Below are positions 1-64,000 of a stretch of DNA of 64,000 nucleotides, in pieces. A program made the translations under genes and the position numbers. The stretch's first letter is position 1. Every line of letters starts with the position of its first letter. Below the pieces are notes generated by a model, which saw only the letters and a program-made list of their open reading frames with translations, was not told the origin of the DNA and searched no databases. The stretch spans positions 2,932,001 to 2,996,000 of the forward strand of contig NZ_CP011270.1 in assembly GCF_001610835.1 (NCBI RefSeq), in the 5' to 3' direction. The DNA comes from Planctomyces sp. SH-PL14. GTDB taxonomy: Bacteria; Planctomycetota; Planctomycetia; Planctomycetales; Planctomycetaceae.

Positions 1-96
1 GCCGGACAAGGCGATTTTGCGTCCTTTCTGGGTCGTCCTGCGCGGCAAATGATTACGGAAATGCAAGCAAAAGTGGCCGGCACGGTGGATGCATAA
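1..96 (+). CDS. C-terminal end of an unrecognised protein (partial)
   Basis: Frame 1 is open from the first base of the window to a TAA at 94-96, giving 31 C-terminal residues that end in GTVDA. The fragment contains a stretch reading [17 protein letters not shown]. It is too short to assign to a family, and the start lies outside the window. It runs in the same direction as the following DUF1559 gene, 67 bases downstream. It could be a chance open frame, but the edge position and the clean stop before the next gene make a real gene end plausible. Confidence 0.4.
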
Positions 97-163
97 CGGT
101 TTCGTCAGCTAGTGGGTCATCGTGACCAGCGGCCATTTGCTTCCCTCCGGCTCCCCCCCTGCC

Positions 164-1198
<1,035 letters not shown>

Positions 1199-1450
1199 GT
1201 TCGATCCGCACCGGGCCGGCGGGGCCGATTGCGAACCCTTCAGGAAGGTCTCGCGAAATCGCTCGTGGCCGTGGAAGGCTGTCGGGAGGGAGAGGGGCCG
1301 CCACGGAAAACGCGGTGAAACCCTCCCGGCCCCGATCCCTCCGGACGCAAAATGGAGGTGTCGCTCTCCGCCATCGGGTCCAGCTGATTGACATAAGTCT
1401 TGGCGCGAGTAGCATTGACGTCACGAGTTCCGCACTCGCGAGATGACGAA
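1199..1450. other. intergenic region with weak promoter and hairpin upstream of the STAS gene
   Basis: No gene is supported here. A perfect TTGACA occurs at 1388-1393, but no good -10 hexamer lies 17 bases downstream (AGCATT), so promoter assignment is weak. A 7-bp inverted repeat (CGCGAGT at 1404-1410 and ACTCGCG at 1434-1440) ends ten bases before the STAS start codon and could affect translation initiation. Confidence 0.3.
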
Positions 1451-1819
1451 ATGGCCCCCACGAAGAAGCCGGACATTCTCACCCAGGACGGCGTGACCAT
1501 CGTCGAGTTTGGCCCGACCTTCGAGCGGATTTCTGAAGATTCCATCCCCGCGGCATCGGAAGCGCTCATTCAGGCCGCCGGCGGCGAGAACTCCAAGGTC
1601 GTCATCGACCTCTCTCAGACGCAGTTCTTCGGCTCCTCGTTCATCGAGGCCCTGTTCCGCGGCTGGAACAAGCTCAAGACCCGCCCGGATGCGGCCTTTG
1701 TCCTGTGCGGCCTGACGGATTACTGCCGGGAGGTTCTTGAGGTCACGAACCTCAACCGGCTCTGGCCGACCTATCCGGACCGGGCCACGGCAATCAACGC
1801 GCTGGCAAAGCCGACGTAG
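1451..1819 (+). CDS. STAS-domain protein (anti-sigma factor antagonist-like)
   Basis: The 122-residue protein is essentially a single STAS domain. The central VVIDLSQTQFFGSSFIEAL segment matches the strand-loop-helix of SpoIIAA-like proteins (usual form DLS..xFxDSSGL), with the SS pair at the site where phosphorylated anti-anti-sigma factors carry the modified serine. By family it would bind an anti-sigma kinase or take part in a partner switch in the cytoplasm. No partner kinase, phosphatase or sigma factor gene is adjacent, so its pathway cannot be read from context. The ATG at 1451 was preferred to an upstream GTG at 1400 because the domain begins shortly after it. Confidence 0.85.
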   Translation: MAPTKKPDILTQDGVTIVEFGPTFERISEDSIPAASEALIQAAGGENSKVVIDLSQTQFFGSSFIEALFRGWNKLKTRPDAAFVLCGLTDYCREVLEVTNLNRLWPTYPDRATAINALAKPT

Positions 1820-1971
1820 CGGCCCTCTCCAAATTTGCCGTTCGACCGCTCCGATGACTGAGGAGCGGTACGGACGCGGCAGGATGAAGGGAACCCGGCG
1901 ATCCCGCATAAGACGGAGCGCGCGGTCGAATCACTGCGGATTCGCACTTCCCCTTCGGCTCGAATGTCCGT

Positions 1972-2646
1972 TTAGGACTTGGCGGAGGCGGACTGCGGGA
2001 GACGCAGCACCGAGGCGGCGCGGTCAATCTCGGCTGTCGTCAGCAGCCCGGCTGCGTTGGCGCGGAACGACGGTGAGACGTACCACCGGCCGAGCGCGTC
2101 GAACATGCACTCGCACGCGTCTTCGGCGATGCCGAACTTGGCCTTGAGCGGGCGGGCTTCGTCCGGCGGGATGTCGAGGAACTGGCTGATCAGGAGGAAG
2201 TCCCCCTGGTTCGACAGATTGAAGTGGAGCGCCTCGAGATCGCTGCTCGTCTTGGCGGTGATGTTCATCGCGACGGGGCGCGGGCCCGTCCGGAAGAACC
2301 GCTTCGCCGTCGTCTGCTCGACCTTCACGATCCGGGCCGCGGTCTCGCAGGCGGCGTAGATGACGCTTTCATCCAGCAGGTCGGCCCGGTGCTGGTCGTT
2401 CGCGCAGTGCCGGCTCCAGGTCGTCACCAGGATGTCAAGCTGGACGTGGGGCGGGACCATCCGGAGGAACGGGACCTCCGTCAGGAACCCGAAGGACGAA
2501 TCGGTCGACATTCCGACCTGGTCCGCCAGCGAGATCCGCTCGAGCGTGTCGAAGAACGCCACGCGGAAAGCGAGGTAGGTCAGGTCGCTGGAAGGCAACA
2601 CGTCTTGGCTGATCTGGAGCATGCGAGCGATGTTGGCAAAGGACAT
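1972..2646 (-). CDS. hypothetical protein
   Basis: The protein has 224 residues and is soluble, with no signal peptide or membrane segment. I do not recognise a named domain. Visible features are a mostly helical character, a central segment reading PFLRMVPPHVQLDILVTTW, then ETAARIVKVEQ, and a C-terminal part with FRANAAGLLTTAEIDRAA. It is convergent with the STAS gene (153 bases apart) and divergent from the methyltransferase gene. The ATG at 2646 is the natural start because the frame closes a little upstream. Codon use and sequence complexity look like a real gene. The restricted sequence pattern suggests a lineage-specific planctomycete family, which is inference only. Confidence 0.7.
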   Translation of the reverse strand: MSFANIARMLQISQDVLPSSDLTYLAFRVAFFDTLERISLADQVGMSTDSSFGFLTEVPFLRMVPPHVQLDILVTTWSRHCANDQHRADLLDESVIYAACETAARIVKVEQTTAKRFFRTGPRPVAMNITAKTSSDLEALHFNLSNQGDFLLISQFLDIPPDEARPLKAKFGIAEDACECMFDALGRWYVSPSFRANAAGLLTTAEIDRAASVLRLPQSASAKS

Positions 2647-3011
2647 TCCTCAATTCAAGCACTTGTTCCGCGGCGAAACTTGAATGACATAACCCAAGCC
2701 GTCACAAGCTCCTATGACGCGGACAGCTTCTCTGGTCTTCGCAGCTGATCCATTTCCCGCTGTTGCCAAAGTTCAACATTTGAAACAGACGTTGACCGAA
2801 TGCACCACGCGGAAATCTCTGTCTCGTGCGTCTCACGGGAGCCGGGAAGCGATGGGGATCGGGTGGGCGGCCGGTCATAGCGGCGCGGGGGAGAAGGAAC
2901 CCGAGCATCGGCGAGCCGAAGCCGGTTCGGGGCTCGACCGCGGAATTCCGAGGCCGATATAAGCGCTTGACGGCGGGACCGACCCGCCGCAGTGAAACGC
3001 GGGCTTGGCGG
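2647..3011. other. divergent intergenic region
   Basis: The region separates the hypothetical gene on the minus strand from the methyltransferase gene on the plus strand and must hold both promoters. A TATAAG-like hexamer occurs near 2957, but no convincing -35 partner was found. The open frame that continues upstream from the methyltransferase through this segment shows no protein-like composition. Confidence 0.4.
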
Positions 3012-3908
3012 GTGAGCGACGTGAGCGAATCGATCTCGGTGACAGCCTCTTACAACGGTTCCAACGCGGTCTACCGCATCCTGCGGGACTCGAGCTGGGG
3101 ACCGGCTCTCATGAACCTGGGCTGGTTCACGTTCCGTGGTCCGATGGGGTTCATGAACCTGACCACGAACCTCTGCGACCTGCAGCGGTCGCTGGCCTAT
3201 CGGTCCATCGGCCTGATGGAGGTTCGCGAGGCTCAGAAGGTTCTCGACATCGCCTGCGGCCGCGGGATGACGAGCTACATGATCCGGCGGATGCATCCCT
3301 CGTCGAATGTGACGGGGCTCGATCTGCTTCCTGAGAACATTCAGATTGGCCGGAACCTGTTCGGGAGTCAGCCGGGGCTCGAGTACACCCAGGGGGACGC
3401 GACGAATCTGCCGTTTCCGGACGGCTCGTATGACCGGATCCACTGTCTGGAGGCGGCGTTCCACTTTCCGAATCGCGACCGGTTCCTGGCGGAGTCGGCC
3501 CGCGTGCTGCGTGCCGGCGGGCGGATGGTTGTGATCGACTTTGTGTGGGGGAAAGAGGCGTACCGCGAGCAGCGGATGAGCCCGGCGGGGAAGGTTGTCC
3601 GTGAGATCTGGCAGTGGGAGGATCTCTTTACGCTGGAGGAGTATCGCGGTTATGCCGAGAAGGCGGGGATGACGCTGAAGGCGAACTTTGACTGGACGAA
3701 CCGCGTCTCGACGCCGAACACGCGGCTGCTGGAATCGCTGATCTGGCTGAAGAAGCGGGGGTGGGGGAAGCGGGCGATGGAGCATATGAACCCACTGCTG
3801 AAGAGTGTTTCCGAGCAGGACTGGCAGGAACTGGAGGAGGCGGCGAAGGCGCATAGGACGATGGAGCCGTACTGCGTCTACTCGGCGATGGTCTTCGAGA
3901 AGCGCTAG
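3012..3908 (+). CDS. class I SAM-dependent methyltransferase
   Basis: The 298-residue enzyme has the Rossmann methyltransferase core. Motif I is VLDIACGRGMTSYMI, a following acidic strand is VTGLDLL, motif II-like DATNLPFPDGSYDRI is next, and the post-core segment is VLRAGGRMVVIDF. It resembles the UbiE/sterol/polyketide O- or C-methyltransferase group, in which SAM donates a methyl to a small lipophilic acceptor, but the acceptor cannot be deduced. An N-terminal extension of about 60 residues before the SAM core could cap the substrate site. Two GTG codons (3012 and 3021) are the possible starts; the longer open frame upstream lacks protein character. The gene stands alone, and a dispersed repeat begins right after its stop codon. 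Confidence 0.85.
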   Translation: MSDVSESISVTASYNGSNAVYRILRDSSWGPALMNLGWFTFRGPMGFMNLTTNLCDLQRSLAYRSIGLMEVREAQKVLDIACGRGMTSYMIRRMHPSSNVTGLDLLPENIQIGRNLFGSQPGLEYTQGDATNLPFPDGSYDRIHCLEAAFHFPNRDRFLAESARVLRAGGRMVVIDFVWGKEAYREQRMSPAGKVVREIWQWEDLFTLEEYRGYAEKAGMTLKANFDWTNRVSTPNTRLLESLIWLKKRGWGKRAMEHMNPLLKSVSEQDWQELEEAAKAHRTMEPYCVYSAMVFEKR

Positions 3909-3909
3909 T

Positions 3910-4230
3910 GAACCGCGTCCTTGCCGGAACGACGTCATAGCTCAAACCCAATGTGCCACGGCAGCTGGGGTCAAGGGGGTCTCACCCCCTTGCCGCCGGA
4001 GGCGCTTCCATGAGGAACCGTGGGACGCAACGGATGCCCCCTTTTGTGGCACCGGCGCTGAGGACTCACCGCTCGCTCTGCAATCCCCGCGGGTTAGTCG
4101 GGGGGCATCCGACACGTCGTCCGCGTTTGGATATGTGCTCCTTCAGAGAGGCCCCTACGAGACGGGCCTCCGGCGGGCAAGGGGGTGTGACCCCCTTGCA
4201 TCCCCCACCAGGGTGCCCCCTGGACCCGGT
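3910..4230 (+). repeat. dispersed hairpin element, copy 1 (full length)
   Basis: This is the reference copy of a family found ten times in the window. It starts with GAACCGCGTCCTTGCCGG and ends with CCCCCTGGACCCGGT. The left hairpin (3972-3992) is CAAGGGGG, five-base loop, CCCCCTTG; the right hairpin (4178-4198) has the same stem with loop TGTGA. The flanked arms 3972-4003 and 4166-4198 are inverted repeats of each other, differing only in one loop base and one extra C. The copy fills the gap between two convergent genes, starting 2 bases after the methyltransferase stop and ending 31 bases before the RND stop. Short frames inside it are repeated between copies but drift and are not genes. 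Confidence 0.92.
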
Positions 4231-4261
4231 GGGGGGAGATTGGCCCGCCAACACTCATACC

Positions 4262-7200
4262 TCAGTGCTCCATTGCCGCCACGGCAGGCGGTTCCCGACG
4301 CCCGTAGAAGCTGTAGAGAACCGGGATCAGATTGAGGAACAACAGCGTCATCGTCATCCCCCCCACGACGACAATCGCCAGCGGCCGCTGCGTCTGAGAA
4401 CCAATCTTCGTCGCAATCGCCGCGGGAATCATTCCAAAGATCGCGGTCAGCACGGTCATGGTCAGCGGCCGGACCGACGTCGCCACCCCTTCCCGGATCG
4501 CAGCCCCCAGCTCCATCGCCCGGAAACGCCGCGCATTGAAGGCGGAGACGAGAATCAAACCGTTCATCATCCCCACCCCCAGGATCGAGATGAACCCCAG
4601 CCCGGCCGAGATATTGAAGTTGAGGCCGGTCAGCAGCAGAGCCCAGATCCCGCCGACGCAGATCACGACGACGTTGGTCAGGACCGCGAAGACATCGAGC
4701 AGCGAGCGGAGCGCGAGATAGAGGATCACGACGATCAACATCATTGCCAGCGAGGCCACGACCGCCAGCCGGTGGATCGCCGCCTGCATCTCCTCGAACT
4801 CGCCGGACCACTCGGCTCGATAAGGAGCGGTCAGCACCTTCTCGGTCTTCTGCTGGGCCTCGCGGACCGCGCCGGCGAGGTCCCGCCCGCGGACACTGAA
4901 CTTGACCGCGATCAGCCGCTGTCCCTGCTCGCGGAAGATCGTCGAGGCGCCGCTCCGGGTGAACGGGGCTGAGGGATCCCGCTCCCCCTTCTCGTTGAGC
5001 GGAGTCACGAGGTCACGAAGCCGCCGCCGCGGAACGACCGAGGGGAGCGGCGTATCGGTGCTGCCGGTGACCGCCGGCGGGGAGCTCGACGTCCCGGCCA
5101 GCGGAATGCCTCCCTGGTGGCCGTCGGTCTCGGGGACGACCCGGTTCTTGAGGACATCGACCGGGATGTCGAGGATCTGCTGCTCATCCGCCCTGAGCCG
5201 CGCCGGCCAGCGGAGCGTGATGTCGAAGGTCTTCTCCCCTTCGACCATCTGCGAGAACGCCTTGCCCCCGACCGCCGTCGCCAGCGCGTTCTGAACGTCC
5301 GTAATGCTCACGTTCCACTTGGCGCACTTGTCGCGGTCGATCGAGAACTCGAGGTTCGTCTGCCCCATGATGCTGAAGACGCCCACGCTCTCGATACCGC
5401 GGATCGTCCGGAGGACGTCCGCCATCTCGGCCGCCCGCAGCTCCAGCTCGTGCAGGTCCGGCCCGAAGATCTTTACCGAGTTCTCCCCCTTTACGCCTGA
5501 GAGAGTCTCCATGACGTTGTCCCGGATGCTCTGGGAAAAATTCCAGTCGACGCCGACGACTGCGGAGTCGAGGTCCCGCTGCATCGACTCGACGAGCTCG
5601 ATCTTGTGGCGGGGGCGCTTCGGCCAGAAGAACCGCGTCCAACCCGTCTCGTTCTCCGACTTCGGCCACTGCTCCTCCCGCTTGAGCGGAACGAACAGCT
5701 CGGCATTGTAGAAGCCGGTCGGGTCGGTCCCGTCGTCGGGACGGCCGAGCTGCGACAGGACCGCCCGAACCTCGGGGTACTGTCCGAGTTTGCGCTGGGC
5801 GGCCACGACCTGGTCGGCGACCTCGTCGAGCGACACGCCGGGAGGAAACGTGCCGCGGATGTAGACGTTCCCTTCTTCGAGCTCCGGCATGAACTCCTGG
5901 CCGAGGTACGGGAGGGCGAGTCCCGTTGTCAGGAGCAGGCCGCCGAAGATCGCCATCACGAGGCCGCGGTGGGCGAGGGCGAAATCGAGCTGCCGCAGGT
6001 AGAGGCGCTTGATCGACCGGACGAGGATGTTCTCCTTGATCTCCCGCGTGCCGGCGAGCAGCATCCGGCACAGCACCGGAGAGAGGGTCAGCGCCAGGAT
6101 CAGGGCCCCTGCCAGCGCGAAGGCGTAGGCGTCCGCCATCGGCCCGAAGATCTGTCCTTCCGGGCCCCCCATGGTGAACAGGGGGAGGAGGGCGCAGACC
6201 ATGATCAGCGTGGAAAAGAACAGGCTCCGCTGGACTTCACCGGCGGCCGTGATGATCCGGTCCGAGACGCTGTGCTCCGCCTCGGCCGGTGCGCTGAGGT
6301 GCCGGAAGATGCACTCCACCATGATGACCGAGGAGTCGACGATGATCCCGAAGTCGACTGCCCCCAGGGACAGCAGGTTGGCCGAGCGGCCCCGCAGGTA
6401 GAGGAGAGCGAAGGCGAACATCAGCGCCAGCGGGACGTTGATCGCCACGATGAACGCCGCCCGCAGATGGTTCAGGAACACGAACAGGATCAGAGCTACC
6501 AGCACCATCCCGACGACCAGGTTCTCGTGGACCGTCTCGGTCGTGCGGTGGATGAGGTTTGTCCGGTCGTCGAAGACCTCGACCTTGACCCCCGGCAGGA
6601 GCTTGCCCGTGCCGGTGTTGAGCTCCTGGACCTTGGCCTCGACGTCCGCCAGCGCGGGGAGCGACTGTTCTCCTTTGCGGAGCAGCACGACTCCCTGGAC
6701 GACATCCGGCCGCTCGGTCCACTGGCGGTTCCCCTTTTCATCCAGGACTTCCTTGCCGTCCGGATCGACCACCGGCAGCGAGACGCCGATCCGTCCGTTC
6801 CGCGTGTGGCTTCCGACGAGGACCCCTTCGGCGGTGTCGTGGTCCTCGGGCCGGGCCTGTCCGCCGTCGACGATGTCGCCGACGCGGATCGGGACGTTGT
6901 TCGTCGTCGCCAGTGTGATCTGCCGGATCTCGTGCAGCCGCCGCCTCTCTTCGGCCCGCAGGATGTCGCGGGCCTCCTGGGGATCTTTGAGCGACAGGAC
7001 TTTCGCGGCCGGATCGACGCCGTCCCCCAGCAGACCCAGGCCGCGGACGACCTGCACGGAGTGCGGCTGGAGCAGGTAGTCGCCGCCGGCGTTCATGTTG
7101 CTGTTGGTGATCGCGCTTTCGAGCTGGTCGAGTGTTATGTCGAACCGCCGCAGCCGATCCGGGTCGGGCTGGACCTCGTAGCGTTTCACGCGGCCGCCAA

Positions 7201-7744
7201 AGCTGACGACGTCCGCCACCCGCGGCACCCGACGGAATTCGCGTTCAAGCGTCCAGTCCTGGAGCGACTTGAGGTCGGAGAGGGTGTAGATCGGCTCTCC
7301 CCGTTCGTCGACCGGGTTCCGCAGGACATAGCGGTAGATCTCGCCCACGGGGGAGGTCGGGGCGATCTCGGGCTTCACACCGTCGGGAAGGTCCGCCATC
7401 GCCAGGCGGTTCAGGACCTCGATCCGGGCGTCTTTGTAGTTCGTGGCGTAGTCGAACTGGTTGCGGAGGTGCGCCAGGCCGAAGAGCGACTTGCTGCGGG
7501 TTGATTTCAGCCCCGGCATCCCGGCCAGGACGACTTCGAGCGGTGTCGTCACCTGCCGCTCGACCTCCTCGGCCGACGCGCCGGGGTACTGGGCCACGAC
7601 CTCGATGATCGCCGGGGCGGGGTCGGGGTAGGCCTCGACGTTGATGTTGATGAAGGCGTAACCACCGACCGCAATCAGCGCGATGGTCAGGAGGAGTACG
7701 ACGAGCCGGTTGCCGACTGCCCACTTGACGAGTGACTCGAGCAT
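4262..7744 (-). CDS. HME-type RND efflux transporter (CzcA/CusA-like)
   Basis: This 1160-residue inner-membrane pump would export metal ions from periplasm or cytoplasm using the proton gradient. The N terminus has the RND first helix followed by PAPAIIEVVAQYPGASAEEVE. Residues 464-477 read DFGIIVDSSVIMVE, the fourth-helix motif with two Asp and a Glu typical of the heavy-metal (HME) branch. It is about 100 residues longer than usual, mainly through proline/serine-rich insertions in the second periplasmic half (around the SSSPPAVTGSTDTPLPS segment). The adaptor gene lies 79 bases upstream in the same direction, forming a two-gene operon. No outer-membrane factor gene is present nearby. The gene ends 31 bases from a dispersed repeat. 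The metal cannot be deduced. Confidence 0.93.
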   Translation of the reverse strand: MLESLVKWAVGNRLVVLLLTIALIAVGGYAFININVEAYPDPAPAIIEVVAQYPGASAEEVERQVTTPLEVVLAGMPGLKSTRSKSLFGLAHLRNQFDYATNYKDARIEVLNRLAMADLPDGVKPEIAPTSPVGEIYRYVLRNPVDERGEPIYTLSDLKSLQDWTLEREFRRVPRVADVVSFGGRVKRYEVQPDPDRLRRFDITLDQLESAITNSNMNAGGDYLLQPHSVQVVRGLGLLGDGVDPAAKVLSLKDPQEARDILRAEERRRLHEIRQITLATTNNVPIRVGDIVDGGQARPEDHDTAEGVLVGSHTRNGRIGVSLPVVDPDGKEVLDEKGNRQWTERPDVVQGVVLLRKGEQSLPALADVEAKVQELNTGTGKLLPGVKVEVFDDRTNLIHRTTETVHENLVVGMVLVALILFVFLNHLRAAFIVAINVPLALMFAFALLYLRGRSANLLSLGAVDFGIIVDSSVIMVECIFRHLSAPAEAEHSVSDRIITAAGEVQRSLFFSTLIMVCALLPLFTMGGPEGQIFGPMADAYAFALAGALILALTLSPVLCRMLLAGTREIKENILVRSIKRLYLRQLDFALAHRGLVMAIFGGLLLTTGLALPYLGQEFMPELEEGNVYIRGTFPPGVSLDEVADQVVAAQRKLGQYPEVRAVLSQLGRPDDGTDPTGFYNAELFVPLKREEQWPKSENETGWTRFFWPKRPRHKIELVESMQRDLDSAVVGVDWNFSQSIRDNVMETLSGVKGENSVKIFGPDLHELELRAAEMADVLRTIRGIESVGVFSIMGQTNLEFSIDRDKCAKWNVSITDVQNALATAVGGKAFSQMVEGEKTFDITLRWPARLRADEQQILDIPVDVLKNRVVPETDGHQGGIPLAGTSSSPPAVTGSTDTPLPSVVPRRRLRDLVTPLNEKGERDPSAPFTRSGASTIFREQGQRLIAVKFSVRGRDLAGAVREAQQKTEKVLTAPYRAEWSGEFEEMQAAIHRLAVVASLAMMLIVVILYLALRSLLDVFAVLTNVVVICVGGIWALLLTGLNFNISAGLGFISILGVGMMNGLILVSAFNARRFRAMELGAAIREGVATSVRPLTMTVLTAIFGMIPAAIATKIGSQTQRPLAIVVVGGMTMTLLFLNLIPVLYSFYGRREPPAVAAMEH

Positions 7745-7823
7745 GGTGGGGAGGGGACGAGGTGGCGGGGACTGGGGACCGGCTCGAAAAACTCGGCCAT
7801 TGTCAGGTTTCCCTGGAAGGCCG

Positions 7824-9182
7824 TCAGCGGGGTTCGGTGGGGCGGAGTTCTTCGAGGACGGAAGAGAGCTCCAGCACGCCGCGGGTCAGGACCCGTTCGC
7901 CCGCCGCGACTCCTCCATTGGTCCGGTTGGGGAGGAACGCCGCCCGCCCTGTCCGGCGGCGGACTTCCACCGGCCGGCGCTGGACGACTGTCAGGTCTTC
8001 GGTCCTGGCGATGAACACAAACTTGTTCGCTCCGTCGTCGATGATGGACGTGATCGGAACCTCGACCTCGTCCTCGCCCCCGTCAATCGGCACGACCGCC
8101 TCGATGAACTGCCCGACGCGGAACTGCCGGTCCGCGTTGTCGATCCAGCCCTGGGCGACGGCGGTGTGCTGGTTGGGGTCGATCACGTTCCCGATCGTTT
8201 CGATCCGTCCAGTCACCGGCTCGGCCGCCGCGTGGGCCGTCAGGCGGACCTGCCAGGTCCGGCGGTCCGAGGGCATCGCCGAGAGGGTCGGGAGATCCTC
8301 CTCGTAGACGTTGGCCATCACGACGAGCCGCGACAGGTCGGCGATTTTGAACAGGTCGTCGTCGGTCGTCATGATGTCGCCGACTGTCAGGTTTTTCTCC
8401 AGGATCACGCCGTCGAGCGGGGCCCGGATCTCGATTTCCGCCCATCGTGGATCGGCCGGGGGCGCGGCGAGGTTCGGGGCCCCTTCGGGACCGGCGCTGG
8501 CGCGCTCGTGGATCCGCTTGGCCTCGGTCTCGATCTCCTGGATCTCGGTTTCGTCGAGGCGCCAGGAGCGGAGCGTCCGCCGCAGCCGCTCGACGAGGAT
8601 TAGGTCCGATTCGTAGGCGCGGCGCATCTCCTCGATGCTTCGCTGTGCGACCGCGCCCGTGTTGTCGATCGACTTGAGGTGGCGGTAGATCGATTCGTGG
8701 AGCGCCAGCGCCGAGAGGGCGTCGACGAGATCGCTCTTCTTTTCGCCGATCTCCCGGCTCCACAGGATTGCCAGAAGCTGCCCCTTGTGAACGGAGTCGC
8801 CGACGCGGAGGGGGAAGTCCTTTCCGCGGTCCGAGGGGCCGACTTCGACGACTTCTCCGCTGAACCGGGTGTGGACATGGACCAGCCGGCTTGGATCGAG
8901 CATGAGCTGCCCGGTCAGCCGCAAGGGCTGCGCCGAGCGCGCGGGCTGAGCGGTGGCAACCGTCAGCCGCATCGTGGCGACCGTCGGCACCGGGATGACC
9001 AGGGTGTCGGGAGCCTCCGACGAGAGCCGGACCGCCGCCGACTCCCTGGGCGATGTCTCGGGGGGGGCGGCCGACGTTGAGGGTAGGCCGTAGAAGACTG
9101 TCCCCGCGATCAGGACCAGGAGCACCACGGCCCCGATCAGCACAAAGGACCCCTTCAGCCGCCGGGTCGTTTCCGAAGACAT
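7824..9182 (-). CDS. RND efflux periplasmic adaptor (HlyD/CzcB family)
   Basis: The 452-residue membrane-fusion protein would bridge the RND pump encoded downstream and an outer-membrane channel. An N-terminal anchor helix (LIGAVVLLVLIAGTVFYGL) is followed by a periplasmic part. A first lipoyl half contains GEVVEVGPSDRGKDFPLRVGDSV, a helical hairpin covers roughly residues 150-240, the second lipoyl half has LDGVILEKNLTVGDIM, and a beta-barrel plus membrane-proximal domain forms the C terminus. The ATG at 9182 was chosen because AGGAG lies six to seven bases upstream; a further in-frame start at 9209 has no such site. No His- or Met-rich metal-binding extension is visible, so metal specificity remains open. 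Confidence 0.9.
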   Translation of the reverse strand: MSSETTRRLKGSFVLIGAVVLLVLIAGTVFYGLPSTSAAPPETSPRESAAVRLSSEAPDTLVIPVPTVATMRLTVATAQPARSAQPLRLTGQLMLDPSRLVHVHTRFSGEVVEVGPSDRGKDFPLRVGDSVHKGQLLAILWSREIGEKKSDLVDALSALALHESIYRHLKSIDNTGAVAQRSIEEMRRAYESDLILVERLRRTLRSWRLDETEIQEIETEAKRIHERASAGPEGAPNLAAPPADPRWAEIEIRAPLDGVILEKNLTVGDIMTTDDDLFKIADLSRLVVMANVYEEDLPTLSAMPSDRRTWQVRLTAHAAAEPVTGRIETIGNVIDPNQHTAVAQGWIDNADRQFRVGQFIEAVVPIDGGEDEVEVPITSIIDDGANKFVFIARTEDLTVVQRRPVEVRRRTGRAAFLPNRTNGGVAAGERVLTRGVLELSSVLEELRPTEPR

Positions 9183-9437
9183 GCGGAACTCCTGGGAGCG
9201 GATCGGCACGCGGAGAGGGCCGTGCCTGAGGAACGGCTCTCACTGCGGCAGAACGGAATGCCGGCCTCCTCAGCGATTATAGGAGTGGGGATCGCTGGGG
9301 ACGGGACGGCCCGGTCAGACGACGAGATCGTAATCTGGCGTCTCGCGATTGTCCGCTGTCGTTTCGATCGGCCCGAGATCAGGGGGCGTTTGCCGAATGG
9401 CGGTCGGTCGAGAAACGAGGCTGATTCGGATGGCTAA
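9183..9437. other. intergenic region upstream of the RND operon
   Basis: This stretch should hold the promoter of the RND adaptor-pump operon. A 71-codon plus-strand frame here has no recognisable features and is not called. A dispersed repeat copy follows directly. Confidence 0.35.
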
Positions 9438-9772
9438 AACCACGTCCTTGCCGGCGCGGCGCCGCTACGTCAAACCCAATGTGCGACGGCCGCTGGGGTC
9501 AAGGGGGTCTCACCCCCTTGCCGCCGGAGGCGCTTCCATGAGGAACCGTGGGACACAACGGATGTCCGTTTTGTAGTACCAACGTTGAGGACTCCCTCAA
9601 TCTACACCACTGGCTTTGTAATCCTCGCGGGTTGGTGAAGGGGGCATACGGCACGGTGTCCGCGCTTGGACACGCCTTCCTTCAGACATCTCTCGACGAG
9701 AGGGCCTCCGGCGGGCAAAGGGGCGTTGCCCCTCTGCACTCCCCACCAGGGGTACCCCCCTGGACCCCGGTT
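9438..9772 (+). repeat. dispersed hairpin element, copy 2 (full length)
   Basis: Same family as 3910-4230. The left hairpin keeps CAAGGGGG-TCTCA-CCCCCTTG. The right hairpin is of the second short-loop type (AAAGGGGC-GTT-GCCCCTCT), followed by CTCCCCACCAGGGG and CTGGACCCCGG. The central part contains GAGGACTCCCTCAATCTACA, a variant shared with copies 7 and 9. The right end is 61 bases from the stop codon of the paiB-like gene. Confidence 0.92.
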
Positions 9773-9833
9773 CACTCGTCCAGGGAACCTTCCGTTCGCC
9801 GCCCCTCGACTATCCAGCGAACACACCCCACGA

Positions 9834-10463
9834 TCAGGCCGGCGGTGCCATTCCATCGGCAACGGCGCGGGAGGCGGCGTCGGACATCCCGCGGAGGCCG
9901 TCGATCACCCCCTGGCGATTCGCGGCGGGCTGGTTCTGGCTGAGCTTCCACTTGCCGGTGAGGTGGGTGACCGTCAGCTCCAGCCCCACGATGCCGGCAA
10001 CCAGACCCTCGATGAACTCCGGCGGGGCATCGGCGACCGTCCAGGGATTCGGCATCAAGCTCTCCTGCTGCCGCGTCAGGTCGTCGATCTGCTGACGAAT
10101 CCAGGCAGGGTCTTCAATCACCCGCAACTGGCACCGGGCCTGCACAACGATGTAGTTCCAGGTCGGCACGACGCGGCCGGTCACCGCCTTGACCGGATAC
10201 CACGTCGGGCTGACATAGGCGGACGGGCCGTGGAAGAGGGCGAGAACCTCGCGTGGGTGCGGATCCCGCCAGAGCGGATTCGCCCGCGCGACGTGCCCCC
10301 GCAGACGTCCGAGCGGCGGCACATCGGCGTCGAGGACGAAGGGGATCAGGTTCGCGTCGAGACCATCGGCCGAGGGTCCGACGAGCGCGGCGAGCGGGAA
10401 ATCGCGGACCAGCTCGTGCAGGACTTCGGGGCGGCTCTCGGCGAAGTGGGCGGGAACGTACAT
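9834..10463 (-). CDS. paiB: PaiB-type FMN-binding protein
   Basis: The 209-residue protein begins MYVPAHFAE, the typical N terminus of the PaiB/FMN-binding negative transcriptional regulator family. Further family features are ANPLWRD, the YVSPTWY segment and VPTWNYIVVQARC, and a C-terminal stretch with LELTVTHLTGKWKLSQNQP, all at expected spacing. Family members have the split-barrel flavin-binding fold; some repress sporulation and protease genes in Bacillus, others may be flavin enzymes. The ATG at 10463 was chosen over a longer frame (from 10541) because it starts exactly at the family's conserved N terminus. It is monocistronic, and its target or substrate in this organism is unknown. 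Confidence 0.88.
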   Translation of the reverse strand: MYVPAHFAESRPEVLHELVRDFPLAALVGPSADGLDANLIPFVLDADVPPLGRLRGHVARANPLWRDPHPREVLALFHGPSAYVSPTWYPVKAVTGRVVPTWNYIVVQARCQLRVIEDPAWIRQQIDDLTRQQESLMPNPWTVADAPPEFIEGLVAGIVGLELTVTHLTGKWKLSQNQPAANRQGVIDGLRGMSDAASRAVADGMAPPA

Positions 10464-10720
10464 GCGGCGGCGGTGAAGGGAGTTCGGACGCAGGACGATC
10501 TGGAAAGGGGCGTCTCCGTGGAGGGGAGACGGCCGACTCACGATCTCGGGACACGGCGGACGGCCGGAAGGCTCGGGCTGCCGGGAACGTCAGCGGGAGA
10601 GACGGCACGGGGGTGGAAGTCGGACGGGAATTGTGTCAGAACAGGCCTCTGTCGGCGACGACGCGGTCCGACAGTCCGTGGCAGGGAGGCCTCCATCGCA
10701 CGGTCCTGAGGAGAGTTCGC
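10464..10720. other. divergent intergenic region
   Basis: No gene is supported. It separates the paiB-like gene from the acidic secreted protein gene. Long frames crossing it on both strands are extensions of those genes without their own features. Confidence 0.3.
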
Positions 10721-11521
10721 ATGTCCCGTTCCGGTCATTGCAAGGGCTTTGTTGTGTCGGCCACAGGTGTGGCGCTGCTGCTGGGGGGGATGGTTGCCGG
10801 TTCCTTCGCCGCGGAGCCCCAGAAACGCAAAGTGGCGGCGGAGAACCGTCGGCCGACGATCGAGGTCATCTCCCACACGGACGGCGAGGGCCGTCCCGTG
10901 GTCAGGGTGGTGATTGACGGAATCCCGGGGAAGAAAGTCGATCCCGAACGGGTTCAGGCGCTGCTCGACGTCTTCCGGGATGGAGACCGTCAGGATGAGG
11001 ATGACCGGCCGGCGGCTCGCCGGAACAGGGCGAAGGGGGACCGCCACGAGAGGGAGGAGGACGAGGACGACGAAGAGTGTGAGGAGGAGGACGACGAGGA
11101 CGAGTGCGATGAGGACGACGAAGATGATGACGAGCGGCCGGTGCGGGGAAACCGGCGCGAGTTCGAGATGGAGCTGAGGCTCCACATTCGCCGCAACATC
11201 GAGGAGCCCGTCCAGCCCGCCGCCAAAGAGGCGAAGCCAGTGGCAAAGTCCGCAGCCGCGCCCGAAAAGGACGAAAAGCCGCGTAAGAAGAAGCCCGGCA
11301 AGAAGCCGCAGGCAACGAAGGAACAGAAGAGCGGCAGCGCCGCTTCGACCGCCGGAATCGAGACGGGAGATGTGTCGGAAGACCGCCTCGCGGACAGTGG
11401 GGACACTCAATGGCAGTCGGTCCTGCCACTGCTCCGGCAGCAGGCCGATCAGTTCCGCCGGGTCGTCGGTCTGCAGCAGGCGAAGGCGCAGGAATCCGTG
11501 CGTCGCGGCATCGGTGACTGA
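10721..11521 (+). CDS. secreted Asp/Glu-rich protein with a domain shared with the M56 peptidase
   Basis: The 266-residue protein begins with a signal peptide (residues 1-31, hydrophobic VVSATGVALLLGGMVAG, cleavage near FAA-EP). Residues 43-90 form a small domain, then come an extremely acidic run at about 98-130 made almost only of Asp, Glu and a few Cys, a Lys/Ala/Pro-rich linker, and a C-terminal helix (LPLLRQQADQFRRVVGLQQA). Residues 43-90 align without gaps to residues 328-375 of the M56 peptidase at 38452-40506, with 15 of 48 identities. The ATG has GAGGAGAG about six bases upstream. The acidic tract could bind cations such as calcium, which is inference. No function is known. Confidence 0.8.
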   Translation: MSRSGHCKGFVVSATGVALLLGGMVAGSFAAEPQKRKVAAENRRPTIEVISHTDGEGRPVVRVVIDGIPGKKVDPERVQALLDVFRDGDRQDEDDRPAARRNRAKGDRHEREEDEDDEECEEEDDEDECDEDDEDDDERPVRGNRREFEMELRLHIRRNIEEPVQPAAKEAKPVAKSAAAPEKDEKPRKKKPGKKPQATKEQKSGSAASTAGIETGDVSEDRLADSGDTQWQSVLPLLRQQADQFRRVVGLQQAKAQESVRRGIGD

Positions 11522-11600
11522 CGCGACGGAAGGGGCTCGAAGCCCATTGATCGAAAGTGGTCTCTGACGGTTTGTCCGCACGCGCCCGCGGGTTGAAACC

Positions 11601-12854
11601 ATGAAACTCTTTCGCGGAAAGACGTTCGTCTGGTCGGAGCCCTGGTTCTTCTGCCAGCGGATCCGGGATCGATCCGACTGGCTGAAGGCGCTGCTCCCCG
11701 CCTTGCTGGTGTCGTGCGGCCTCGCGGCGCTGCTGCTTTTTCGCGGCGTCAACATGGCATGGTGGTGGACGATCCTGTTGGCGCTGGGCGGAGGAGCTGC
11801 CGTGCAGCTCGGGATCGAGGCGGCGTTCCTGCGGCGGGACATCTCGATCGACGAAACCAAGATCGAAGCGTTCGGGAATGCGGGGCAGTTCACCTCGTAT
11901 GCGTCCTACCCGATCCCGCAGATCACCTGGCTGGAGCTCCGGCGCCCAGAGGAGATCGGAATGCGGTTCGGGATGCTGGTCCTCCGCACGTCGACCGATG
12001 GGGGCGTGATCGGGATCCCGACGTCGATCTCGCTCGAACAGCTCGCCCGCACACTCCACCGGATGGGAGTTCCCGTCGCCCTCAGCGGCTGGGCGGCTCC
12101 GTCCGATGCGGAGCGGGACGCACCGGAGTTTGTGTACGCCGCGGCTCCAGAGGCACCTCTGGAGAACGCCCGTGTCGACTCGGTCCCGGAGGGGGACCGG
12201 AACCTGATGCCGATGGCGGACATGCTGATCGCTCTTGTGATCGGCTGCTGGTTCGTGCTGCTCTGGCTGGGGCTGCTGGGGTGGGTCGGCGTCTACCTGT
12301 ACCAGCAGCGGCAGGTGCTGGGGATCTGGACCATTCTGGCCTCTGCGGTCTTCATGTTCGCGTCGCTGACGATTCCGTTCGGCTACTACGAACTGTTCGG
12401 CGACTATTCTTCGGCGCAGTACCTCATCGGCGCGGCTCGCAAGCGGGTTCAGGCCCGGAGTGAGAGTGTCATTCGCTCGTTCGAGGACCGGACGTTTGCG
12501 GTGGAGATCATCCGCCGTGACACCTGGGGGGCGATCGCTCCGAAGGTGATTGACTTCGGGTTTCTGCAGGTGGAACCGGACCGTCGGCGGTTTGTCTACG
12601 AGGGGAATGCCGAGCGTTGGACCGTTCCGTTGGCAGCGGTGAAACGGTGCCACGTCGAGGAGGTCCAGTACGGGACGGCGGGGGAGAGCGCCACTGGGGA
12701 GTTGCGGGCCTTTGTGGTGCTGGAGGTTCAGACGTCAGCTGGTTCGCATGAGGCGGTTCTGCGGGTGGCCGACAAGGAGATTGGGAAGGCGACGGACAAC
12801 CGTCGGCTGCGGAAGGCGCGGGAGTTGTTTGAGGCGATCACGCAGGATGCTTGA
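11601..12854 (+). CDS. four-helix membrane protein of unknown function
   Basis: The 417-residue protein has two closely spaced membrane segments near the N terminus (about 28-48 and 53-72), a soluble part, then two more (about 208-232 and 240-262) and a C-terminal soluble domain of about 150 residues. Between the helix pairs the sequence ISIDETKIEAFGNAGQF and FGMLVLRTSTDGGVIGIP looks like a PH-like strand arrangement, which is a guess. I do not recognise the family. It starts 79 bases after the acidic secreted protein and runs in the same direction, so co-transcription is possible. A dispersed repeat follows 21 bases after its stop. Confidence 0.72.
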   Translation: MKLFRGKTFVWSEPWFFCQRIRDRSDWLKALLPALLVSCGLAALLLFRGVNMAWWWTILLALGGGAAVQLGIEAAFLRRDISIDETKIEAFGNAGQFTSYASYPIPQITWLELRRPEEIGMRFGMLVLRTSTDGGVIGIPTSISLEQLARTLHRMGVPVALSGWAAPSDAERDAPEFVYAAAPEAPLENARVDSVPEGDRNLMPMADMLIALVIGCWFVLLWLGLLGWVGVYLYQQRQVLGIWTILASAVFMFASLTIPFGYYELFGDYSSAQYLIGAARKRVQARSESVIRSFEDRTFAVEIIRRDTWGAIAPKVIDFGFLQVEPDRRRFVYEGNAERWTVPLAAVKRCHVEEVQYGTAGESATGELRAFVVLEVQTSAGSHEAVLRVADKEIGKATDNRRLRKARELFEAITQDA

Positions 12855-12875
12855 GGCATGGTCTATCTTTGTCCT

Positions 12876-13194
12876 GAGCCGCGTTCTTGCCGGCAAAGCT
12901 CCCATCGCTCAAACCCAACGTGCCACGGCCGCTGGGGGTCAAGGGGGGCAACCCCCTTGCCGCCGGAGGCACTTCGATGAGGAACCGTGGTAGACAACGG
13001 ATGTCCGCTTTGTGGAACCGGCTTTGAGAACTCAACGCTTGCTCTGAAAGCCCCGCGGGTTGGTGAGGGGGCATCCGGCACGTCGTCCGCGCTTGGACAC
13101 GATCTCCTTCAGACATCTCTCGACGGCCAGGCCTCCGGCGGGCAAAGGGGCGTTGCCCCTCTGCACTCCCCACCAGGGTGCCCCTGGACCCGGT
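12876..13194 (+). repeat. dispersed hairpin element, copy 3 (full length)
   Basis: Same family as 3910-4230. The left hairpin has a changed loop (AAGGGGGGCAACCCCCTT), the right hairpin is AAAGGGGC-GTT-GCCCCTCT. It lies 21 bases after the stop of the membrane protein gene and 110 bases before the beta-helix gene. Confidence 0.92.
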
Positions 13195-13304
13195 ATTCGC
13201 GGCATCACTGGTTGGGGGGGACTGTCCATGGTCCGTTGGCCGAAGCGGTTTCGCCCGCTACCGTCATCTCGTTTTGCCCCGCTGGCCGCTCTCGGGAGAT
13301 TCGC

Positions 13305-14699
13305 GTGTTCCTGTTCTTTGCACGAAACACCGTCTGTTCTCTGGTCGTACTCCTGAGCCTCCTCGCATTCCCCGTCCGCAGCGTCCTCGCCTCCGATGTC
13401 TCGGCGACAGACTATCCCTCCCTCCAGGCGGCGATCGATGCCAATCCGAGCCGCGAGATCTTCCTACCGTCCGGCGACCACCGGATCGAGGCAACCCTCC
13501 GGATCAGCTCGCACGGGACCTCTCTCGTCGGGCCCGGACGGATCGTCATGACCGACCCGAAGAAGCACATCGTCGAAATCGAACATGCCCGCGATGTCCG
13601 GATCGAAGGGGTCACGCTGACCCGTCCGGAAGGAGCGATGGACACGACCCGCGAAGGGATCTTGGTCTCGGACTGCCAGGACGTGATCCTGGAACGGGTG
13701 AAGGTGATCGACAACCGGACCCGCTCCGGGAGCATCCGCTTCTCGGAGGTCCGCCGCGGCCGGATCGTGAACTGCGACATCCGCAACTACATGACGATCA
13801 CGGAGGACGACCGGACGGCGAACGTGGAGCTCCTGGGCTATGCGTTCCGCTGCATCGATGGGACCGGGATCGTCGTCGACCGCTCGCAGGGGACGTTGAT
13901 CCAGGGGAACACGATCGTTGAGGAGCATCTGCGTCCGACTCCGGAAATGAAAGCGGAGCATCGGCTGGGGACGTTCACGAAGAAGAACGCCAAGCGGGGT
14001 CTGCTCATTTCGCAGGAGGTTTGGGACGCGGAGTACGTCAACAACTGGCATCAGGGCTCGGGATTGATCGTCACGGGACCGACGCGGAGCGACATGACCC
14101 GCATCCTGGGGAACCAGATCGAGAACGCCGCGCAGGGGATCGATCTGCATTCGGATCACGTGATCGTGTCGGGGAACATCGTGAGCAACGCCTTTATCGG
14201 AATGAAGGCGATGCACGGTTCCCGCAACGTCCTGATCACCGGGAATCAGTTCAGTCGGAACGATCTGTGGGCGATTGGGCTGATGTCCGGGGCGGGGGCG
14301 TCGCCGGCGGTCCCCGCGGAGGGGGAGCAGGCGATGGTGCCGGCGAATGTCGACGGGGGTTCGCTGATCGCGAACAACATTGTCTCGGAATTCGGCTGCG
14401 GCGATGCGGCGTGGATCTGGGGTGGGGCGGAGACGAGCCGGGCGGTCTTCCGATTTGATCGGGGCCAGGAGGCGACCGATCCGCCGCTACGGGATGTGAT
14501 GGTGACCGGAAATGTGATTTCGAACCCGGATCGGGACGAGCTGACGGGGCCAGCGGCGAAGGGGGCCGAGGGACCGCGGTATCACTATGCGGTCCGGATT
14601 GAGACGGGCGGGGAGAATGCGCCGCGCGGTCTCCACTTCATCGGCAACTTGTTTCCAGCGGGAGCGCAGGGCGTCTCCAATCTGGAACTCGCGCCGTAG
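13305..14699 (+). CDS. secreted right-handed parallel beta-helix protein
   Basis: The 464-residue protein carries an N-terminal signal peptide (TVCSLVVLLSLLAFPVRSVLAS) and then the usual entry to pectate-lyase-like folds, YPSLQAAIDANPSREIFLPSG. Many repeated strands of the type (V/I)xGNxIxx follow, for example ILGNQIENAAQGI, VIVSGNIVSNAF, VLITGNQFSRND and VMVTGNVISNP, which are coils of a right-handed beta-helix. Such proteins bind or cleave polysaccharides at the surface or outside the cell. No catalytic signature of a specific lyase family is evident. The GTG at 13305 was chosen because GGGAG lies eight bases upstream and the signal peptide follows directly; the frame extends upstream only through the repeat. 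Confidence 0.88.
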   Translation: MFLFFARNTVCSLVVLLSLLAFPVRSVLASDVSATDYPSLQAAIDANPSREIFLPSGDHRIEATLRISSHGTSLVGPGRIVMTDPKKHIVEIEHARDVRIEGVTLTRPEGAMDTTREGILVSDCQDVILERVKVIDNRTRSGSIRFSEVRRGRIVNCDIRNYMTITEDDRTANVELLGYAFRCIDGTGIVVDRSQGTLIQGNTIVEEHLRPTPEMKAEHRLGTFTKKNAKRGLLISQEVWDAEYVNNWHQGSGLIVTGPTRSDMTRILGNQIENAAQGIDLHSDHVIVSGNIVSNAFIGMKAMHGSRNVLITGNQFSRNDLWAIGLMSGAGASPAVPAEGEQAMVPANVDGGSLIANNIVSEFGCGDAAWIWGGAETSRAVFRFDRGQEATDPPLRDVMVTGNVISNPDRDELTGPAAKGAEGPRYHYAVRIETGGENAPRGLHFIGNLFPAGAQGVSNLELAP

Positions 14700-14710
14700 C
14701 GGGACCCGCC

Positions 14711-14990
14711 AGAGCCCGGGTCAAGGGCGAAGTCCTTGCCGCCGGAGGCATTTTCGTTGTGGAACCGTGGTACACGACGGACGTCCGCTTTGTGAGACCG
14801 GCGTTGCGGACTCACCACTCGCTTTGAATGCCATGCGGGTTGGTGAGGGGGCATACGGCACGGCGTCCGCGCTTGGATATGTACTCCTTCAGACATCTCT
14901 CGACGGCCAGGCCTCCGGCGGGCAAAGGGCCAAGAAAACAACACAGGCCCCTCTGCACTCCCCACCAGGGGCGAGCCCCTGGACCCCGGT
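14711..14990 (+). repeat. dispersed hairpin element, copy 4 (5'-truncated, long-loop type)
   Basis: Same family as 3910-4230, lacking the first ~55 bases. The left hairpin is decayed (TCAAGGGCGAAGTCCTTG). The right hairpin is the long-loop version: stem GGGCC/GGCCC closes an A-rich 14-base loop at 14932-14945 (AAGAAAACAACACA). The element fills the gap between two convergent genes, 11 bases after one stop and 31 bases before the other. Confidence 0.9.
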
Positions 14991-15021
14991 TTAGGACCAT
15001 CAACCGGCCGGCGCAACTGAC

Positions 15022-16272
15022 TCAGGCAGCTCGTGCACCCGGAAGATCGCGGCGAGCGGTGAGCAGGTGAATCGCGGCGGTCAGCCCATGCATCGCCTCG
15101 TCCATCTTTTGCGACATCTGGAGCGTCTGGAGGTTGTTGTCGAGCGTCGCCTGAAGCTCGGCAATGCGGCCTTCGCCGTCGGAGATCTTCTGGAGGGCGT
15201 CGCCGATCGAGTGAAACTCCCCTTTCAGCGAGACGACCTGGTCCAGCGTGCCGTGGACCTGTTCGAGATGGGTCTGTTGACGGTCGCTGAAGGCTTCGAG
15301 GCCGACGATCAGCCGTTCTTCCTTCCGCTGCTCAAACGTGTCCTGGGCCGCACGGAGGGAGTCCAGGGCCTGCGCCCAGGCGGCTCCTTCGGCTGCCTGC
15401 CGCTGCTCGAACTGCTGGAACAGTCCGCCGAGGGCCTCCGTCCAGAGCTGGACCTGCCGCTCCAGGGTCTGCCGCATGATCAGGAGGGCGTCGTCATGGG
15501 CCGACTGGACTCCGTTCAGTTCTGGAGCGATCTGCCGCTCGGCGACGAAGCGGGTTTCCAGCTCGCGTTCGACGTAGCGGTCGACCGCGGCGTCGATCCC
15601 CTTGTCGGTCCGCTCGGCGAGGAACAGGAAGAACATGGCGGTCATCGCGGCCGCGAGGGCGCTCGTCGTGGTGTTGAACGCCTCGCCCATGTGGGAGACG
15701 ACGTCGGCGAGGCGGCTGTCCATCTCCTCAAAGCTGATGCCGCTGAGAGCGGTGCCGAAGTGAACGACGGTTCCGAGGAACCCGAGCATCGGCGTGATCG
15801 CGATGGCGAACCGGACGACGGAATAGCGGGCGATCGTCTCTTCTTCCGCCTTGCCGGAGAGGTACTTGATCTGGTCGCGATAGTCCTGGCCGACGCCGTG
15901 CTCGACGGCGTACTGGAGGACTTTCGAGATCCGGCCGCAGATCCGGGAGCGGAGCTGCCAGCCGGAGAGGCTGGTCTCGCCGGGGATGAGGGCGGCTGCG
16001 GTGCTGGCCGGCTGCTGGCCGTTCCGTTCGGGGAGCCACTCGTGCCGCAGCGACAGCATTTCGCCCGGGAAGGCGAAGCACTTGATGGCGAGGTCGATCA
16101 GGCTCCACAGGAAGAGGAACGTGATTGCGTAGTCGACGGGGTTTTTGGTCGTGTACCGCCCCAGGATCGTGCCGTGCATCGACGGCTGGAGCATGATCGC
16201 GTAGTAGATCGCCGTCGCACCGCAGCCCAGGAGGAGGGAGGAGTCGACCGAGCGGGGGAGGAGCGATTTCAT
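15022..16272 (-). CDS. MotA/TolQ/ExbB-family proton-channel protein with long coiled-coil tail
   Basis: The 416-residue protein has N-terminal membrane segments (about 13-30 and 48-67), then the family core with TPMLGFLGTVVHFGTALSGI and AFNTTTSALAAAMTAMFFLFL (about 160-225), typical of the proton-conducting subunits MotA, TolQ and ExbB. Residues after about 240 are predicted coiled coil, rich in Gln/Glu (for example RQTLERQVQLWTEALGG). This tail is longer than in ExbB or TolQ and resembles the ZorA-like or planctomycete MotA-like arrangement. No ExbD/TolR/OmpA-like partner gene is adjacent, so the powered process is unknown. The ATG at 16272 is well placed before the first helix. The gene is convergent with the beta-helix gene. 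Confidence 0.85.
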   Translation of the reverse strand: MKSLLPRSVDSSLLLGCGATAIYYAIMLQPSMHGTILGRYTTKNPVDYAITFLFLWSLIDLAIKCFAFPGEMLSLRHEWLPERNGQQPASTAAALIPGETSLSGWQLRSRICGRISKVLQYAVEHGVGQDYRDQIKYLSGKAEEETIARYSVVRFAIAITPMLGFLGTVVHFGTALSGISFEEMDSRLADVVSHMGEAFNTTTSALAAAMTAMFFLFLAERTDKGIDAAVDRYVERELETRFVAERQIAPELNGVQSAHDDALLIMRQTLERQVQLWTEALGGLFQQFEQRQAAEGAAWAQALDSLRAAQDTFEQRKEERLIVGLEAFSDRQQTHLEQVHGTLDQVVSLKGEFHSIGDALQKISDGEGRIAELQATLDNNLQTLQMSQKMDEAMHGLTAAIHLLTARRDLPGARAA

Positions 16273-16447
16273 GGCGGGGGGCCGTGGAAGCTGCGGGGCG
16301 ACGGGGCGAGGCCGCGCCGCGGAGGCGGGACGGGGAACGCATTAATCTGCAATGGGTCGTTCGTGGCAACGCCGGATGAGGTGGGTGGTGTGCTGTGCGG
16401 CGGGACCTGCCGGTGGGGCAGGCCGTTGTCTGGGCAGGACAGTTAAA

Positions 16448-16697
16448 ACCGGGTCCAGGGGCACCCTGGTGGGGGATGCAAGGGGGCAACGCCCCTTTGC
16501 CCGCCGGAGGCCTGGCCTGGATCGATCTGTCTGAACGAGCGTGTGTCCAAGCGCGGACAACGTGCCGGATGCCCCCTCACCAACCCGCGGGGAGCGCATA
16601 GCAAACGGTGTCCTTTGGGGAGCCTTCAACGCCGGCTCCCAAAAGGGGAGCGTGCATTGTGTCCCACGGCTCCTCTCCGAAGCGCCTCCGGCCGCGG
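16448..16697 (-). repeat. dispersed hairpin element, copy 5 (inverted, left end lost)
   Basis: Same family as 3910-4230 in reverse orientation: it begins with ACCGGGTCCAGGGGCACC and shows the right hairpin as GGGGGCAACGCCCCTTTGCCCGCCGGAGGC. The central part is kept with several changes. It stops after GCGCCTCCGGC, so the left hairpin is missing. It is the only copy in a divergent intergenic region, 175 bases upstream of the MotA-like gene. Confidence 0.88.
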
Positions 16698-17090
16698 GAC
16701 AGGTGTCTCCGGGGCGTTGCAATTTCGCCCCCCCCGGAAAAGAAAAACCCGGCAACAGCGAATCCCAGGGGGGCGGGGGACTCAAGCCGTTGACCGGGGG
16801 CGATGCGGGATTTTTAGCCCCCTTCCGCGATCGACGGAAAGACCTTTCGGAAAAGAATCTGTCGGGCCGGCGGATTCCGCCGAAACTCGCGTTCTTCGCA
16901 AGGTTTCACCGTGGAGCGGCTGGCGATTCGCCCTGTCGTTGGGGGCGGTGGGCGAAATTCCTGTAACCGAACCCGAGCCGTGCGGGTGGAGTCTTCCCGT
17001 AAGGCATCGAGCCATGACGCCGGCCTGTGCCGGCCCTTCGAGCACGATCCGGAAACGGACCTTGCTCTGGTTTCTGCCAGAGGTTTTTCG
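16698..17090. other. non-coding region upstream of the 102-residue hypothetical
   Basis: No gene is supported. Two small inverted repeats are visible: GGGGGC at 16796-16801 with GCCCCC at 16817-16822 enclosing an AT-rich loop, and GCCGGC at 17019-17024 with GCCGGC at 17029-17034. Their role is unknown. Overlapping frames on both strands have no recognisable protein features. Confidence 0.4.
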
Positions 17091-17399
17091 ATGTGTCTTG
17101 GCCCAGAAAGATTCGTGGAGCGGATTTCGAACGGGCATCTCATGGTGAGCTGGCCGGATGCCGGCTCGGAGTTCTTTGCCCTCGTCGGGATGTGGCTGCG
17201 GTTCCGGCACGGGCTGCGGCGGGATGGCCAGAGAGTGGAGAGCCTGGATGACATTCTCCTGCCGGACTTTGTGGGGGACGGTGTCCGCCTGAGCGCGGGG
17301 TGGAGCAACTGGGACGGCTACTATCTCCTGGCCGTCGACGACGCGGCCGATCGGTTCCTGGGACAGTGGTTCCCGCGGCCGTCCGGTCTCACACCGTGA
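17091..17399 (+). CDS. small hypothetical protein
   Basis: The 102-residue soluble protein has no recognised domain. It is rich in Trp, Phe and Gly (VSWPDAGSEFFALVGMWLRF, GWSNWDGYYLLAVDDAADRF), which suggests a compact beta-rich fold. The ATG at 17091 was chosen because AGAGG lies about seven bases upstream and the longer frame from 16911 has no protein character. It is followed 97 bases later by the arylamine N-acetyltransferase gene in the same direction, and the two may be co-transcribed. Function unknown. Confidence 0.65.
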   Translation: MCLGPERFVERISNGHLMVSWPDAGSEFFALVGMWLRFRHGLRRDGQRVESLDDILLPDFVGDGVRLSAGWSNWDGYYLLAVDDAADRFLGQWFPRPSGLTP

Positions 17400-17495
17400 G
17401 GCGGGGTTGACGAACGCCCGGTGGCGGCAAGACTTCAGGTCGCCGGGCCGGCGCATCGACGCCGGTGTCGTCAGGGACACGGAACGAGGTGCTGC

Positions 17496-18332
17496 GTGAC
17501 GGATGCCGAGCTGGACGCTTACTTTCGCCGGATCGGCTACTCCGGCGGCGGGGCGCCGACGCTGGAGACGCTGCAGGATCTGCACCGGCGGCACGCGGAG
17601 TCGATCCCGTTCGAGAACCTGAACCCGCTGCTGGGACGGCCCGTCCGACTGGACTTTGCTTCCTTGCAGGAAAAGCTGGTCCGCGAGGGCCGCGGGGGGT
17701 ATTGCTATGAACAGAATCTTCTCTTTCAGCATGTCCTGAAGTCGCTCGGGTACCGTGTTACGGGTCTATCGGCCGGAGTCGTGTGGAACCGGCCTCCGGA
17801 AGAGATGACGCCCCGGACGCACGTCCTGCTGCAGGTCGATCTGGAGGACGGGCCGTGGCTGGCCGATGTTGGCTTTGGCGGACAGACGCTGACGGGACCG
17901 ATCCGGCTGGAGGCGGATGTCGAACAGGAGACGCCGCACGAGCCGTATCGCCTTGTCCGGTGTGACGAAAGCGACGAGTTCGAACTGCAGGCCGAGATCC
18001 GCGGTACGTGGCGTCCGCTCTATCGGTTCGATCTCCGGCCGCAGCGACTTGTCGATTACGAAGTCGGCAACTGGTACGTCTCGACCCACCCGAGTTCGGG
18101 CTTCGTCATTGGACTGATGGCTTCTCGCGCACCGACGGGCTGCCGCTACACCCTCTTCAACAACAGCCTCGCCGTTCATCCCCTCGGCGGGGAGAGCGAG
18201 CGACGGACGCTGGGGACAGCGGTGGAACTCCGGGAAGCGCTGACGGACGTCCTCGGTATCACGCTGCCGAACGGGCCGGGGATGAATCCGCTGCTGGAAC
18301 GGATCGCCGCCGCGGATCCGCCCCCGCGGTGA
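17496..18332 (+). CDS. nat: arylamine N-acetyltransferase
   Basis: This 278-residue cytosolic enzyme transfers an acetyl group from acetyl-CoA to arylamines or hydrazines. The catalytic triad is visible: Cys70 in the REGRGGYCYEQN motif, His109 in TPRTHVLLQV and Asp124 in WLADVGFGG. Length and order (N-terminal helical domain with ESIPFENLNPLLG, beta barrel, C-terminal lid) match bacterial NATs. GTG at 17496 is the likely start because GAGG lies about eight bases upstream and the family N terminus follows. It is convergent with the ABC transporter operon. The physiological acceptor is unknown. Confidence 0.93.
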   Translation: MTDAELDAYFRRIGYSGGGAPTLETLQDLHRRHAESIPFENLNPLLGRPVRLDFASLQEKLVREGRGGYCYEQNLLFQHVLKSLGYRVTGLSAGVVWNRPPEEMTPRTHVLLQVDLEDGPWLADVGFGGQTLTGPIRLEADVEQETPHEPYRLVRCDESDEFELQAEIRGTWRPLYRFDLRPQRLVDYEVGNWYVSTHPSSGFVIGLMASRAPTGCRYTLFNNSLAVHPLGGESERRTLGTAVELREALTDVLGITLPNGPGMNPLLERIAAADPPPR

Positions 18333-18355
18333 GCAAGACGAGAACCCCGGCCGGG

Positions 18356-19132
18356 CTATGGCCCGGTGAAGTGCAGGAGCCGCAGGATCTCGGACCGGAG
18401 CCGCAGGAACTCGGCGCCGTCGCGATGCCGCGGCCGCTCGAGCGGGACGCTCAAGATCCGGTCCACGCGACCGGGGCGGGGCGTCATGAGGACGATCCGG
18501 TCGCTCATGTAGATCGCCTCGTCGATGTCGTGCGTGACCAGCACCATCGTGGTCTTCCGCGCGGTCCAGATCCGCAGGACCTCGTTCTGCATCTGCATCC
18601 GTGTGAACTGGTCGAGGGCGCCGAGCGGCTCATCCAACAACAGGACCCGGGGGTGGTTGATGAGAACCCGGGCGAGGGCCGCCCGCTGGGCCATCCCGCC
18701 GGAGAGCTGGTGCGGATAGGCATGCTCGAATCCCGTCAGGCCGACGAGGCGGAGGTACTCGTCGACTTCGTGGCGGAACTGCGCCAGGACGCCGCGGGCC
18801 ACGAGTCCGGACTCGATGTTCCGGCGGACGGTCAGCCACGGAAAGAGGTTCGGAGCCTGGAACATCAGGCCCCGGTCGGAGCTCGGGGCGCGGATCGGAT
18901 CGGTTCCGATCTGGAGCTCGCCCGACGTCGGCTGATCGAGCCCTGCCAGGAGGCGGAGGAGCGTCGACTTGCCGCAGCCGCTGGGGCCGACGAGGGAGAC
19001 GACTTCGCCCGCCGCGACCGTGAGATCGAGATGATCGATGGCGACCAGCGTCGTTCCGCTCTCGGTCGTGAACTCCTTCCGGAGGCCGCGGATCGTGAGG
19101 GAGGAGGACTCGCCATTGGCCGTCGAGGTCAC
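18356..19132 (-). CDS. ABC transporter ATP-binding protein (NitT/TauT type)
   Basis: The 258-residue ATPase would energise import through the permease encoded just upstream. Walker A is GPSGCGKST, the Q-loop region MFQAPNLFPWLTV, the signature LSGGMAQR, Walker B VLLLDEPLGALD, and the switch VTHD. FTRMQMQNE after Walker B is typical of the SsuB/TauB/NrtD group. The GTG at 19132 overlaps the permease stop in a GTGA arrangement, implying translational coupling; the longer frame from 19270 lies inside the permease. It is the last gene of the long minus-strand block. Confidence 0.93.
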   Translation of the reverse strand: MTSTANGESSSLTIRGLRKEFTTESGTTLVAIDHLDLTVAAGEVVSLVGPSGCGKSTLLRLLAGLDQPTSGELQIGTDPIRAPSSDRGLMFQAPNLFPWLTVRRNIESGLVARGVLAQFRHEVDEYLRLVGLTGFEHAYPHQLSGGMAQRAALARVLINHPRVLLLDEPLGALDQFTRMQMQNEVLRIWTARKTTMVLVTHDIDEAIYMSDRIVLMTPRPGRVDRILSVPLERPRHRDGAEFLRLRSEILRLLHFTGP

Positions 19133-20163
19133 CACCGGATCACCCCCTTCTGCCAGTTGAGGACCCGGTCCCGGACGAGGAACAGGAGCGTCATGAGGCT
19201 GGAGAAGAAGACCGACATGATGACCAGCGCGGCGTAGACGTTGGCGTATTCGAGGTAGCCCTGCTGCCACTTGAGATACCAGCCGAGCCCCGCCGAGACG
19301 CCCACGGTCTCGGCGACAATCAACGTGAGGAAGGCGGCCCCGAGTCCCATGAAGAGACCGAGGAAGATGCTCGGGAGGGCGGCGGGCAGCGCGACCCGGA
19401 AGATGAGGTACCGCGGGCCCGCGCCGAGCGTCCGGGCGACGTCTAGGAAGGCGATCGGGACGTTCGCCAGTCCCGAGGCAGTGAGCATCGTGACCGGGAA
19501 CCAGACCGCGAGCGCGATGAGGGCCGCCCCGGAGAGAAAGTGGCTTGGAAAGAGGACCATCATCAGCGGGACGTAGGCGGTGGCGGGAATCGGGCCGACC
19601 ACTTTGAGGAGCGGCATCCCCCAGTAGCGGATCGTCCGGAACCAGCCGATCAGGATGCCGCAGACGAGCCCCGCGGCGACGCCCGCCGTGTAGCCCGCCA
19701 GCAGGAGCCGGAGCGAGTGGTACGTGCTGACGGCGAGCATGGTTCGGTCGTCATACAGGCTGAGGAGAACCCGCTGCGGTCCGGGGAAGTAGGGGAGCGG
19801 CAGGAGGTTTCCCTTGACGGTGACGAGGTTCCAGAGGGCGAGGAGGAAGGCCACGCCGCCGACGAGCGGAGCGTTGCGGCGGACCCAGGGAGAGAACCGC
19901 GTCCTCATCGCGCCAACGATGGCGAACACGAGTGTGCAGGCCAGCAGTCCCACGAGCAGTCCGCTGTAGAGCCTCGTCGGCGGGACGGCCTGCCGATGAG
20001 GAAGCCCCCATTCGACGAGCAGGGCCGCCGCCACGACCGCGGCCGGCGCGACGAGGCGTCCCCACCCCGATCGGTCTCCGGAAGGGAGCGGCGGGCGCGA
20101 ATCCGTCCGTCCGGCAATCGGTTCCTCGACAGGAGAGGGTGGGGGAAGCGTTTCAGCAGACAA
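19129..20163 (-). CDS. ABC transporter permease (NitT/TauT type)
   Basis: The 344-residue inner-membrane protein has a proline-rich cytosolic N terminus of about 35 residues, two or three extra helices, and then the BPD_transp_1 core with about six helices. The EAA-like coupling region reads DVARTLGAGPRYLIFRVALPAALPSIFLGLFMG (about residues 240-272), ahead of GLGAAFLTLIVAETVG. It would pair with the ATPase downstream and the lipoprotein SBP upstream. The most likely start is TTG at 20163, with GGAG about ten bases upstream; it lies 54 bases after the SBP stop codon. Substrates of this branch include nitrate, sulfonates, taurine and pyrimidine precursors, and the actual one cannot be told. Confidence 0.88.
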   Translation of the reverse strand: MSAETLPPPSPVEEPIAGRTDSRPPLPSGDRSGWGRLVAPAAVVAAALLVEWGLPHRQAVPPTRLYSGLLVGLLACTLVFAIVGAMRTRFSPWVRRNAPLVGGVAFLLALWNLVTVKGNLLPLPYFPGPQRVLLSLYDDRTMLAVSTYHSLRLLLAGYTAGVAAGLVCGILIGWFRTIRYWGMPLLKVVGPIPATAYVPLMMVLFPSHFLSGAALIALAVWFPVTMLTASGLANVPIAFLDVARTLGAGPRYLIFRVALPAALPSIFLGLFMGLGAAFLTLIVAETVGVSAGLGWYLKWQQGYLEYANVYAALVIMSVFFSSLMTLLFLVRDRVLNWQKGVIRW

Positions 20164-20217
20164 CGAGACCAGACTCCGGACAAGACGCGATGAACGGGAG
20201 CGAGACGCGCGACAGGC

Positions 20218-21402
20218 CTACTGGCCGCAGAGTTCGGTTCGGGAGACGCACTGGTCGCAGCACATGAAGCGGAAGTTCGTGTCGGTGGCGAACAGCCGGG
20301 CGAGGGCGACCGGGTCGAGCGCCGGGGGGGCTCCGCCGCCGGCGACCTTCTCGACCTGCACCCCCTTGAGCCATTCGTCCGTGACTCCGTCGAGATCGGT
20401 CCAGGCCCGCCGGGCGAGTTCGTCCGGATCGGTCGACGAATTGAGGAGCCCGGCGGTCTTCATCTCGCGGGCGGCCGAGAGGATGCTGTCGCGGCACTTC
20501 GTGACGCCGGGCATGAAGGTCAGCTTGCCGATGGCATGGCCGTTGATCTCGGCGGTCGAGGCGACGTACTTGCTGGCGACCGAGAGCTCGCCGGCAGCGC
20601 CGGGGTTCGTGTCGACCCACAGGGCGCCCTTAAGGAGGGCGCGCGTCACCTTGGCGGCGGAGGCGGGGTCGCGGGCGAGGAACTTGCCGCTGACGACGGT
20701 CGCGCAGCAGTATTCGTCGCGGTAGGGGGCGTCGAGGGCCTGGTCGGCGATCGTGTGGACGTTCTTCGTGGCGGCGAGGATCGAGCCGAGCGGCTCCGAG
20801 TCGGCGACGGCGTCGATGTCGCCGTTGTCGAGAGCGAGGCCCATCACCTCGGGGGAGACGACCTTCCAGGTGACGTCGCTCCGGGGGTCCATTCCGGCCG
20901 CCTTGAGAGCCCGGCTGGCGAAGAGGAACGGCGGACTTCCCATCGTCGGGATGCCGATCGTCTTCCCCTTGAGGTCGGCGACCGTCTTGACCGAGGACTT
21001 GGGATCGGCCTGGACTCGCAGGCATCCGGAGTGGACCCCGCCGGTGATCTTGACGTCGAGCCCCTGCTCGATCGGCTTCAGGAGGTACATGATGAGCGTG
21101 TAGTTGGCGTCGAACCGCCCCAGGCCGAGTCCGTCCCGCAGGCCGTCCCAGTCGGTCTTCACGAACTCGACCTCGATCCCCTCCTCTTTGAAGAAGCCCT
21201 TCTCCGCGGCGACGAACATCGCCGCCTCGCAGGTGAGGCCGAGGTAGCCGATCTTCACCTTGGCCGGGCCGGCGGGTGCCTGGGCGGCGGGCTTCGTCCC
21301 GGGGCCGGCCGCCTCCTGGCATCCCAGGATCGTCGCCAGCAGGCAGCTCAGGCCGAGGCCGAGCAGACGGCGGTGCGGGAAAGAGGTGGTGGGAGCAGTC
21401 AT
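20218..21402 (-). CDS. NMT1/THI5-like substrate-binding lipoprotein with C-terminal Cys cluster
   Basis: The 394-residue lipoprotein has a lipobox (LLATILGC, Cys28) and then a periplasmic binding fold: KVKIGYLGLTCEAAMFVAAEKGFF, then VADLKGKTIGIPTMGSP, as in NMT1/SsuA/TauA-like proteins. It would deliver the ligand to the permease encoded downstream. The C terminus is odd: it ends with a Cys-rich tail, FMCCDQCVSRTELCGQ, giving CC-x2-C-x6-C, not usual for this family and suggestive of metal or thiol chemistry. The ATG at 21402 leads directly into the signal peptide. The gene follows the heptad-repeat protein gene by 106 bases. Confidence 0.87.
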   Translation of the reverse strand: MTAPTTSFPHRRLLGLGLSCLLATILGCQEAAGPGTKPAAQAPAGPAKVKIGYLGLTCEAAMFVAAEKGFFKEEGIEVEFVKTDWDGLRDGLGLGRFDANYTLIMYLLKPIEQGLDVKITGGVHSGCLRVQADPKSSVKTVADLKGKTIGIPTMGSPPFLFASRALKAAGMDPRSDVTWKVVSPEVMGLALDNGDIDAVADSEPLGSILAATKNVHTIADQALDAPYRDEYCCATVVSGKFLARDPASAAKVTRALLKGALWVDTNPGAAGELSVASKYVASTAEINGHAIGKLTFMPGVTKCRDSILSAAREMKTAGLLNSSTDPDELARRAWTDLDGVTDEWLKGVQVEKVAGGGAPPALDPVALARLFATDTNFRFMCCDQCVSRTELCGQ

Positions 21403-21508
21403 GAGAGACTCCGGACGAGAAGCGGAAGGGCCGGCTGATCAGGGAATGAGCAGGACGACACGAGCAGGCAGGAGCCGGCGGTCCGGCTCCCGCCTGCGGG
21501 GGCGGACG

Positions 21509-21838
21509 TTACTTGCCCATGATCTTCTTCTGGTTTGACAGGATCTTGTCCTGGTTCGCCTTGATCTCCCCCTGGTTGGAGACGATCAGGTCGAGCTTCC
21601 CCTGGTTGGCGAGGATCTGCTCCTGGTTCGAGACGATCGACGACTGGTTCTTGAGGAGTTTGTCGATCTTGGCCTGGTTCGTGAGGATCGTGTCCTGGTT
21701 GGCGATGATCGCCTTCTGGTTGGCGACGAGCTTGTCGAGCTTGGCCTGATTCCCTTCGATCTTCTTCTGGTTCGCCAGGATCTTTTCCTGGTTGGAGATG
21801 ATCTTCTCCTGGTTGCTCAGCACCTTGTCGTCCGCCAT
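21509..21838 (-). CDS. small NQ-repeat coiled-coil protein
   Basis: The 109-residue protein consists almost entirely of units of the type NQxx(I/L)xx. Thirteen NQ pairs occur at residues 9, 16, 23, 30, 40, 47, 54, 64, 71, 78, 88, 95 and 102. The spacing is seven with a ten-residue step recurring, so the main period is 24 residues (7+7+10). Hydrophobic residues at constant positions predict a long amphipathic helix or coiled coil; the conserved Asn-Gln pair is unusual. There is no signal peptide. The ATG lies 91 bases after the UnbU-like stop, inside the long minus-strand block. I do not know a described family. It could be an oligomerisation or scaffold protein, which is inference. Confidence 0.8.
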   Translation of the reverse strand: MADDKVLSNQEKIISNQEKILANQKKIEGNQAKLDKLVANQKAIIANQDTILTNQAKIDKLLKNQSSIVSNQEQILANQGKLDLIVSNQGEIKANQDKILSNQKKIMGK

Positions 21839-21929
21839 GGTGAAACTCCGGAAGGGTGAAACAGAAAGGGAGACGTGAACGAGAGACGTGGAACGAAGAA
21901 GTGAAAGCAGACGTTTTCGAGATCGATTG

Positions 21930-23144
21930 TCACCGGTCGCGCGGCTGAGCGAGGACAGGACGGCGCGGCTCGGCGGGCGCCGCGGCGAGATCGGAGTCCG
22001 CGGCCGCCGCGATCGTCAGGGAATCGCTTCCGGGAACCGGAGTGCGGATGGGTGTCGACGACGCGGCCGCCCTGCGGGCTTTGCGGGAGTCGGCATAGAT
22101 CTCGATCAGGTTCGCCGCCGGGCCGACGATGAACAGCGCGTGGTACAGCGAGTGGACGTCCTTGAAGACGAGCCGCAGCATCGTCTCCATGACCGCCACC
22201 AGGACCGCCACGACGGTCTGGCTCGTCCAGCCGCGGGTCGTCGTCTTGGGGTCGGTGATCATGAAGAAGATGTAGAGCTGGAACATCGGGCTCGTCATCG
22301 GGGCGATTTCGGTCTGCCACGGATGACCGGTGACGAAGCTCCGCAGGAACGACAGCCCGATGAACGAGAGCACGAAGGCGAACGGGATGTGGAACCGGCC
22401 CAGCCGGTACATAATAAGGCTGCCGAGGACCCAGATCGTCAGGAGGGCGAGGCCGTTGTTCCCCGCCTGGACCGTGAGACTGGCGACGTGGGCCGGCGCC
22501 AGGAAGAGCATCATCGTCACGCCGAAGTTCGTCGGGTTCCAGATGTGCCGGTCGCCGATCCGCAGGACGTACTTGGACGTAATCGAGATCAGCCCGCACA
22601 GGACGAACGGCCACAGCGACGAGGACTTGATCAGGATCCCGACACTGATCCCCGAGACATAGGCGCTCGCCAGGTGCGGCCACCGTCCCCAGAAGAAGCG
22701 GCCCAGGACCATCTCGGCGACAATCGTGGTCACGATCGCCACGAAGGTCGGGGAGTATTCGAGGATCCGTCCGCCGCTCGCCGTCACGAGCCAGGGGGGA
22801 GCGGGGTGGTTTTCGAGGATGCTGAATGCGGCGTCCCCGAGGGCGAGGACGACCGTGACGAGGAGCGGGGCCTGGAAGCGGCGATCCTTCCAGACGAGCT
22901 TGTGCCACACGGCCAGGAGCGCGCCGAGCAGGAGAATGACACCCAGGACCCGCGGGAGCGAGGGATCGACCGTGACCCCGCCGAACTGCGTCAGGAGGGC
23001 GGCGAGCGAGCGGTTCAGAGACGCGCGGCCGGCGTAGAACCCGCCCAGCAATACAAGGGTCGCTGCCGTCCGCCACGCAAAGCCCGCCTTGGAGACGCGC
23101 GGTGGGCAGGACGGACAGGCAGGTGAGCCGGGAGGGCAATTCAT
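21930..23144 (-). CDS. UnbU-like membrane protein (NqrB/RnfD superfamily)
   Basis: The 404-residue integral membrane protein has about nine or ten hydrophobic segments. Family marks of the NqrB/RnfD superfamily are SKYVLRIGDRHIWNPTNFG (compare HxFNPAAFG) and FFMITDPKTTTRG (compare MATDPVS). The SGAT-type threonine motif that carries covalent FMN in NqrB and RnfD is not evident, so electron transport is uncertain. Relatives called UnbU occur next to UnbV in enediyne warhead cassettes. The N terminus has a Cys/Pro-rich stretch (CPPGSPACPSCPP). Its ATG overlaps the UnbV-like stop in an ATGA, so the two are translationally coupled. The C-terminal 50 residues are a Pro/Ala-rich, probably disordered tail. 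Confidence 0.82.
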   Translation of the reverse strand: MNCPPGSPACPSCPPRVSKAGFAWRTAATLVLLGGFYAGRASLNRSLAALLTQFGGVTVDPSLPRVLGVILLLGALLAVWHKLVWKDRRFQAPLLVTVVLALGDAAFSILENHPAPPWLVTASGGRILEYSPTFVAIVTTIVAEMVLGRFFWGRWPHLASAYVSGISVGILIKSSSLWPFVLCGLISITSKYVLRIGDRHIWNPTNFGVTMMLFLAPAHVASLTVQAGNNGLALLTIWVLGSLIMYRLGRFHIPFAFVLSFIGLSFLRSFVTGHPWQTEIAPMTSPMFQLYIFFMITDPKTTTRGWTSQTVVAVLVAVMETMLRLVFKDVHSLYHALFIVGPAANLIEIYADSRKARRAAASSTPIRTPVPGSDSLTIAAAADSDLAAAPAEPRRPVLAQPRDR

Positions 23145-25051
23145 GGCGTCGGCTCCTTCGAGTCGGTCTCGTCAAGGCGATGGAGAGTGCGGACCGCCGG
23201 CTCCTTGAGGACGGTCGTCCGGCCGGAGGGCCACGTCACCACAGCCTCCTCGATCACGGCAGTCTTTCCCAGACCGAAATGGAGACGGAGCATGCTCTGG
23301 GAGGCGTAGGCGTCCCCCGCGGTCACGACCTGCTGCTGCCGCCGCGGGGAGGGATCCTCCGCGGTCCGCCAGATCACGACGACCTCGGCTCCGACGGCGC
23401 TGCGGTTGCTCCACGGAATCTGGGCCGGCCGGCCGCTCGCGTTGGCATCCGGTCGAGCTCCGCCAGTGAGCTGGAACTGGATCCAGTCCTGTCCTTCGGC
23501 GACGGTGTTGCGGTAGAGGAGCGCCTTCCCGTTCTGGCTGGCGACCACGACGTCGATGACGCCGCGGTTCGACAGGTCGGCGAGCGCGACCGCCCGCCCG
23601 TCGTTCGTCTCGGTGACGCCGACGGCGGCGCAGACGTCCGTGAAGTCCCCTCCCTTGTTCAGCCAGACGCACTTCGTCTGGAAGCCGGCGAGGCTCTGAT
23701 CGCCGATCGGAGGCCAGAATTTGGCGTCGCCGATGAGGCCCTTGAGGCCCCCGGCGATCTTGCCGTAGTCGTACCAGTAGCTCTTGCCGACGGCGGCCGA
23801 GATGTAGCCGTTGGTCTGGAACAGATCGAGCCAGCCGTCGTTGTTGAGGTCGGCGAACTTGGCCCCCCAGCTCCAGCCGCCGCGCTCGATGTTGAGCGTC
23901 CCGGCCTGATTCAGGTATCGCTGGACGCCCCGCCCCGCTCCCTCGTCGATTTCGCCGATCGGGACCCACAGGTTGTTCCCCTGGACGAGGTTGCCGGGCT
24001 CCGTGATGTTCGTGATGTAGACCGACTGCCGGCCTTCGTTCAGCGGATCGCCGAGGCTGGCGCTCATGCCGCTCTTGGGGGTGACGCCGATCCCGCTGGC
24101 ATACCCCACTTCCTCGAACCGCTCCCCGCCGCGGCTGGCGAAGAACTCCGAGACGCCGTAGTCGTTGGCCAGCACGAGGTCCGGATAGCCGTTTCCGTCG
24201 AGGTCCGCCGAGACGACGCCGAGAGTCCAGCGTGTGCTCTCGATCCCGACCGCCTTCGTGACGTTCTCGAACTTTCCGTCGCCGAGGTTCTTGAGCAGGA
24301 CCTTGCCGCCGCCGTTCGTGGCGAACTCAAACGACTCCGGCATGATCCGGGTCGTCGAGAGGTTCCACAGGTCGATGTTGTCCGGCCAGTAGCCGGCGAG
24401 GAACAGGTCGAGCCGGCCGTCGCGGTTGTAGTCGAGCCAGCAGGCGGCGTTGGCGTTCATCCAGGCCGGGAGACCGGAGCCTTCCGTCACCCGCTCGAAC
24501 CGCTTTCCCTCGATGTTGTGGAACAGCTCCGGCCGGCCCCACCGGTAGACGAGGAGGTCGGGGTAGCCGTCGTTGTCGTAGTCCGCCGCAATCGCACCCA
24601 TGCAGGCGCCGGTCCCGGGCTGGTTGAGGTCGGCCACCCCCATCGCGGCGGCGGTCTCTTCGAACGTCCCGTCCCCCTTGTTGCGGAAGAGGGCGTTCTG
24701 CCCGCCGGCGTCGCTCGTCACAAAGTACAGGTCGAGCCAGCCGTCGGCGTCGTAGTCGAGGACCGTCGCCGCCGCTCCCATCGGGTTGACGAGCGGCATG
24801 ATGTGGGCCAGCTTCGCATCGAGCGTCGGGGCGTGGTGCTGGAACTCGATCCCCGCCTCTTTGGCCGATTCCGTGAAGTGGAACCCGTACCGCTCGAGAG
24901 GCGTGGCCCGCGACCCGCCTCGGGAATCCGCCACTCCCTCCTGTCCGCCGATGCGATTCCAGAGGTTTTCGCCCGAGCCCCGCAGCGCCACGAAGACGAG
25001 CAGCCCGACGAAAAGGCAGGTGATGACCGCCTGCTTCTGTCCGCGACTCAT
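23141..25051 (-). CDS. UnbV-like FG-GAP/ASPIC (CRTAC1-family) protein
   Basis: The 636-residue protein has an N-terminal anchor helix (ITCLFVGLLVFVALRG) followed by a periplasmic or surface beta-propeller. At least six FG-GAP/VCBS calcium-type motifs are visible, for example DYDADGWLDLYFV, DYDNDGYPDLLVY, DYNRDGRLDLFLA, DLDGNGYPDLVLA and DLNNDGWLDLFQT. The C-terminal ASPIC/UnbV domain reads GAEVVVIWRT and LRLHFGLGKTAVIEEAVVTWPSG. Human CRTAC1 and enediyne UnbV share this layout; the biochemical role is unknown. The ATG at 25051 has AGGAGG upstream and overlaps the stop of the preceding TPR lipoprotein gene (ATGA). The longer frame from 25927 is spurious. Confidence 0.9.
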   Translation of the reverse strand: MSRGQKQAVITCLFVGLLVFVALRGSGENLWNRIGGQEGVADSRGGSRATPLERYGFHFTESAKEAGIEFQHHAPTLDAKLAHIMPLVNPMGAAATVLDYDADGWLDLYFVTSDAGGQNALFRNKGDGTFEETAAAMGVADLNQPGTGACMGAIAADYDNDGYPDLLVYRWGRPELFHNIEGKRFERVTEGSGLPAWMNANAACWLDYNRDGRLDLFLAGYWPDNIDLWNLSTTRIMPESFEFATNGGGKVLLKNLGDGKFENVTKAVGIESTRWTLGVVSADLDGNGYPDLVLANDYGVSEFFASRGGERFEEVGYASGIGVTPKSGMSASLGDPLNEGRQSVYITNITEPGNLVQGNNLWVPIGEIDEGAGRGVQRYLNQAGTLNIERGGWSWGAKFADLNNDGWLDLFQTNGYISAAVGKSYWYDYGKIAGGLKGLIGDAKFWPPIGDQSLAGFQTKCVWLNKGGDFTDVCAAVGVTETNDGRAVALADLSNRGVIDVVVASQNGKALLYRNTVAEGQDWIQFQLTGGARPDANASGRPAQIPWSNRSAVGAEVVVIWRTAEDPSPRRQQQVVTAGDAYASQSMLRLHFGLGKTAVIEEAVVTWPSGRTTVLKEPAVRTLHRLDETDSKEPTP

Positions 25052-28000
25052 GGCGTCCTCCTGGCCGCAGTCGGCGCGGCGGAGGGGGCGGGGCTTCGAG
25101 GAGGACGCAGCCCCCGCTCGAAGAGTTCCGGGGTCACGTACCGCGTATGAAAGACGTCCCAGTCCTGCGGGTGCCGCCGGTAGGTGGGATCCTCTTCCAG
25201 GGTCGTTGGCGGGGTGTCGTAGGTGGTCATGTCGTGGGCCGGCAGCGGCAGGACGAACTTGCCGAAGCGGGTGTTGAAGTCCCCGTCCTTGACCCAGCCG
25301 TCGGAGACCCAGACGAAGTCCCGTTTCCAGCCGGCGGGCGGGGGAGTGGGGACCGGATACCGCAGGACGACCTCGTCCCCCGCGGTCAGGATGGCGTACC
25401 GGTCGTCGACGCTGCGGACGAGCTCCTGAATGTCCCCGAACCGCGTATGATACCCGATCAGGTCCCGCCAGGGCTGACCGATCCCGACGAGCTGATTGTA
25501 ATGCGGAAGTTCGGGCGAGCCGGGATTGGCCTGCGTCATCGCGACGACCCCGCGGAACCGCAGATCGACCTGCGTGGGGACGAGATCCGTCCGCTGCACC
25601 GCCCCCGGATCGAGGCCCCGGGCGACTGCCAGCGAATCCCAGTAGATCTCCATCGTCGTCCGCAGACGCAGCCGCCGCGGGACCCCCTCCCCGGCCAGCC
25701 CGTCGAGCCGAACGAGGACGGTCTTGTTCTTCCCCGCCGGGAAGCCGAGCTTGTCGCGGGCGGTCTTCCAGGCGCCGGTCCACGGGCGGTCGTCTTCGAT
25801 CCTGCCGTCGGCCGGGACATCCGGAGCTTCGAGGACGAGTCCCTGGGGGCGGGCGTGTTCGCCTTGTTCGAGGGCGTAGTTCACGGAGCTGTCGGTCGGG
25901 TGGACCCAGCCGCGGGCGATGAGCCACACCGGACCGTCCGCGGGATCAACCGGCCCGAGGTCGAACTCGACCCAGTGGTCGTTCGTGACTCCCTGGTATC
26001 GGCCGCGGCCTGCTCGGTCGAGATGCACGCCATCGGTCTCCCGGACCTCCTCCGTCGCGTCCTGGCCGAGGTGATCCCAGGCCCGGACGACGGGCTGCCG
26101 CTTCTCGACGAGCTGGAACGTCGGCTCCGACGGTTCCATGCAGAATCGCTCGTCGACGAAGAACTCCGTTCCCGCCGGATGATCGACGGCGAACAGGCCG
26201 ACCTGATCGAAGAAGTGCGTCTCCCACAGGTTCGCGTTGACGCGGAGGTCGTAGTGGCCGTCCCGTTCGACGAGCTGCTCGCCGGGGATCCGGACCCAGT
26301 CGGTCGTCTGAAGGAAGCCTCCTTTATTGGAGGCGTTGATATACATCCCCAGCGGCGTGCTCCACATGAAGTCGGTCACGAACTCGAACCGCTCGCCGTT
26401 CCAGGCGTAGAGGAACGGGCACGACCCCTTGAGCCGCTGGAGGGCGACGACGGTGGTGTCCGGCTTGAGGTTGAACTCGAACTGCGGAGCCCCGTTCGGC
26501 CAGTCGATCCGGGCGATGTCCGCCTGCGGCCGCTCGCCGAGTCCGAAGTGGACCGCCGGGCGCTCGATCGGCTGCTTCGCCACGAGCGTCCCGGAGCGGA
26601 TCTCGATCGAGCCGCCGATCCCGAACGAGTTAATCCGGTTGTCGCCGTCCGCCTTCGTCGCCTGCGGCCGGAGCGTCAGCCAGTGGTAGTTCTTCTCGCC
26701 GCGGCTTTGCAGCTGCAGCGGCTGGCCGTCGGGATCGAGCCCCAGGAGACCGAGCCGGCCGGTCCCCGCCAGGTCGGCCGCGGCCAGGAGATTCGGGGGA
26801 AGTTTGGCGGCGGCGGGTTGGAAGGATTTACCCGCTTCGCCCAGCCACAGCAGCGAGCTGGACGGTCCCGAGGCCAGGAGATCGATCGCGCCGTTGTTGT
26901 CGAAGTCGCCCGTGAACAGTCGGACGGCCCCGGGGGCGGTCTGGGAATCGAGTCCCGCGAAGCGGCCGAGCTCCGCGACAGTCCACCTGGCCCGCTTTCC
27001 TTCATCGGCAAGGACCAGCAGCCCGCCGTCCTGCCGGAGGGTCACGAGGTCGAAGGCTCCGTCTTCATTGGCGTCCGCGACGGCGATCGCCAGGAAGCGA
27101 TCGGTCGGCGCGGAGGCCGGCCAGGGCCGGAACGAGGACATCCGGTCGTTGGCGTAAACCCGCAGCCGTCCCTCTGCGTCCAGCAGGGCCGCGTCGGGAA
27201 CGCCGTCCGCGTCGAAGTCGCCCCAGGCGAACTGCTGCGGGCCCTTGGCCTCCGCGAAGACCGGCTCCGGCCTGAAGGTCCCGTCGAAGTTGTTCCGCAG
27301 CTGGAGCGGCGAGTCGGACGCCCGGGAGAGGAGCAGGTCGAGATCGGCGTCGAGGTCGAGGTCCGCCGCCAGCGCGGCGCCGTAGTGGCCGGTCAGAACG
27401 TCCTCCGGCAGACCGGTCTTGGCCGTCACATCTTCGAACGTGCCGTCCTCCTTCTGCTGCAGGAACCGCAGCCCCTGGGGACCCGCCACGACGAGGTCGG
27501 TCCGCTGGTCATTGTTCCAGTCGATGGCGACGATCCCGCCGGGGGCCGCCGGGATCGAGGGGATAGAGACCTCCTGATCGGCGCGGTGGAGCTCCGTGTC
27601 GCTCGCGAGGAACGTCACCGGATTCCCCTCTGACGAGAGCCACACCGGCAGGACGGTCTTCCAGGCTCCGGCCGGAAACGCGGCCGATTCGTCGCGGGCA
27701 AAGGCGATCGCGGCATCGGCCGCCGCGGGCTGCGGCACGCTCGCGGGCAGTGTGAGGAAGGCCCGCAGGGGATCGCCGAGCAGCGAATCCGGGGGCTGGA
27801 TCTCGGCCGCCTTCCGGGCGTAACCGCGTTCCGCCTTGAGGACGTTGGTGAACCGCAGGAGCGGGGCAACCGTGGAGGGCTTCTTCGGGTCGGCGAGCGT
27901 CCGCTTCAGGTCCGCCAGCATCGTCTGCGTCCGGGTTTCCCAGTTCGGCGCGAGGGCGTCGAACTGCTTCAGCGTGTCCGTCACCGCGGCCGCGTCGTTC

Positions 28001-28665
28001 CGCCGGGCCGCGGTCCGCAGACGCTCCGAGAGGACCATCAGATCGTCCGGCCGCTGCGCGAGGATCTGCTCCATCAGCCGCTGGTACTCGGCCTCGCTTC
28101 CGGGAGCCCGCTCCTGGTCGATCAGGCGGGCGAGGCTGAACAGCGTCCGGACGTCTCCGGGGTCCTTTTTAAGGGCCTTCCGCAGGTGCCCAGCCGCCGC
28201 TCCGAAGTCCCCCTGCTTCTGCTTCAGGAGCCCCAGGAGCTTTTCGATGGCCGGATCGTTCGGGGCTCGCTTTTGAGCCTCGGCCAGATCCCGCTCCGCT
28301 TCCGGAAGGCGGCCGACGCGGAGGTTCAGCAGTCCCCGATCGGCCCAGGCGGCGGGTTCGTCCGGGATGAGTTCGACCGCCCGGTTGAGGCTGGCTTCCG
28401 CCATCTGCGGCACGTCGGCGTCGAGAGCCGCGAGCCCCAGTTCGAAGGCCCCGACGAACTCGCCGTAGCTGGCGGGCAGCGCGCGAGGGGCCGGCGCCGC
28501 GGCGGGTTCGCTGGCAGTCGGCGCCGGAGGGCTGGGACGCTTCGGCTCGCAGCCGCTGGGAACCGCGCCGAGGATCAGGACCGCGACGATCGCGGCGGCG
28601 TTCCGCGCAGCGGCGATCGCGTGGGGACGGGGCGGTGCCAAGCGAGGATAGGAGGAATCAGGCAT
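25048..28665 (-). CDS. large TPR / FG-GAP / ASPIC lipoprotein
   Basis: The 1205-residue lipoprotein has a signal peptide and lipobox (ILGAVPSGC, Cys39). TPR-like helices cover about 65-260 (ASLNRAVELIPDEPAAWADRG, HLRKALKKDPGDVRTLFSLA). A beta-propeller with FG-GAP motifs covers about 375-690 (DWNNDQRTDLVVA, DLDLDADLDLLLS, DFDADGVPDAALL, DANEDGAFDLVTL, DFDNNGAIDLLAS). An ASPIC segment near 690-760 reads GIGGSIEIRSG, VHFGLGERP and IDWPNG. The last ~430 residues form a further domain (CPFLYAWNGERFEFVTDFMW onward) that I cannot name. It starts 34 bases after the AhpD-like gene and overlaps the UnbV-like gene. A role in surface display or assembly of protein complexes is only inferred. Confidence 0.88.
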   Translation of the reverse strand: MPDSSYPRLAPPRPHAIAAARNAAAIVAVLILGAVPSGCEPKRPSPPAPTASEPAAAPAPRALPASYGEFVGAFELGLAALDADVPQMAEASLNRAVELIPDEPAAWADRGLLNLRVGRLPEAERDLAEAQKRAPNDPAIEKLLGLLKQKQGDFGAAAGHLRKALKKDPGDVRTLFSLARLIDQERAPGSEAEYQRLMEQILAQRPDDLMVLSERLRTAARRNDAAAVTDTLKQFDALAPNWETRTQTMLADLKRTLADPKKPSTVAPLLRFTNVLKAERGYARKAAEIQPPDSLLGDPLRAFLTLPASVPQPAAADAAIAFARDESAAFPAGAWKTVLPVWLSSEGNPVTFLASDTELHRADQEVSIPSIPAAPGGIVAIDWNNDQRTDLVVAGPQGLRFLQQKEDGTFEDVTAKTGLPEDVLTGHYGAALAADLDLDADLDLLLSRASDSPLQLRNNFDGTFRPEPVFAEAKGPQQFAWGDFDADGVPDAALLDAEGRLRVYANDRMSSFRPWPASAPTDRFLAIAVADANEDGAFDLVTLRQDGGLLVLADEGKRARWTVAELGRFAGLDSQTAPGAVRLFTGDFDNNGAIDLLASGPSSSLLWLGEAGKSFQPAAAKLPPNLLAAADLAGTGRLGLLGLDPDGQPLQLQSRGEKNYHWLTLRPQATKADGDNRINSFGIGGSIEIRSGTLVAKQPIERPAVHFGLGERPQADIARIDWPNGAPQFEFNLKPDTTVVALQRLKGSCPFLYAWNGERFEFVTDFMWSTPLGMYINASNKGGFLQTTDWVRIPGEQLVERDGHYDLRVNANLWETHFFDQVGLFAVDHPAGTEFFVDERFCMEPSEPTFQLVEKRQPVVRAWDHLGQDATEEVRETDGVHLDRAGRGRYQGVTNDHWVEFDLGPVDPADGPVWLIARGWVHPTDSSVNYALEQGEHARPQGLVLEAPDVPADGRIEDDRPWTGAWKTARDKLGFPAGKNKTVLVRLDGLAGEGVPRRLRLRTTMEIYWDSLAVARGLDPGAVQRTDLVPTQVDLRFRGVVAMTQANPGSPELPHYNQLVGIGQPWRDLIGYHTRFGDIQELVRSVDDRYAILTAGDEVVLRYPVPTPPPAGWKRDFVWVSDGWVKDGDFNTRFGKFVLPLPAHDMTTYDTPPTTLEEDPTYRRHPQDWDVFHTRYVTPELFERGLRPPRSPAPSAAPTAARRTP

Positions 28666-28699
28666 GAACGAGGTGCGACGGGAAGTCCGAGACGGGCGA

Positions 28700-31387
28700 T
28701 CACTTGCCGTTGCCGGCCGGAGCGGCGGCGGGAGCCGGGCTCTCGGTCGGGGGCATCGGGCGAAGGTACTGGAACACGTTCTCCCTTTCGAGGGGGAGCT
28801 GGAAGCCGTCGGAGACCCGCGTCATGTACAGGCCCCGGCAGAGCCACCAGTAGAGGGACAGGGCTTCCTTGGGGCCGTAGTCCTTTTCGAGCTGGCGATA
28901 GTCCTCGGGGGTCAGGTCCCAGGGGGTGCGGCTCAGCTTGCGGGCGTAGGCGTAGGCCCGCTGCTCGCGCGGCTCGAAGGCGGACCAGTCGGCTCCCGCC
29001 AGGCGGGAGGTCCGGTCGGCGATCCCCTGGCTGTCGAGTCCGGCGACCTCCAGCAGCATCTCGCAGTGCCCCATGCAGTAGTTGCAGCCGATGGCCCGGG
29101 TCTGGATCCAGAACAGGCTTTCTTCGAGGACGCGGTCGTTGGGGGCTTCGGTCCAGAGCGTCCGCGTGGCGATGCTCCACGGCACGGCAAGCTCTGGGAC
29201 GTAGCCGGAACAGACCAGGTTCCAGACGATGCGGGTCGGCCGGGCTGCCATGGCGGGGGGAAGGTTCTTTTTGACGTCGTCCCAGACCGGGACCGGGAGC
29301 CGGGGCTTACGGTTTCGCTGGCTCTCCAGCCGCGTCTGGAGCGTTCCGTACGACGTGGAGGCCCAGTCGTCCGCCTCGGGGACGATCGTCTCGCCATCCG
29401 TCCGCAGGACTGGGAGCGGGTTGTTCGGGGGGACGAACGGGGCGAACTGGAAGACTTCGTCGGTGAACGTGACCGCCAGGGGTGGCAGCGGTCCCCCCTC
29501 TTCCATCGGCAGGTTGAGACCGAGGAGGAACCGGTCCTGGAAGTTTCCGTAGGCGCCGAGCAGGACCATTGCGGCGACCGGCTTGTCCCCGAACCGCTGC
29601 CGGAGGGATTCGAACAGGGAATCCGGGATCGTCGGGGCGGCGACCGTCAAGAGCTTGGCGAACTCGAGCGGTTCCCGGTCGGCTTCGGGCCAGAGGGACG
29701 AGGGGCCGGTGAGCGCCTGGATGTCCGCGTCGGTGCCGCCGCCGCGGCGGAGATCGGCGAGAGCGTCGGCCTGGGTGTATTCACAGCGGTTGGCGTGAGC
29801 GATCACCCACCGCATCTTGGCCCGGAGGGTCGGCTCGACGGGGCTCTTTGTTCGCTGGGCGAAATCAAGCTGGAGCATCGCCGCCGCGGTCCGGGGAAGG
29901 CGTCCCGCGACCGCGCGGACCCACACCGGCAGGGGCTGGCCCGCTCCCGAGACGACTTTCGGGAGGGCCTTCCAGGCTTCGTCGCTCGTCAAGACCGGGA
30001 CCGGCGGCGGTTCGGAGACCGGCCGCTTCACGTTGTAGTAGTCAAAGAAGACGTTGTCGCTTTCGAGGGTCAGCTGGAACCCGTTCGAGATGCGGGTCAT
30101 GTAATGGTAGCGGCTGGCGTTCAGCAGCAGGCCGGCGGCCCGGGCGGGGCCGAAGTCGTTTACGACCTGCGCGACGTCCTGCGGTGAGACCTTGGCGAGA
30201 GCCTGAGTGAGCTTGCGGGCGAAGGCTAAGGCATGCTGTTCAGCAGGGGAAAAACTCGACCAGTCGTTCCCGGCGAGCAGCCGGCTGCGGTCGGCGATCT
30301 CGGCGGGGGAGAGGCCGGCGACCTCCCAGTTCATTTCGCAGTGGCCCATGCAGTAGGGGCAGTCGAGGGCCCGCGTGACGACCCAGAAGAGACTGCCGCC
30401 GAACATGCGGTCGAGCCGCGGTCCCAGCTCCGACCCGGCGGTCCGCAGGTAGACTTCGAACGGGATCGCCAGCTCCGGCGCGTAACCGAAGACGATCCGG
30501 TACCAGACGATGTCGCTCGGGCGGTCAAAGAGCCCCGAAGGGAGCGAACCGGCGAACTCGCTCCATTCCGGGACACGGAGGCGGGTGGGCTTGCGGCGCT
30601 GAGTCTCGAGTTTGGTCTGGAGGTCGTCGTAGCTCACCTTGGCCCATTCGGCATCCGGGGGGACGTCGTTGGGAGCCGCCGACTTGGGCCAGGGGGGAAG
30701 GTTCGCCGGAGGGGCGGTCGGACGGGCCAGGACGGCCGCGTCGAACGTAATGTCGGCCGGCGGCGCTGCGGCTTCCGTGGCCGGGACCTGGAGGCAGATC
30801 ATCAGCCGGTCGTGGAAGTTGGCGTACGCCATCAGGAGGACCATCGAGGCGGCGGTCCGGTCGCCGAACGCATCGACCAGGCCGGCGAACTCCTTGTCGG
30901 TCACCTGGCTGGACGTGACCGACATCTTGCGGGCGAAGTCGAGAGCCTTTCGTTCCTCGGAGCTCCAGCCGGGATAGCCCTCTTGTGTCAAGCCTTCGAC
31001 TCGCGCCGCGTCCACGCCGCCGCGCCGGGCGTCGGCGAGAGCCTGGGCGGCGCCGAAGGCCGAGCCATTGGCGTGGGCCGAGACCCAGCGCATCCCGGCG
31101 CGGAGGCCGAGAGGGATCGGTCCGCGAGTCCGCTGAGCCAGATCGAGTTCGAGGAGGGTGGCGGTCGAACGCGGGAGTTCGCCCGCCAGGATCCGGGCCC
31201 AGGGAGGGAGCGAAGCGCCGCTCCCCTGCCGGGCCGCGGGGAGGCGTTCCCAGGCCTGTGAGTTCGAGAGAGCGGGAAAGGTCATGGAACCCTCGCCGAA
31301 GGAAAGGGAGGTGGAGAGGAGGGCGAATGCGGCGATGGCGAACGGAGCCGCCCAGCCGCAACGGAGCCGGAGGATGCGTGAAGACAT
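28700..31387 (-). CDS. tandem four-domain AhpD/carboxymuconolactone-decarboxylase-like secreted protein
   Basis: The 895-residue protein has a signal peptide (residues 1-33) and an internal duplication (about 45-455 and 470-885). Each half holds a degenerate AhpD-like domain (AHANGSAFGAAQALAD / AHANRCEYTQADALAD) followed by one with a redox motif, CPYCMGHC (Cys343, Cys346, Cys350) and CNYCMGHC (Cys768, Cys771, Cys775). In AhpD-like enzymes the CxxC pair does thiol peroxidase chemistry and a His follows four residues later; here Cys is at that place with His just before it. An export signal is unusual for this family. The ATG at 31387 is preferred over 31450 because the signal peptide follows. 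The gene lies between the deiodinase-like and TPR lipoprotein genes. Confidence 0.85.
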   Translation of the reverse strand: MSSRILRLRCGWAAPFAIAAFALLSTSLSFGEGSMTFPALSNSQAWERLPAARQGSGASLPPWARILAGELPRSTATLLELDLAQRTRGPIPLGLRAGMRWVSAHANGSAFGAAQALADARRGGVDAARVEGLTQEGYPGWSSEERKALDFARKMSVTSSQVTDKEFAGLVDAFGDRTAASMVLLMAYANFHDRLMICLQVPATEAAAPPADITFDAAVLARPTAPPANLPPWPKSAAPNDVPPDAEWAKVSYDDLQTKLETQRRKPTRLRVPEWSEFAGSLPSGLFDRPSDIVWYRIVFGYAPELAIPFEVYLRTAGSELGPRLDRMFGGSLFWVVTRALDCPYCMGHCEMNWEVAGLSPAEIADRSRLLAGNDWSSFSPAEQHALAFARKLTQALAKVSPQDVAQVVNDFGPARAAGLLLNASRYHYMTRISNGFQLTLESDNVFFDYYNVKRPVSEPPPVPVLTSDEAWKALPKVVSGAGQPLPVWVRAVAGRLPRTAAAMLQLDFAQRTKSPVEPTLRAKMRWVIAHANRCEYTQADALADLRRGGGTDADIQALTGPSSLWPEADREPLEFAKLLTVAAPTIPDSLFESLRQRFGDKPVAAMVLLGAYGNFQDRFLLGLNLPMEEGGPLPPLAVTFTDEVFQFAPFVPPNNPLPVLRTDGETIVPEADDWASTSYGTLQTRLESQRNRKPRLPVPVWDDVKKNLPPAMAARPTRIVWNLVCSGYVPELAVPWSIATRTLWTEAPNDRVLEESLFWIQTRAIGCNYCMGHCEMLLEVAGLDSQGIADRTSRLAGADWSAFEPREQRAYAYARKLSRTPWDLTPEDYRQLEKDYGPKEALSLYWWLCRGLYMTRVSDGFQLPLERENVFQYLRPMPPTESPAPAAAPAGNGK

Positions 31388-31515
31388 GGAGGACGATCCC
31401 GTGAGTGGTGGTGATCGGTCAGCGGGTTCGATGGGCACGCTTCGCCTCAAAATTGGTAGGAAGCCCGGTCGAAATCCCGGGCTCCCGCGGTCGCTCAGCG
31501 GGTCTGGCCGACCTT

Positions 31516-32700
31516 TCAGTCCTTCGCGGCATCGGCGATCGTCAGGATCAGAGCCTGTTCGGCCTCACGCAGTTTGAACCCGAACGGACCGCGGGCGTTC
31601 TTGAAGGCGATCCGGCCATCGGTGTCGATGACGTACAGGCGGTTCGGCATGCCGCTGTAGGTCGCACCGACAACGTCGTCGGTGGTGTCGACGAGGAATG
31701 GGACGTCGAGGTCGAGGTGCTTCTGGCAGGTCGCGGCGATCTCGCGGCGCTCGGTGTTGTTCTGCGGCTGGCGGGGATCGATCCCGATCCGGCGGTTCGA
31801 ATTCATCCACCAGCCATCCTGCGGGTGGGCTTCGCGGACGTAGACGAGGAAGATCTTCGCCTGGTCGCGGTAGCGGTTGTAGAACTTTTCGATGTTTCCC
31901 GCCTGAGTGCGGAACGGGCCGCAGGTGAAGTTGCCGAAGATCAGGACGACCGGCTTCTCGCCGATCTCCTTTGAGAGCGTCACCGTTTCGCCGGTCAGGG
32001 TCTGGAGCGTGAAGTCCGGGGCGGCGGCGTTGAGATCCGGCCCCGGCTGCTGCGAACCGATCTCCTGCCGCTGGAGGCCGAGGACGAGCGTGCTGGCGCT
32101 CGGCATGTCGGCCGGCGGGGCATCGTTCCGGGACGACGCCGGAGGCTGGAGCTGCTCACGGATTTCATCCAGTGAGATGAAGCCGTCCTTCTCCCCGCCG
32201 AGGCGGCGGAACAGTTCCTCGAACTCCTCGGCGGTCACCTTCCCGTTTCCATCCTGGTCCGATCGGCCGAAGACGAAGTTTGCCGGAGAGCGGGACATCG
32301 TGACCTCGCTCCAGTCGAAGTCTGAGTCCGTCAGGACGCCGTCGCCGTTCTTGTCGAGCCGCGCGAACGGGACTTCGCCGAGGGAGGTTTCCTCCCGGGC
32401 GATCTCGCCGTCGCTGTTCTTGTCGAACCGTTCCTTAAGCGTGGCCCACGGGTAGCGGGTATGCGCCTTCGAGAGGGCGAACCAGCCGTCGGTCGGGCCG
32501 AGCATCGCCCCTTTCAGGATGTCGTCGAGCATCCGGCGGGCTTCGGAGTTCCTCGGCAGGGACTTCTTGAGATCGGCAGCGGCGGCTTGCGCTTCGGGAG
32601 TCAGTTCCGGAACGGGAGGCGTGGGTTCGTCGGCGACCGCCAGGCTTGTGGCGAGGAGCGTCGAGAGAAGCGAAGCAGATCGAGCGACTCGGGCGGTCAT
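31516..32700 (-). CDS. secreted EF-hand / iodothyronine-deiodinase-like thioredoxin-fold protein
   Basis: The 394-residue exported protein (signal peptide 1-23) contains four EF-hand loops, at about 93-104 (DKNSDGEIAREE), 115-126 (DKNGDGVLTDSD), 147-158 (DQDGNGKVTAEE) and 169-180 (less canonical). A thioredoxin-like domain from about 225 onward matches the deiodinase/AhpC-TSA group: PDFTLQTLTGETVTL, then LIFGNFTCGPFRTQAGNIEKFY with Cys260 at the site of the selenocysteine in vertebrate deiodinases, and FLVYVREAHPQDGW. Reductive dehalogenation is known for the animal enzymes only; the bacterial substrate is unknown. GGAGG lies eight bases before the ATG. It is the first gene of the minus-strand block that ends with the ABC transporter. 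Confidence 0.88.
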   Translation of the reverse strand: MTARVARSASLLSTLLATSLAVADEPTPPVPELTPEAQAAAADLKKSLPRNSEARRMLDDILKGAMLGPTDGWFALSKAHTRYPWATLKERFDKNSDGEIAREETSLGEVPFARLDKNGDGVLTDSDFDWSEVTMSRSPANFVFGRSDQDGNGKVTAEEFEELFRRLGGEKDGFISLDEIREQLQPPASSRNDAPPADMPSASTLVLGLQRQEIGSQQPGPDLNAAAPDFTLQTLTGETVTLSKEIGEKPVVLIFGNFTCGPFRTQAGNIEKFYNRYRDQAKIFLVYVREAHPQDGWWMNSNRRIGIDPRQPQNNTERREIAATCQKHLDLDVPFLVDTTDDVVGATYSGMPNRLYVIDTDGRIAFKNARGPFGFKLREAEQALILTIADAAKD

Positions 32701-33075
32701 CGGAACGCCTCCAACGTGAGAGATGAATCAAAGAGATGTTGCGGCAGCACAGTCGGTGGAAGCTCGTTCCACTGAGGTCGGTGCGGATGGCAGCGGGGAG
32801 ACGGGAGTCAATCGGCTGACCGTCCACAGGGCTCTCGAACCCCGTCAGTAGCTTGCCGTGTAGTGAGTCTTGGTCCCGGCGGAATGTGGAGCGTGCCGCT
32901 GAGTCCCCGGCCGATTCCAAGAATCGCACTCGGGACCTGAGTTCATCGGCTCACACGCGCGCAGCGGCCTTCGTTTGCAGCAGGGGCACGGCGCACAGGC
33001 GCTCGAACGATCTCCGGTTCCGCGCAAATTTGGATGGCCGAATCGGCGGCCGGACGGCGCGAGGGAGTTCCGCTT
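32701..33075. promoter_or_regulatory. presumed control region of the UnbU/UnbV block
   Basis: This 375-base gap precedes the first gene of the nine-gene minus-strand block and follows the stop of a small secreted protein gene, so it should contain the promoter. I could not identify a convincing -35/-10 pair or operator. No frame in it shows protein features. Confidence 0.3.
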
Positions 33076-33486
33076 CTAGTGCCGTGGCGGATGGAAGATT
33101 CCGTCGATCAGCGGCAGCGGCCGCAGCAGTGGCGAACCGTCCCTCACGAAGCCCAGGGACTCGCCGCCGTTGAGACTCGTGCCGCTGGCCAGGACGATGT
33201 CCTGAACCGGGATCGGTTCGATCGGACGCGGGGCGGGAGTGGGGGCCGGCGCCTCGGAGCATTGGGGGCCCGAACATTTCGGGGCGATCGGCACCTTGGG
33301 GGGCGCGGGCGTCGCCAGGAGGTCGAGGCCGAACTCCGGCTGGATCATCGCGGCGTGATCCCAGTTGTGCGGGAGGTTCCCGCAGCGGGCCCACGCCGAC
33401 CCTGACAGCGAAACACCGATCGCGAGGGCCAGGAACCCGAGGAGGGTCTGCCGGAGCGACGGGCGCGGCTGAGAAAGGTGGAGCAT
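33076..33486 (-). CDS. small secreted Pro-rich protein
   Basis: The 136-residue protein has an N-terminal signal peptide (LRQTLLGFLALAIGVSLSGSAWA, cleavage before RCG) and a short mature part with a Pro/Ala-rich linker and a few Cys (ARCGNLPHNW, CSGPQCSE). No domain is recognised. The ATG at 33486 was chosen since it leads into the signal peptide; the frame begins further upstream at 33564. A dispersed repeat lies 119 bases upstream. The next downstream gene in the same direction is the deiodinase-like gene, 375 bases away, so a shared transcript is not assumed. Confidence 0.6.
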   Translation of the reverse strand: MLHLSQPRPSLRQTLLGFLALAIGVSLSGSAWARCGNLPHNWDHAAMIQPEFGLDLLATPAPPKVPIAPKCSGPQCSEAPAPTPAPRPIEPIPVQDIVLASGTSLNGGESLGFVRDGSPLLRPLPLIDGIFHPPRH

Positions 33487-33604
33487 CTCGATCCAGAAGG
33501 GACTTTCGAAGCCTACCCAGCCTTGGCCGGGCGTTGCAAGCGACGACGGTGATCGGGCGAACAAAGGTGGGCATTCGCCGTCATGGGGCTGATTCCGTTG
33601 TCTC

Positions 33605-33923
33605 GAACCGCGTCCTTGCCGGCACAGCTTCCACAGCTCAAACCCAACGTGCGACGGCAGCCGGGGTCAAGGGGGCCTCGCCCCCTTGCCGCCGGAGGCA
33701 CTTTCCTGAGGAACCGTGGTATGCAACGGGCGACCGCTTTGTGGAACCGGCGTTGAGATGTCCTCGCACGCCTTGGAATCCCCGCGGGTTGGTGAGGGGG
33801 CATCCGACACGGCGTCCGCGCCTGGACACGCTCTCCTTCAGACACCTCCCGACGAGAAGGCCTCCGGCGGGCAAAGGGGCGTTGCCCCTCTGCACTCCCC
33901 ACCAGGGTGCCCCTGGACCCGGT
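33605..33923 (+). repeat. dispersed hairpin element, copy 6 (full length)
   Basis: Same family as 3910-4230. It starts GAACCGCGTCCTTGCCGG; the left hairpin is CAAGGGGG-CCTCG-CCCCCTTG with a changed loop and intact stem; the right hairpin is AAAGGGGC-GTT-GCCCCTCT. Its right end lies 33 bases from the stop codon of the FecR/LamG-type gene. Confidence 0.92.
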
Positions 33924-33956
33924 TGAATGGCGCCGTGCCAAGAGACAGGTTGGTGA

Positions 33957-35207
33957 TCAACCGCCGGCGGGATTAGCAGGCTTCGGCTGCAATGGCGTCA
34001 CCGACCGGAACGTTCCACCAAAACGCAACTCATCAAAGTCCGTCGAGTGGTTCGCATGGATCGCGATCCCGTCAAACCGGAAATCGGGGACCTGCAACTT
34101 CAACGAGGCATCCTCCGGCTGCGGTTCCCCGTCCAGCCTCGGATTGATCCAGACCGTCGCGTCCTCCGGACCGGGTCGGAACACGATCCGCGTCACCATG
34201 AACACCATCTCGCCCGACGGGAACACACTCGACCGCAGGTTCACCTCGTCCCCAGTCATCAGCCCCACCGCCGTCCAGTTCCCCAGCGGCGCCGCACCCA
34301 ACTTCCCGATCCGGAATCCCGCCACCATCTTGTTGCCGATCACGAGGTACGAGTACCGGTTGTTCTCCGCCGTGCTGAGCGACGACTGCGCCAGCAGGCT
34401 GAACCACATCACCGACCCATCCCGCCCGAGCCCCTTCTCATCCTGCATCGACCGGGGGAACGCCCTGAGGTCGAACCGCCGCGTCGTGATCGACCGCGGC
34501 GTGTTCGCCGTCCGCATCTGATGGCCGGACGAGCGGAGAACGTTTCCATTGGAGTCCGAATACCCCAGCGGGCCGAACTTCCGCATGTCCTTCGACTCCC
34601 ACGGCGTGTCCTGCCGCGCGTAGTCGACGACGATCGCCACCTTGGAGTTGGTCTCCTGCCACGGCTCTGCCCAGCCGCTCCCCCCGTTGAGGCCCTGCAT
34701 CCCTCCGGAGGTCGGCCAGCGGAACTCCTCGTCACCGGTCGTCGGGAGCGGCGTCGCCGGATAGAAGAATCCCTCGTGCGCGAAGGAGTGCGCGGGTTGA
34801 TCGGAAGGAACGCTGAAGAGCGCCGCCGCCCCGCGCCAGCCGGTGCTCCACCAGCCGGCGACGGCCACGAGCATCAGCGCGGCACTCCCCGCCACCCATC
34901 GCATTATCGCGCGGCGCCGGCGGCGCGGTGTTTCGAGTGCGTCGGTCAGAAGTCCGTTCAGCTCCCCCATGGCGACCGCCGGGGGCCGGTACACGCCGCT
35001 GAGGACCGAGACGTCCGAGCCCGCCGAGATCAGCCCCGCCTGGAGCCGCATCCGGAGATAGGAGTGGAGAAAGATCCGGAAGAACGCCTCGTCCGCGCGC
35101 TGCGGCTCGGTCCGGATCCATGCCGAGAGGGCGTCGGACTGTTCGTCGGTCAGCGGCTGACGGTCCAGGTGGGCGTCGATCAGCTCGAACGCTTCGTCGT
35201 CATCCAT
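33957..35207 (-). CDS. membrane FecR/LamG-type partner of ECF sigma factor
   Basis: The 416-residue single-pass membrane protein has a cytosolic N terminus of about 100 residues (ELIDAHLDRQPLTDEQSDAL, typical of planctomycete anti-sigma regulators), an Arg-rich stop and a helix (VAGSAALMLVAVAGWW), then a periplasmic domain with beta-rich sequence (for example VAIVVDYARQDTPW, FDELRFGGTFRSV) that resembles concanavalin-like domains. By context it is the anti-sigma or signal partner of the sigma factor encoded immediately upstream: the two coding sequences overlap by eight bases. The periplasmic ligand is unknown. A dispersed repeat sits just past its stop codon. Confidence 0.8.
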   Translation of the reverse strand: MDDDEAFELIDAHLDRQPLTDEQSDALSAWIRTEPQRADEAFFRIFLHSYLRMRLQAGLISAGSDVSVLSGVYRPPAVAMGELNGLLTDALETPRRRRRAIMRWVAGSAALMLVAVAGWWSTGWRGAAALFSVPSDQPAHSFAHEGFFYPATPLPTTGDEEFRWPTSGGMQGLNGGSGWAEPWQETNSKVAIVVDYARQDTPWESKDMRKFGPLGYSDSNGNVLRSSGHQMRTANTPRSITTRRFDLRAFPRSMQDEKGLGRDGSVMWFSLLAQSSLSTAENNRYSYLVIGNKMVAGFRIGKLGAAPLGNWTAVGLMTGDEVNLRSSVFPSGEMVFMVTRIVFRPGPEDATVWINPRLDGEPQPEDASLKLQVPDFRFDGIAIHANHSTDFDELRFGGTFRSVTPLQPKPANPAGG

Positions 35208-35790
35208 GGGATCCCTGGGCTTCGGTCAGGGAGGATCGGACACACGTGATGAGCGCCGACCGGATCCGCGACAGGGCGATCCGCACCGCGCCCGGCGTCA
35301 TGCCGACCCGATCACTGATTTCCTGCGGACTCATGTCTTCGAAGTACCGCAGCTGCAGCAGCTCGCGGGACCGGCCGGTGACGGCGTTCAGGCATTTCTC
35401 CAGGGCCCACTTCTCTTCCGAGAGGGTCAGCTGGACGCGGTCGCATGCCTCAGCCAGGGCGTCGATCGAGTCCCCGATGAACTTGACCGGGCTCCGCTCG
35501 CGGGCGCGGTAGAAGTTGGCGATCTTGATCTTGGCGACCCACAGGGCCCACGGCAGGAACGGCCGCGAGGCGTCGTAATCGTCGAACCGCCGCGCCACTT
35601 CGGCGGCGACTTCCTGGAGGAGGTCCTCCGCGTCGGAGAACTGCGGCGTCGAGGCGATGAGGAACGCGGTGAGCGACGGTTGGGCTTTGGCCCAGTTCAC
35701 CGCCAGCAGTTCGCGGGAGTCTTCCCGCGACAGGTCGCGGACGAGTCGCGGCTTCGCTTCCGGAGCGGAGTTGGGAGCGGGCGTCGTCAT
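35200..35790 (-). CDS. ECF RNA polymerase sigma factor (planctomycete type)
   Basis: The 196-residue protein has sigma region 2 (FSDAEDLLQEVAAEVARRF, DYDASRPFLPWALWVAKIKI) and region 4 (LLQLRYFEDMSPQEISDRVG, PGAVRIALSRIRSAL). The RPFLPWALWVA segment also occurs in the sigma factor at 47597-48256 and marks a subgroup common in planctomycetes. It would direct polymerase to its own regulon under control of the membrane partner encoded downstream. The ATG at 35790 is preferred to the frame's opening at 36096 because the sigma sequence starts soon after it. No good ribosome-binding site is visible. Confidence 0.9.
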   Translation of the reverse strand: MTTPAPNSAPEAKPRLVRDLSREDSRELLAVNWAKAQPSLTAFLIASTPQFSDAEDLLQEVAAEVARRFDDYDASRPFLPWALWVAKIKIANFYRARERSPVKFIGDSIDALAEACDRVQLTLSEEKWALEKCLNAVTGRSRELLQLRYFEDMSPQEISDRVGMTPGAVRIALSRIRSALITCVRSSLTEAQGSHG

Positions 35791-36378
35791 ACGCAACGTT
35801 GGTGCCTCAAGGGGCCACGGCATCGGAGCCGACAGCTCGATAGTCGGGCCGCTTCGGGCGAACCGCGGTCGTTGCGACTTCGGTTCGCCGCGGCCTTCAC
35901 CAAAGGGGCTGCCGGCACGGCGACCGCCGTGCAGATCACGCTTGCCGCCGCGGGCCGTCCGAGACCGACGTTCCGCGGGCATGGTTTGCGCGCTCTCAAA
36001 CCTAGCCGCGAGCGATGAAGTTTCTGTGAATGGAAGATTTTCGATGTAACGCCGGGCCCCGGTCCGCGACATACAGCCGTCCCGCCCGCGAACCACTGAA
36101 CGAAGCTCCTGCCGGGGGCCGATGCCCCGGCTTTCACGAAACCTCAGGGGTGCAGGGTGCGATGAGATTTCGAACGACGGCGCACATTTTTCCTTATTCG
36201 CTCCGACGGTCGCTGAGTCTTATCGCACCCTGCCGGCCCATGCTTTGATTCCCGAGGGCTTCTTAAGGTCTTCTTAGGGCGGGGGCGTGCTCCCGGCGGC
36301 GATCTGACCCGGACCGCGATCTTTCTGTAAGGAATCGGTTTCCGGCGTGTCTAATCCCGTGGATGGGATGGGACGCCG
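35791..36378. other. divergent region between two ECF sigma genes
   Basis: The 588-base region has no supported gene. It contains a strong inverted repeat at 36152-36233 (listed separately). Upstream of the plus-strand sigma gene there are GGAATC at 36331-36336 and GTCTAA at 36349-36354, words typical of ECF promoters, but the 12-base spacing is shorter than usual, so this is only a possible promoter. Confidence 0.4.
36152..36233. repeat. 16-bp inverted repeat with 50-base spacer
   Basis: Left arm 36152-36167 reads GCAGGGTGCGATGAGA, right arm 36218-36233 reads TCTTATCGCACCCTGC. They are complementary at 15 of 16 positions, and the exception would be a G-U pair in RNA. The 82-base unit lies between two divergent sigma genes. 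It may be a small palindromic mobile element, an operator or a terminator. Confidence 0.8.
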
Positions 36379-36897
36379 ATGAATGATGCCGATCACGAAC
36401 AGCTCTTTCGGTCCTGGCTCCGCGATTATCGCGGGATCGTTGCCAAGGTTGCGTCGTCGTTCACGTCGTCGGCCAGCGACCGCGACGATCTGGTTCAGGA
36501 GATCCTCCTTCGTGTCTGGGCGGCGATGCCGACCTATCGGGCGGAGGCCCGGCCCGGGACGTGGATCTATCGGATCGCGCTCAACCGCGCGCTGACGTGG
36601 CGGGATGATGAGTCGCGGAGCCGTTGTCGAAACGTGCCACTCCTCAATCCGGTGGACCCGCGTGAGGCGGGCGAGGGGCCGTCGGAACGGATCGAGCAAC
36701 TCTACGCGGAGATCCGCCGACTCGATGAGATCGACCGGTCGCTGGTGCTGATGTCGCTCGATGGATGCTCCTATCGGGAGATGGCGGAGGTGATGGGGAT
36801 GTCGGAGTCGCATGTCGGCGTGCGGCTGACGCGGGCTCGGAAGACGCTGACGGAACGGTTGGCTCCGTTGCGGGAGGAGGTGGGATATGGACGATGA
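36379..36897 (+). CDS. ECF RNA polymerase sigma factor
   Basis: The 172-residue protein is a compact ECF sigma factor: region 2 has SDRDDLVQEILLRVWAAMPTY and GTWIYRIALNRAL, region 4 has SLVLMSLDGCSYREMAEVMG and SESHVGVRLTRARKTL. It differs from the two other sigma factors in this window, which share a longer planctomycete-type region 2. The gene overlaps the start of a small membrane protein gene by 11 bases, suggesting a sigma/anti-sigma pair. An ECF-like promoter arrangement with short spacing precedes it (36331-36354). Confidence 0.92.
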   Translation: MNDADHEQLFRSWLRDYRGIVAKVASSFTSSASDRDDLVQEILLRVWAAMPTYRAEARPGTWIYRIALNRALTWRDDESRSRCRNVPLLNPVDPREAGEGPSERIEQLYAEIRRLDEIDRSLVLMSLDGCSYREMAEVMGMSESHVGVRLTRARKTLTERLAPLREEVGYGR

Positions 36898-37498
36898 ATC
36901 GCTCGCCGAGCTCTGGGGATCTCAGCCGGTTCCGCCGATGGCCGACGAGGACGCGGTCGTCAAGTCGCTCCGTTCCGCGCATCGGGGGGAGGACCGGCGG
37001 ATGTTGTGGCTCAACGTTCAGGAAGGGGTGCCTTCGCTGCTGCTGTTCTTCTTCTTTGGCGGGGCGGGGCTGTCGGTCCGGTCGGGGAAGTGGGCGTTCC
37101 TGGGGGCGGCGGTGTTGTGTCTGGGGGTCGGGGTGTTTCTGGTCGTCTCGACGCTGCTTCAGCGGCGGCGGGAGGCTCGGTTTGGGGACACGGTGCGGGA
37201 GCAGCTTCAGCGGTCGTTGTCGCAGGTGCGGCATCGGGAGTGGCTGTATCGAAACATTTTCGTGTGGTATCTCCTGCCGGCCGCGTCGGGGTGGGGGATG
37301 GTGGTGTACGTGACGATGTTCCGGGATGGGCCTTCGGTGTTTGCCGTGGTTTATGTGGCGCTGTCGCTGGCGTTTTTTGGCTGGGTGTATCGTCTCAATC
37401 GGCGGGTGGCGACGAGTCGTTACACGCCTCGTCGGCGGGAGTTGGAGGGGCTTCTGGCGACGCTGGATGCGGCGCCTCCGGACGGCCCGGTTCGTTGA
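36887..37498 (+). CDS. small membrane protein, probable anti-sigma partner
   Basis: The 203-residue protein has a cytosolic N terminus of about 45 residues (LAELWGSQPVPPMADEDAVV) and four hydrophobic segments arranged in two pairs (about 48-66 and 70-92; about 122-142 and 148-166), ending with a short basic tail. The gene overlaps the ECF sigma gene by 11 bases, so the products are probably made together. The context and topology suggest an anti-sigma factor, but no ASD/ZAS zinc motif (HxxxCxxC) is visible, so this is inference. A dispersed repeat follows 11 bases after its stop. Confidence 0.75.
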   Translation: MDDESLAELWGSQPVPPMADEDAVVKSLRSAHRGEDRRMLWLNVQEGVPSLLLFFFFGGAGLSVRSGKWAFLGAAVLCLGVGVFLVVSTLLQRRREARFGDTVREQLQRSLSQVRHREWLYRNIFVWYLLPAASGWGMVVYVTMFRDGPSVFAVVYVALSLAFFGWVYRLNRRVATSRYTPRRRELEGLLATLDAAPPDGPVR

Positions 37499-37509
37499 TG
37501 GGCCTCTTC

Positions 37510-37855
37510 GAACGATGTCCTTGCCGGCACGACGTCCATAGCTCAAACCCAACGTGCTACGGCAGCCTGGGGTCAAGGGGGTCTCACCCCCTTGCCGCCG
37601 GAGGCGCTTCCATGAGGAACCGTGGGACACAACGGATGTCCCCTTTGTCGTACCCGCGTTGAGGACTCCCTCAAACTACACCGCTTGCGATGCAATCCCC
37701 GCGGGTTGGTGAGGGGGCATACGACACGTTGTCCGCGGTTGGACACGCGCTCATTCAGACATCTCGCGACGGCCAGGCCTCCGGCGGGCAAAGGGCCAAT
37801 AAAACAACACAGGCCCCTCTGCACTCCCCACCAGGGGCGAGCCCCTGGACCCCGG
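37510..37855 (+). repeat. dispersed hairpin element, copy 7 (full length, long-loop type)
   Basis: Same family as 3910-4230. The left hairpin is intact with TCTCA loop; the right hairpin is the long-loop version (GGGCC, A-rich 14-base loop AATAAAACAACACA, GGCCC). It ends GAGCCCCTGGACCCCGG. It lies between the membrane protein stop (11 bases) and the blaI promoter (about 75 bases), where it could insulate the two units. Confidence 0.92.
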
Positions 37856-37929
37856 CTGGCGAATCTCGTTGGGTTGCGCGATGAATGTCGCGCGCTGCCC
37901 GAACAGGAATCGCGAGGTTCGAATTCTTC

Positions 37930-37979
37930 TTGACAACTTCGACAGCGGAATAGATATTTAGTCAGACAGACTGTCTGAC
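37930..37979 (+). promoter_or_regulatory. blaI promoter with palindromic operator
   Basis: A perfect TTGACA lies at 37930-37935, and an AT-rich -10 zone (TAGATATTTA) at 37951-37960 gives possible hexamers at 15-19 base spacing. Immediately downstream, 37961-37979 is a perfect palindrome, GTCAGACAG-A-CTGTCTGAC. Its place at the expected transcription start, upstream of a BlaI/MecI-type repressor gene, is what autoregulation would need. The half-site CAGACAG differs from the classical staphylococcal TACA/TGTA operator. Confidence 0.8.
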
Positions 37980-38016
37980 ACAGTTTGACAGCACACGCTT
38001 GAACGACATCGGAATC

Positions 38017-38403
38017 ATGAAACTGGATCAGGTCACCGAAACCGAACTCTCCATCCTCCAGGTCCTCTGGAACGGACAGGAAGCGACAACCCGCGAGATC
38101 GCCGAAGCCCTCTACGAAGAAGTGACCGACCCCAAGGTCGCCTCCGTACAGAAGCTCATCGAACGCCTCGAGGCCAAAGGGTGCGTCGAACGCGACCGCA
38201 GCGAACGAGCCCATCGCTTCCGGCCGCTCGTGACGCGGGAAGCGTTCCTCCGCGACCGGCTCCAGGCGATGGCGGACCGGCTGTGCAGCGGTTCGCTCGC
38301 CCCCCTGATGTCGGCCCTTATCGACTCCCAGGATGTCCCGAAGGCGGACCGCCAGAAGCTGCGGTCCCTCGTCGAAAAGCTGTGGCCCGAATCCGGATCC
38401 TGA
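38017..38403 (+). CDS. BlaI/MecI/CopY-family transcriptional repressor
   Basis: The 128-residue protein is a winged-helix repressor: TETELSILQVLWNGQEATTREI (helix 1-2), then KVASVQKLIERLEAKGCVERDRS (recognition helix and wing), followed by a C-terminal dimerisation helix bundle (REAFLRDRLQAMADRLCSG). It would bind as a dimer to the palindrome at 37961-37979 and repress itself and the downstream M56 peptidase gene; proteolytic cleavage by such a peptidase releases repression in the known BlaI/BlaR1 systems. ATG at 38017 is chosen; an in-frame TTG at 37999 is possible. The peptidase gene follows 48 bases later. Confidence 0.92.
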   Translation: MKLDQVTETELSILQVLWNGQEATTREIAEALYEEVTDPKVASVQKLIERLEAKGCVERDRSERAHRFRPLVTREAFLRDRLQAMADRLCSGSLAPLMSALIDSQDVPKADRQKLRSLVEKLWPESGS

Positions 38404-38451
38404 AGCCCGGGGTTCTCCGCGCCTCAATCCCTCGACCCAGGAGTTCCTTCC

Positions 38452-40506
38452 GTGGATCCCTTCCTGCAGATCATTGCGAGCAATGCCCTGATCGCCGCCG
38501 CGCTCGCCGTTCCGGCGGCGCTGGCGACCCGCGCCCGGGTCAACCCGGCAGTCGTCCACGTCCTCTGGCTGCTCGTCCTCGTGAAGCTCTTCACGCCGCC
38601 GGTCCTGCCGGTCCGCGTGCCCTGGCCCGCGGTCGCAGAACGCCCCGCGGCAACTGCCCCGCTTCCGCCGCGGACGCCCCTTGTGGAATCGAGTTCCGCG
38701 GCCCTCCCTGCTCCCGCCTGGTGGGAGCGGCTCTCCGACCTTCCCTGGCAGCGAGTGCTGCTGGCGGTGTGGGGCGTCGGAGGTGTGTTGATGGCAGTCC
38801 GGTACGCCGCACGGATCCATACGGTCCGGCGGTTCCTCCGGCAGGCCGGTCCGGCTCCCGACTTTCTCCGCGAGATGGCGCGTCGGCAAAGCGGTCTGCT
38901 GGGACTGACGACGGTTCCTGATGTGGTCACGCTTCCCTGCTACGTCACGCCGGCGGTCTGGTCGCTCGGAGGACCTCCGCGGGTCGTCTTTCCGTCGGAG
39001 CTCGTCCGCGGGATGGATCGCGACCGGCTCGAAACCCTGATGGCGCATGAACTCGCCCACATCTCCCGGAAGGACCATCTCGTCCGTCTCGTGGAGCTGG
39101 CGGCGACGACCGTCTTCTGGTGGCACCCCGTCGTCTGGTGGGGTCGGACGCAGCTTCGCGAGATGGAGGAGCAGGCGTGCGACGCCCTCGTCCTGCGGAC
39201 GATTTCCCACGGCGCTCGCACCTACGCGCTGGCGCTGATCGAGACCCTCGAATTCCTGAGCTTGAATCCTCGGCCGCTGCCGATTGGTGCGACGGCGGCC
39301 AGTCCCACAGTGTCGTTGGAAAGGAGAATCGAAATGTTGAAGCACGGAGCGAGCCGCCGCGTCACCTGGATGGCGGCGCTGGCTGGAGCCGCGGTGTTCC
39401 TGCCGGCGATGACCGTCGCCCTGGCGGCGGAGTCGAAGCCGACTCTCGAGATCTCGTCCGAGAAGGACGCCGAGGGGCAGCCGAAGCTGAAGGTCGTCAT
39501 CTCGCAACTCTCCCCCGAGGAGCTCAGCCCTCAGCGGTTGGCGGCCCTGATGGAGCTTCTGGAGCAGGATCCCAAGGAGGGGGAGAAGACGACGGCCAAG
39601 TCGGACGGCACGAGAAAGACCCGAACCGCGACCGCCACCCGCACGCCCGACGGGGTCGAGATTCACATCGTGAACCCGGACGCCAAGGGGCCGGAGGGGG
39701 TGATCAACTTCCACGACCCGAATCTCAAGATGTCGGGCGAAGGAGCCCTGTTCCTTCGCGATGGCATCACGCTGAACTTGAAGGACTTCCATGCCGGCGG
39801 CGATTCGATGGGTGTGGTCCGCGGGCTTGTCCTTCATTCGGAAGTCGAGAAAGGAAAGCGGGAGAAAGGAGTCGAGGAGGAGAAGGGGAAAGAGGGAGAC
39901 CCGCCGAAGAAGCGGGTCCTGATTCTGAAAAAGCAGGATGGCGGGACGGTGCAGGTCGAAGCGGACGCGATCGAATTGAAGATCCTGATCGAGCAGGCCG
40001 AGGCGAACGCCAAGCTGGAGGCTCTCAAGGCGGAGAAGTTCAAGGCCGACGCGGCGCAGGTCCGCGAGAAGGCTCTCGAAACGATCAAGATGCGGCGGCT
40101 GGAGGAGGCCAGGAAAGGGGTACCGGCCAAGAAGCTGGCGCCGCCAGAGGAAGAGCGGAAGGGACTTCCAAAGTCTGAAGCGCCGGCCAAAAAGCTGGCG
40201 CCGCCGGAAGAGGAGCGAAAGACGTCTTCGAAGTCCGAAGCCTCCGCGGTTCTCCGCGAGAAGAAGCGGCGGGACACCGAGGCGGCGGTGAAGGAGTTGC
40301 ATGCGACAGCTCAGAAGCTGACCGAGCGGGCGCTGCAGCTGACGGAGGCGATGGAGAAGATGGAAGCCCACGAAGACAAGGCCCATGACCGTCCGCTCGA
40401 GGAGCGACGCAGAGAAGCGGAGATCATCAAGAACCTGGACCTGATGCTGCACGACATCCAGGAACGGGCCAGGGAGATCGAAAAGGACGCCCGGCCGTCG
40501 ATGTGA
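38452..40506 (+). CDS. M56-family (BlaR1-like) membrane metallopeptidase with coiled-coil C terminus
   Basis: The 684-residue protein has N-terminal helices (about 8-25, 33-50 and 101-118), the zinc motif HELAH (199-203) with a distal Glu region EMEEQACD, and a fourth helix at about 305-325. It would cleave the BlaI-type repressor at the membrane on a signal. The periplasmic part is unlike the penicillin-binding domain of BlaR1: residues 328-375 match the acidic protein at 10721-11521, then a Lys/Glu-rich coiled-coil region follows, with a 20-residue tandem repeat. The signal it senses is therefore unknown. GTG start at 38452 with AGGAG about eight bases upstream. Convergent with the molybdate transporter genes. 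Confidence 0.9.
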   Translation: MDPFLQIIASNALIAAALAVPAALATRARVNPAVVHVLWLLVLVKLFTPPVLPVRVPWPAVAERPAATAPLPPRTPLVESSSAALPAPAWWERLSDLPWQRVLLAVWGVGGVLMAVRYAARIHTVRRFLRQAGPAPDFLREMARRQSGLLGLTTVPDVVTLPCYVTPAVWSLGGPPRVVFPSELVRGMDRDRLETLMAHELAHISRKDHLVRLVELAATTVFWWHPVVWWGRTQLREMEEQACDALVLRTISHGARTYALALIETLEFLSLNPRPLPIGATAASPTVSLERRIEMLKHGASRRVTWMAALAGAAVFLPAMTVALAAESKPTLEISSEKDAEGQPKLKVVISQLSPEELSPQRLAALMELLEQDPKEGEKTTAKSDGTRKTRTATATRTPDGVEIHIVNPDAKGPEGVINFHDPNLKMSGEGALFLRDGITLNLKDFHAGGDSMGVVRGLVLHSEVEKGKREKGVEEEKGKEGDPPKKRVLILKKQDGGTVQVEADAIELKILIEQAEANAKLEALKAEKFKADAAQVREKALETIKMRRLEEARKGVPAKKLAPPEEERKGLPKSEAPAKKLAPPEEERKTSSKSEASAVLREKKRRDTEAAVKELHATAQKLTERALQLTEAMEKMEAHEDKAHDRPLEERRREAEIIKNLDLMLHDIQERAREIEKDARPSM
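40120..40239 (+). repeat. 60-bp tandem duplication inside the M56 gene
   Basis: Two in-frame 60-bp units (40120-40179 and 40180-40239) encode the repeated segment PAKKLAPPEEERK plus a Lys/Ser-rich end. The copies differ at several synonymous positions, so the duplication is not recent and the protein sequence seems to have been kept. Confidence 0.9.
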
Positions 40507-40522
40507 ATCGCCGTGGATCAGT

Positions 40523-40615
40523 CTCTCCTCTGTGGACCTTGGGGCGGTCTCGGTTTCTTCTCTCGCTGGCGGAGAGAGGGAGCCGAGGAAAGCCGCGGGG
40601 AGCCACAGAGGAGAG
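40523..40615. terminator. long inverted repeat between convergent genes
   Basis: A perfect 13-bp inverted repeat (CTCTCCTCTGTGG at 40523-40535, CCACAGAGGAGAG at 40603-40615) brackets 67 bases with further short complementarity. It fills the gap between the M56 and modC stop codons. The place fits a bidirectional terminator or a 3'-end protecting structure, though there is no U-tract. Confidence 0.6.
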
Positions 40616-40616
40616 T

Positions 40617-41714
40617 TCATTCCATTCGGTCGATCGGCCGGATCACGGCGGCCGGGACGTCGAAGCGGACGTTGTCGCCGACGGCCACACCGAGCTCCCG
40701 GACGCCCCCTTTGGTCAGCAGGGCGGAGAGTGTGACGGAGGACCGGATCTCGATCCGGGTCATCGGGCCGTCCGATGAGATTCGTTCGATGCGGCCGACA
40801 TGCGCGTTCTCGGCGTCATCCCGCGTCGCGGTCTCCTTCCGGACCCGGACGTCTTCCGCGCGAAAACAGAGATGGACGCTTCGGCTCATCTCTTTTCCAT
40901 CGGCCGCGGAGACGGTCCATCGGACACCGGCGGTGTCGACGGTCAACCGGCGGTCGCGGCGGTCGACGACTGTGCCGGGGAGGATCGTGTCCATCCCGAC
41001 GATCCGGGCGACCTCCACGCTGGAGGGATCCTGAAACACCTCCGGGAGCGGACCGCGCTGGCGGATCGTTCCCTGGTCCATGACGGCGACGTCGTCGCCG
41101 AGGTTGGCTGCTTCGGTCGGATCGTGAGTGACGAGCAGAACGGGGACCTGGTGGCGGACGAGATACCGACGGAGTTCCCCCTGAAGCTCGTTTCGCAACG
41201 GGCCATCCAGCGCCGAGAGGGGCTCGTCGAGGAGCAAGAGCCGCGGACGGCGGATCAGCGTGCGGGCGAGGGCGATCCGCTGCTGCTGGCCTCCTGAGAC
41301 CTGATGCGGGTAGCGGTCCCGCAGGTCGGTCAGATCGAACGACTTCAGCGCTTCCTCCAGGCGGGATTGCCGTTCCGGGGCCGGAAGGCGGGCGATGCCG
41401 AAGGCGACGTTCTCCGCCACGCTCAGATGGGGAAAAAGGGCATACTCCTGGAACATCAGGCCGATGTCGCGCTGCTGCGGCGGGAGCCAGATGCCTCGCT
41501 CGGTGTCGCACCAGGTTTCATCGCCGAACCGGATCGTGCCCGACTCGGGACGCTCGAGCCCCGCCAGGACGCGGAGGAGGGTCGACTTGCCCGCCCCGGA
41601 AGGGCCGAACAGGACCGTCACGTGGAAGGTGTCGATGGGGATCCGCAGGTCCGCTTCGACGACGGGCCCAGCCGGGAAGCGGCGGCGGAAGGTGGCTTCG
41701 AGCTGGCCCGTCAC
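40617..41714 (-). CDS. modC: molybdate ABC transporter ATP-binding protein
   Basis: The 365-residue ATPase has Walker A FGPSGAGKST, Q-loop MFQEYALFPHLSV, signature VSGGQQQR, Walker B LLLLDEPLSALD and the switch VTHD. A C-terminal extension from about residue 240 (VDRRDRRLTVDTAGVRW, SSVTLSALLTKGG) resembles the regulatory MOP/TOBE-like domain of ModC and related importers. With ModA and ModB upstream it would import molybdate or tungstate for molybdenum cofactor enzymes. GTG at 41714 overlaps the modB stop (GTGA). The frame from 41954 upstream lies inside modB. Confidence 0.92.
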   Translation of the reverse strand: MTGQLEATFRRRFPAGPVVEADLRIPIDTFHVTVLFGPSGAGKSTLLRVLAGLERPESGTIRFGDETWCDTERGIWLPPQQRDIGLMFQEYALFPHLSVAENVAFGIARLPAPERQSRLEEALKSFDLTDLRDRYPHQVSGGQQQRIALARTLIRRPRLLLLDEPLSALDGPLRNELQGELRRYLVRHQVPVLLVTHDPTEAANLGDDVAVMDQGTIRQRGPLPEVFQDPSSVEVARIVGMDTILPGTVVDRRDRRLTVDTAGVRWTVSAADGKEMSRSVHLCFRAEDVRVRKETATRDDAENAHVGRIERISSDGPMTRIEIRSSVTLSALLTKGGVRELGVAVGDNVRFDVPAAVIRPIDRME

Positions 41715-42373
41715 GCCGGCATCCTCCGCTGGCCGAGCTTCTGGGCGAGCGACAGCATCCCGATGGCGAAGACCAGGAGGAGCAGCGACGTCCGTCCGGC
41801 CGAGGCGTAGTCCAGGGCTTCGACGTCGTCGTAGATCGCGATCGAGAGGGTGCGGGTGACGCCGGGGATGTTGCCGCCGACCATCAGGACGACGCCGAAC
41901 TCGCCGACCGTGTGGGCGAAGGTCAGGACGAGGCCGCCGAGGATGCCGGGCCACGAGAGGGGGAGGGCGACGCGCCAGAACGTCCGCCAGCCGGATTCAC
42001 CGAGGCACCACGCGGCTTCGACGAGCCGGCGATTCAGCGACTGGAAGGCGGCCAGAAACGGCCGCACGGTGAACGGAAGGTTGCAGAGGAGCGACCCGAC
42101 GAGGATCCCTGGGAAAGAGAACGCGAGCCGCTGTCCCGTGGCGGCCTCATAGGCGGATCCGACCGGGCTGTAGGGGCCGGTCGCTATCAGGACGTAGAAG
42201 CCGACGACCGTCGGCGGGAGGACCAGCGGCAGGGCGACGATCGCTTCGACGAAGAACTTGCCGCGCCACGGCGTCATGGCCAGCCAGTAAGCGAGCGGCA
42301 GCCCGACCGCCGCGAGGATCACGGTGGTCGCGGTTGCCAGTTGGAGCGTCAGCCAGATCGCGGTGAGGTCCAA
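41711..42373 (-). CDS. modB: molybdate ABC transporter permease
   Basis: The 220-residue inner-membrane protein has about five helices and the ModB/CysT-type permease signature around residues 125-160 (AAWCLGESGWRTFWRVALPL followed by SWPGILGG). FVEAIVALPLVLPPTVVGFYVL near the N terminus is typical of ModB. It forms the channel for molybdate with ModC. TTG at 42373 is the probable start: it is three bases after the modA stop and has GGAG about eight bases upstream. Coupled to modC through a GTGA overlap. Confidence 0.92.
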   Translation of the reverse strand: MDLTAIWLTLQLATATTVILAAVGLPLAYWLAMTPWRGKFFVEAIVALPLVLPPTVVGFYVLIATGPYSPVGSAYEAATGQRLAFSFPGILVGSLLCNLPFTVRPFLAAFQSLNRRLVEAAWCLGESGWRTFWRVALPLSWPGILGGLVLTFAHTVGEFGVVLMVGGNIPGVTRTLSIAIYDDVEALDYASAGRTSLLLLVFAIGMLSLAQKLGQRRMPA

Positions 42374-42376
42374 CGC

Positions 42377-43201
42377 TCACTCTCCCGGCGCGTGGAAGCC
42401 GAAGTGGGACAGGGCGGCCCGACCTCGTTCGCTGAGGAGATGGTCGCGGAGCCGCTCCGCCGCCGATCGGTCCGCGGCCCAGTTGAGAATGACGCCCCCC
42501 TGCCGGATCGGCTGGTAGGCCGAGGGGGGGAGGATCCAGTACCGCCCCTTTTCGCTCAGGGCGGGGGCCAGGGCGAGCGAAAGGGCGAGGACTCCGATGT
42601 CGGCTCCGCCGGATTCGACGAACTGCGCCGTCTGGGCGATGTTCTCCCCCAGGACGAGTTTGGGCTCGATCTCCGTGTACAGGTCCAGGGACTTGAGGGC
42701 CTGCTGGGCGGCCCGGCCGTAGGGGGCGTGCTCAGGGTTTGCGATTGCGACCTTCCGGACCGAGGGATCGAGGACCGCTTTGGCTCCCGCCTCTTCGAGA
42801 TTGATCGGAGAGTCGTTCCGGACCCACAGGACAATCTGGCCGTCCGCGTAGTGGAACTCCGAACCCGCGGCGGCGTGTCCCTGCTCGATCAGCTTTTGCG
42901 GGTAGGCGATGTCGGCGGAGAGGAAGAGGTCGAAGGGGGCCTTGTTCGACAACTGGGCGAAGAACTTGCCCGAGGCGCCGTAGGTGACGGTCACCTTGGT
43001 CCCAGGGGAGGCCTTCTCGAAGTCCCGGACGAGTTCGTCGAACGCGAACTTCAGATCGGACGCGGCGGCGACGGAGACGGTCGACGTTCCTTTGGGACTG
43101 GCGTCCGTGGCTGGCGGTGCGGGTTTGGCCGGGGCTTCGGGGCGACAGCCGGCGAGGCTGACGAGGACCAGAAGCAAGAGACCGCTCAATCGGATGTTCA
43201 T
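42377..43201 (-). CDS. modA: molybdate-binding lipoprotein
   Basis: The 274-residue substrate-binding lipoprotein has a signal peptide and lipobox (VLVSLAGC, Cys19). Mature sequence features of ModA are VSVAAASDLKFAFDELV, VTYGASGKFFAQ, PFDLFLSAD, GQIVLWVRNDS, VAIANPEHAPYGRAA and the C-terminal LPPSAYQPIRQGGVIL. The ligand-contacting residues Ser (AASD), Ser (GASG) and Ala-Pro-Tyr are in place, consistent with molybdate/tungstate. ATG at 43201 overlaps the stop of the regulator gene (ATGA). The longer frame from 43915 is spurious. Confidence 0.95.
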   Translation of the reverse strand: MNIRLSGLLLLVLVSLAGCRPEAPAKPAPPATDASPKGTSTVSVAAASDLKFAFDELVRDFEKASPGTKVTVTYGASGKFFAQLSNKAPFDLFLSADIAYPQKLIEQGHAAAGSEFHYADGQIVLWVRNDSPINLEEAGAKAVLDPSVRKVAIANPEHAPYGRAAQQALKSLDLYTEIEPKLVLGENIAQTAQFVESGGADIGVLALSLALAPALSEKGRYWILPPSAYQPIRQGGVILNWAADRSAAERLRDHLLSERGRAALSHFGFHAPGE

Positions 43202-44238
43202 CCCTTGGACTCCCACAGCGAGCCGGTTTCCGAGGTGTCGTAGCCGGGCAGTTGATCGAGCAGGCGGCGGTAGGCGGGAGAGCGGACGACGCTCACGAGG
43301 GCCTTGATGCGGCGGTCGTCTGCCAGCCGGGCCGGATAGCAGAGGTCGTAGGCCTCCTGCTGGACCGGGAGGAAGTCGAGTCCCGCTTCGGCGCTGACGA
43401 GTTCGACGCAGACCCCCGCTTCGGCCCAGCCGCTGCGGATCGCTTCGGCGACGCCGCGGTGATCGCGGGCGGTCCGGCGGGGAGCGGGGCGGCCGTCGAA
43501 GATCCGGTCGAGGCATTGGCGGGCACCGGAGCCGGTCTCCCGTCCGACCCACTTCACTTTGGGCGCGACGGCGGCCTCGACGGAGCGGAGTTTTGCGGTG
43601 GGGGAGACGACGACTCCGTCCTGCCACGTAGCAATCCGGAGGAGGCGGAAGGGCTCGCGGAGGGTTTGGGTGGCGGCCTGGATGTTTGCCTCCGGGGCAT
43701 CGGCGGTGGCCAGGTGCAGGCCGGCCATGTGGACGAGTCCGTCCCGCAGCAGTTCGAGGCCCTGCCGGCTGGAGCGGGGGATGGCGAGGAGTCGCAATCC
43801 GGTGACGGCGGCGAAGCGGCTGGCCAGGAGTCCGGCGGCGGGGTCGCAGCCGGCGACTGCGAGGGTCTCGACCTGGTCGGCCCCGGGAGTCTCCGGGTGG
43901 GGTAAGGGGGTCCACATCGGGATCGATGAGGCGGGGTAGCGGACGATGCGGTTGCCGACCGTGGCGGTCCAGGCGGGGCTGGTGGAGGCGGCGGGGGGCC
44001 AGGCCCAGACTTCGGTGGATGTGGCGGGGTCGACGGGGCTGAAGAGAGCCTCAACAGTGGTCTGGAGGGCGCGGGCGATGCCGAGGGCGGCTTCGACGGA
44101 GGGGACGAGGCGTTCCGCTTCGACGGCGGTGACGGCGGAGCGGGAGATGCCGGCGCGGCGGGCGAGTTCGTCCTGGGTCCAGCCGAGTTCGGATCGGCGT
44201 TTGCGGACGCGGTGCCCGGATTGATTGTAGGATGCCAT
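43198..44238 (-). CDS. XRE-type HTH regulator with PBP-like domain (probable molybdate sensor)
   Basis: The 346-residue protein has an N-terminal Cro/CI helix-turn-helix (VRKRRSELGWTQDELARRA, then ISRSAVTAVEAERLVPSV) and a C-terminal periplasmic-binding-protein-like domain (PBP_like type) without signal peptide (LAVAGCDPAAGLLASRF, ARDHRGVAEAIRSGWAEAGV, LPVQQEAYDLCYPARL). Such fusions often sit next to molybdate transporter genes and take the place of ModE. The coupling to modA (ATGA overlap) supports control of modABC by cytoplasmic oxyanion. ATG at 44238 was chosen since the HTH starts just after; the frame extends through the repeat to 44469 without protein sense. Confidence 0.88.
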   Translation of the reverse strand: MASYNQSGHRVRKRRSELGWTQDELARRAGISRSAVTAVEAERLVPSVEAALGIARALQTTVEALFSPVDPATSTEVWAWPPAASTSPAWTATVGNRIVRYPASSIPMWTPLPHPETPGADQVETLAVAGCDPAAGLLASRFAAVTGLRLLAIPRSSRQGLELLRDGLVHMAGLHLATADAPEANIQAATQTLREPFRLLRIATWQDGVVVSPTAKLRSVEAAVAPKVKWVGRETGSGARQCLDRIFDGRPAPRRTARDHRGVAEAIRSGWAEAGVCVELVSAEAGLDFLPVQQEAYDLCYPARLADDRRIKALVSVVRSPAYRRLLDQLPGYDTSETGSLWESKG

Positions 44239-44348
44239 GATTCTGCCCCCGGTTCGCAGGATCGTACCGGATGCTGTGAGGGGGAGGTATGTCGGGGGCG
44301 GGGGGTGCTTGTCGACGAAGGCGAAGGAAGGTCTTGTTCTTGCGGCTC

Positions 44349-44671
44349 GAACCATGTGCTCGCCGGCACGACGATGCTTCCTCAAACCCAATGTGCGACG
44401 GCAGCCTGGGGTCAAGGGGGCCACGCCCCCTTGCCGCCGGAGGCAGTCTGGTGAGGAACCGTCGTACACAACGGACGTCCCTTTGTGTCACCGGCGTTGA
44501 GGACTCCACGCTCGCTCTGGAATCCCCGCGGGTTGGTGTGGTGGCATACGGCACGGTGTCCGCGTTTGGACACACCCTGCTTCAGACATCTTCCGACGAG
44601 AGGGCCTCCGGCGGGCAAGGGGGTGTGACCCCCTTGCATCCCCCACCAGGGGTTGCCCCCTGGACCCCGAT
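44349..44671 (+). repeat. dispersed hairpin element, copy 8 (full length)
   Basis: Same family as 3910-4230, and like it in the right hairpin (AAGGGGG-TGTGA-CCCCCTT). The left hairpin is CAAGGGGG-CCACG-CCCCCTTG, again with a new loop and intact stem. It lies 110 bases upstream of the regulator gene start and 37 bases after the stop of the SLOG gene. Confidence 0.92.
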
Positions 44672-44708
44672 CGGGGCGCAATAGCCAGACCGCCATCCAA
44701 CGAACGCA

Positions 44709-45100
44709 TCAGCCGGTGACCGTCGTTCCATCCGTGCTGGGAGCCGGAGGAGGCGGATTGCGAGGCCAGCGGAAAACCAGAAGGTGACGCTCTGCGGCGA
44801 GGCGCGCAAAGTCCTCCGCCTCCGGGCTGCCGGTGAAGACCACAAGGAGACCCGGCTTGCGGTCGAGAATCGCCCGGTTGCGGACAGGACCGGCGGCCCA
44901 GCCGTGTTCGGTCCAGTCCGCGGGGATCGTCTCGACGGGGATGCCGCGGGCCGTGGCCCACTGGCGGCAGAGCGTGTCGGCCCCGGCGCGCCCCCCTCGA
45001 TCAGGAGGTCGATGGAGACTTTGCGGTAGACGACGGTCAGGACAATGTGGACGGTCTGCGCGTCCCGAAAGTCCCGGCCTCCAGTCACGGCAACGATCAT
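44709..45100 (-). pseudogene. DUF2493 / SLOG-domain (YspA-like) gene with frameshift
   Basis: Two frames together encode one protein of about 130 residues. The first, from ATG at 45100, reads MIVAVTGGRDFRDAQTV and reaches LLIEGG; the second continues with GADTLCRQWATARGIPVETI and PADWTEHGWAAGPVRNRAIL, ending at TGA 44709-44711. This is the classic DUF2493 pattern (TGGRDF, GGxxGAD, ADW, GPxRN), a nucleotide-ligand-binding SLOG fold of unknown function. The join is at a run of six C on the plus strand (44991-44996); adding one base there restores GGRAGAD. It may be a real mutation, a sequencing error or slippage. No helicase, nuclease or other partner gene is next to it. Confidence 0.8.
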
Positions 45101-45619
45101 CGTCTCCGCGGTCTCCTGTCGTTTGTGGGACGGCTCCAAGCGACCGAAAGCTCTGGAGCCGCCGGAAGAGGGGCACCGTATCGGATGGGGCGGAGGTCGG
45201 GAAACCCTGTTTGGGGAGACGGGCGGGGATCGTGGGGCGGGGGGAATCTCCGGGGCGGTTTGGGCCGCCTTTGCGAGGGGGAGGGACCGTGGGGGCTGCT
45301 CCGGTGGGGCTGGTTCTCGGGCGAATGCGGGACGGCGCGCCCGGAGAACGGGTATCCAGTGCACATCCCGACGTGGTTCGCTCACGGGGGCCAGCAGGGC
45401 CCCTGGCGGAGTTGCGGGCGTCTGGCGTGGTTCCCGAGTGCGGCACCGATCAATCGGCCCACGCTTGTCCTGCCCGTGCGCGCCTCCCCAGTCATCGGCC
45501 CGCCGGAACTTGCTGTCGGCGCGGCGCCGAGAAAGCATCGGGAGCGCGAGCCACCGCCGCGGCTCGGCCGGAGCCTCGCCCTCCCGAGGAAGACGCTCAA
45601 GAGGGGATTTCGGGAACGG
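45101..45619. other. intergenic region with a 30-bp dispersed repeat
   Basis: The 519-base region between the SLOG gene start and the lipoprotein stop holds no supported gene; overlapping frames on both strands are Arg/Pro-rich with no features. It contains a 30-bp sequence (45558-45587) that recurs at 54670-54699. Confidence 0.4.
45558..45587 (+). repeat. 30-bp dispersed repeat, copy A
   Basis: A 30-base sequence containing the dyad GGCTCGGCCGGAGCC followed by TCGCCCTCCCGA is identical to 54670-54699. Here it ends 33 bases before the stop codon of the lipoprotein gene (minus strand). Confidence 0.85.
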
Positions 45620-46048
45620 TCACTTCTTGGGACCGGCGGATGTCAGCTCCAGGTCGATCGTGTTGGCCCCCTCGGCGACGTCCCGCGTCAGCTCCGATTT
45701 GTCGTTGTACTGACGAGGGACCTTCTCTGTCGTGTGCATCGATCGACCGGTCTTGGGGTTGGCGACCTCCTGGCTCGTCGTGACCCGGACGACGTGCTTG
45801 CCGACTTTCGCTCCCTCCTCCTGGCCCACGTAGTTCAGCGCGTATCGGCCTTCCGCGTCGGTCCGGCCCACCGACGTCCTGCCGCCCCCTTCGGGGCTGA
45901 AAAAGATCGTCGCGTCGGCGAGCGGCTGACCGTCGAGCCGCACCTGACCGGAAACGACCCCGAGCGCGGGCTGATCGGCGGGACGGCCGCTGCAAGCGGG
46001 GAGCAGAAGCAGCAGGGTGGCGAAGACCGTCCGTCGCATCGCAAGCAA
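45620..46048 (-). CDS. small lipoprotein with carboxypeptidase-regulatory-like domain
   Basis: The 142-residue lipoprotein has a signal peptide and lipobox (LLLLLPAC) followed by a transthyretin-like fold (VSGQVRLDGQPLADATIFFSP, then TDAEGRYAL and VGKHVVRVTT). Such single-domain lipoproteins are very common in planctomycetes and of unknown role at the cell surface. TTG at 46048 is the preferred start because AAGGAG lies seven bases upstream; ATG at 46039 is in frame but 16 bases from that site. The region upstream is a partial dispersed repeat beginning 39 bases away. Confidence 0.82.
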   Translation of the reverse strand: MLAMRRTVFATLLLLLPACSGRPADQPALGVVSGQVRLDGQPLADATIFFSPEGGGRTSVGRTDAEGRYALNYVGQEEGAKVGKHVVRVTTSQEVANPKTGRSMHTTEKVPRQYNDKSELTRDVAEGANTIDLELTSAGPKK

Positions 46049-46086
46049 GTGTCGACTCCTTCGAAGTGAACGGGAGAGGCCGATGA

Positions 46087-46279
46087 TGAGGTCTCCCTCA
46101 ACCCACAGCGATCGATTCGTAGTCCCTGCGGGTTGGTGTGGGAGTATCCGGCACGTTGTCCGCGTTTGGACACATGCTCCTTCAGGCCGTTCTCGACGGC
46201 CAGGCCTCCGGCGGGCAAAGGGCCAAGAAGACAGCACAGGCCCCTTGCATCTCCCACCAGGGTGCCCCCTGGACCCGGT
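46087..46279 (+). repeat. dispersed hairpin element, copy 9 (right part only, long-loop type)
   Basis: Right-hand 190 bases of the family described at 3910-4230, beginning within the central GAGG-CTCCCTCAA segment. The right hairpin is the long-loop type (GGGCC, AAGAAGACAGCACA, GGCCCC). It ends three bases before the stop codon of the DUF1559 gene and its broken end lies 39 bases from the lipoprotein start codon. Confidence 0.9.
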
Positions 46280-46282
46280 GAT

Positions 46283-47239
<957 letters not shown>

Positions 47240-47596
47240 CGACGGAACTCCCGGTGGGGACGGCGAATGGAGATGGAAGCGAACGATCCGGACGAAGGGA
47301 CGGGACCGCGGCCTGGGGCCGGGGATCCCGCGGACCCGGACCGGCGCGTCGCAGAACGCGATCGCCGGCGGGCATAGAAGCTCTCCGCGGCTCGCCGGAT
47401 TTCCCCTCAGAAAGTTTTCAGATTCCCGCGACCGCAAGGAGACCGGCGCCTCTGTTGCGTGGCGGAGACTTCCGTTAGCGCGCGAATCACGGCTCTGGTT
47501 TTGAGGAAGCATTTCGGGAACGGGAGGGGGGAATTCCGGCCGCGTGTGGAGATACCATTCGGATGAATCGCTTCTCTATCGTCGCGGTCATCGCTC
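47240..47596. other. divergent intergenic region
   Basis: The 357-base region must hold the promoters of the DUF1559 gene and of the sigma/LamG operon. I see no convincing promoter hexamers or repeats. Confidence 0.35.
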
Positions 47597-48256
47597 ATGG
47601 ACCCGTCCCGCTCGCCCGAACACGCCACCGAAGAACCGTTGACCGATCCCGAAGGCTGCCGCGCGGCGGCGGAGCCCGCCGGCTCCGAGCCGCCGTCTCC
47701 CTCCTTTCCGGACGGCGACCCGCCGGGAGGCGCGTTCGCCGGCCTGATCGTAAAGCACGACCGGGCGCTCCTCCGTTACATCATGACCCTCATTCCTCGC
47801 CGCGACGACGCCGAAGAGATCCTGCAGAGGACGGCGGCGACGCTGTGGGAGCACTTTCCGCAGTATGACCGGACCCGGCCGTTCCTCCCGTGGGCGCTCC
47901 GGTTCGCCTACTTCGAGGTCCTGAATTTCCGCAAGGAGATGGCGCGGGACCGGCTCGTCTTCCGGGAGGATGTGCTGGCCCTGATCGCCGAGACCCGCGG
48001 GCAGCTCGAACCGGAACTGGATGCCCGCCGCGCCGCCCTGCGGAGCTGTCTCGATCGGCTCGCTCCCGCGGACCTGAGCCTGCTGCGCCGCCGCTACTGC
48101 GATTCCTCGTCGGTCGGGACCCTGGCCGAGGAGGCGGGGAAGACCGCGAAGGCGCTCTACCGCCGCCTGGACCGGATTCGGGAGCTCGTCTGGGAGTGCG
48201 TGACGCGCCGGATGGCCCATCAGGCACCCCGTCCGGAGGAAGGACTTTCGACATGA
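47597..48256 (+). CDS. ECF RNA polymerase sigma factor (planctomycete type)
   Basis: The 219-residue sigma factor has a Pro-rich N-terminal extension of about 45 residues, then region 2 (RDDAEEILQRTAATLWEHF, RPFLPWALRFAYFEVLNF) and a region 4 that is atypical in spacing (LLRRRYCDSSSVGTLAEEAG, TAKALYRRLDRIRELV). It shares the RPFLPWAL hallmark with the factor at 35200-35790. Its TGA stop overlaps the ATG of the membrane FecR/LamG protein (ATGA), a typical operon for this subgroup, in which the membrane partner controls the sigma factor. Confidence 0.88.
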   Translation: MDPSRSPEHATEEPLTDPEGCRAAAEPAGSEPPSPSFPDGDPPGGAFAGLIVKHDRALLRYIMTLIPRRDDAEEILQRTAATLWEHFPQYDRTRPFLPWALRFAYFEVLNFRKEMARDRLVFREDVLALIAETRGQLEPELDARRAALRSCLDRLAPADLSLLRRRYCDSSSVGTLAEEAGKTAKALYRRLDRIRELVWECVTRRMAHQAPRPEEGLST

Positions 48257-50064
48257 GTCGCGACATGAGCCGTTCCGACGATCCTCGAGGTCCTGCCGCG
48301 GGGCGGGCCGTTTTGAGACAACTGGCGGAGGGAACGCTCCCCCCCGCGGAGTTCGAGCGGCTGGAGTCCGCGCTGCGGGACGATGCCGCGGCCCGGGCGG
48401 AGTATGTCCGCTACATGGATCATGAGGCGGGGCTGTACGAGGAGATGTCGTTCCGCGGGGAGGATCTCCCCCGACCGGCGGGCGATCCGAACGAAGGGGC
48501 GGCCGAAGGGACCGCCCGGCGGCGACGGATGCGTTGGGGACAGGGACTGGTTGCACTCGGCGCGCTGGCGACCCTGATTGTGGCGGGGCTCTCCCGTCTT
48601 CCCGGACGGAACGAGCCGACGCGGTTCATGGAGGCCCGGCTCAAGGGGCTCGAGGATGCCGCCGTCGTCACGCACGCGTCCGGGATCGTCCAGTCCCCCG
48701 GCGACCGCCCGCTCGTCATGGGGACCCGCCTGAAGCCGGGGATCCTTGAGCTCCGCCAGGGGGAGGTCCAGATCGATTTCCTCTCCGGAGCCCGCGTGCT
48801 GCTGAAGGCCCCGGCCGAACTGCATCTGCTCTCCAGCACCGCGGCGACGCTCGTCAGCGGGTCCGTCGGGGCGCGGGTCGCGGACGGCGCTGAGAAGTTC
48901 GTCCTCGGGACGCCGGATGCCGCGATCGTCGACCTGGGGACGGAGTTCGCCGTGAACGTCGACCGGTCGGGAGACAGCCAGGTCCGGGTCTATGACGGCG
49001 AAGTCGAAGTCTCGCTCCTTGGCGAGGATGGAAGCACGGTCTTCAGCCAGCGGCTCAAGGAAATGGAGACGGTCAAGATCGACCGGTCGACCCGGTCGGT
49101 GCGGGCCGTCGATCTCCCGGACTCGATGTTCGTGACGGTCCGCGAAATCGATCGCAGCTCGCTGAACGTGACTCCGGCGTATGCCGCGTCGATCCGCGAG
49201 GCGAAGCCGTTCCTCTACTGGCGGTTCGAAGAGTCTCCGGTCGATGCGGCGACGGGGGAACGGCGGCTCCGCAACGAGGCGGGGGACGGCCCGGGGGGAC
49301 GGATCGTCGTCGATCCCGCGGAGCCGGAGGCGATCCGGATCGAAGACGGAGCGGTGCGGTTCTCGGATGCCCGGAGGTCCCGCTACCTCGTGGCCGACGC
49401 GCCGCTGGAGAAAATCAACGAGGGGGCGTTCACGATCGAGCTGTGGTTGAAATCGGAGACCTTCCATTGGGGGTCGATCGCCAGCCTTGTGGTGCCGGGA
49501 TTCCGGGGCGGGGGCGACAAGCACATGGCCCTGATCGAGCTCGCGCACGGGACGAAGATGGTCCACAAGCCGAGCGTGGTGCGGTTCCTGCACCGGCACC
49601 CCCCGGGGGGCCACAACTTCGGCTGGAACCTGTTCGGGCGGGACACCTGCATGCCGGGCGAATGGACTTACGTGGTCGTGGTCAAGGAGCCGGACGAGCT
49701 GCGGCTGTATGTGAACGGAGCCCTGGTCCGGAGCATCCGGGGGGCGGAGACGGCGGGGAACGACAGCGATCCGTATGTCTTCACGATGGGGCAGATGGGG
49801 TTCCATCCGACGATGCGGAAGTTCCAGGGGATGGTGGACGAGCTGGCAATCTATCGGCGGGCTCTCTCCCCGCAGGAGATCCGCGAGCACTACTGGACGA
49901 TGATGGCGGGGAACGGCGCGAAGGCGGACGAGGGGCCGGTCGCGAGGAATGCCTCTGAAGGACGCGGGATCCTGCCGGCCCAAGCGGCGTCGGGTTCGGG
50001 AACGCCTCCCTCGGGACGACGCGGATCGGGCCTGACCTCGATGGCCTCCGCATCCCTCCGGTAG
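48253..50064 (+). CDS. membrane FecR-LamG protein, partner of ECF sigma factor
   Basis: The 603-residue protein has a cytosolic N terminus of about 95 residues (AVLRQLAEGTLPPAEFERLE, then AAARAEYVRYMDHE), a membrane helix at about 97-117, a FecR domain (about 150-300; LELRQGEVQIDFLSGARVLL, DAAIVDLGTEFAVNV, QVRVYDGEVEV) and a LamG/concanavalin-like domain (about 350-590; FLYWRFEES, FTIELWLKSE, GEWTYVVVVKEPDELRLYVNG, MVDELAIYRRALSPQEI). It would sense an extracellular ligand, possibly glycan, and act on the sigma factor encoded with a 4-base overlap upstream. The C-terminal 40 residues look like an unfolded extension. Confidence 0.9.
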   Translation: MSRDMSRSDDPRGPAAGRAVLRQLAEGTLPPAEFERLESALRDDAAARAEYVRYMDHEAGLYEEMSFRGEDLPRPAGDPNEGAAEGTARRRRMRWGQGLVALGALATLIVAGLSRLPGRNEPTRFMEARLKGLEDAAVVTHASGIVQSPGDRPLVMGTRLKPGILELRQGEVQIDFLSGARVLLKAPAELHLLSSTAATLVSGSVGARVADGAEKFVLGTPDAAIVDLGTEFAVNVDRSGDSQVRVYDGEVEVSLLGEDGSTVFSQRLKEMETVKIDRSTRSVRAVDLPDSMFVTVREIDRSSLNVTPAYAASIREAKPFLYWRFEESPVDAATGERRLRNEAGDGPGGRIVVDPAEPEAIRIEDGAVRFSDARRSRYLVADAPLEKINEGAFTIELWLKSETFHWGSIASLVVPGFRGGGDKHMALIELAHGTKMVHKPSVVRFLHRHPPGGHNFGWNLFGRDTCMPGEWTYVVVVKEPDELRLYVNGALVRSIRGAETAGNDSDPYVFTMGQMGFHPTMRKFQGMVDELAIYRRALSPQEIREHYWTMMAGNGAKADEGPVARNASEGRGILPAQAASGSGTPPSGRRGSGLTSMASASLR

Positions 50065-50113
50065 TGGCGGGAGCGGCGGCGGAAGGGAAACCGGGGCGGG
50101 GCATCCTGGCGTG

Positions 50114-51175
50114 TCATGTCGTGGCGGCGCGGATGGCGTACCGCAGCTTGGCCGGGTTGGAGCGGGGATTGGCGCGGCGCTCCTGCGGGGAGGGGCGGAT
50201 CACGTCCGGCGCGATCGACGAGTAGAGGCCGCTCTGGAGCCCCTCCTTGAAGGCCTGTTTGACGCGGCGGTCTTCTCCGGAGTGGAAGGAGAGAATCGCC
50301 GCCCGGCCCCCCGGCTTGAGGCACTCGGGAAGCCGCTTGAGGAACGTGTCGAGGGTCTTGAACTCTTCGTTCACGGCGATCCGCAGGGCCTGGAAAACCC
50401 GCCGGACCGTCGATTCCGGTTCGTCGTCCTCGCCGCGGGGGAGGCGGGCGGCGGCCGTGAAGACGATGTCGGCGAGCGCTCTCGTGGTCGTCAGCGGCGT
50501 CCGGCGGTGAGCCTGCAGGATGGCGGAGGCGACCGGAACCGCGAGCGGTTCGTCGGCGTTGTCGGCGAGGAGCCGGGCGAGGCGGTCCGGGGTCAGGGTG
50601 GAGAGGAGCTGCGCCGCGGAGGAGCCTTTCGACGGGTTCATCCGCATGTCGAGCGGGCCGTCCGCCTTGAAGGTGAAGCCTCGCGCCGGGTCGTCGATCT
50701 GCATCGACGAGAGCCCGAGGTCCGCCAGCAGGAGGTCCGCCCTCTCCGGGGCCGCTTCGGCAATGAACTGCGCCGCGCCGGCATAGTTCATCCGCCGCAC
50801 GACGAGGGCTTCCGGCGGGAACCCGAGTTCTCGAAGCCGGGCTTCCGTCTTGGGGAGCTCGATCGGATCGGCGTCGATTCCGAGGAGCCGTCCTCCGGGC
50901 GAGACGGCAGCCAGGAGGGCGCGGGCATGGCCGCCGTAGCCGAGCGTGCAGTCGACCGCGACCTCGCCGGGCTGGGGGGCGAGGACTTCGAGGATCTCCT
51001 CGACGAGGATTGGACGGTGGGTGCCGGCGGGGGTTTTGCCCGATTCGAGGACCTTGGCGACTTCGTCGCCGTACTGGTCGGGATGGAGCTCCTTGTACTT
51101 TTCGCCGAAGGCCCTGGGGTGCGTGCCGCGGTAGCGGGGACGGCGCGGGGGGCGGGGAGGTTCGGACTCGGACAT
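50114..51175 (-). CDS. rsmH: 16S rRNA (cytosine1402-N4)-methyltransferase
   Basis: The 353-residue enzyme methylates N4 of C1402 in 16S rRNA using SAM. It starts with a basic, Pro-rich N-terminal extension of about 50 residues, then HRPILVEEILEVLAPQPGEVAVDCTLGYGGHARALL (motif I), GIDADP, DLLLADLGLSSMQIDDPARGF, the inserted helical domain with LLADNADEPLAVPVASAI, and the C-terminal IAVNEEFKTLDTFL and AILSFHSGEDRRVKQAF. In most bacteria rsmH is in the division and cell-wall cluster; here it stands alone between a LamG gene and a DUF1080 gene. ATG at 51175. Confidence 0.95.
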   Translation of the reverse strand: MSESEPPRPPRRPRYRGTHPRAFGEKYKELHPDQYGDEVAKVLESGKTPAGTHRPILVEEILEVLAPQPGEVAVDCTLGYGGHARALLAAVSPGGRLLGIDADPIELPKTEARLRELGFPPEALVVRRMNYAGAAQFIAEAAPERADLLLADLGLSSMQIDDPARGFTFKADGPLDMRMNPSKGSSAAQLLSTLTPDRLARLLADNADEPLAVPVASAILQAHRRTPLTTTRALADIVFTAAARLPRGEDDEPESTVRRVFQALRIAVNEEFKTLDTFLKRLPECLKPGGRAAILSFHSGEDRRVKQAFKEGLQSGLYSSIAPDVIRPSPQERRANPRSNPAKLRYAIRAATT

Positions 51176-51478
51176 GCTGGTGCGTGACGGGATGGGGGAT
51201 GGCGGAGGGGGTCGAGGGGAGGCGGAGGTCCATCATAGGGGGAGGGGATTCCCGCACTCTATAGATCGGGACGGTATGGATCGTCCGGGCATGGATCGGG
51301 ACGGCCGCGACGCGGATCGACGCGCGAGATCTCGCCGCGGCTCGCGGGGGCGGGCAGCGCGGTCTCCGCGCGAGACCGGATCCGCTACGATTGAGGCTCC
51401 TGTCCGGATCGCCTAAACATTCAAGTGGAAGTTTGACAATCAGCGCTCGACCGAAACGATCCGACTCGGCCTCGTGTT
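51176..51478. promoter_or_regulatory. control region with possible ArsR operator upstream of the DUF1080 gene
   Basis: The 303-base divergent region has TTGACA at 51433-51438 and a 14-base word at 51423-51436 (AAGTGGAAGTTTGA) that recurs with 12 of 14 matches at 52406-52419 upstream of the arsR-type gene. The overlap of this word with the candidate -35 box would suit a repressor site. Support is limited to the repeated word. Confidence 0.45.
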
Positions 51479-52357
51479 TTGAAAGCGACTGCATTGAATC
51501 GACGAATTCGACTCCTTCTCGTCTCCTGCTGTGTCCTGTTTTCGGGGAGCCGCGGATCCGCGGCCCGGGCGGATGCGGCCCCCGGTGTCGCGCCGACTTC
51601 GACCGTTCGGCTCGTGAACGGCAAGGACCTCGGCCTGTGGTACACCTGGCTCACCGATGACCGGTACGAGGATCCGCGGGGGGTGTTCACGATCCTGCCC
51701 GATGGCATCCTGCGGATCTCCGGCGACGGGTTCGGCGGGCTGATCACGAAGCAGGAGTACCGCGACTACCACCTGGTCATGGAGTACCGGTGGGGGACGG
51801 CGACCTGGCGGACGCGGAAGGACAAGGCCCGGGATGGGGGCCTGCTGCTGCACTGCCAGGGGCCCGATGGGAACTTCGGCGGCTCGGCGGCCCAGCCGGG
51901 GCCGTGGATGACTTCGGTGGAGTGTCAGATCATCGAGGGGGGCGTGGGGGACATACTCGTCCTGCAGGGGAAGGACGCCGAAGGGAAGACGATGGAGGCG
52001 GCCGCCACCAGCCGCGTGACGCGCGACCGTGACGGCGAGCCGGCCTGGGCCGCGGATGGCAAGGCGGAGCGGTTCACGAAGGGGCGGATCAACTGGTTCG
52101 GCCGCGATCCGGACTGGAAGGACGCGCTCGGCTACCGCGGGAAGTCCGATCCCGACAGCCCGGGACAGGAGTGGACCACGCTCGAGTGCTTCTGCCGCGG
52201 CGACACGCTTGTCTATCGCGTGAACGGCGTGGTCGTAAACCGCGCGTCGGAGGTCCTGCCCCGGCAGGGAAAGATTCTGCTGCAGACCGAAGGGGCGGAG
52301 ATGTTCGTCCGCAAGCTCGAACTTCGGCCGTTGCCGGCGCCGGACCAGATCCCCTGA
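51479..52357 (+). CDS. DUF1080 (3-keto-disaccharide hydrolase-like) secreted protein
   Basis: The 292-residue exported protein has a signal peptide (LLLVSCCVLFSGSRGSAARA) and one concanavalin-like DUF1080 domain: TVRLVNGKDLGLWYTWL, then DGGLLLHCQGPDG, MTSVECQIIEGG, and the strand-rich C terminus GDTLVYRVNGVVVNRASEV. The family includes 3-keto-glycoside hydrolases and many planctomycete surface proteins acting on sugars; the substrate is unknown here. Starts are TTG at 51479 or 51494. It is followed by an ArsR-type regulator, and a possible operator is shared by both promoters. Confidence 0.9.
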   Translation: MKATALNRRIRLLLVSCCVLFSGSRGSAARADAAPGVAPTSTVRLVNGKDLGLWYTWLTDDRYEDPRGVFTILPDGILRISGDGFGGLITKQEYRDYHLVMEYRWGTATWRTRKDKARDGGLLLHCQGPDGNFGGSAAQPGPWMTSVECQIIEGGVGDILVLQGKDAEGKTMEAAATSRVTRDRDGEPAWAADGKAERFTKGRINWFGRDPDWKDALGYRGKSDPDSPGQEWTTLECFCRGDTLVYRVNGVVVNRASEVLPRQGKILLQTEGAEMFVRKLELRPLPAPDQIP

Positions 52358-52405
52358 AACGGGAACGCGGGGACGGATCGGGGGGATCGTCTCCGGCAGA
52401 TTGTT

Positions 52406-52419
52406 AAATGGACGTTTGA
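52406..52419 (+). promoter_or_regulatory. possible ArsR operator upstream of the arsR gene
   Basis: The word AAATGGACGTTTGA matches AAGTGGAAGTTTGA at 51423-51436 in 12 of 14 positions. It lies 65 bases before the ATG of the ArsR-type regulator. Autoregulation plus control of the DUF1080 gene would explain both copies. Confidence 0.4.
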
Positions 52420-52483
52420 GTGTTTTCGGCGGAGCCCCCACAATGGCCGTCACTCCGACACGCGTTGCGAAGGGATCCGCCGG

Positions 52484-52798
52484 ATGTCCGTGGAACGGTT
52501 CGACGAAGCCGCGTACTCGCGAATGATGCGGGCCCTGGCGGCCCCCGCCCGGTTCAAGATTCTGGACCTGCTGCGGCATGGCGAGCTGTCGGCGGGGGAG
52601 ATCGGGAACCGGATCGAGCAGGGGAGTTCGGCGGTCTCCTTTCACTTGCGGACGCTTCTGACGGCGGGGATTGTGCGGCGGACGGAGCGGGGGCGGACGC
52701 ATCTTTACGGCTTGGCCCCCGCCGTGTTTCGCCCCGGGGATCGTCGGACGCGCCCCGATCGGATCGATCTGGGATACTGCCGGCTGGAGTTCCCCTGA
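52484..52798 (+). CDS. ArsR-family winged-helix regulator
   Basis: The 104-residue DNA-binding protein has the family core: MMRALAAPARFKILDLLRHG, ELSAGEIGNRIEQGSSAVSF, HLRTLLTAGIVRRTERGRTH and LYGLAP. No Cys pair of the classic arsenic or metal sensors (ELCVCDL) is present, so the signal is probably not arsenite. The C terminus is short and basic and ends with GYCRLEFP. It is located between the DUF1080 gene and the tandem redoxin gene in one direction and may control either. ATG at 52484 fits the family N terminus. Confidence 0.9.
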   Translation: MSVERFDEAAYSRMMRALAAPARFKILDLLRHGELSAGEIGNRIEQGSSAVSFHLRTLLTAGIVRRTERGRTHLYGLAPAVFRPGDRRTRPDRIDLGYCRLEFP

Positions 52799-52942
52799 TC
52801 GACGGATGAGGGAAAGCGAGAGGGGGAGAGGGAGGAGAGAGCGGTTCGGGGTCGGAACCTGGAGTCCGCCGCCGGCCGACGTTCTGTGACTGTGGACTTC
52901 CACTGCGGCCTTCCATTGCGGACTTCCTGCGGAGACCAACCC

Positions 52943-54097
52943 ATGCGCTCGGTGTCTGTTCTCGCGATCCTGTGGGCCCTGGCGGGTCTGGTTCCTTCGG
53001 CCTCGGTGGTGGCGGTCGTTCGGGCCGCGGACCCGGCGGGATTCCGGACGCTGCAGATCGGCGATCCGGCGCCCGACTTCTCGCTCCCCGCCGTAGACGG
53101 CAAGACGTATGCCCTGGGAGACTTTGCCGATCGCCGGTTGCTGCTGGTGATCTTTACCTGCAATCACTGTCCGACCGCCCAGGCCTATGAGGAGCGGCTC
53201 GCCGCGCTGCATGCCGACTACCGGGACAAGGGGGTGGCGGTGGTGGCGATCTCGCCGAACGACGATCGGGCGGTGCGGCTGGACGAGCTGGGGTACACCG
53301 ACGTCGGGGACTCGTTCGCGGACATGAAGCTGCGGGCGGAGGAGCGGGGGTTTGCGTTCCCCTATCTGTATGACGGAGAGACGCAGAAGGTTTCGCTGGC
53401 CTACGGGGCGGTGGCGACGCCGCACGTGTTTCTGTTCGATCAGGATCGGAAGCTGCGGTACAGCGGCCGGATTGATGACGGGGAGGTGAAGCCGCCGACG
53501 AGTCATGATGCGCGGAATGCTCTCGATGCTCTACTGGCGGGGAAGCCGGTTCCGGTGGAGCGGACGCGGACGTTCGGGTGTTCGACGAAGTGGTCGGACA
53601 AGCGGAAGGACGCGGTGGCTTACCTCGAGAAGGCGGACCAGGAGCCGGTCGAGCTGCAGGCGATCGACGAGGCGGGGCTGAAGGCGCTGGTTCGGAACGA
53701 GACGGACAAGTTGCTGCTCATCAATGTGTGGGCGAGCTGGTGCGGTCCGTGCGTGACGGAGTTGCCGGAGTTCGTGACCATGAACCGGATGTATCGTCGG
53801 CGGGACTTTCAGATGGTGACGATCAGCATGGACGAGCTGGACCAGCGGGAGGATGCGCTGAAGGTCCTGAAGGAGAAGCGGGTGGCGGTGACGAACTACA
53901 TTGCCGATGTGGGGGACCGGGACCGATTGGCGGAGGCGATTGACGGGGAGTGGTCGGGTCCTGTGCCGTACACGATTCTGGTGGCTCCCGGGGGGAAGGT
54001 TTTGTATCGGGAGTCGAATGCGGTGGACTCGTTGAAGTTGCGGCGGCGGATTGTGGATTTTCTGGGTCGGACGTACGCGAAGCGGGCCAGCAAGTAG
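52943..54097 (+). CDS. secreted tandem thioredoxin-fold protein (redoxin plus TlpA-like)
   Basis: The 384-residue exported protein (signal peptide 1-29) has two thioredoxin-fold domains. The first (about 35-200) is AhpC/TSA-like: DPAPDFSLPAVDGKTYALGD, VIFTCNHCPTAQAYEERL (Cys73, Cys76), VAISPNDD, GAVATPHVFLFDQD. The second (about 235-380) is TlpA-like: LLLINVWASWCGPCVTELPEF (Cys267, Cys270), VTISMDELDQ, VPYTILVAPGGKVLYR. It would act on periplasmic disulfides or peroxides. ATG at 52943 has GGAG nine bases upstream; the frame opens earlier at 52886. The 3' end is followed 72 bases later by a partial dispersed repeat. Confidence 0.92.
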   Translation: MRSVSVLAILWALAGLVPSASVVAVVRAADPAGFRTLQIGDPAPDFSLPAVDGKTYALGDFADRRLLLVIFTCNHCPTAQAYEERLAALHADYRDKGVAVVAISPNDDRAVRLDELGYTDVGDSFADMKLRAEERGFAFPYLYDGETQKVSLAYGAVATPHVFLFDQDRKLRYSGRIDDGEVKPPTSHDARNALDALLAGKPVPVERTRTFGCSTKWSDKRKDAVAYLEKADQEPVELQAIDEAGLKALVRNETDKLLLINVWASWCGPCVTELPEFVTMNRMYRRRDFQMVTISMDELDQREDALKVLKEKRVAVTNYIADVGDRDRLAEAIDGEWSGPVPYTILVAPGGKVLYRESNAVDSLKLRRRIVDFLGRTYAKRASK

Positions 54098-54169
54098 AGG
54101 GGGCTGTCGAATAGAGGGGCGCGCGCCCGGCGGACGGGTGTACTTTGTGCAGCTCGATGTCGTTCGCTC

Positions 54170-54332
54170 ACCGGGTCCAGGGGCACCCTGGTGGGGGATG
54201 CAAGGGGGCCTGTGTTGTCTTCTTGGCCCCTTGCCCGCCGGAGGCCTGGTCGTCGAGAGTTGTCTGAAGGAGGGCGTCCCCGAGCGCGGCTCGGTGCGAG
54301 ATGCCCCCCTCACCTCTGCGCGGCCTGCGGGT
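54170..54332 (-). repeat. dispersed hairpin element, copy 10 (inverted, right part only, long-loop type)
   Basis: Inverted partial copy of the family at 3910-4230. It begins ACCGGGTCCAGGGGCACC, shows the long-loop right hairpin (GGGGCC / A-rich loop / GGCCCC read on the minus strand) and breaks off after the GATGCCCCCCTCACC segment. It lies 72 bases after the tandem redoxin stop codon, with its right end toward that stop. Confidence 0.88.
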
Positions 54333-54532
54333 TCGTGTTTTGAGCAGAGGGCTCCTCGGTGGCGCGTCGCTGCGGCGTAGGACTGGGCTTGCATCTCTGT
54401 GGCGGCGTTCGCGAAGGGGGCAAAGGAATCGCTCTGATTGTCAGGTTTCCCGAGCGGCGGAACCTGATGAGGCTGTTGCGCCCGCCCGTCCATCGGCGCG
54501 CCAGCCGATCTCCTCTACTCGGTGATATCTGT

Positions 54533-54573
54533 GCCTCTGTGTTTCCTTCTTCCGGAAGAGTTTTGAAACACAG
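54533..54573. repeat. inverted repeat with CACAGAG motif
   Basis: A perfect 11-bp inverted repeat, CTCTGTGTTTC (54533-54543) and GAAACACAGAG (54563-54573), with a smaller palindrome CTTCCGGAAG (54547-54556) in the spacer. CACAGAG also closes the arms of the inverted repeat at 40523-40615. It could be a terminator or a small dispersed palindrome. Confidence 0.7.
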
Positions 54574-54669
54574 AGAAACGGACGACACAGAGAACAGGGA
54601 GGGGGAGAGGGGGCCGAGACCGCCGTCCCTGTTCTGCGTCGAGGATTCATCGTCCGCAGGTGCCACTGA

Positions 54670-54699
54670 CGCGGCTCGGCCGGAGCCTCGCCCTCCCGA
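54670..54699 (+). repeat. 30-bp dispersed repeat, copy B
   Basis: Identical over 30 bases to 45558-45587, with the dyad GGCTCGGCCGGAGCC. It lies about 180 bases upstream of the phytochrome gene. Confidence 0.85.
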
Positions 54700-54882
54700 T
54701 AGGGAATGCGGTTCCCTTGTACGGAGGACGGCGCTGGCCGCACGATCCTCCCAGGCGGGTACCGGATTCGCTTGCGACCAACCGCGTTTGCCAAGCCGGC
54801 AGAAAGGTGCCCCTTAGGGCGATGGAATAGCAAAAGTTATTCCCCCGCAAGAGGTTGCGGATTCTTCCGCAGGAGAGCGTCC

Positions 54883-57204
54883 GTGCGGGTGGAAGTGGCC
54901 GGCCTGACTCGTATGATCGAGAATCTTCGGGAGTCAGGAGTCACCGTGCCCATCCGTCCTGTCGATTCGACGATCGATCTTTCGAACTGTGACCGCGAGC
55001 CGATTCGCCTGGCCGGAAGCATCCAGCCCCACGGGGTGCTGTTTGTGCTCCGCCGCGGCGACCTGAAGGTGCTGCAGGTCAGCCGGAACGCCGAGGCGGT
55101 GCTGGACCGCGGGGCGGATGAGATCCTCGGCCGCACTCTGGATGAGATCCTGGGGCCTGACCGCGTCGCGCCTCTCCGCCCGGCCCTGCTGGCGGCGCCG
55201 CACCGGGCCCGCCCCACGTTCCTGTCGACCCTCGAGGGACTCGGCCGCTCCGAGCACAGCTTTCACGCCATCGCCCACGAGTCGGACGGCGGCATCGTCC
55301 TGGAACTGGAACTGGCCGACGGGGAGTTCCGGACGCAGGGATCTCCTTCGACGATCCATGCCCGTACCGACACCTTCACGCTCCGCGCGGAGGAGGTGGC
55401 GACGGCGCCCGAGCTCGCCGGGCTCCTCTGCGAGGAGGTGCGGCGGCTCACCGGCTTTGACCGCGTCCTCGTCTATCGCTTCGACGAGGGATGGAACGGG
55501 ACCGTCGTTGGCGAGGATGGGAACGGGCGGCTTCCGTCCTACCTGCATCACCGCTTTCCGGCGTCGGACATCCCGGCGCAGGCCCGCGAACTCTACCGCA
55601 TCAATCGGATCCGGCTGATCCCGGACGCGCAGTACGAGCCGGTCCCGATCGTCCCCGCGGTGAACCCCGAGACGGGGGAGCCGCTCGACATGAGTTTCTC
55701 GACGCTGCGGAGCGTCTCGCCGATCCACGTTCAGTACATGCGGAACATGGAGACCGCCAGCTCGATGTCGGTCTCGATCCTCAAGGGGGGGAAGCTGTGG
55801 GGGCTGATCTCGTCGCACCACCATGCCGCGAAGGGAGTCTCTTTCCCGGACCGGATCACCTGCGACATCCTCTCCCGCGCCTTCTCGCTGCGGCTCTCGG
55901 CGATCGAACAGACCGAGCAGGGAGAGCGGAAGGTCCAGGTCCAGTCGACCTATTCCAAGCTCCTGGGGGTGATGTCGGAACGGGGGGACTTTGCGTCGGC
56001 GCTGCGGGAGTTTTCGGACGACTTCCTGAGGCTCGTCGACGCCCCCGGGGCCGCGATCGTGACGGCGGACGGGTGTGAGCTCGTCGGTCGGACGCCGGCC
56101 GTGGAGATGGTCCGCCGGCTGGCCGCCTGGGCCGCCGACCACGTGGACGAGGAGGTCTACGCGACCGACTCGCTCTCTCAGGTCTGGCCGGAGGGACGGT
56201 CCTGTATCGACACCGCCAGCGGCCTCCTGGCGATCCGGATTTCGAGCCGTCATCCGAGCTTCGTCTTCTGGTTCCGGCCTGAGGTGATCCAGACGGTCCA
56301 GTGGGGGGGCAACCCGGCGAAGCCGGTGACGGCGGTGGATGGCGAGACGATTCTCCACCCGCGGCGGTCCTTCGAGACCTGGAAGGAGACCGTCAGCCTC
56401 CGGGCGACACCCTGGAACCCGAGCGAGATCGAAGGGGCCCGGCAGCTCCGCGATGCGATCGTGGGGACGGTCCTCCGCCGGGCCGAGGAACTCGCGGATC
56501 TCAACACGGAGCTGACCCGCAGCAACAAGGAGCTGGAGGCGTTCTCGTACTCGGTCAGCCACGACCTGCGGGCCCCGCTGCGGCATATCGTGGGATACGC
56601 CGAAATGCTCCGCGAGAGCGCGGCGGGGCGGCTCTCCGCGACCGAGGACCGCTGGGTAAACAACATTATCGAGTCGAGCGAGTACGCCGGTCAGCTCGTG
56701 GACAAGCTGCTCGGCTACTCGCGGCTGGGACGCGCCGAGCTGCAGGTCTCCTCGATTCCGATGGAGACGCTCGTCCGGGAGGTCCAGGCGGGGCTGGCCC
56801 GTGAGTCCGAAGGACGTGAGATTGTCTGGACCATCGGTGAGCTGCCGACCGTCCAGGCTGATCTGATGATGCTCAGGATGGCCGTCCGCGACCTGCTGGC
56901 CAACGCCGTGAAATACACCCGCCAGCAGCCGCATCCGCATATTGAAATTGCTTGCCGGGACGAGACTTCCGAGCACGTCTTTTTTGTGAGGGACAATGGC
57001 ATAGGATTTGATATGGCGTACGTCGACAAGCTGTTCGGCGTCTTCCAGCGGTTGCACAAGTGGGAAGACTACGAAGGGACCGGTATCGGTCTGGCGAATG
57101 TCCGGCGCGTGATCGAGCGGCACGGAGGACGGACGTGGGCGGAAGGCCAGGAAGGCCGCGGCGCGACGTTTTACTTTACCCTTCCCAGGCAGGACCTTCC
57201 CTGA
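54883..57204 (+). CDS. bphP: bacteriophytochrome histidine kinase
   Basis: The 773-residue light sensor has a PAS domain with the N-terminal chromophore Cys36 in NCDREPIRLAGSIQPHG, a GAF domain with the PASDIPAQARELY motif, a PHY domain, a HisKA domain (FSYSVSHDLRAPLRHI, His560) and a HATPase domain (NAVKY, DNGIGFD, GTGIGLA). It would bind biliverdin and switch between red and far-red forms, then phosphorylate the response regulator encoded 15 bases downstream. GTG at 54883 was chosen because AGGAG lies seven bases upstream; ATG at 54913 is the alternative. No heme oxygenase gene is in the window. Confidence 0.95.
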   Translation: MRVEVAGLTRMIENLRESGVTVPIRPVDSTIDLSNCDREPIRLAGSIQPHGVLFVLRRGDLKVLQVSRNAEAVLDRGADEILGRTLDEILGPDRVAPLRPALLAAPHRARPTFLSTLEGLGRSEHSFHAIAHESDGGIVLELELADGEFRTQGSPSTIHARTDTFTLRAEEVATAPELAGLLCEEVRRLTGFDRVLVYRFDEGWNGTVVGEDGNGRLPSYLHHRFPASDIPAQARELYRINRIRLIPDAQYEPVPIVPAVNPETGEPLDMSFSTLRSVSPIHVQYMRNMETASSMSVSILKGGKLWGLISSHHHAAKGVSFPDRITCDILSRAFSLRLSAIEQTEQGERKVQVQSTYSKLLGVMSERGDFASALREFSDDFLRLVDAPGAAIVTADGCELVGRTPAVEMVRRLAAWAADHVDEEVYATDSLSQVWPEGRSCIDTASGLLAIRISSRHPSFVFWFRPEVIQTVQWGGNPAKPVTAVDGETILHPRRSFETWKETVSLRATPWNPSEIEGARQLRDAIVGTVLRRAEELADLNTELTRSNKELEAFSYSVSHDLRAPLRHIVGYAEMLRESAAGRLSATEDRWVNNIIESSEYAGQLVDKLLGYSRLGRAELQVSSIPMETLVREVQAGLARESEGREIVWTIGELPTVQADLMMLRMAVRDLLANAVKYTRQQPHPHIEIACRDETSEHVFFVRDNGIGFDMAYVDKLFGVFQRLHKWEDYEGTGIGLANVRRVIERHGGRTWAEGQEGRGATFYFTLPRQDLP

Positions 57205-57219
57205 AGGCCAACCCGTTCG

Positions 57220-57675
57220 ATGCTGAAACCGATCCTCCTCGTCGAAGACAATCCCAAGGACCTCGAGCTGACGCTCATGGCCCTCGAGCGAAGCAACCTC
57301 GCCAACGAGGTCATCACCGTTCGCGACGGCAAGGAAGCGCTCGACTACCTGTTCCGGCAGGGAGATCACACCGGGCGCTCCATCGGGAATCCGGCGGTCG
57401 TGCTGCTCGATCTCAAGCTGCCGAAGATCGACGGCCTGCAGGTCCTGGAACGGATCAAGGCCGAGCCCTCCCTGCAGCGCGTCCCGGTCGTCATGCTCAC
57501 GACGTCGTCCGAAGAGAGCGACCTGCTGAAGAGCTATAAACTCGGAGTCAATGCGTACGTCGTGAAGCCGGTGGCGTTCAAGGAGTTCATCGCCGCCGTC
57601 CAGGACCTCGGAATCTTCTGGGCGGTGCTGAACGAGCCTCCCCCGGGATCGATGAAGCCGGGCGTCCGGAGCTGA
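57220..57675 (+). CDS. Rcp1-type single-domain response regulator
   Basis: The 151-residue protein is a receiver domain: ILLVEDNPKDLELTLMAL, VVLLDLKLPKIDG (phospho-acceptor Asp64), VVMLTTSSEESDLLKSYKLG and AYVVKPVAF. The sequence, with the two-residue spacing in VEDNP and the C-terminal AVQDLGIFWAVLNEPPP, is typical of Rcp1-like partners of phytochromes. It has no output domain, so it must act through phosphotransfer or protein binding. It is 15 bases after the phytochrome gene and 18 bases before the giant hybrid kinase gene, so all three are likely one operon. Confidence 0.95.
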   Translation: MLKPILLVEDNPKDLELTLMALERSNLANEVITVRDGKEALDYLFRQGDHTGRSIGNPAVVLLDLKLPKIDGLQVLERIKAEPSLQRVPVVMLTTSSEESDLLKSYKLGVNAYVVKPVAFKEFIAAVQDLGIFWAVLNEPPPGSMKPGVRS

Positions 57676-57693
57676 ACCAGGAGGGTGCCTCGC

Positions 57694-60600
57694 TTGACTC
57701 GCCGCGCCAACAGTCCGCTCGTTGCTGCCGCCGACACCGCCGATTCCCAGGCGGCCCCGGGCGATGGCGCCCCGCCGCGCGTGCTGCATCTGGAAGACAG
57801 CGACCTCGACGCCGCGTTCATCCACGATCGGCTCCAGAAGGCGGGACTGGTCCTGGCGATCACCCGCGTCAGCGACCGCCGGGGGTTCCTGGAGGAGCTC
57901 GGCGGCCGGCCGTTCGACGTGATCCTGTCCGACTTCCAGATTCCGTCCATGGAGGGGCTCGACGCGCTCGATCTGGCGCAGGAGCACCAGCCGGACGTCC
58001 CGTTCATTTTCGTTTCGGGGATCATGGGGGAGGAACTGGCGGTCGAGGCGCTGCAGCGCGGGGCGACCGACTACGTCCTCAAGCAGCGGATCGGCCGGCT
58101 CCCTTCCGCTTTTCAGCGGGCCCTGGGCGAAGCCCGGCAGCGGCAGGAGCGAGCGTCCGTCGAGGCGGCGCTGCGGGCGAGCGAGGGGTGGCTCCGCTTC
58201 GCCCTCGAGTCGGCCCACATGGGGACCTGGAGCCTCGACCTGCGGACCGGGGTCCTGACCTCCTCCGCGACATGCCGGTCGCTTTACGGGCGGAGTTCCG
58301 AGGAGCCGTTCACCTATGAGGACCTGGCGGCGTCGGTCCTCGACGAGGACCGCGAGCGGTGGCGGCAGGTCGTGGACGCGGCGTCGGCCCGCGGGGAGAA
58401 CTTCGAGATCGAGTACCGCGTCCGCTGGCCCGACGGCACGGTCCACTGGGTGTTTGTCCGGGGGAGCTGCGAGGTCGATCCGACCGGCCGGGTCGCGGTC
58501 ATGTCCGGCGTTTCGCTGCAGATCGACGATCGCAAGCGGGCCGAAGCGGCGACGCTCGAGGCGCACGACCAGCTGAAGTCCGCGCTGCGAACCGCCCGGT
58601 TGTGCGCCTGGGACTGGGATCCGGTGCGGGACTGGATCAGCGCGTCCGAGACCGCCGGCGAGGTGTTCGGGCTCGCGGAGGGGCAGGTGCTCGACAGCAC
58701 CCGCTTTGGAATGGGGCTGATTCATCCGGAGGACCGCGAGCGACATACCGACTTCGTTCGTCGCGCGGCGAGCCGCGGAGAGAGCTGGCACACGGAGTTC
58801 CGCATCGTCCGTCCGCGCGACGGCCGGACCGCGTGGCTCGAAGAACGGGCCACCGCCCGTCGCGATCCGGACACCGGGCAGGTCCGCCTGACCGGACTGA
58901 CGTGGGACGTGACGGAGCGGAAGGAGATCGAGGCGGAACGGGGGCGGCTGACGGAGACGCTCCGCCTGGCGCTCGACGCCGGGGAACTGGGGACCTGGGA
59001 CTGGGATCCTCAGACGGACCGCATGCGGCTGTCGTCGCGGGCCGCCGAGATCTATGGGATCGACACGCGGCAGGACTACGGCCGGGAGCAGCTGCGGGTC
59101 CTGCTCCATCCGGACGACCGGGACCGGGCCCGCGACGAGGCCCGGCGGGCGGCCCAGGAGCGGGTCGACTACAGCATCGAGTACCGGCTCAGCCCGGCGG
59201 TCCATGGAGTGGTCCGGTGGGTGACGGCGCACGGCCGCGGCGTTTACGACCCGTCGGGGGCGCTGCTCCGGATGATCGGCGTCGTTCAGGACATCACCGC
59301 CCGCAAGGAGGCTGAAGCCTCGCTCCGGGAGAGCGAGGCGCGACACCGCATCCTGGCTCGGCTGGCCGACGAGACCCAGCCCCTCGCCGATCCGGACGAG
59401 GTGATGGCGACGAGCGCACGGCTGCTGGCAGAGCACCTGCGGGTCGACCGGTGCGCCTATGCGGAGGTCGAAGACGAGTCGGTATTCGTGATCACCGGGG
59501 ATCATTCGATCGGGGTCCATAGCATCGTGGGGCGCTGGCCGGTGGCCGCTTTTGGAAGCGAGTGCGTTCGCCGGATGAGGGCGAGCGAGCCGTACGTCGT
59601 GAGCGACACCGAGACCCATCCTTCGATCGGCCCCGACGAACGTCCGGCCTATGCGGCCACGAACATCCGCGCGGTGATCTGCGTTCCGCTTCACAAGGAG
59701 GGACGGTTCACCGCCGCGATGGCGGTCCACCAGACGACGCCGCGGATCTGGAAGCCGGACGAGATCCGCCTCGTCACGACCTTCGTCTCCCGGTGTTGGG
59801 AGGCGCTGGAGCGGTCTCGCGCGGCGCAGGCGGAGCGGCGGCTCCATGCCGAAGTCCACGCGGAGCGGGCCCGGCTGGAAGAGGTGTTCCGGCTGGCCCC
59901 TTCGTTCATGGCGGTCCTCCGCGGGCCGGAGCATGTCTTCGAACGGGCCAACGACCGCTACCGCGATCTTGTCGGCGGCCGGCCGCTGATCGGCCGCACC
60001 ATTCGCGAGGCGTTGCCGGAGGTCGCGTCGCAGGGATTCTTCGAGATCCTCGACCGGGTGTACCGCAGCGGGGAACCCTACACGGGGGCCGATGCCCGGG
60101 TGCTGCTGAAGAACGCGGTCTCCGGCGACCTGGAGGAGCACATCCTGGAGTTCGTCTACCAGCCGATGTGGGACGTCCTGGGGGGCGTCTCCGGAGTGCT
60201 GGTGCAGGGGATTGAACTGACACAGCGGTGGCGGGCGGAAGCGAACCTGGTCCGGGTCACGGCGGAGTCGCAGCGTCAGCAGCGGCTGTACGAGACCGTT
60301 CTGGCGACGACTCCGGACCTGGTCTACGTCTTCAACCTCGACTATCAGTTCACGTACGCCAACGCCGCGCTGCTGCGGATGTGGGGGAAGACGTGGGACG
60401 AGGCGCAGGGCAAGACGTGCCTCGAGCTGGGGTACGAACCCTGGCACGCCGAGATGCACAATCGCGAGATCGATCAGGTCCGCGAGACCCGGCGGGCGAT
60501 CCGCGGCGAAGTCCCGTTCACCGGGACGGAGGGGCGGCGGGTCTATGACTACATCTTCGTCCCGGTGCTGGGCGCGAACGGTGAAGTGGAAGCCGTGGCC

Positions 60601-61755
60601 GGGACGACGCGCGACGTCACCGACCGGAAGCGGATGGAGCAGGAGCTGCTGGAAACGGACCGCAAGAAGGATGACTTCATCGCCCTCCTGGCGCATGAGC
60701 TTCGCAATCCGCTCGCCCCGATCCGCAACGGCGTGCAGGTGCTGCGGCTGACCCCCGATCGGGATGGTCAGAGCGAGTCGCTTGAGATCATGGACCGACA
60801 ACTGACTCACATGGTCCGGATCGTCGACGACCTCCTGGATGTCTCGCGGATCGGCCGGGACAAGATGGAGCTGCGGCTCAAGCGGACGACGCTGGAAGAG
60901 GTGATCGTCAGCGCCGTGGAGACCGCCCGGCCGCTGATTGACGCGGCGGGGCACGAGCTGACGGTCTCGCTCCCGGCGGAGCCGATTCCGCTCGAAGCGG
61001 ACCTCACGCGGCTGGCGCAGGTCTTCAGCAATCTGCTGTCGAACAGCGCCAAGTACACGCCGCCGGGGGGGCGGATCGCGGTGACGACGGAGCGGACCGT
61101 CGGCGAGGTGACGGTGTGCGTCGAAGACAACGGCATCGGGATTCCGCCGGATTCGCTGGCGACGATCTTTGACATGTTCAGCCAGGTCGACCGGACGGTC
61201 GAGCGGCACACGGGGGGATTGGGGATCGGACTGGCGCTGGTGAAGGCGCTCGTCGAGATGCACGACGGGACGGTGACCGCCGAGAGCGACGGACGCGGCA
61301 GCCGGTTCTGCGTGCGGTTGCCGATCGCCGCCGACGCGGAGGGGGCGGAGGAGAAGGGGATCTTCCTGGCGAGCCACGACGGCGGGCCGCAGCGAATCCT
61401 GGTGGTGGACGACAATCGGGATGGGGCTCACTCGATGGCAGCGATGCTGCGGATGCTCGGGAATCAGGTCGAGCTGGCGTTTGACGGTCTGGACGCGGTG
61501 GCGAAGGCGGAGGCGTTTCGTCCGGATGTGATCCTGATGGACATCGGGATGCCGCGACTGAACGGGATGGATGCGACGCGCCGGATCCGGGAGCAGGCGT
61601 GGGGGCGGAGAATGCGTGTCATTGCGCTGACGGGGTGGGGGCAGGAGAGTGACCGGGAGCGGTCGCGGTCGGCGGGTTGTGACGGGCATCTGGTGAAGCC
61701 GGTGAGTCTGGACGACTTGCGTTTGTTGCTTCATCGGAGCGCGCCAATGGACTGA
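57694..61755 (+). CDS. giant hybrid sensor kinase (REC-PAS-PAS-PAS-GAF-PAS-PAS-HK-REC)
   Basis: The 1353-residue cytosolic protein starts with a receiver domain (VLHLEDSDLDAAFIHDRL, Asp80 in LSDFQIPSMEG, VLKQ), followed by several PAS domains (three between about 165 and 545), a GAF domain (about 550-710), two more PAS domains, a HisKA domain (LLAHELRNPLAPI, His1001), a HATPase domain (NSAKYTPPGG, VEDNGIGI, GGLGIGLALV) and a C-terminal receiver (ILVVDDNRDGAHSMA, LMDIGMPRLNG with Asp1283, LVKPVSL). No membrane helix is seen, so it senses intracellular cues. The N-terminal receiver may take phosphate from the phytochrome system. TTG at 57694 lies nine bases after AGGAGG; a GTG at 57685 is too close to it. 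Confidence 0.93.
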   Translation: MTRRANSPLVAAADTADSQAAPGDGAPPRVLHLEDSDLDAAFIHDRLQKAGLVLAITRVSDRRGFLEELGGRPFDVILSDFQIPSMEGLDALDLAQEHQPDVPFIFVSGIMGEELAVEALQRGATDYVLKQRIGRLPSAFQRALGEARQRQERASVEAALRASEGWLRFALESAHMGTWSLDLRTGVLTSSATCRSLYGRSSEEPFTYEDLAASVLDEDRERWRQVVDAASARGENFEIEYRVRWPDGTVHWVFVRGSCEVDPTGRVAVMSGVSLQIDDRKRAEAATLEAHDQLKSALRTARLCAWDWDPVRDWISASETAGEVFGLAEGQVLDSTRFGMGLIHPEDRERHTDFVRRAASRGESWHTEFRIVRPRDGRTAWLEERATARRDPDTGQVRLTGLTWDVTERKEIEAERGRLTETLRLALDAGELGTWDWDPQTDRMRLSSRAAEIYGIDTRQDYGREQLRVLLHPDDRDRARDEARRAAQERVDYSIEYRLSPAVHGVVRWVTAHGRGVYDPSGALLRMIGVVQDITARKEAEASLRESEARHRILARLADETQPLADPDEVMATSARLLAEHLRVDRCAYAEVEDESVFVITGDHSIGVHSIVGRWPVAAFGSECVRRMRASEPYVVSDTETHPSIGPDERPAYAATNIRAVICVPLHKEGRFTAAMAVHQTTPRIWKPDEIRLVTTFVSRCWEALERSRAAQAERRLHAEVHAERARLEEVFRLAPSFMAVLRGPEHVFERANDRYRDLVGGRPLIGRTIREALPEVASQGFFEILDRVYRSGEPYTGADARVLLKNAVSGDLEEHILEFVYQPMWDVLGGVSGVLVQGIELTQRWRAEANLVRVTAESQRQQRLYETVLATTPDLVYVFNLDYQFTYANAALLRMWGKTWDEAQGKTCLELGYEPWHAEMHNREIDQVRETRRAIRGEVPFTGTEGRRVYDYIFVPVLGANGEVEAVAGTTRDVTDRKRMEQELLETDRKKDDFIALLAHELRNPLAPIRNGVQVLRLTPDRDGQSESLEIMDRQLTHMVRIVDDLLDVSRIGRDKMELRLKRTTLEEVIVSAVETARPLIDAAGHELTVSLPAEPIPLEADLTRLAQVFSNLLSNSAKYTPPGGRIAVTTERTVGEVTVCVEDNGIGIPPDSLATIFDMFSQVDRTVERHTGGLGIGLALVKALVEMHDGTVTAESDGRGSRFCVRLPIAADAEGAEEKGIFLASHDGGPQRILVVDDNRDGAHSMAAMLRMLGNQVELAFDGLDAVAKAEAFRPDVILMDIGMPRLNGMDATRRIREQAWGRRMRVIALTGWGQESDRERSRSAGCDGHLVKPVSLDDLRLLLHRSAPMD

Positions 61756-61790
61756 GCGCGTGGCAGTTCACCGCCGTGGCTCGTCGTCGC

Positions 61791-63392
61791 TTACCCAGCT
61801 GGAGCGGCAGGAGCGGGCAGCTCGAAACGCCGTGTGATGCCGATCGCGTGCAGAAAGGCCTCGTCGTGGCTCACCACGAGGAGTGCCCCGTCGTACGCCC
61901 GCAGACCGGCTTCCACCGTTTCGATCGACTCAACATCGAGATGGTTCGTCGGTTCATCCAGAATCAGGAGGGGCGGCAGTTTCTCCCCTCCAAGCACGCA
62001 GGCCAGCCCCGCCCTCAAGAGCTCTCCGCCGCTGAGTGTCGAGACGGCCTGAAGCGCCGCCTCGGCCCGAAAGCGGAACCGCGCGAGCGCCGCCCGGCAC
62101 GCGTTCTCATCCGACTCCGGTTGCCGCTTCCGAAAATTGTCCCGGATCGACAGCGCCGGATCGAGCAGGCTCACCCGCTGGTCCAGCATCGCCATCCCGG
62201 TCAACACCTGGACCTCACCCGACCAGGGCTCCAGCTCTCCCAGGATCAGCGACAGCATCGTCGTCTTTCCCGATCCGTTGGGACCCGTCACCGCCACCCG
62301 CTCGGGGCCGATCAGGCTCAGCGACAGGTCCCGCAGCACCGGCCGGTCTGGTCGGTAGCCGATGGTCACCTGCTCCAGCCGCAGCACGACCTTGCCGCTC
62401 GGGAGTTCCGTCGGTGGGAGTTCGACCGTGAACGGTTGCAGGACTTCGATTCGCTCGCGGGCCGACTTTGCCTCGTCCAGCGCCTCCTCGCGGCGGCGCT
62501 CGGCGAGCCGGCGGTTGGCGGCGGTCGTCGTCTCGCCCTGTTCCTTGAGGCCCCCGAGGATGATCTTCGGGATTCCACCGTCCGCCGCCTTCTTCTTCGC
62601 CCGGCTCGTCCGCCGCGCCTGCCGCTCGACGGCGGCCTGCGCGGACCGGTTGATGTCGGCCACCCGCTTGTCCGCCTCCGTGAGATCGCGGTGGGCCGCC
62701 GCCAGCTCCTGGGCCTTAAGCTCCCGGTAGACGCTCCAGTTTCCGCCATACCGCGTCGCGCCGAGCGTCGTCAGCTCGACGATCTCGTCCATCGTCTCGA
62801 GCAGCTCCCGGTCGTGGCTCACGACGATTGCGCCGGATCGCCATCCGGCCAGCAGTTCGATCACCGCCTTTCGCCCCTCCCGGTCGAGGTTGTTCGTCGG
62901 TTCGTCCAGCAGCAGGAAATCCGGCTCCCCGAAGATGAGCGCCGCGAGCGCGACGCGCGTCCGTTGTCCGCCCGAGAGGGTGGCGAGGTGAGTCTGCGGG
63001 GACGGTTCGAGTCCCACGCGGCCGAGGGCCGTCGACATGCGGGAGTCGAGCGTCCAGTCGGCGTCGGCGAGTTCGGCTTCGGTTGCTTCACCCTGTTCGG
63101 CGCGGGCCAGCAGGGCGAGCGACGCGGTTGTGCCGAACAGGTCGGCGACGGTTTCCTCCGGAGCGATCTGGACCGATTGGCGGAGGCGTCCGAGTCGGCC
63201 GCGGACGGAGACGCCGCCGGCCTGCGGGGAGAGTTCGCCGGCGATCAGTTTCAGGAGCGTCGTTTTTCCGACGCCGTTCCGACCGACAAGCCCGGTTCGG
63301 GACGGGCCGACGTTCAGATTGAGTTCAGCGAAGAGCGGAGGATGGCCGGGAACGGACCACGAGACCCCGGAGAGGGTGATGGAAGCAGGCAT
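61791..63392 (-). CDS. ABC-F family ATPase
   Basis: The 533-residue soluble protein has two ABC ATPase domains and no membrane part: Walker A GRNGVGKTT and GPNGSGKTT, signatures LSGGQRTR and LSGGELLR, Walker B FLLLDEPTNNLD and LLILDEPTNHLD, switches VVSHDRELL and VVSHDEAFL. A linker with a Lys/Arg-rich helical part (about 230-290) links them, as in ABC-F proteins that act on ribosomes in translation control or antibiotic protection. It is closer in layout to the shorter members than to EttA. ATG at 63392. Convergent with the hybrid kinase gene, 35 bases apart. Confidence 0.93.
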   Translation of the reverse strand: MPASITLSGVSWSVPGHPPLFAELNLNVGPSRTGLVGRNGVGKTTLLKLIAGELSPQAGGVSVRGRLGRLRQSVQIAPEETVADLFGTTASLALLARAEQGEATEAELADADWTLDSRMSTALGRVGLEPSPQTHLATLSGGQRTRVALAALIFGEPDFLLLDEPTNNLDREGRKAVIELLAGWRSGAIVVSHDRELLETMDEIVELTTLGATRYGGNWSVYRELKAQELAAAHRDLTEADKRVADINRSAQAAVERQARRTSRAKKKAADGGIPKIILGGLKEQGETTTAANRRLAERRREEALDEAKSARERIEVLQPFTVELPPTELPSGKVVLRLEQVTIGYRPDRPVLRDLSLSLIGPERVAVTGPNGSGKTTMLSLILGELEPWSGEVQVLTGMAMLDQRVSLLDPALSIRDNFRKRQPESDENACRAALARFRFRAEAALQAVSTLSGGELLRAGLACVLGGEKLPPLLILDEPTNHLDVESIETVEAGLRAYDGALLVVSHDEAFLHAIGITRRFELPAPAAPAG

Positions 63393-63874
63393 GGAGAGGA
63401 TCCTTCCGACGACGGGACGACAGGGCGGGAAACGCGGCAGTGTCGACAGCGGTCGTCGGGTGAATCATGTCCATCTCGGGGGGAACGAAACGTGGAGTCC
63501 GATCCGGACACGTCGATCGCTGTTCCGGTTCGCGCGGATTTCCGGACGCGCCATTTGACTCGTTCGAGTTGACTACGCGATCACGTTCGACGGTGGGTTT
63601 CGCTCCGCGACCAACACAGCGACCCAGCCGGTGGACTGATCGCGTCGCGCTGGCCCACCGGGGCCAGACGGATGCTCCGGTAACGCCGCCAGCACGCCCT
63701 ACGTCACCGGCAAACTCGGGAAAGACGCTACAGCTTTCGGCGTGATTTCCGATCGGGCTTCTCCGGTCCGACATTTTCGCCGCCTCTTTCTGAGGAACGT
63801 GATACCGATGTCGTGGCAGCCAGGACGTCATCTCCAGTCCCGATCTGCCGTTCCATCGACGAGGCGTGCGGGTC
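63393..63874. other. divergent intergenic region
   Basis: This 482-base region separates the ABC-F gene from the last gene in the window. A short dyad (ACTCG-TT-CGAGT, near 63559-63570) is the only symmetric sequence noticed. Overlapping frames on both strands show no protein features. Confidence 0.4.
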
Positions 63875-64000
63875 ATGGGCGTTCTTTATACGAATGGGCT
63901 GACTGTCCTCGGTTCGCTCGTCGCGGTCGCCTGGCTGGCGATCGTCGCCGTCTATCTGGCGGCCTGCCGCAGCCAGGCGGCTCTCCGGCCGCTGACCGAT
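63875..64000 (+). CDS. N-terminal part of a membrane protein (partial)
   Basis: An ATG at 63875 opens a frame that stays open to the end of the window (42 residues). It starts MGVLYTNGLTVLGS and continues with a hydrophobic helix, VAVAWLAIVAVYLAAC, then RSQAALRPLTD. GAGG lies about ten bases upstream. The start of a membrane-anchored protein is likely, but the family cannot be assigned from this fragment. Confidence 0.6.
   Translation, partial: MGVLYTNGLTVLGSLVAVAWLAIVAVYLAACRSQAALRPLTD

Follow-up and report, generated by a model that had tools for sequence, protein, structure and literature searches.

A recurrent TPR-UnbV-UnbU gene triad and its neighbours in Planctomyces sp. SH-PL14: an apparently undescribed cell-envelope system

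A run of nine genes in Planctomyces sp. SH-PL14 consists of two joined units, one extending from the gene of a TPR lipoprotein to that of an ABC ATPase (unit 1), and the other a pair encoding a deiodinase-like and a tandem AhpD/CMD-like protein (DIO-CMD; unit 2). The core of unit 1 is the triad TPR-UnbV-UnbU, which is collinear in 59 of the 60 public loci whose upstream sequence is long enough to judge, in several phyla. Because of this recurrence, the order of the triad is beyond chance. The run is part of a widespread and apparently undescribed cell-envelope system centred on UnbU and UnbV, which are known mainly from gene clusters for enediyne antibiotics; among open-licence PMC papers, including the UnbU/UnbV and enediyne-cassette literature, we found no description of it, no paper with UnbV in its title or abstract among those listed, and none for UnbU with UnbV or UnbV with enediyne. 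Loci with the pair but no enediyne genes occur across several phyla, cultured species among them (for example Limnoglobus roseus and Silvibacterium bohemicum), and could reveal the function of the pair outside polyketide chemistry; the recurring partner genes make that function testable.

Gene layout and the two units

The genes occupy positions 18356-32700 of the window, the 64,000-nucleotide stretch analysed here, and their coordinates bear out the same-strand run with short gaps or 4-base overlaps that a sequence-only reading had described (Table 1). The gaps are 65 bases (DIO-CMD), 34 (CMD-TPR), 91 (UnbU-NQ), 106 (NQ-SBP) and 54 (SBP-PERM). The ATGA start of UnbV overlaps the stop of TPR and UnbU overlaps UnbV, each by 4 bases, and the GTG start of ATP overlaps the stop of PERM. 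A sigma-70-type scan of positions 18000-33400 gave no promoter-like site, and terminator-like sites in the same interval numbered 7, against 7.2 expected.

Table 1. Genes of the block, with window coordinates and the basis of each call.
Gene	Product	Position	Strand	Basis
DIO	exported deiodinase-like protein with EF hands	31516-32700	-	NF038285, EF-hand, T4_deiodinase matches
CMD	tandem AhpD/CMD-like protein	28700-31450	-	Pfam CMD
TPR	lipoprotein: TPR, FG-GAP, weak ASPIC, C-terminal beta-rich part	25048-28665	-	Pfam; model
UnbV	N-terminally anchored FG-GAP propeller with ASPIC/UnbV domain	23141-25051	-	Pfam
UnbU	NqrB/RnfD-fold membrane protein	21930-23144	-	PF03116 near cut-off; structure model
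NQ	109-aa coiled-coil-like protein of IxxNQxx repeats	21509-21838	-	sequence
SBP	NMT1/SsuA-like binding lipoprotein, Cys-rich tail	20218-21402	-	NMT1_2 profile
PERM	NitT/TauT-type permease	19129-20163	-	BPD_transp_1
ATP	NitT/TauT-type ATPase	18356-19135	-	ABC_tran; GTG start 19135 or 19132

Family profiles (NF038285, UnbV_ASPIC, NMT1_2, BPD_transp_1, ABC_tran, CMD) uphold the names first given to the genes. The view of all nine as one block did not hold: they are not a fixed unit, and it is the TPR protein that is the constant partner of UnbU and UnbV. Unit 1 (core, NQ, SBP, PERM and ATP) recurs in Limnoglobus, Gemmata and one MAG, and without NQ in another genus of the same family; the core with the ABC set is present in G428, L075, L077 and L133. 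Since the ABC genes, NQ and a deiodinase-like gene all adjoin UnbV-UnbU in other genera, gene neighbourhoods in relatives do not separate them from the pair. A phylum search alone had suggested a lack of conservation, which the wider scan of public loci overturned. Of the 17 stretches of that first phylum sample in which UnbU and UnbV occurred together, not one had SBP, NQ or CMD, and most UnbU/UnbV pairs of the sample had none of the window's partner genes nearby.

DIO-CMD is usually a free-standing pair, a unit of its own. Of the 29 family genomes with a tandem AhpD-like gene, 23 have a DIO-like gene within 5 kb of it, and the window is the only locus where such a tandem gene adjoins UnbU (1 of 82 loci, best 80 of 287); four other loci have a deiodinase-like gene in the vicinity of the core (best 80 of 287). 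The place of DIO-CMD at this locus may reflect chance or loose attachment. DIO scores 482.4 bits (cut-off 250) with the NF038285 deiodinase family, from whose name alone its putative deiodinating activity derives; its signal peptide was judged by eye. CMD matches Pfam CMD at 35.3 bits (cut-off 23), with NF053654 and TIGR01926 below cut-off, and its two CxxC units (DCPYC, GCNYC) alternate with units lacking CxxC. Relatives of both proteins have TGA at the active cysteine: three relatives of DIO (L191, L192, L193) at the position of Cys260, and one relative of CMD as CxxTGA.

The core triad and its partners

In 68 of 69 loci the gene directly before UnbU is that of UnbV. Within the family UnbU is rare, being found in 9 of 170 genomes, with the window type in 4 of 170. 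The public loci are the best 80 of 287 by similarity, and the sample therefore leans to close relatives; module counts refer to 82 loci, with G361 and G367, which share contigs with L074 and L128, each counted once.

UnbV matches UnbV_ASPIC at 56.4 bits (cut-off 23.4), and its N-terminal anchor was judged by eye, as was the lipobox of the TPR protein, whose own UnbV_ASPIC match falls just under the same cut-off at 23.3 bits. For the C-terminal part of the TPR protein (residues 735-1205 modelled), a PDB profile search returned chance-like rows alone and Foldseek nothing under E 0.001; VIA-align gave weak carbohydrate-binding-module-like rows of Z 8.7 and lower.

UnbU scores 26.8 bits with PF03116, slightly less than the cut-off of 27.7, and its structure model has the NqrB/RnfD fold. 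The match to RnfD (8rbq_D) reaches Z 19.4 over 261 residues with an rmsd of 4.6; NqrB/RnfD proteins as a group score Z 17.8-19.4, and unrelated folds about 10.8 and lower. The S/T-x-A-T motif of covalent flavin attachment (FMN Thr) appears in 3 of 60 rows, at positions that are not shared, and the modelled protein is therefore of NqrB/RnfD fold without the covalent-flavin motif (the alignments behind the models included 55 of 66 and 60 of 74 possible rows, the window among them). UnbU shares its fold with subunits of RNF and Na+-NQR, and half of the typed loci have a polyferredoxin partner; in contrast to those complexes, UnbU lacks the flavin motif, and family searches found no other Rnf/Nqr subunit among the nine genes. 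Selenocysteine in UnbU was rejected: the in-frame TGA of several matches looks like read-through of their own stop, at varying places past the conserved part.

Downstream of the core, the window has a NitT/TauT-type ABC importer, made up of adjacent genes for an NMT1-like SBP (NMT1_2, 84.9 bits), a BPD permease (BPD_transp_1, 67.3 bits) and a matching ATPase (ABC_tran, 119 bits). The SBP has Cys58, 127, 232 and 233 besides its Cys-rich tail. The selenoprotein-rich Sao ABC transporter provides the best NCBIfam models for permease (SaoP) and ATPase (SaoA), and a Cys/Sec theme in its binding protein appears in excerpts of PMC13188914. It was nevertheless rejected as an identification, all scores being below cut-off (SaoX 45.9 of 300, SaoP 86 of 295, SaoA 232.1 of 360 bits); no Sao accessory protein was identified.

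Beside the core in the 82 loci (best 80 of 287), this ABC module is found in 25, a module of polyferredoxin, YtkA and His-rich membrane proteins in 25, both together in none, and neither within about 10 kb in 32. A Fisher test covered 54 of the 82 loci, namely those that include TPR and extend 3.5 kb or more upstream. With shared ancestry corrected for, no more than 5 independent pairs can be used and the exclusion is not significant (p 0.06-0.5), and mutual replacement of the two modules is only suggestive; it would be unusual if wider sampling agrees. Of 18 distal control stretches, one likewise had a NitT-type SBP and PERM. The alternative module resembles NapH/MauN and FixG-FixH sets in its NapH-like polyferredoxin and its YtkA/FixH-like proteins, the FixH matches being weak; it differs in that the polyferredoxin scores far below NapH cut-offs and the His-rich membrane protein HisM is without a known family. 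HisM and YtkM had no Pfam or NCBIfam match, and a PDB profile search with HisM gave chance-like rows alone.

NQ, in which IxxNQxx spacing and no signal peptide were seen, has relatives in 11 other loci (best 80 of 287) and no PDB relative by phmmer. Trimeric autotransporters contain anion-binding Asn-layer coiled coils, which are trimers with Asn at core d positions; we found no paper on such coiled coils in the open-licence PMC literature.

A third set, of AsnB, a radical SAM protein and a flavin-dependent halogenase family protein (FDH), accompanies the core in 27 clear cases among the 82 loci (best 80 of 287), with FDH within 7.3 kb of UnbU. A 28th match, in L085, was removed as weak (23%, E 3e-7); it probably represents a different FAD oxidoreductase. 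FDH matches the halogenases CtcP and PltM full-length (about 400 residues; E 2e-73 and 6e-70), and its K89, invariant in 12 of 12 rows, aligns with the PltM lysine that we take to be catalytic. It differs from them in the WxWxIP motif: GWxW is kept and IP replaced, the full pattern being absent from all 29 proteins. The source genome (G000) has the AsnB-radical SAM-FDH set unlinked to the window, with FDH at G000:C1:1534096-1535607. The sequence-only reading had proposed a halogenated or redox-active compound; the halogen link gains weight because an FDH-family gene lies so near UnbU in 27 loci, and that the system handles such a compound is something we infer.

A putative redox complex and its alternatives

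Our main reading is tentative, with a probability of about 0.35: the core would be a membrane redox complex of the periplasm that is linked to a thiophilic ligand and probably also to a halogenated compound. The make-up of the system is well supported, and gene order, recurrence, the fold of UnbU and the conserved residues are observed, whereas each functional step is a proposal. TPR, UnbV and UnbU may form one inner-membrane and periplasmic complex in which UnbU spans the membrane, anchored UnbV faces the periplasm and the TPR lipoprotein lies on the same side. A reaction on the side of UnbV and TPR would take up electrons (or a small ion) through UnbU, or release them by that route. The ABC set would import the thiophilic ligand, held by the SBP cysteines and needed or acted on by the core, and in other genomes the polyferredoxin/YtkA/His-rich set would take its place. 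The AsnB-radical SAM-halogenase set may make or modify a small compound or cofactor, probably halogenated, that serves the same process, and DIO-CMD would be an accessory for thiol redox chemistry whose attachment is recurrent but loose. The constancy of the triad, the module counts, the FDH set, the fold of UnbU, the SBP cysteines, HMA, the NapH-like and YtkA/FixH-like partners, and TGA at the active cysteines of DIO and CMD relatives are consistent with a redox complex. Against it stand the missing flavin motif, the lower-scoring likeness of UnbU to urea and ammonium channels, the loci with neither module, the exclusion that loses significance with ancestry, the many phylum pairs without partners, the absent IP of FDH and the control stretch with SBP and PERM.

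Several of these partners might instead concern metal. The core might be, or mature, an envelope enzyme that uses copper (or another soft metal), with the two modules as two supply routes: import via the Cys-lined SBP and an HMA chaperone, versus reduction and hand-over by NapH/FixG-like polyferredoxin, YtkA/FixH-like and His-rich membrane proteins. Eight cysteines are invariant across five SBPs, HisM has nine invariant histidines and two cysteines, an HMA neighbour is close to MerP/CopZ-like models, and the YtkA and FixH matches and the separation of the modules agree with such supply. However, HMA occurs in only 6 of 82 loci (best 80 of 287), no cuproprotein was identified among the genes, the polyferredoxin is a poor NapH match, and the FDH-radical SAM-AsnB set and DIO are left unexplained. 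We regard soft-metal supply as unlikely, if worth keeping in view.

Because the fold of UnbU is common to urea and ammonium channels, UnbU may instead be a channel or carrier, the core exporting or importing a metabolite or protein with the redox genes as accessories. Urea transporters are the second-best fold group (Z 10.8); the absence of the covalent-flavin motif, the ABC importer, and the TonB-type receptors or porins of some loci fit transport. NqrB/RnfD is a far better match, however, and polyferredoxin partners point to electrons, which makes a transport complex rather improbable.

A broader form of the redox reading, which we consider quite doubtful, would make UnbU-UnbV a general membrane halide-handling redox machine. 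It would serve iodide-dependent warhead steps in enediyne clusters; here, where there is no PKS, it would act together with the TPR subunit, FDH and the deiodinase-like protein on a metabolite or cofactor that is halogenated, and either an ABC or a polyferredoxin module would feed it, the two being interchangeable. We take UnbV, UnbU and UnbL to be three members of the enediyne cassette E3/E4/E5/E/E10, and Gui et al. in 2024 reportedly described iodinated enediyne intermediates. The enediyne PKS cassette has homologous, adjacent and often overlapping UnbU and UnbV genes. It also shares a halogen theme: excerpts of PMC11069151 give iodide as essential for tiancimycin production, and call the exact roles of TnmE3/E4/E5 still uncertain in 2024.

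A PKS-poor enediyne-type cassette, in which a different source of acyl groups would give rise to a warhead-like product, is very improbable here and already weakened by the DUF1702 and ketosynthase searches. Five family genomes do carry an enediyne-like cassette, with UnbU and UnbV homologues, DUF1702 and a thioesterase-like gene, and the enediyne-like relatives L066-L070 match at 29-32%. In contrast, PF08012 (DUF1702/UnbL) had no match in the source genome or in seven other core-carrying genomes (G428, G367, G361, G447, G448, G468, G458), and no enediyne thioesterase (E10) is among the nine window genes; the TPR/FG-GAP lipoprotein and an ABC or polyferredoxin module are found in the place of the PKS cassette. 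The lack of a polyketide synthase, at first noted for the block, extends to the whole source genome, where all 11 PF00109 matches are in frames of 385-503 aa, none PKS-sized. G428, which shares the core and ABC cassette, has two PKS-sized frames, neither near UnbU.

A chance neighbourhood of unrelated genes, to which the usual separateness of DIO-CMD, the window's singular CMD-UnbU association and the rarity of UnbU in the family might point, is likewise very unlikely given the near-constant triad, and for TPR to ATP it is refuted by the recurrence of most of that unit in three other genera and one MAG.

Conservation of the TPR-UnbV-UnbU core

All nine genes that the sequence-only reading had joined into a one-strand block were found there; no gap between them exceeds 106 bases, and TPR overlaps UnbV, and UnbV overlaps UnbU, by 4 bases. 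The window spans G000:C1:2932001-2996000. The genome (G000) is a single contig of 8.44 Mb with one UnbU match and eight UnbV_ASPIC matches. In the phylum sample, UnbU is matched in 19 of 294 genomes, one match being RnfD-like (E 2.8e-4). UnbV adjoins UnbU in 17 of the 19 neighbourhoods fetched; of the other two, one reaches a contig end and one is the RnfD-like match. The pair overlaps by exactly 4 bases in 8/18 cases, a count that depends on the starts chosen. A C-terminal-type TPR homologue, an ABC ATPase match and a weak match to the EF-hand part of DIO, the deiodinase-like protein, each occur in one of the 17 neighbourhoods.

A wide scan of GTDB genomes with the UnbU alignment (A2) gave 287 loci, the best 80 of which were retained. 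Among these best 80 of 287, a same-strand UnbV lies immediately upstream of UnbU in 68 of the 69 loci with enough sequence, and the TPR/FG-GAP lipoprotein gene (TPR) upstream of UnbV in 59/60, the sole exception being L131. The predicted UnbU structure (mean pLDDT 82.8) matches RnfD/NqrB at Z 17.8-19.4, with urea transporters next at 10.8; an S/T-x-A-T pattern occurs in 3/60 UnbU rows, at positions not common to them. The model of the TPR C-terminal part (pLDDT 86.9) gave weak carbohydrate-binding-module-like matches alone (Z <=8.7 over 132 residues).

The ABC genes (SBP, PERM, ATP) had been proposed to belong with the UnbU/UnbV pair. This association recurs by the triad but not in the phylum sample, where none of the 17 pairs carries SBP, the coiled-coil-like NQ or the tandem AhpD-like CMD. 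G428, of a different genus, has TPR-UnbV-UnbU-SBP-PERM-ATP in the same order at 55-74% identity. Limnoglobus roseus (L075) reads AsnB-rSAM-FDH-TPR-UnbV-UnbU-131 aa-DIO-NQ-SBP-PERM-ATP, AsnB being called by clustering of an over-long frame; in Gemmata (L077) the triad is followed by DIO-NQ-SBP-PERM-ATP on the opposite strand, and in L133 NQ-SBP-PERM-ATP precedes it. G367 reads TPR-UnbV-UnbU-DIO, and the set of G361 is truncated by its contig.

Among 170 family genomes, only G428 has a close SBP relative (57%); more distant matches (28-33%) lie in two further genomes and in a second copy in G000. The SBPs of the window, G428, L075, L077 and L133 share C58, C127, C232 and C233 and the tail cysteines C381, C382, C385 and C392. 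Judging by the family fold, the cysteines would line the pocket. Distant SBPs (20-29% identical, mostly Acidobacteria) have TC-[HQ]-LTCPVT at the C58 place in 11/13 and no Cys in their last 25 residues.

Apparent alternation of accessory modules

Together the genes form a modular, conserved system. Neighbours were clustered and then counted by tblastn in 82 loci (the best 80 of 287, the window and G428). An alternative module comprises polyferredoxin (25 loci), YtkA (24), YtkM (25) and HisM (23), a membrane protein with two Cys and nine His invariant (A6) and no Pfam or NCBIfam match. The ABC module is represented by SBP (21), PERM (22) and ATP (24), and the halogenase-family set by FDH (28, 27 of them clear), radical SAM (rSAM, 28) and AsnB (25). 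NQ occurs in 12 loci, DIO in 5, a single AhpD-like gene in 12, HMA in 6 and porin in 7.

Polyferredoxin and the ABC module (SBP or PERM) each occur in 25 of the 82 loci, never together, and 32 have neither. In the 54 loci having TPR and 3.5 kb upstream, the counts are 22, 16, 0 and 16 (Fisher p 3.6e-5, ancestry ignored), and NQ accompanies the ABC module (7/16 vs 2/38, p 0.0016, ancestry ignored). The modules are partly inherited yet repeatedly switched: on a rapidly built tree of 56 rows of the TPR C-terminal part, the 38 module-labelled rows need at least 9 changes against a shuffle mean of 13 (8-17), with 12/500 shuffles reaching 9 or fewer. Independent pairs differing in both modules always do so in opposite directions (at most 5 usable, p 0.06-0.5).

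Polyferredoxin was absent from 8 of 10 ABC-type genomes and far from UnbU in 2. SBP and PERM were absent from 16 stretches lying 10-30 kb out in nine polyferredoxin-type genomes, which gave one ATPase match. Of 18 distal control stretches (337,517 bases), one (Limnoglobus, upstream) holds a NitT-type SBP, PERM and ATPases, and another an ATPase alone.

Coordinates of features discussed
Feature	Location	Remark
AsnB, rSAM, FDH together	C1:1531709-1535604	window genome; 62, 58, 40% identity respectively
HisM	L147:1373-1993	and relatives
Apparent UnbU-UnbV fusion	L043:9200-12034; L045:2205-5636; L044	UnbU first, one frame of 944-1143 aa
Second UnbV-like gene	L084-L092, L116, L124, L125, others	acidobacterial; directly after UnbU in many of these loci, ~30% identical
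Small secreted-looking CxGPNC protein	L075:11118-11513; L077:17450-17851; L122:372-800; L128:107-565; L143:55-489	by core; both module types; none found within window
Different FAD-dependent oxidoreductase (GESLDWSAP)	L085:3240-4583; L095:2961-4493; L098:2166-3611	upstream of TPR
Enediyne-like cassette	L066-L070 (G421, G416, G407, G410, G443)	Planctomycetes, window's family
Discrete ketosynthase frame	G421, ~2.6 kb upstream	440 aa

The DIO-CMD unit

Across the 170 family genomes (E 1e-20), 60 carry DIO and 29 carry tandem CMD; DIO lies within 5 kb of CMD in 23 of these 29. In G428, DIO-CMD maps to 2.22 Mb, and UnbU with its set to 5.91 Mb. DIO-CMD is therefore a separate unit, attached to the core in the window. 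The proposed tie of the redox genes to UnbU/UnbV holds in part for DIO, which lies near the core, without CMD, in L128 (139 bases from UnbU), L075 (604), L077 (3.7 kb) and L114 (4.0 kb); it is not supported for tandem CMD, present in 1/82 loci, the window alone.

In three of four stretches examined (L191, L192 and L193; not L194), the DIO Cys260 codon is TGA, and in L191 one CMD CxxC reads CxxTGA. These relatives are likely selenoproteins, the window having Cys forms. Entries listed in PMC13188914 include deiodinase-like and CMD-like selenoproteins, and together with TGA at Cys sites they support genuine thiol/selenol redox roles for DIO and CMD.

Halogenase-family and enediyne-like genes

Over ~400 residues, FDH (A7) is similar to tetracycline 7-halogenase (E 2e-73) and to PltM (6e-70). 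Its K89, invariant in 12 rows, aligns with the Lys of PltM GIKLGF, which we take to be the catalytic Lys of PltM; GWxW is retained and the IP following it is lost. FDH may be a monooxygenase, since the top models of a single-protein NCBIfam scan, CmlS and QhpG, score far below cut-offs. Family membership, not experiment, suggests that the gene set has a redox role and involves both a thiophilic ligand and a halogenated compound; the earlier proposal of a redox-active or halogenated compound is suggested in the same way.

UnbU occurs in 9/170 family genomes, five of which (29-32% identity) belong to a different cassette of DUF1702, UnbV and UnbU, with a thioesterase-like gene in 4/5. The stretches carrying it contain no PKS-sized gene. 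UnbV, UnbU and UnbL are presumably E3/E4/E5 of the enediyne cassette. The enediyne link is based on homology, on the requirement for iodide and the uncertain part played by TnmE3/E4/E5, both described in PMC11069151, and on the E3/E4/E5/E/E10 make-up given in PMC5181780; a figure legend in PMC7692728 shows DUF1702 within enediyne clusters.
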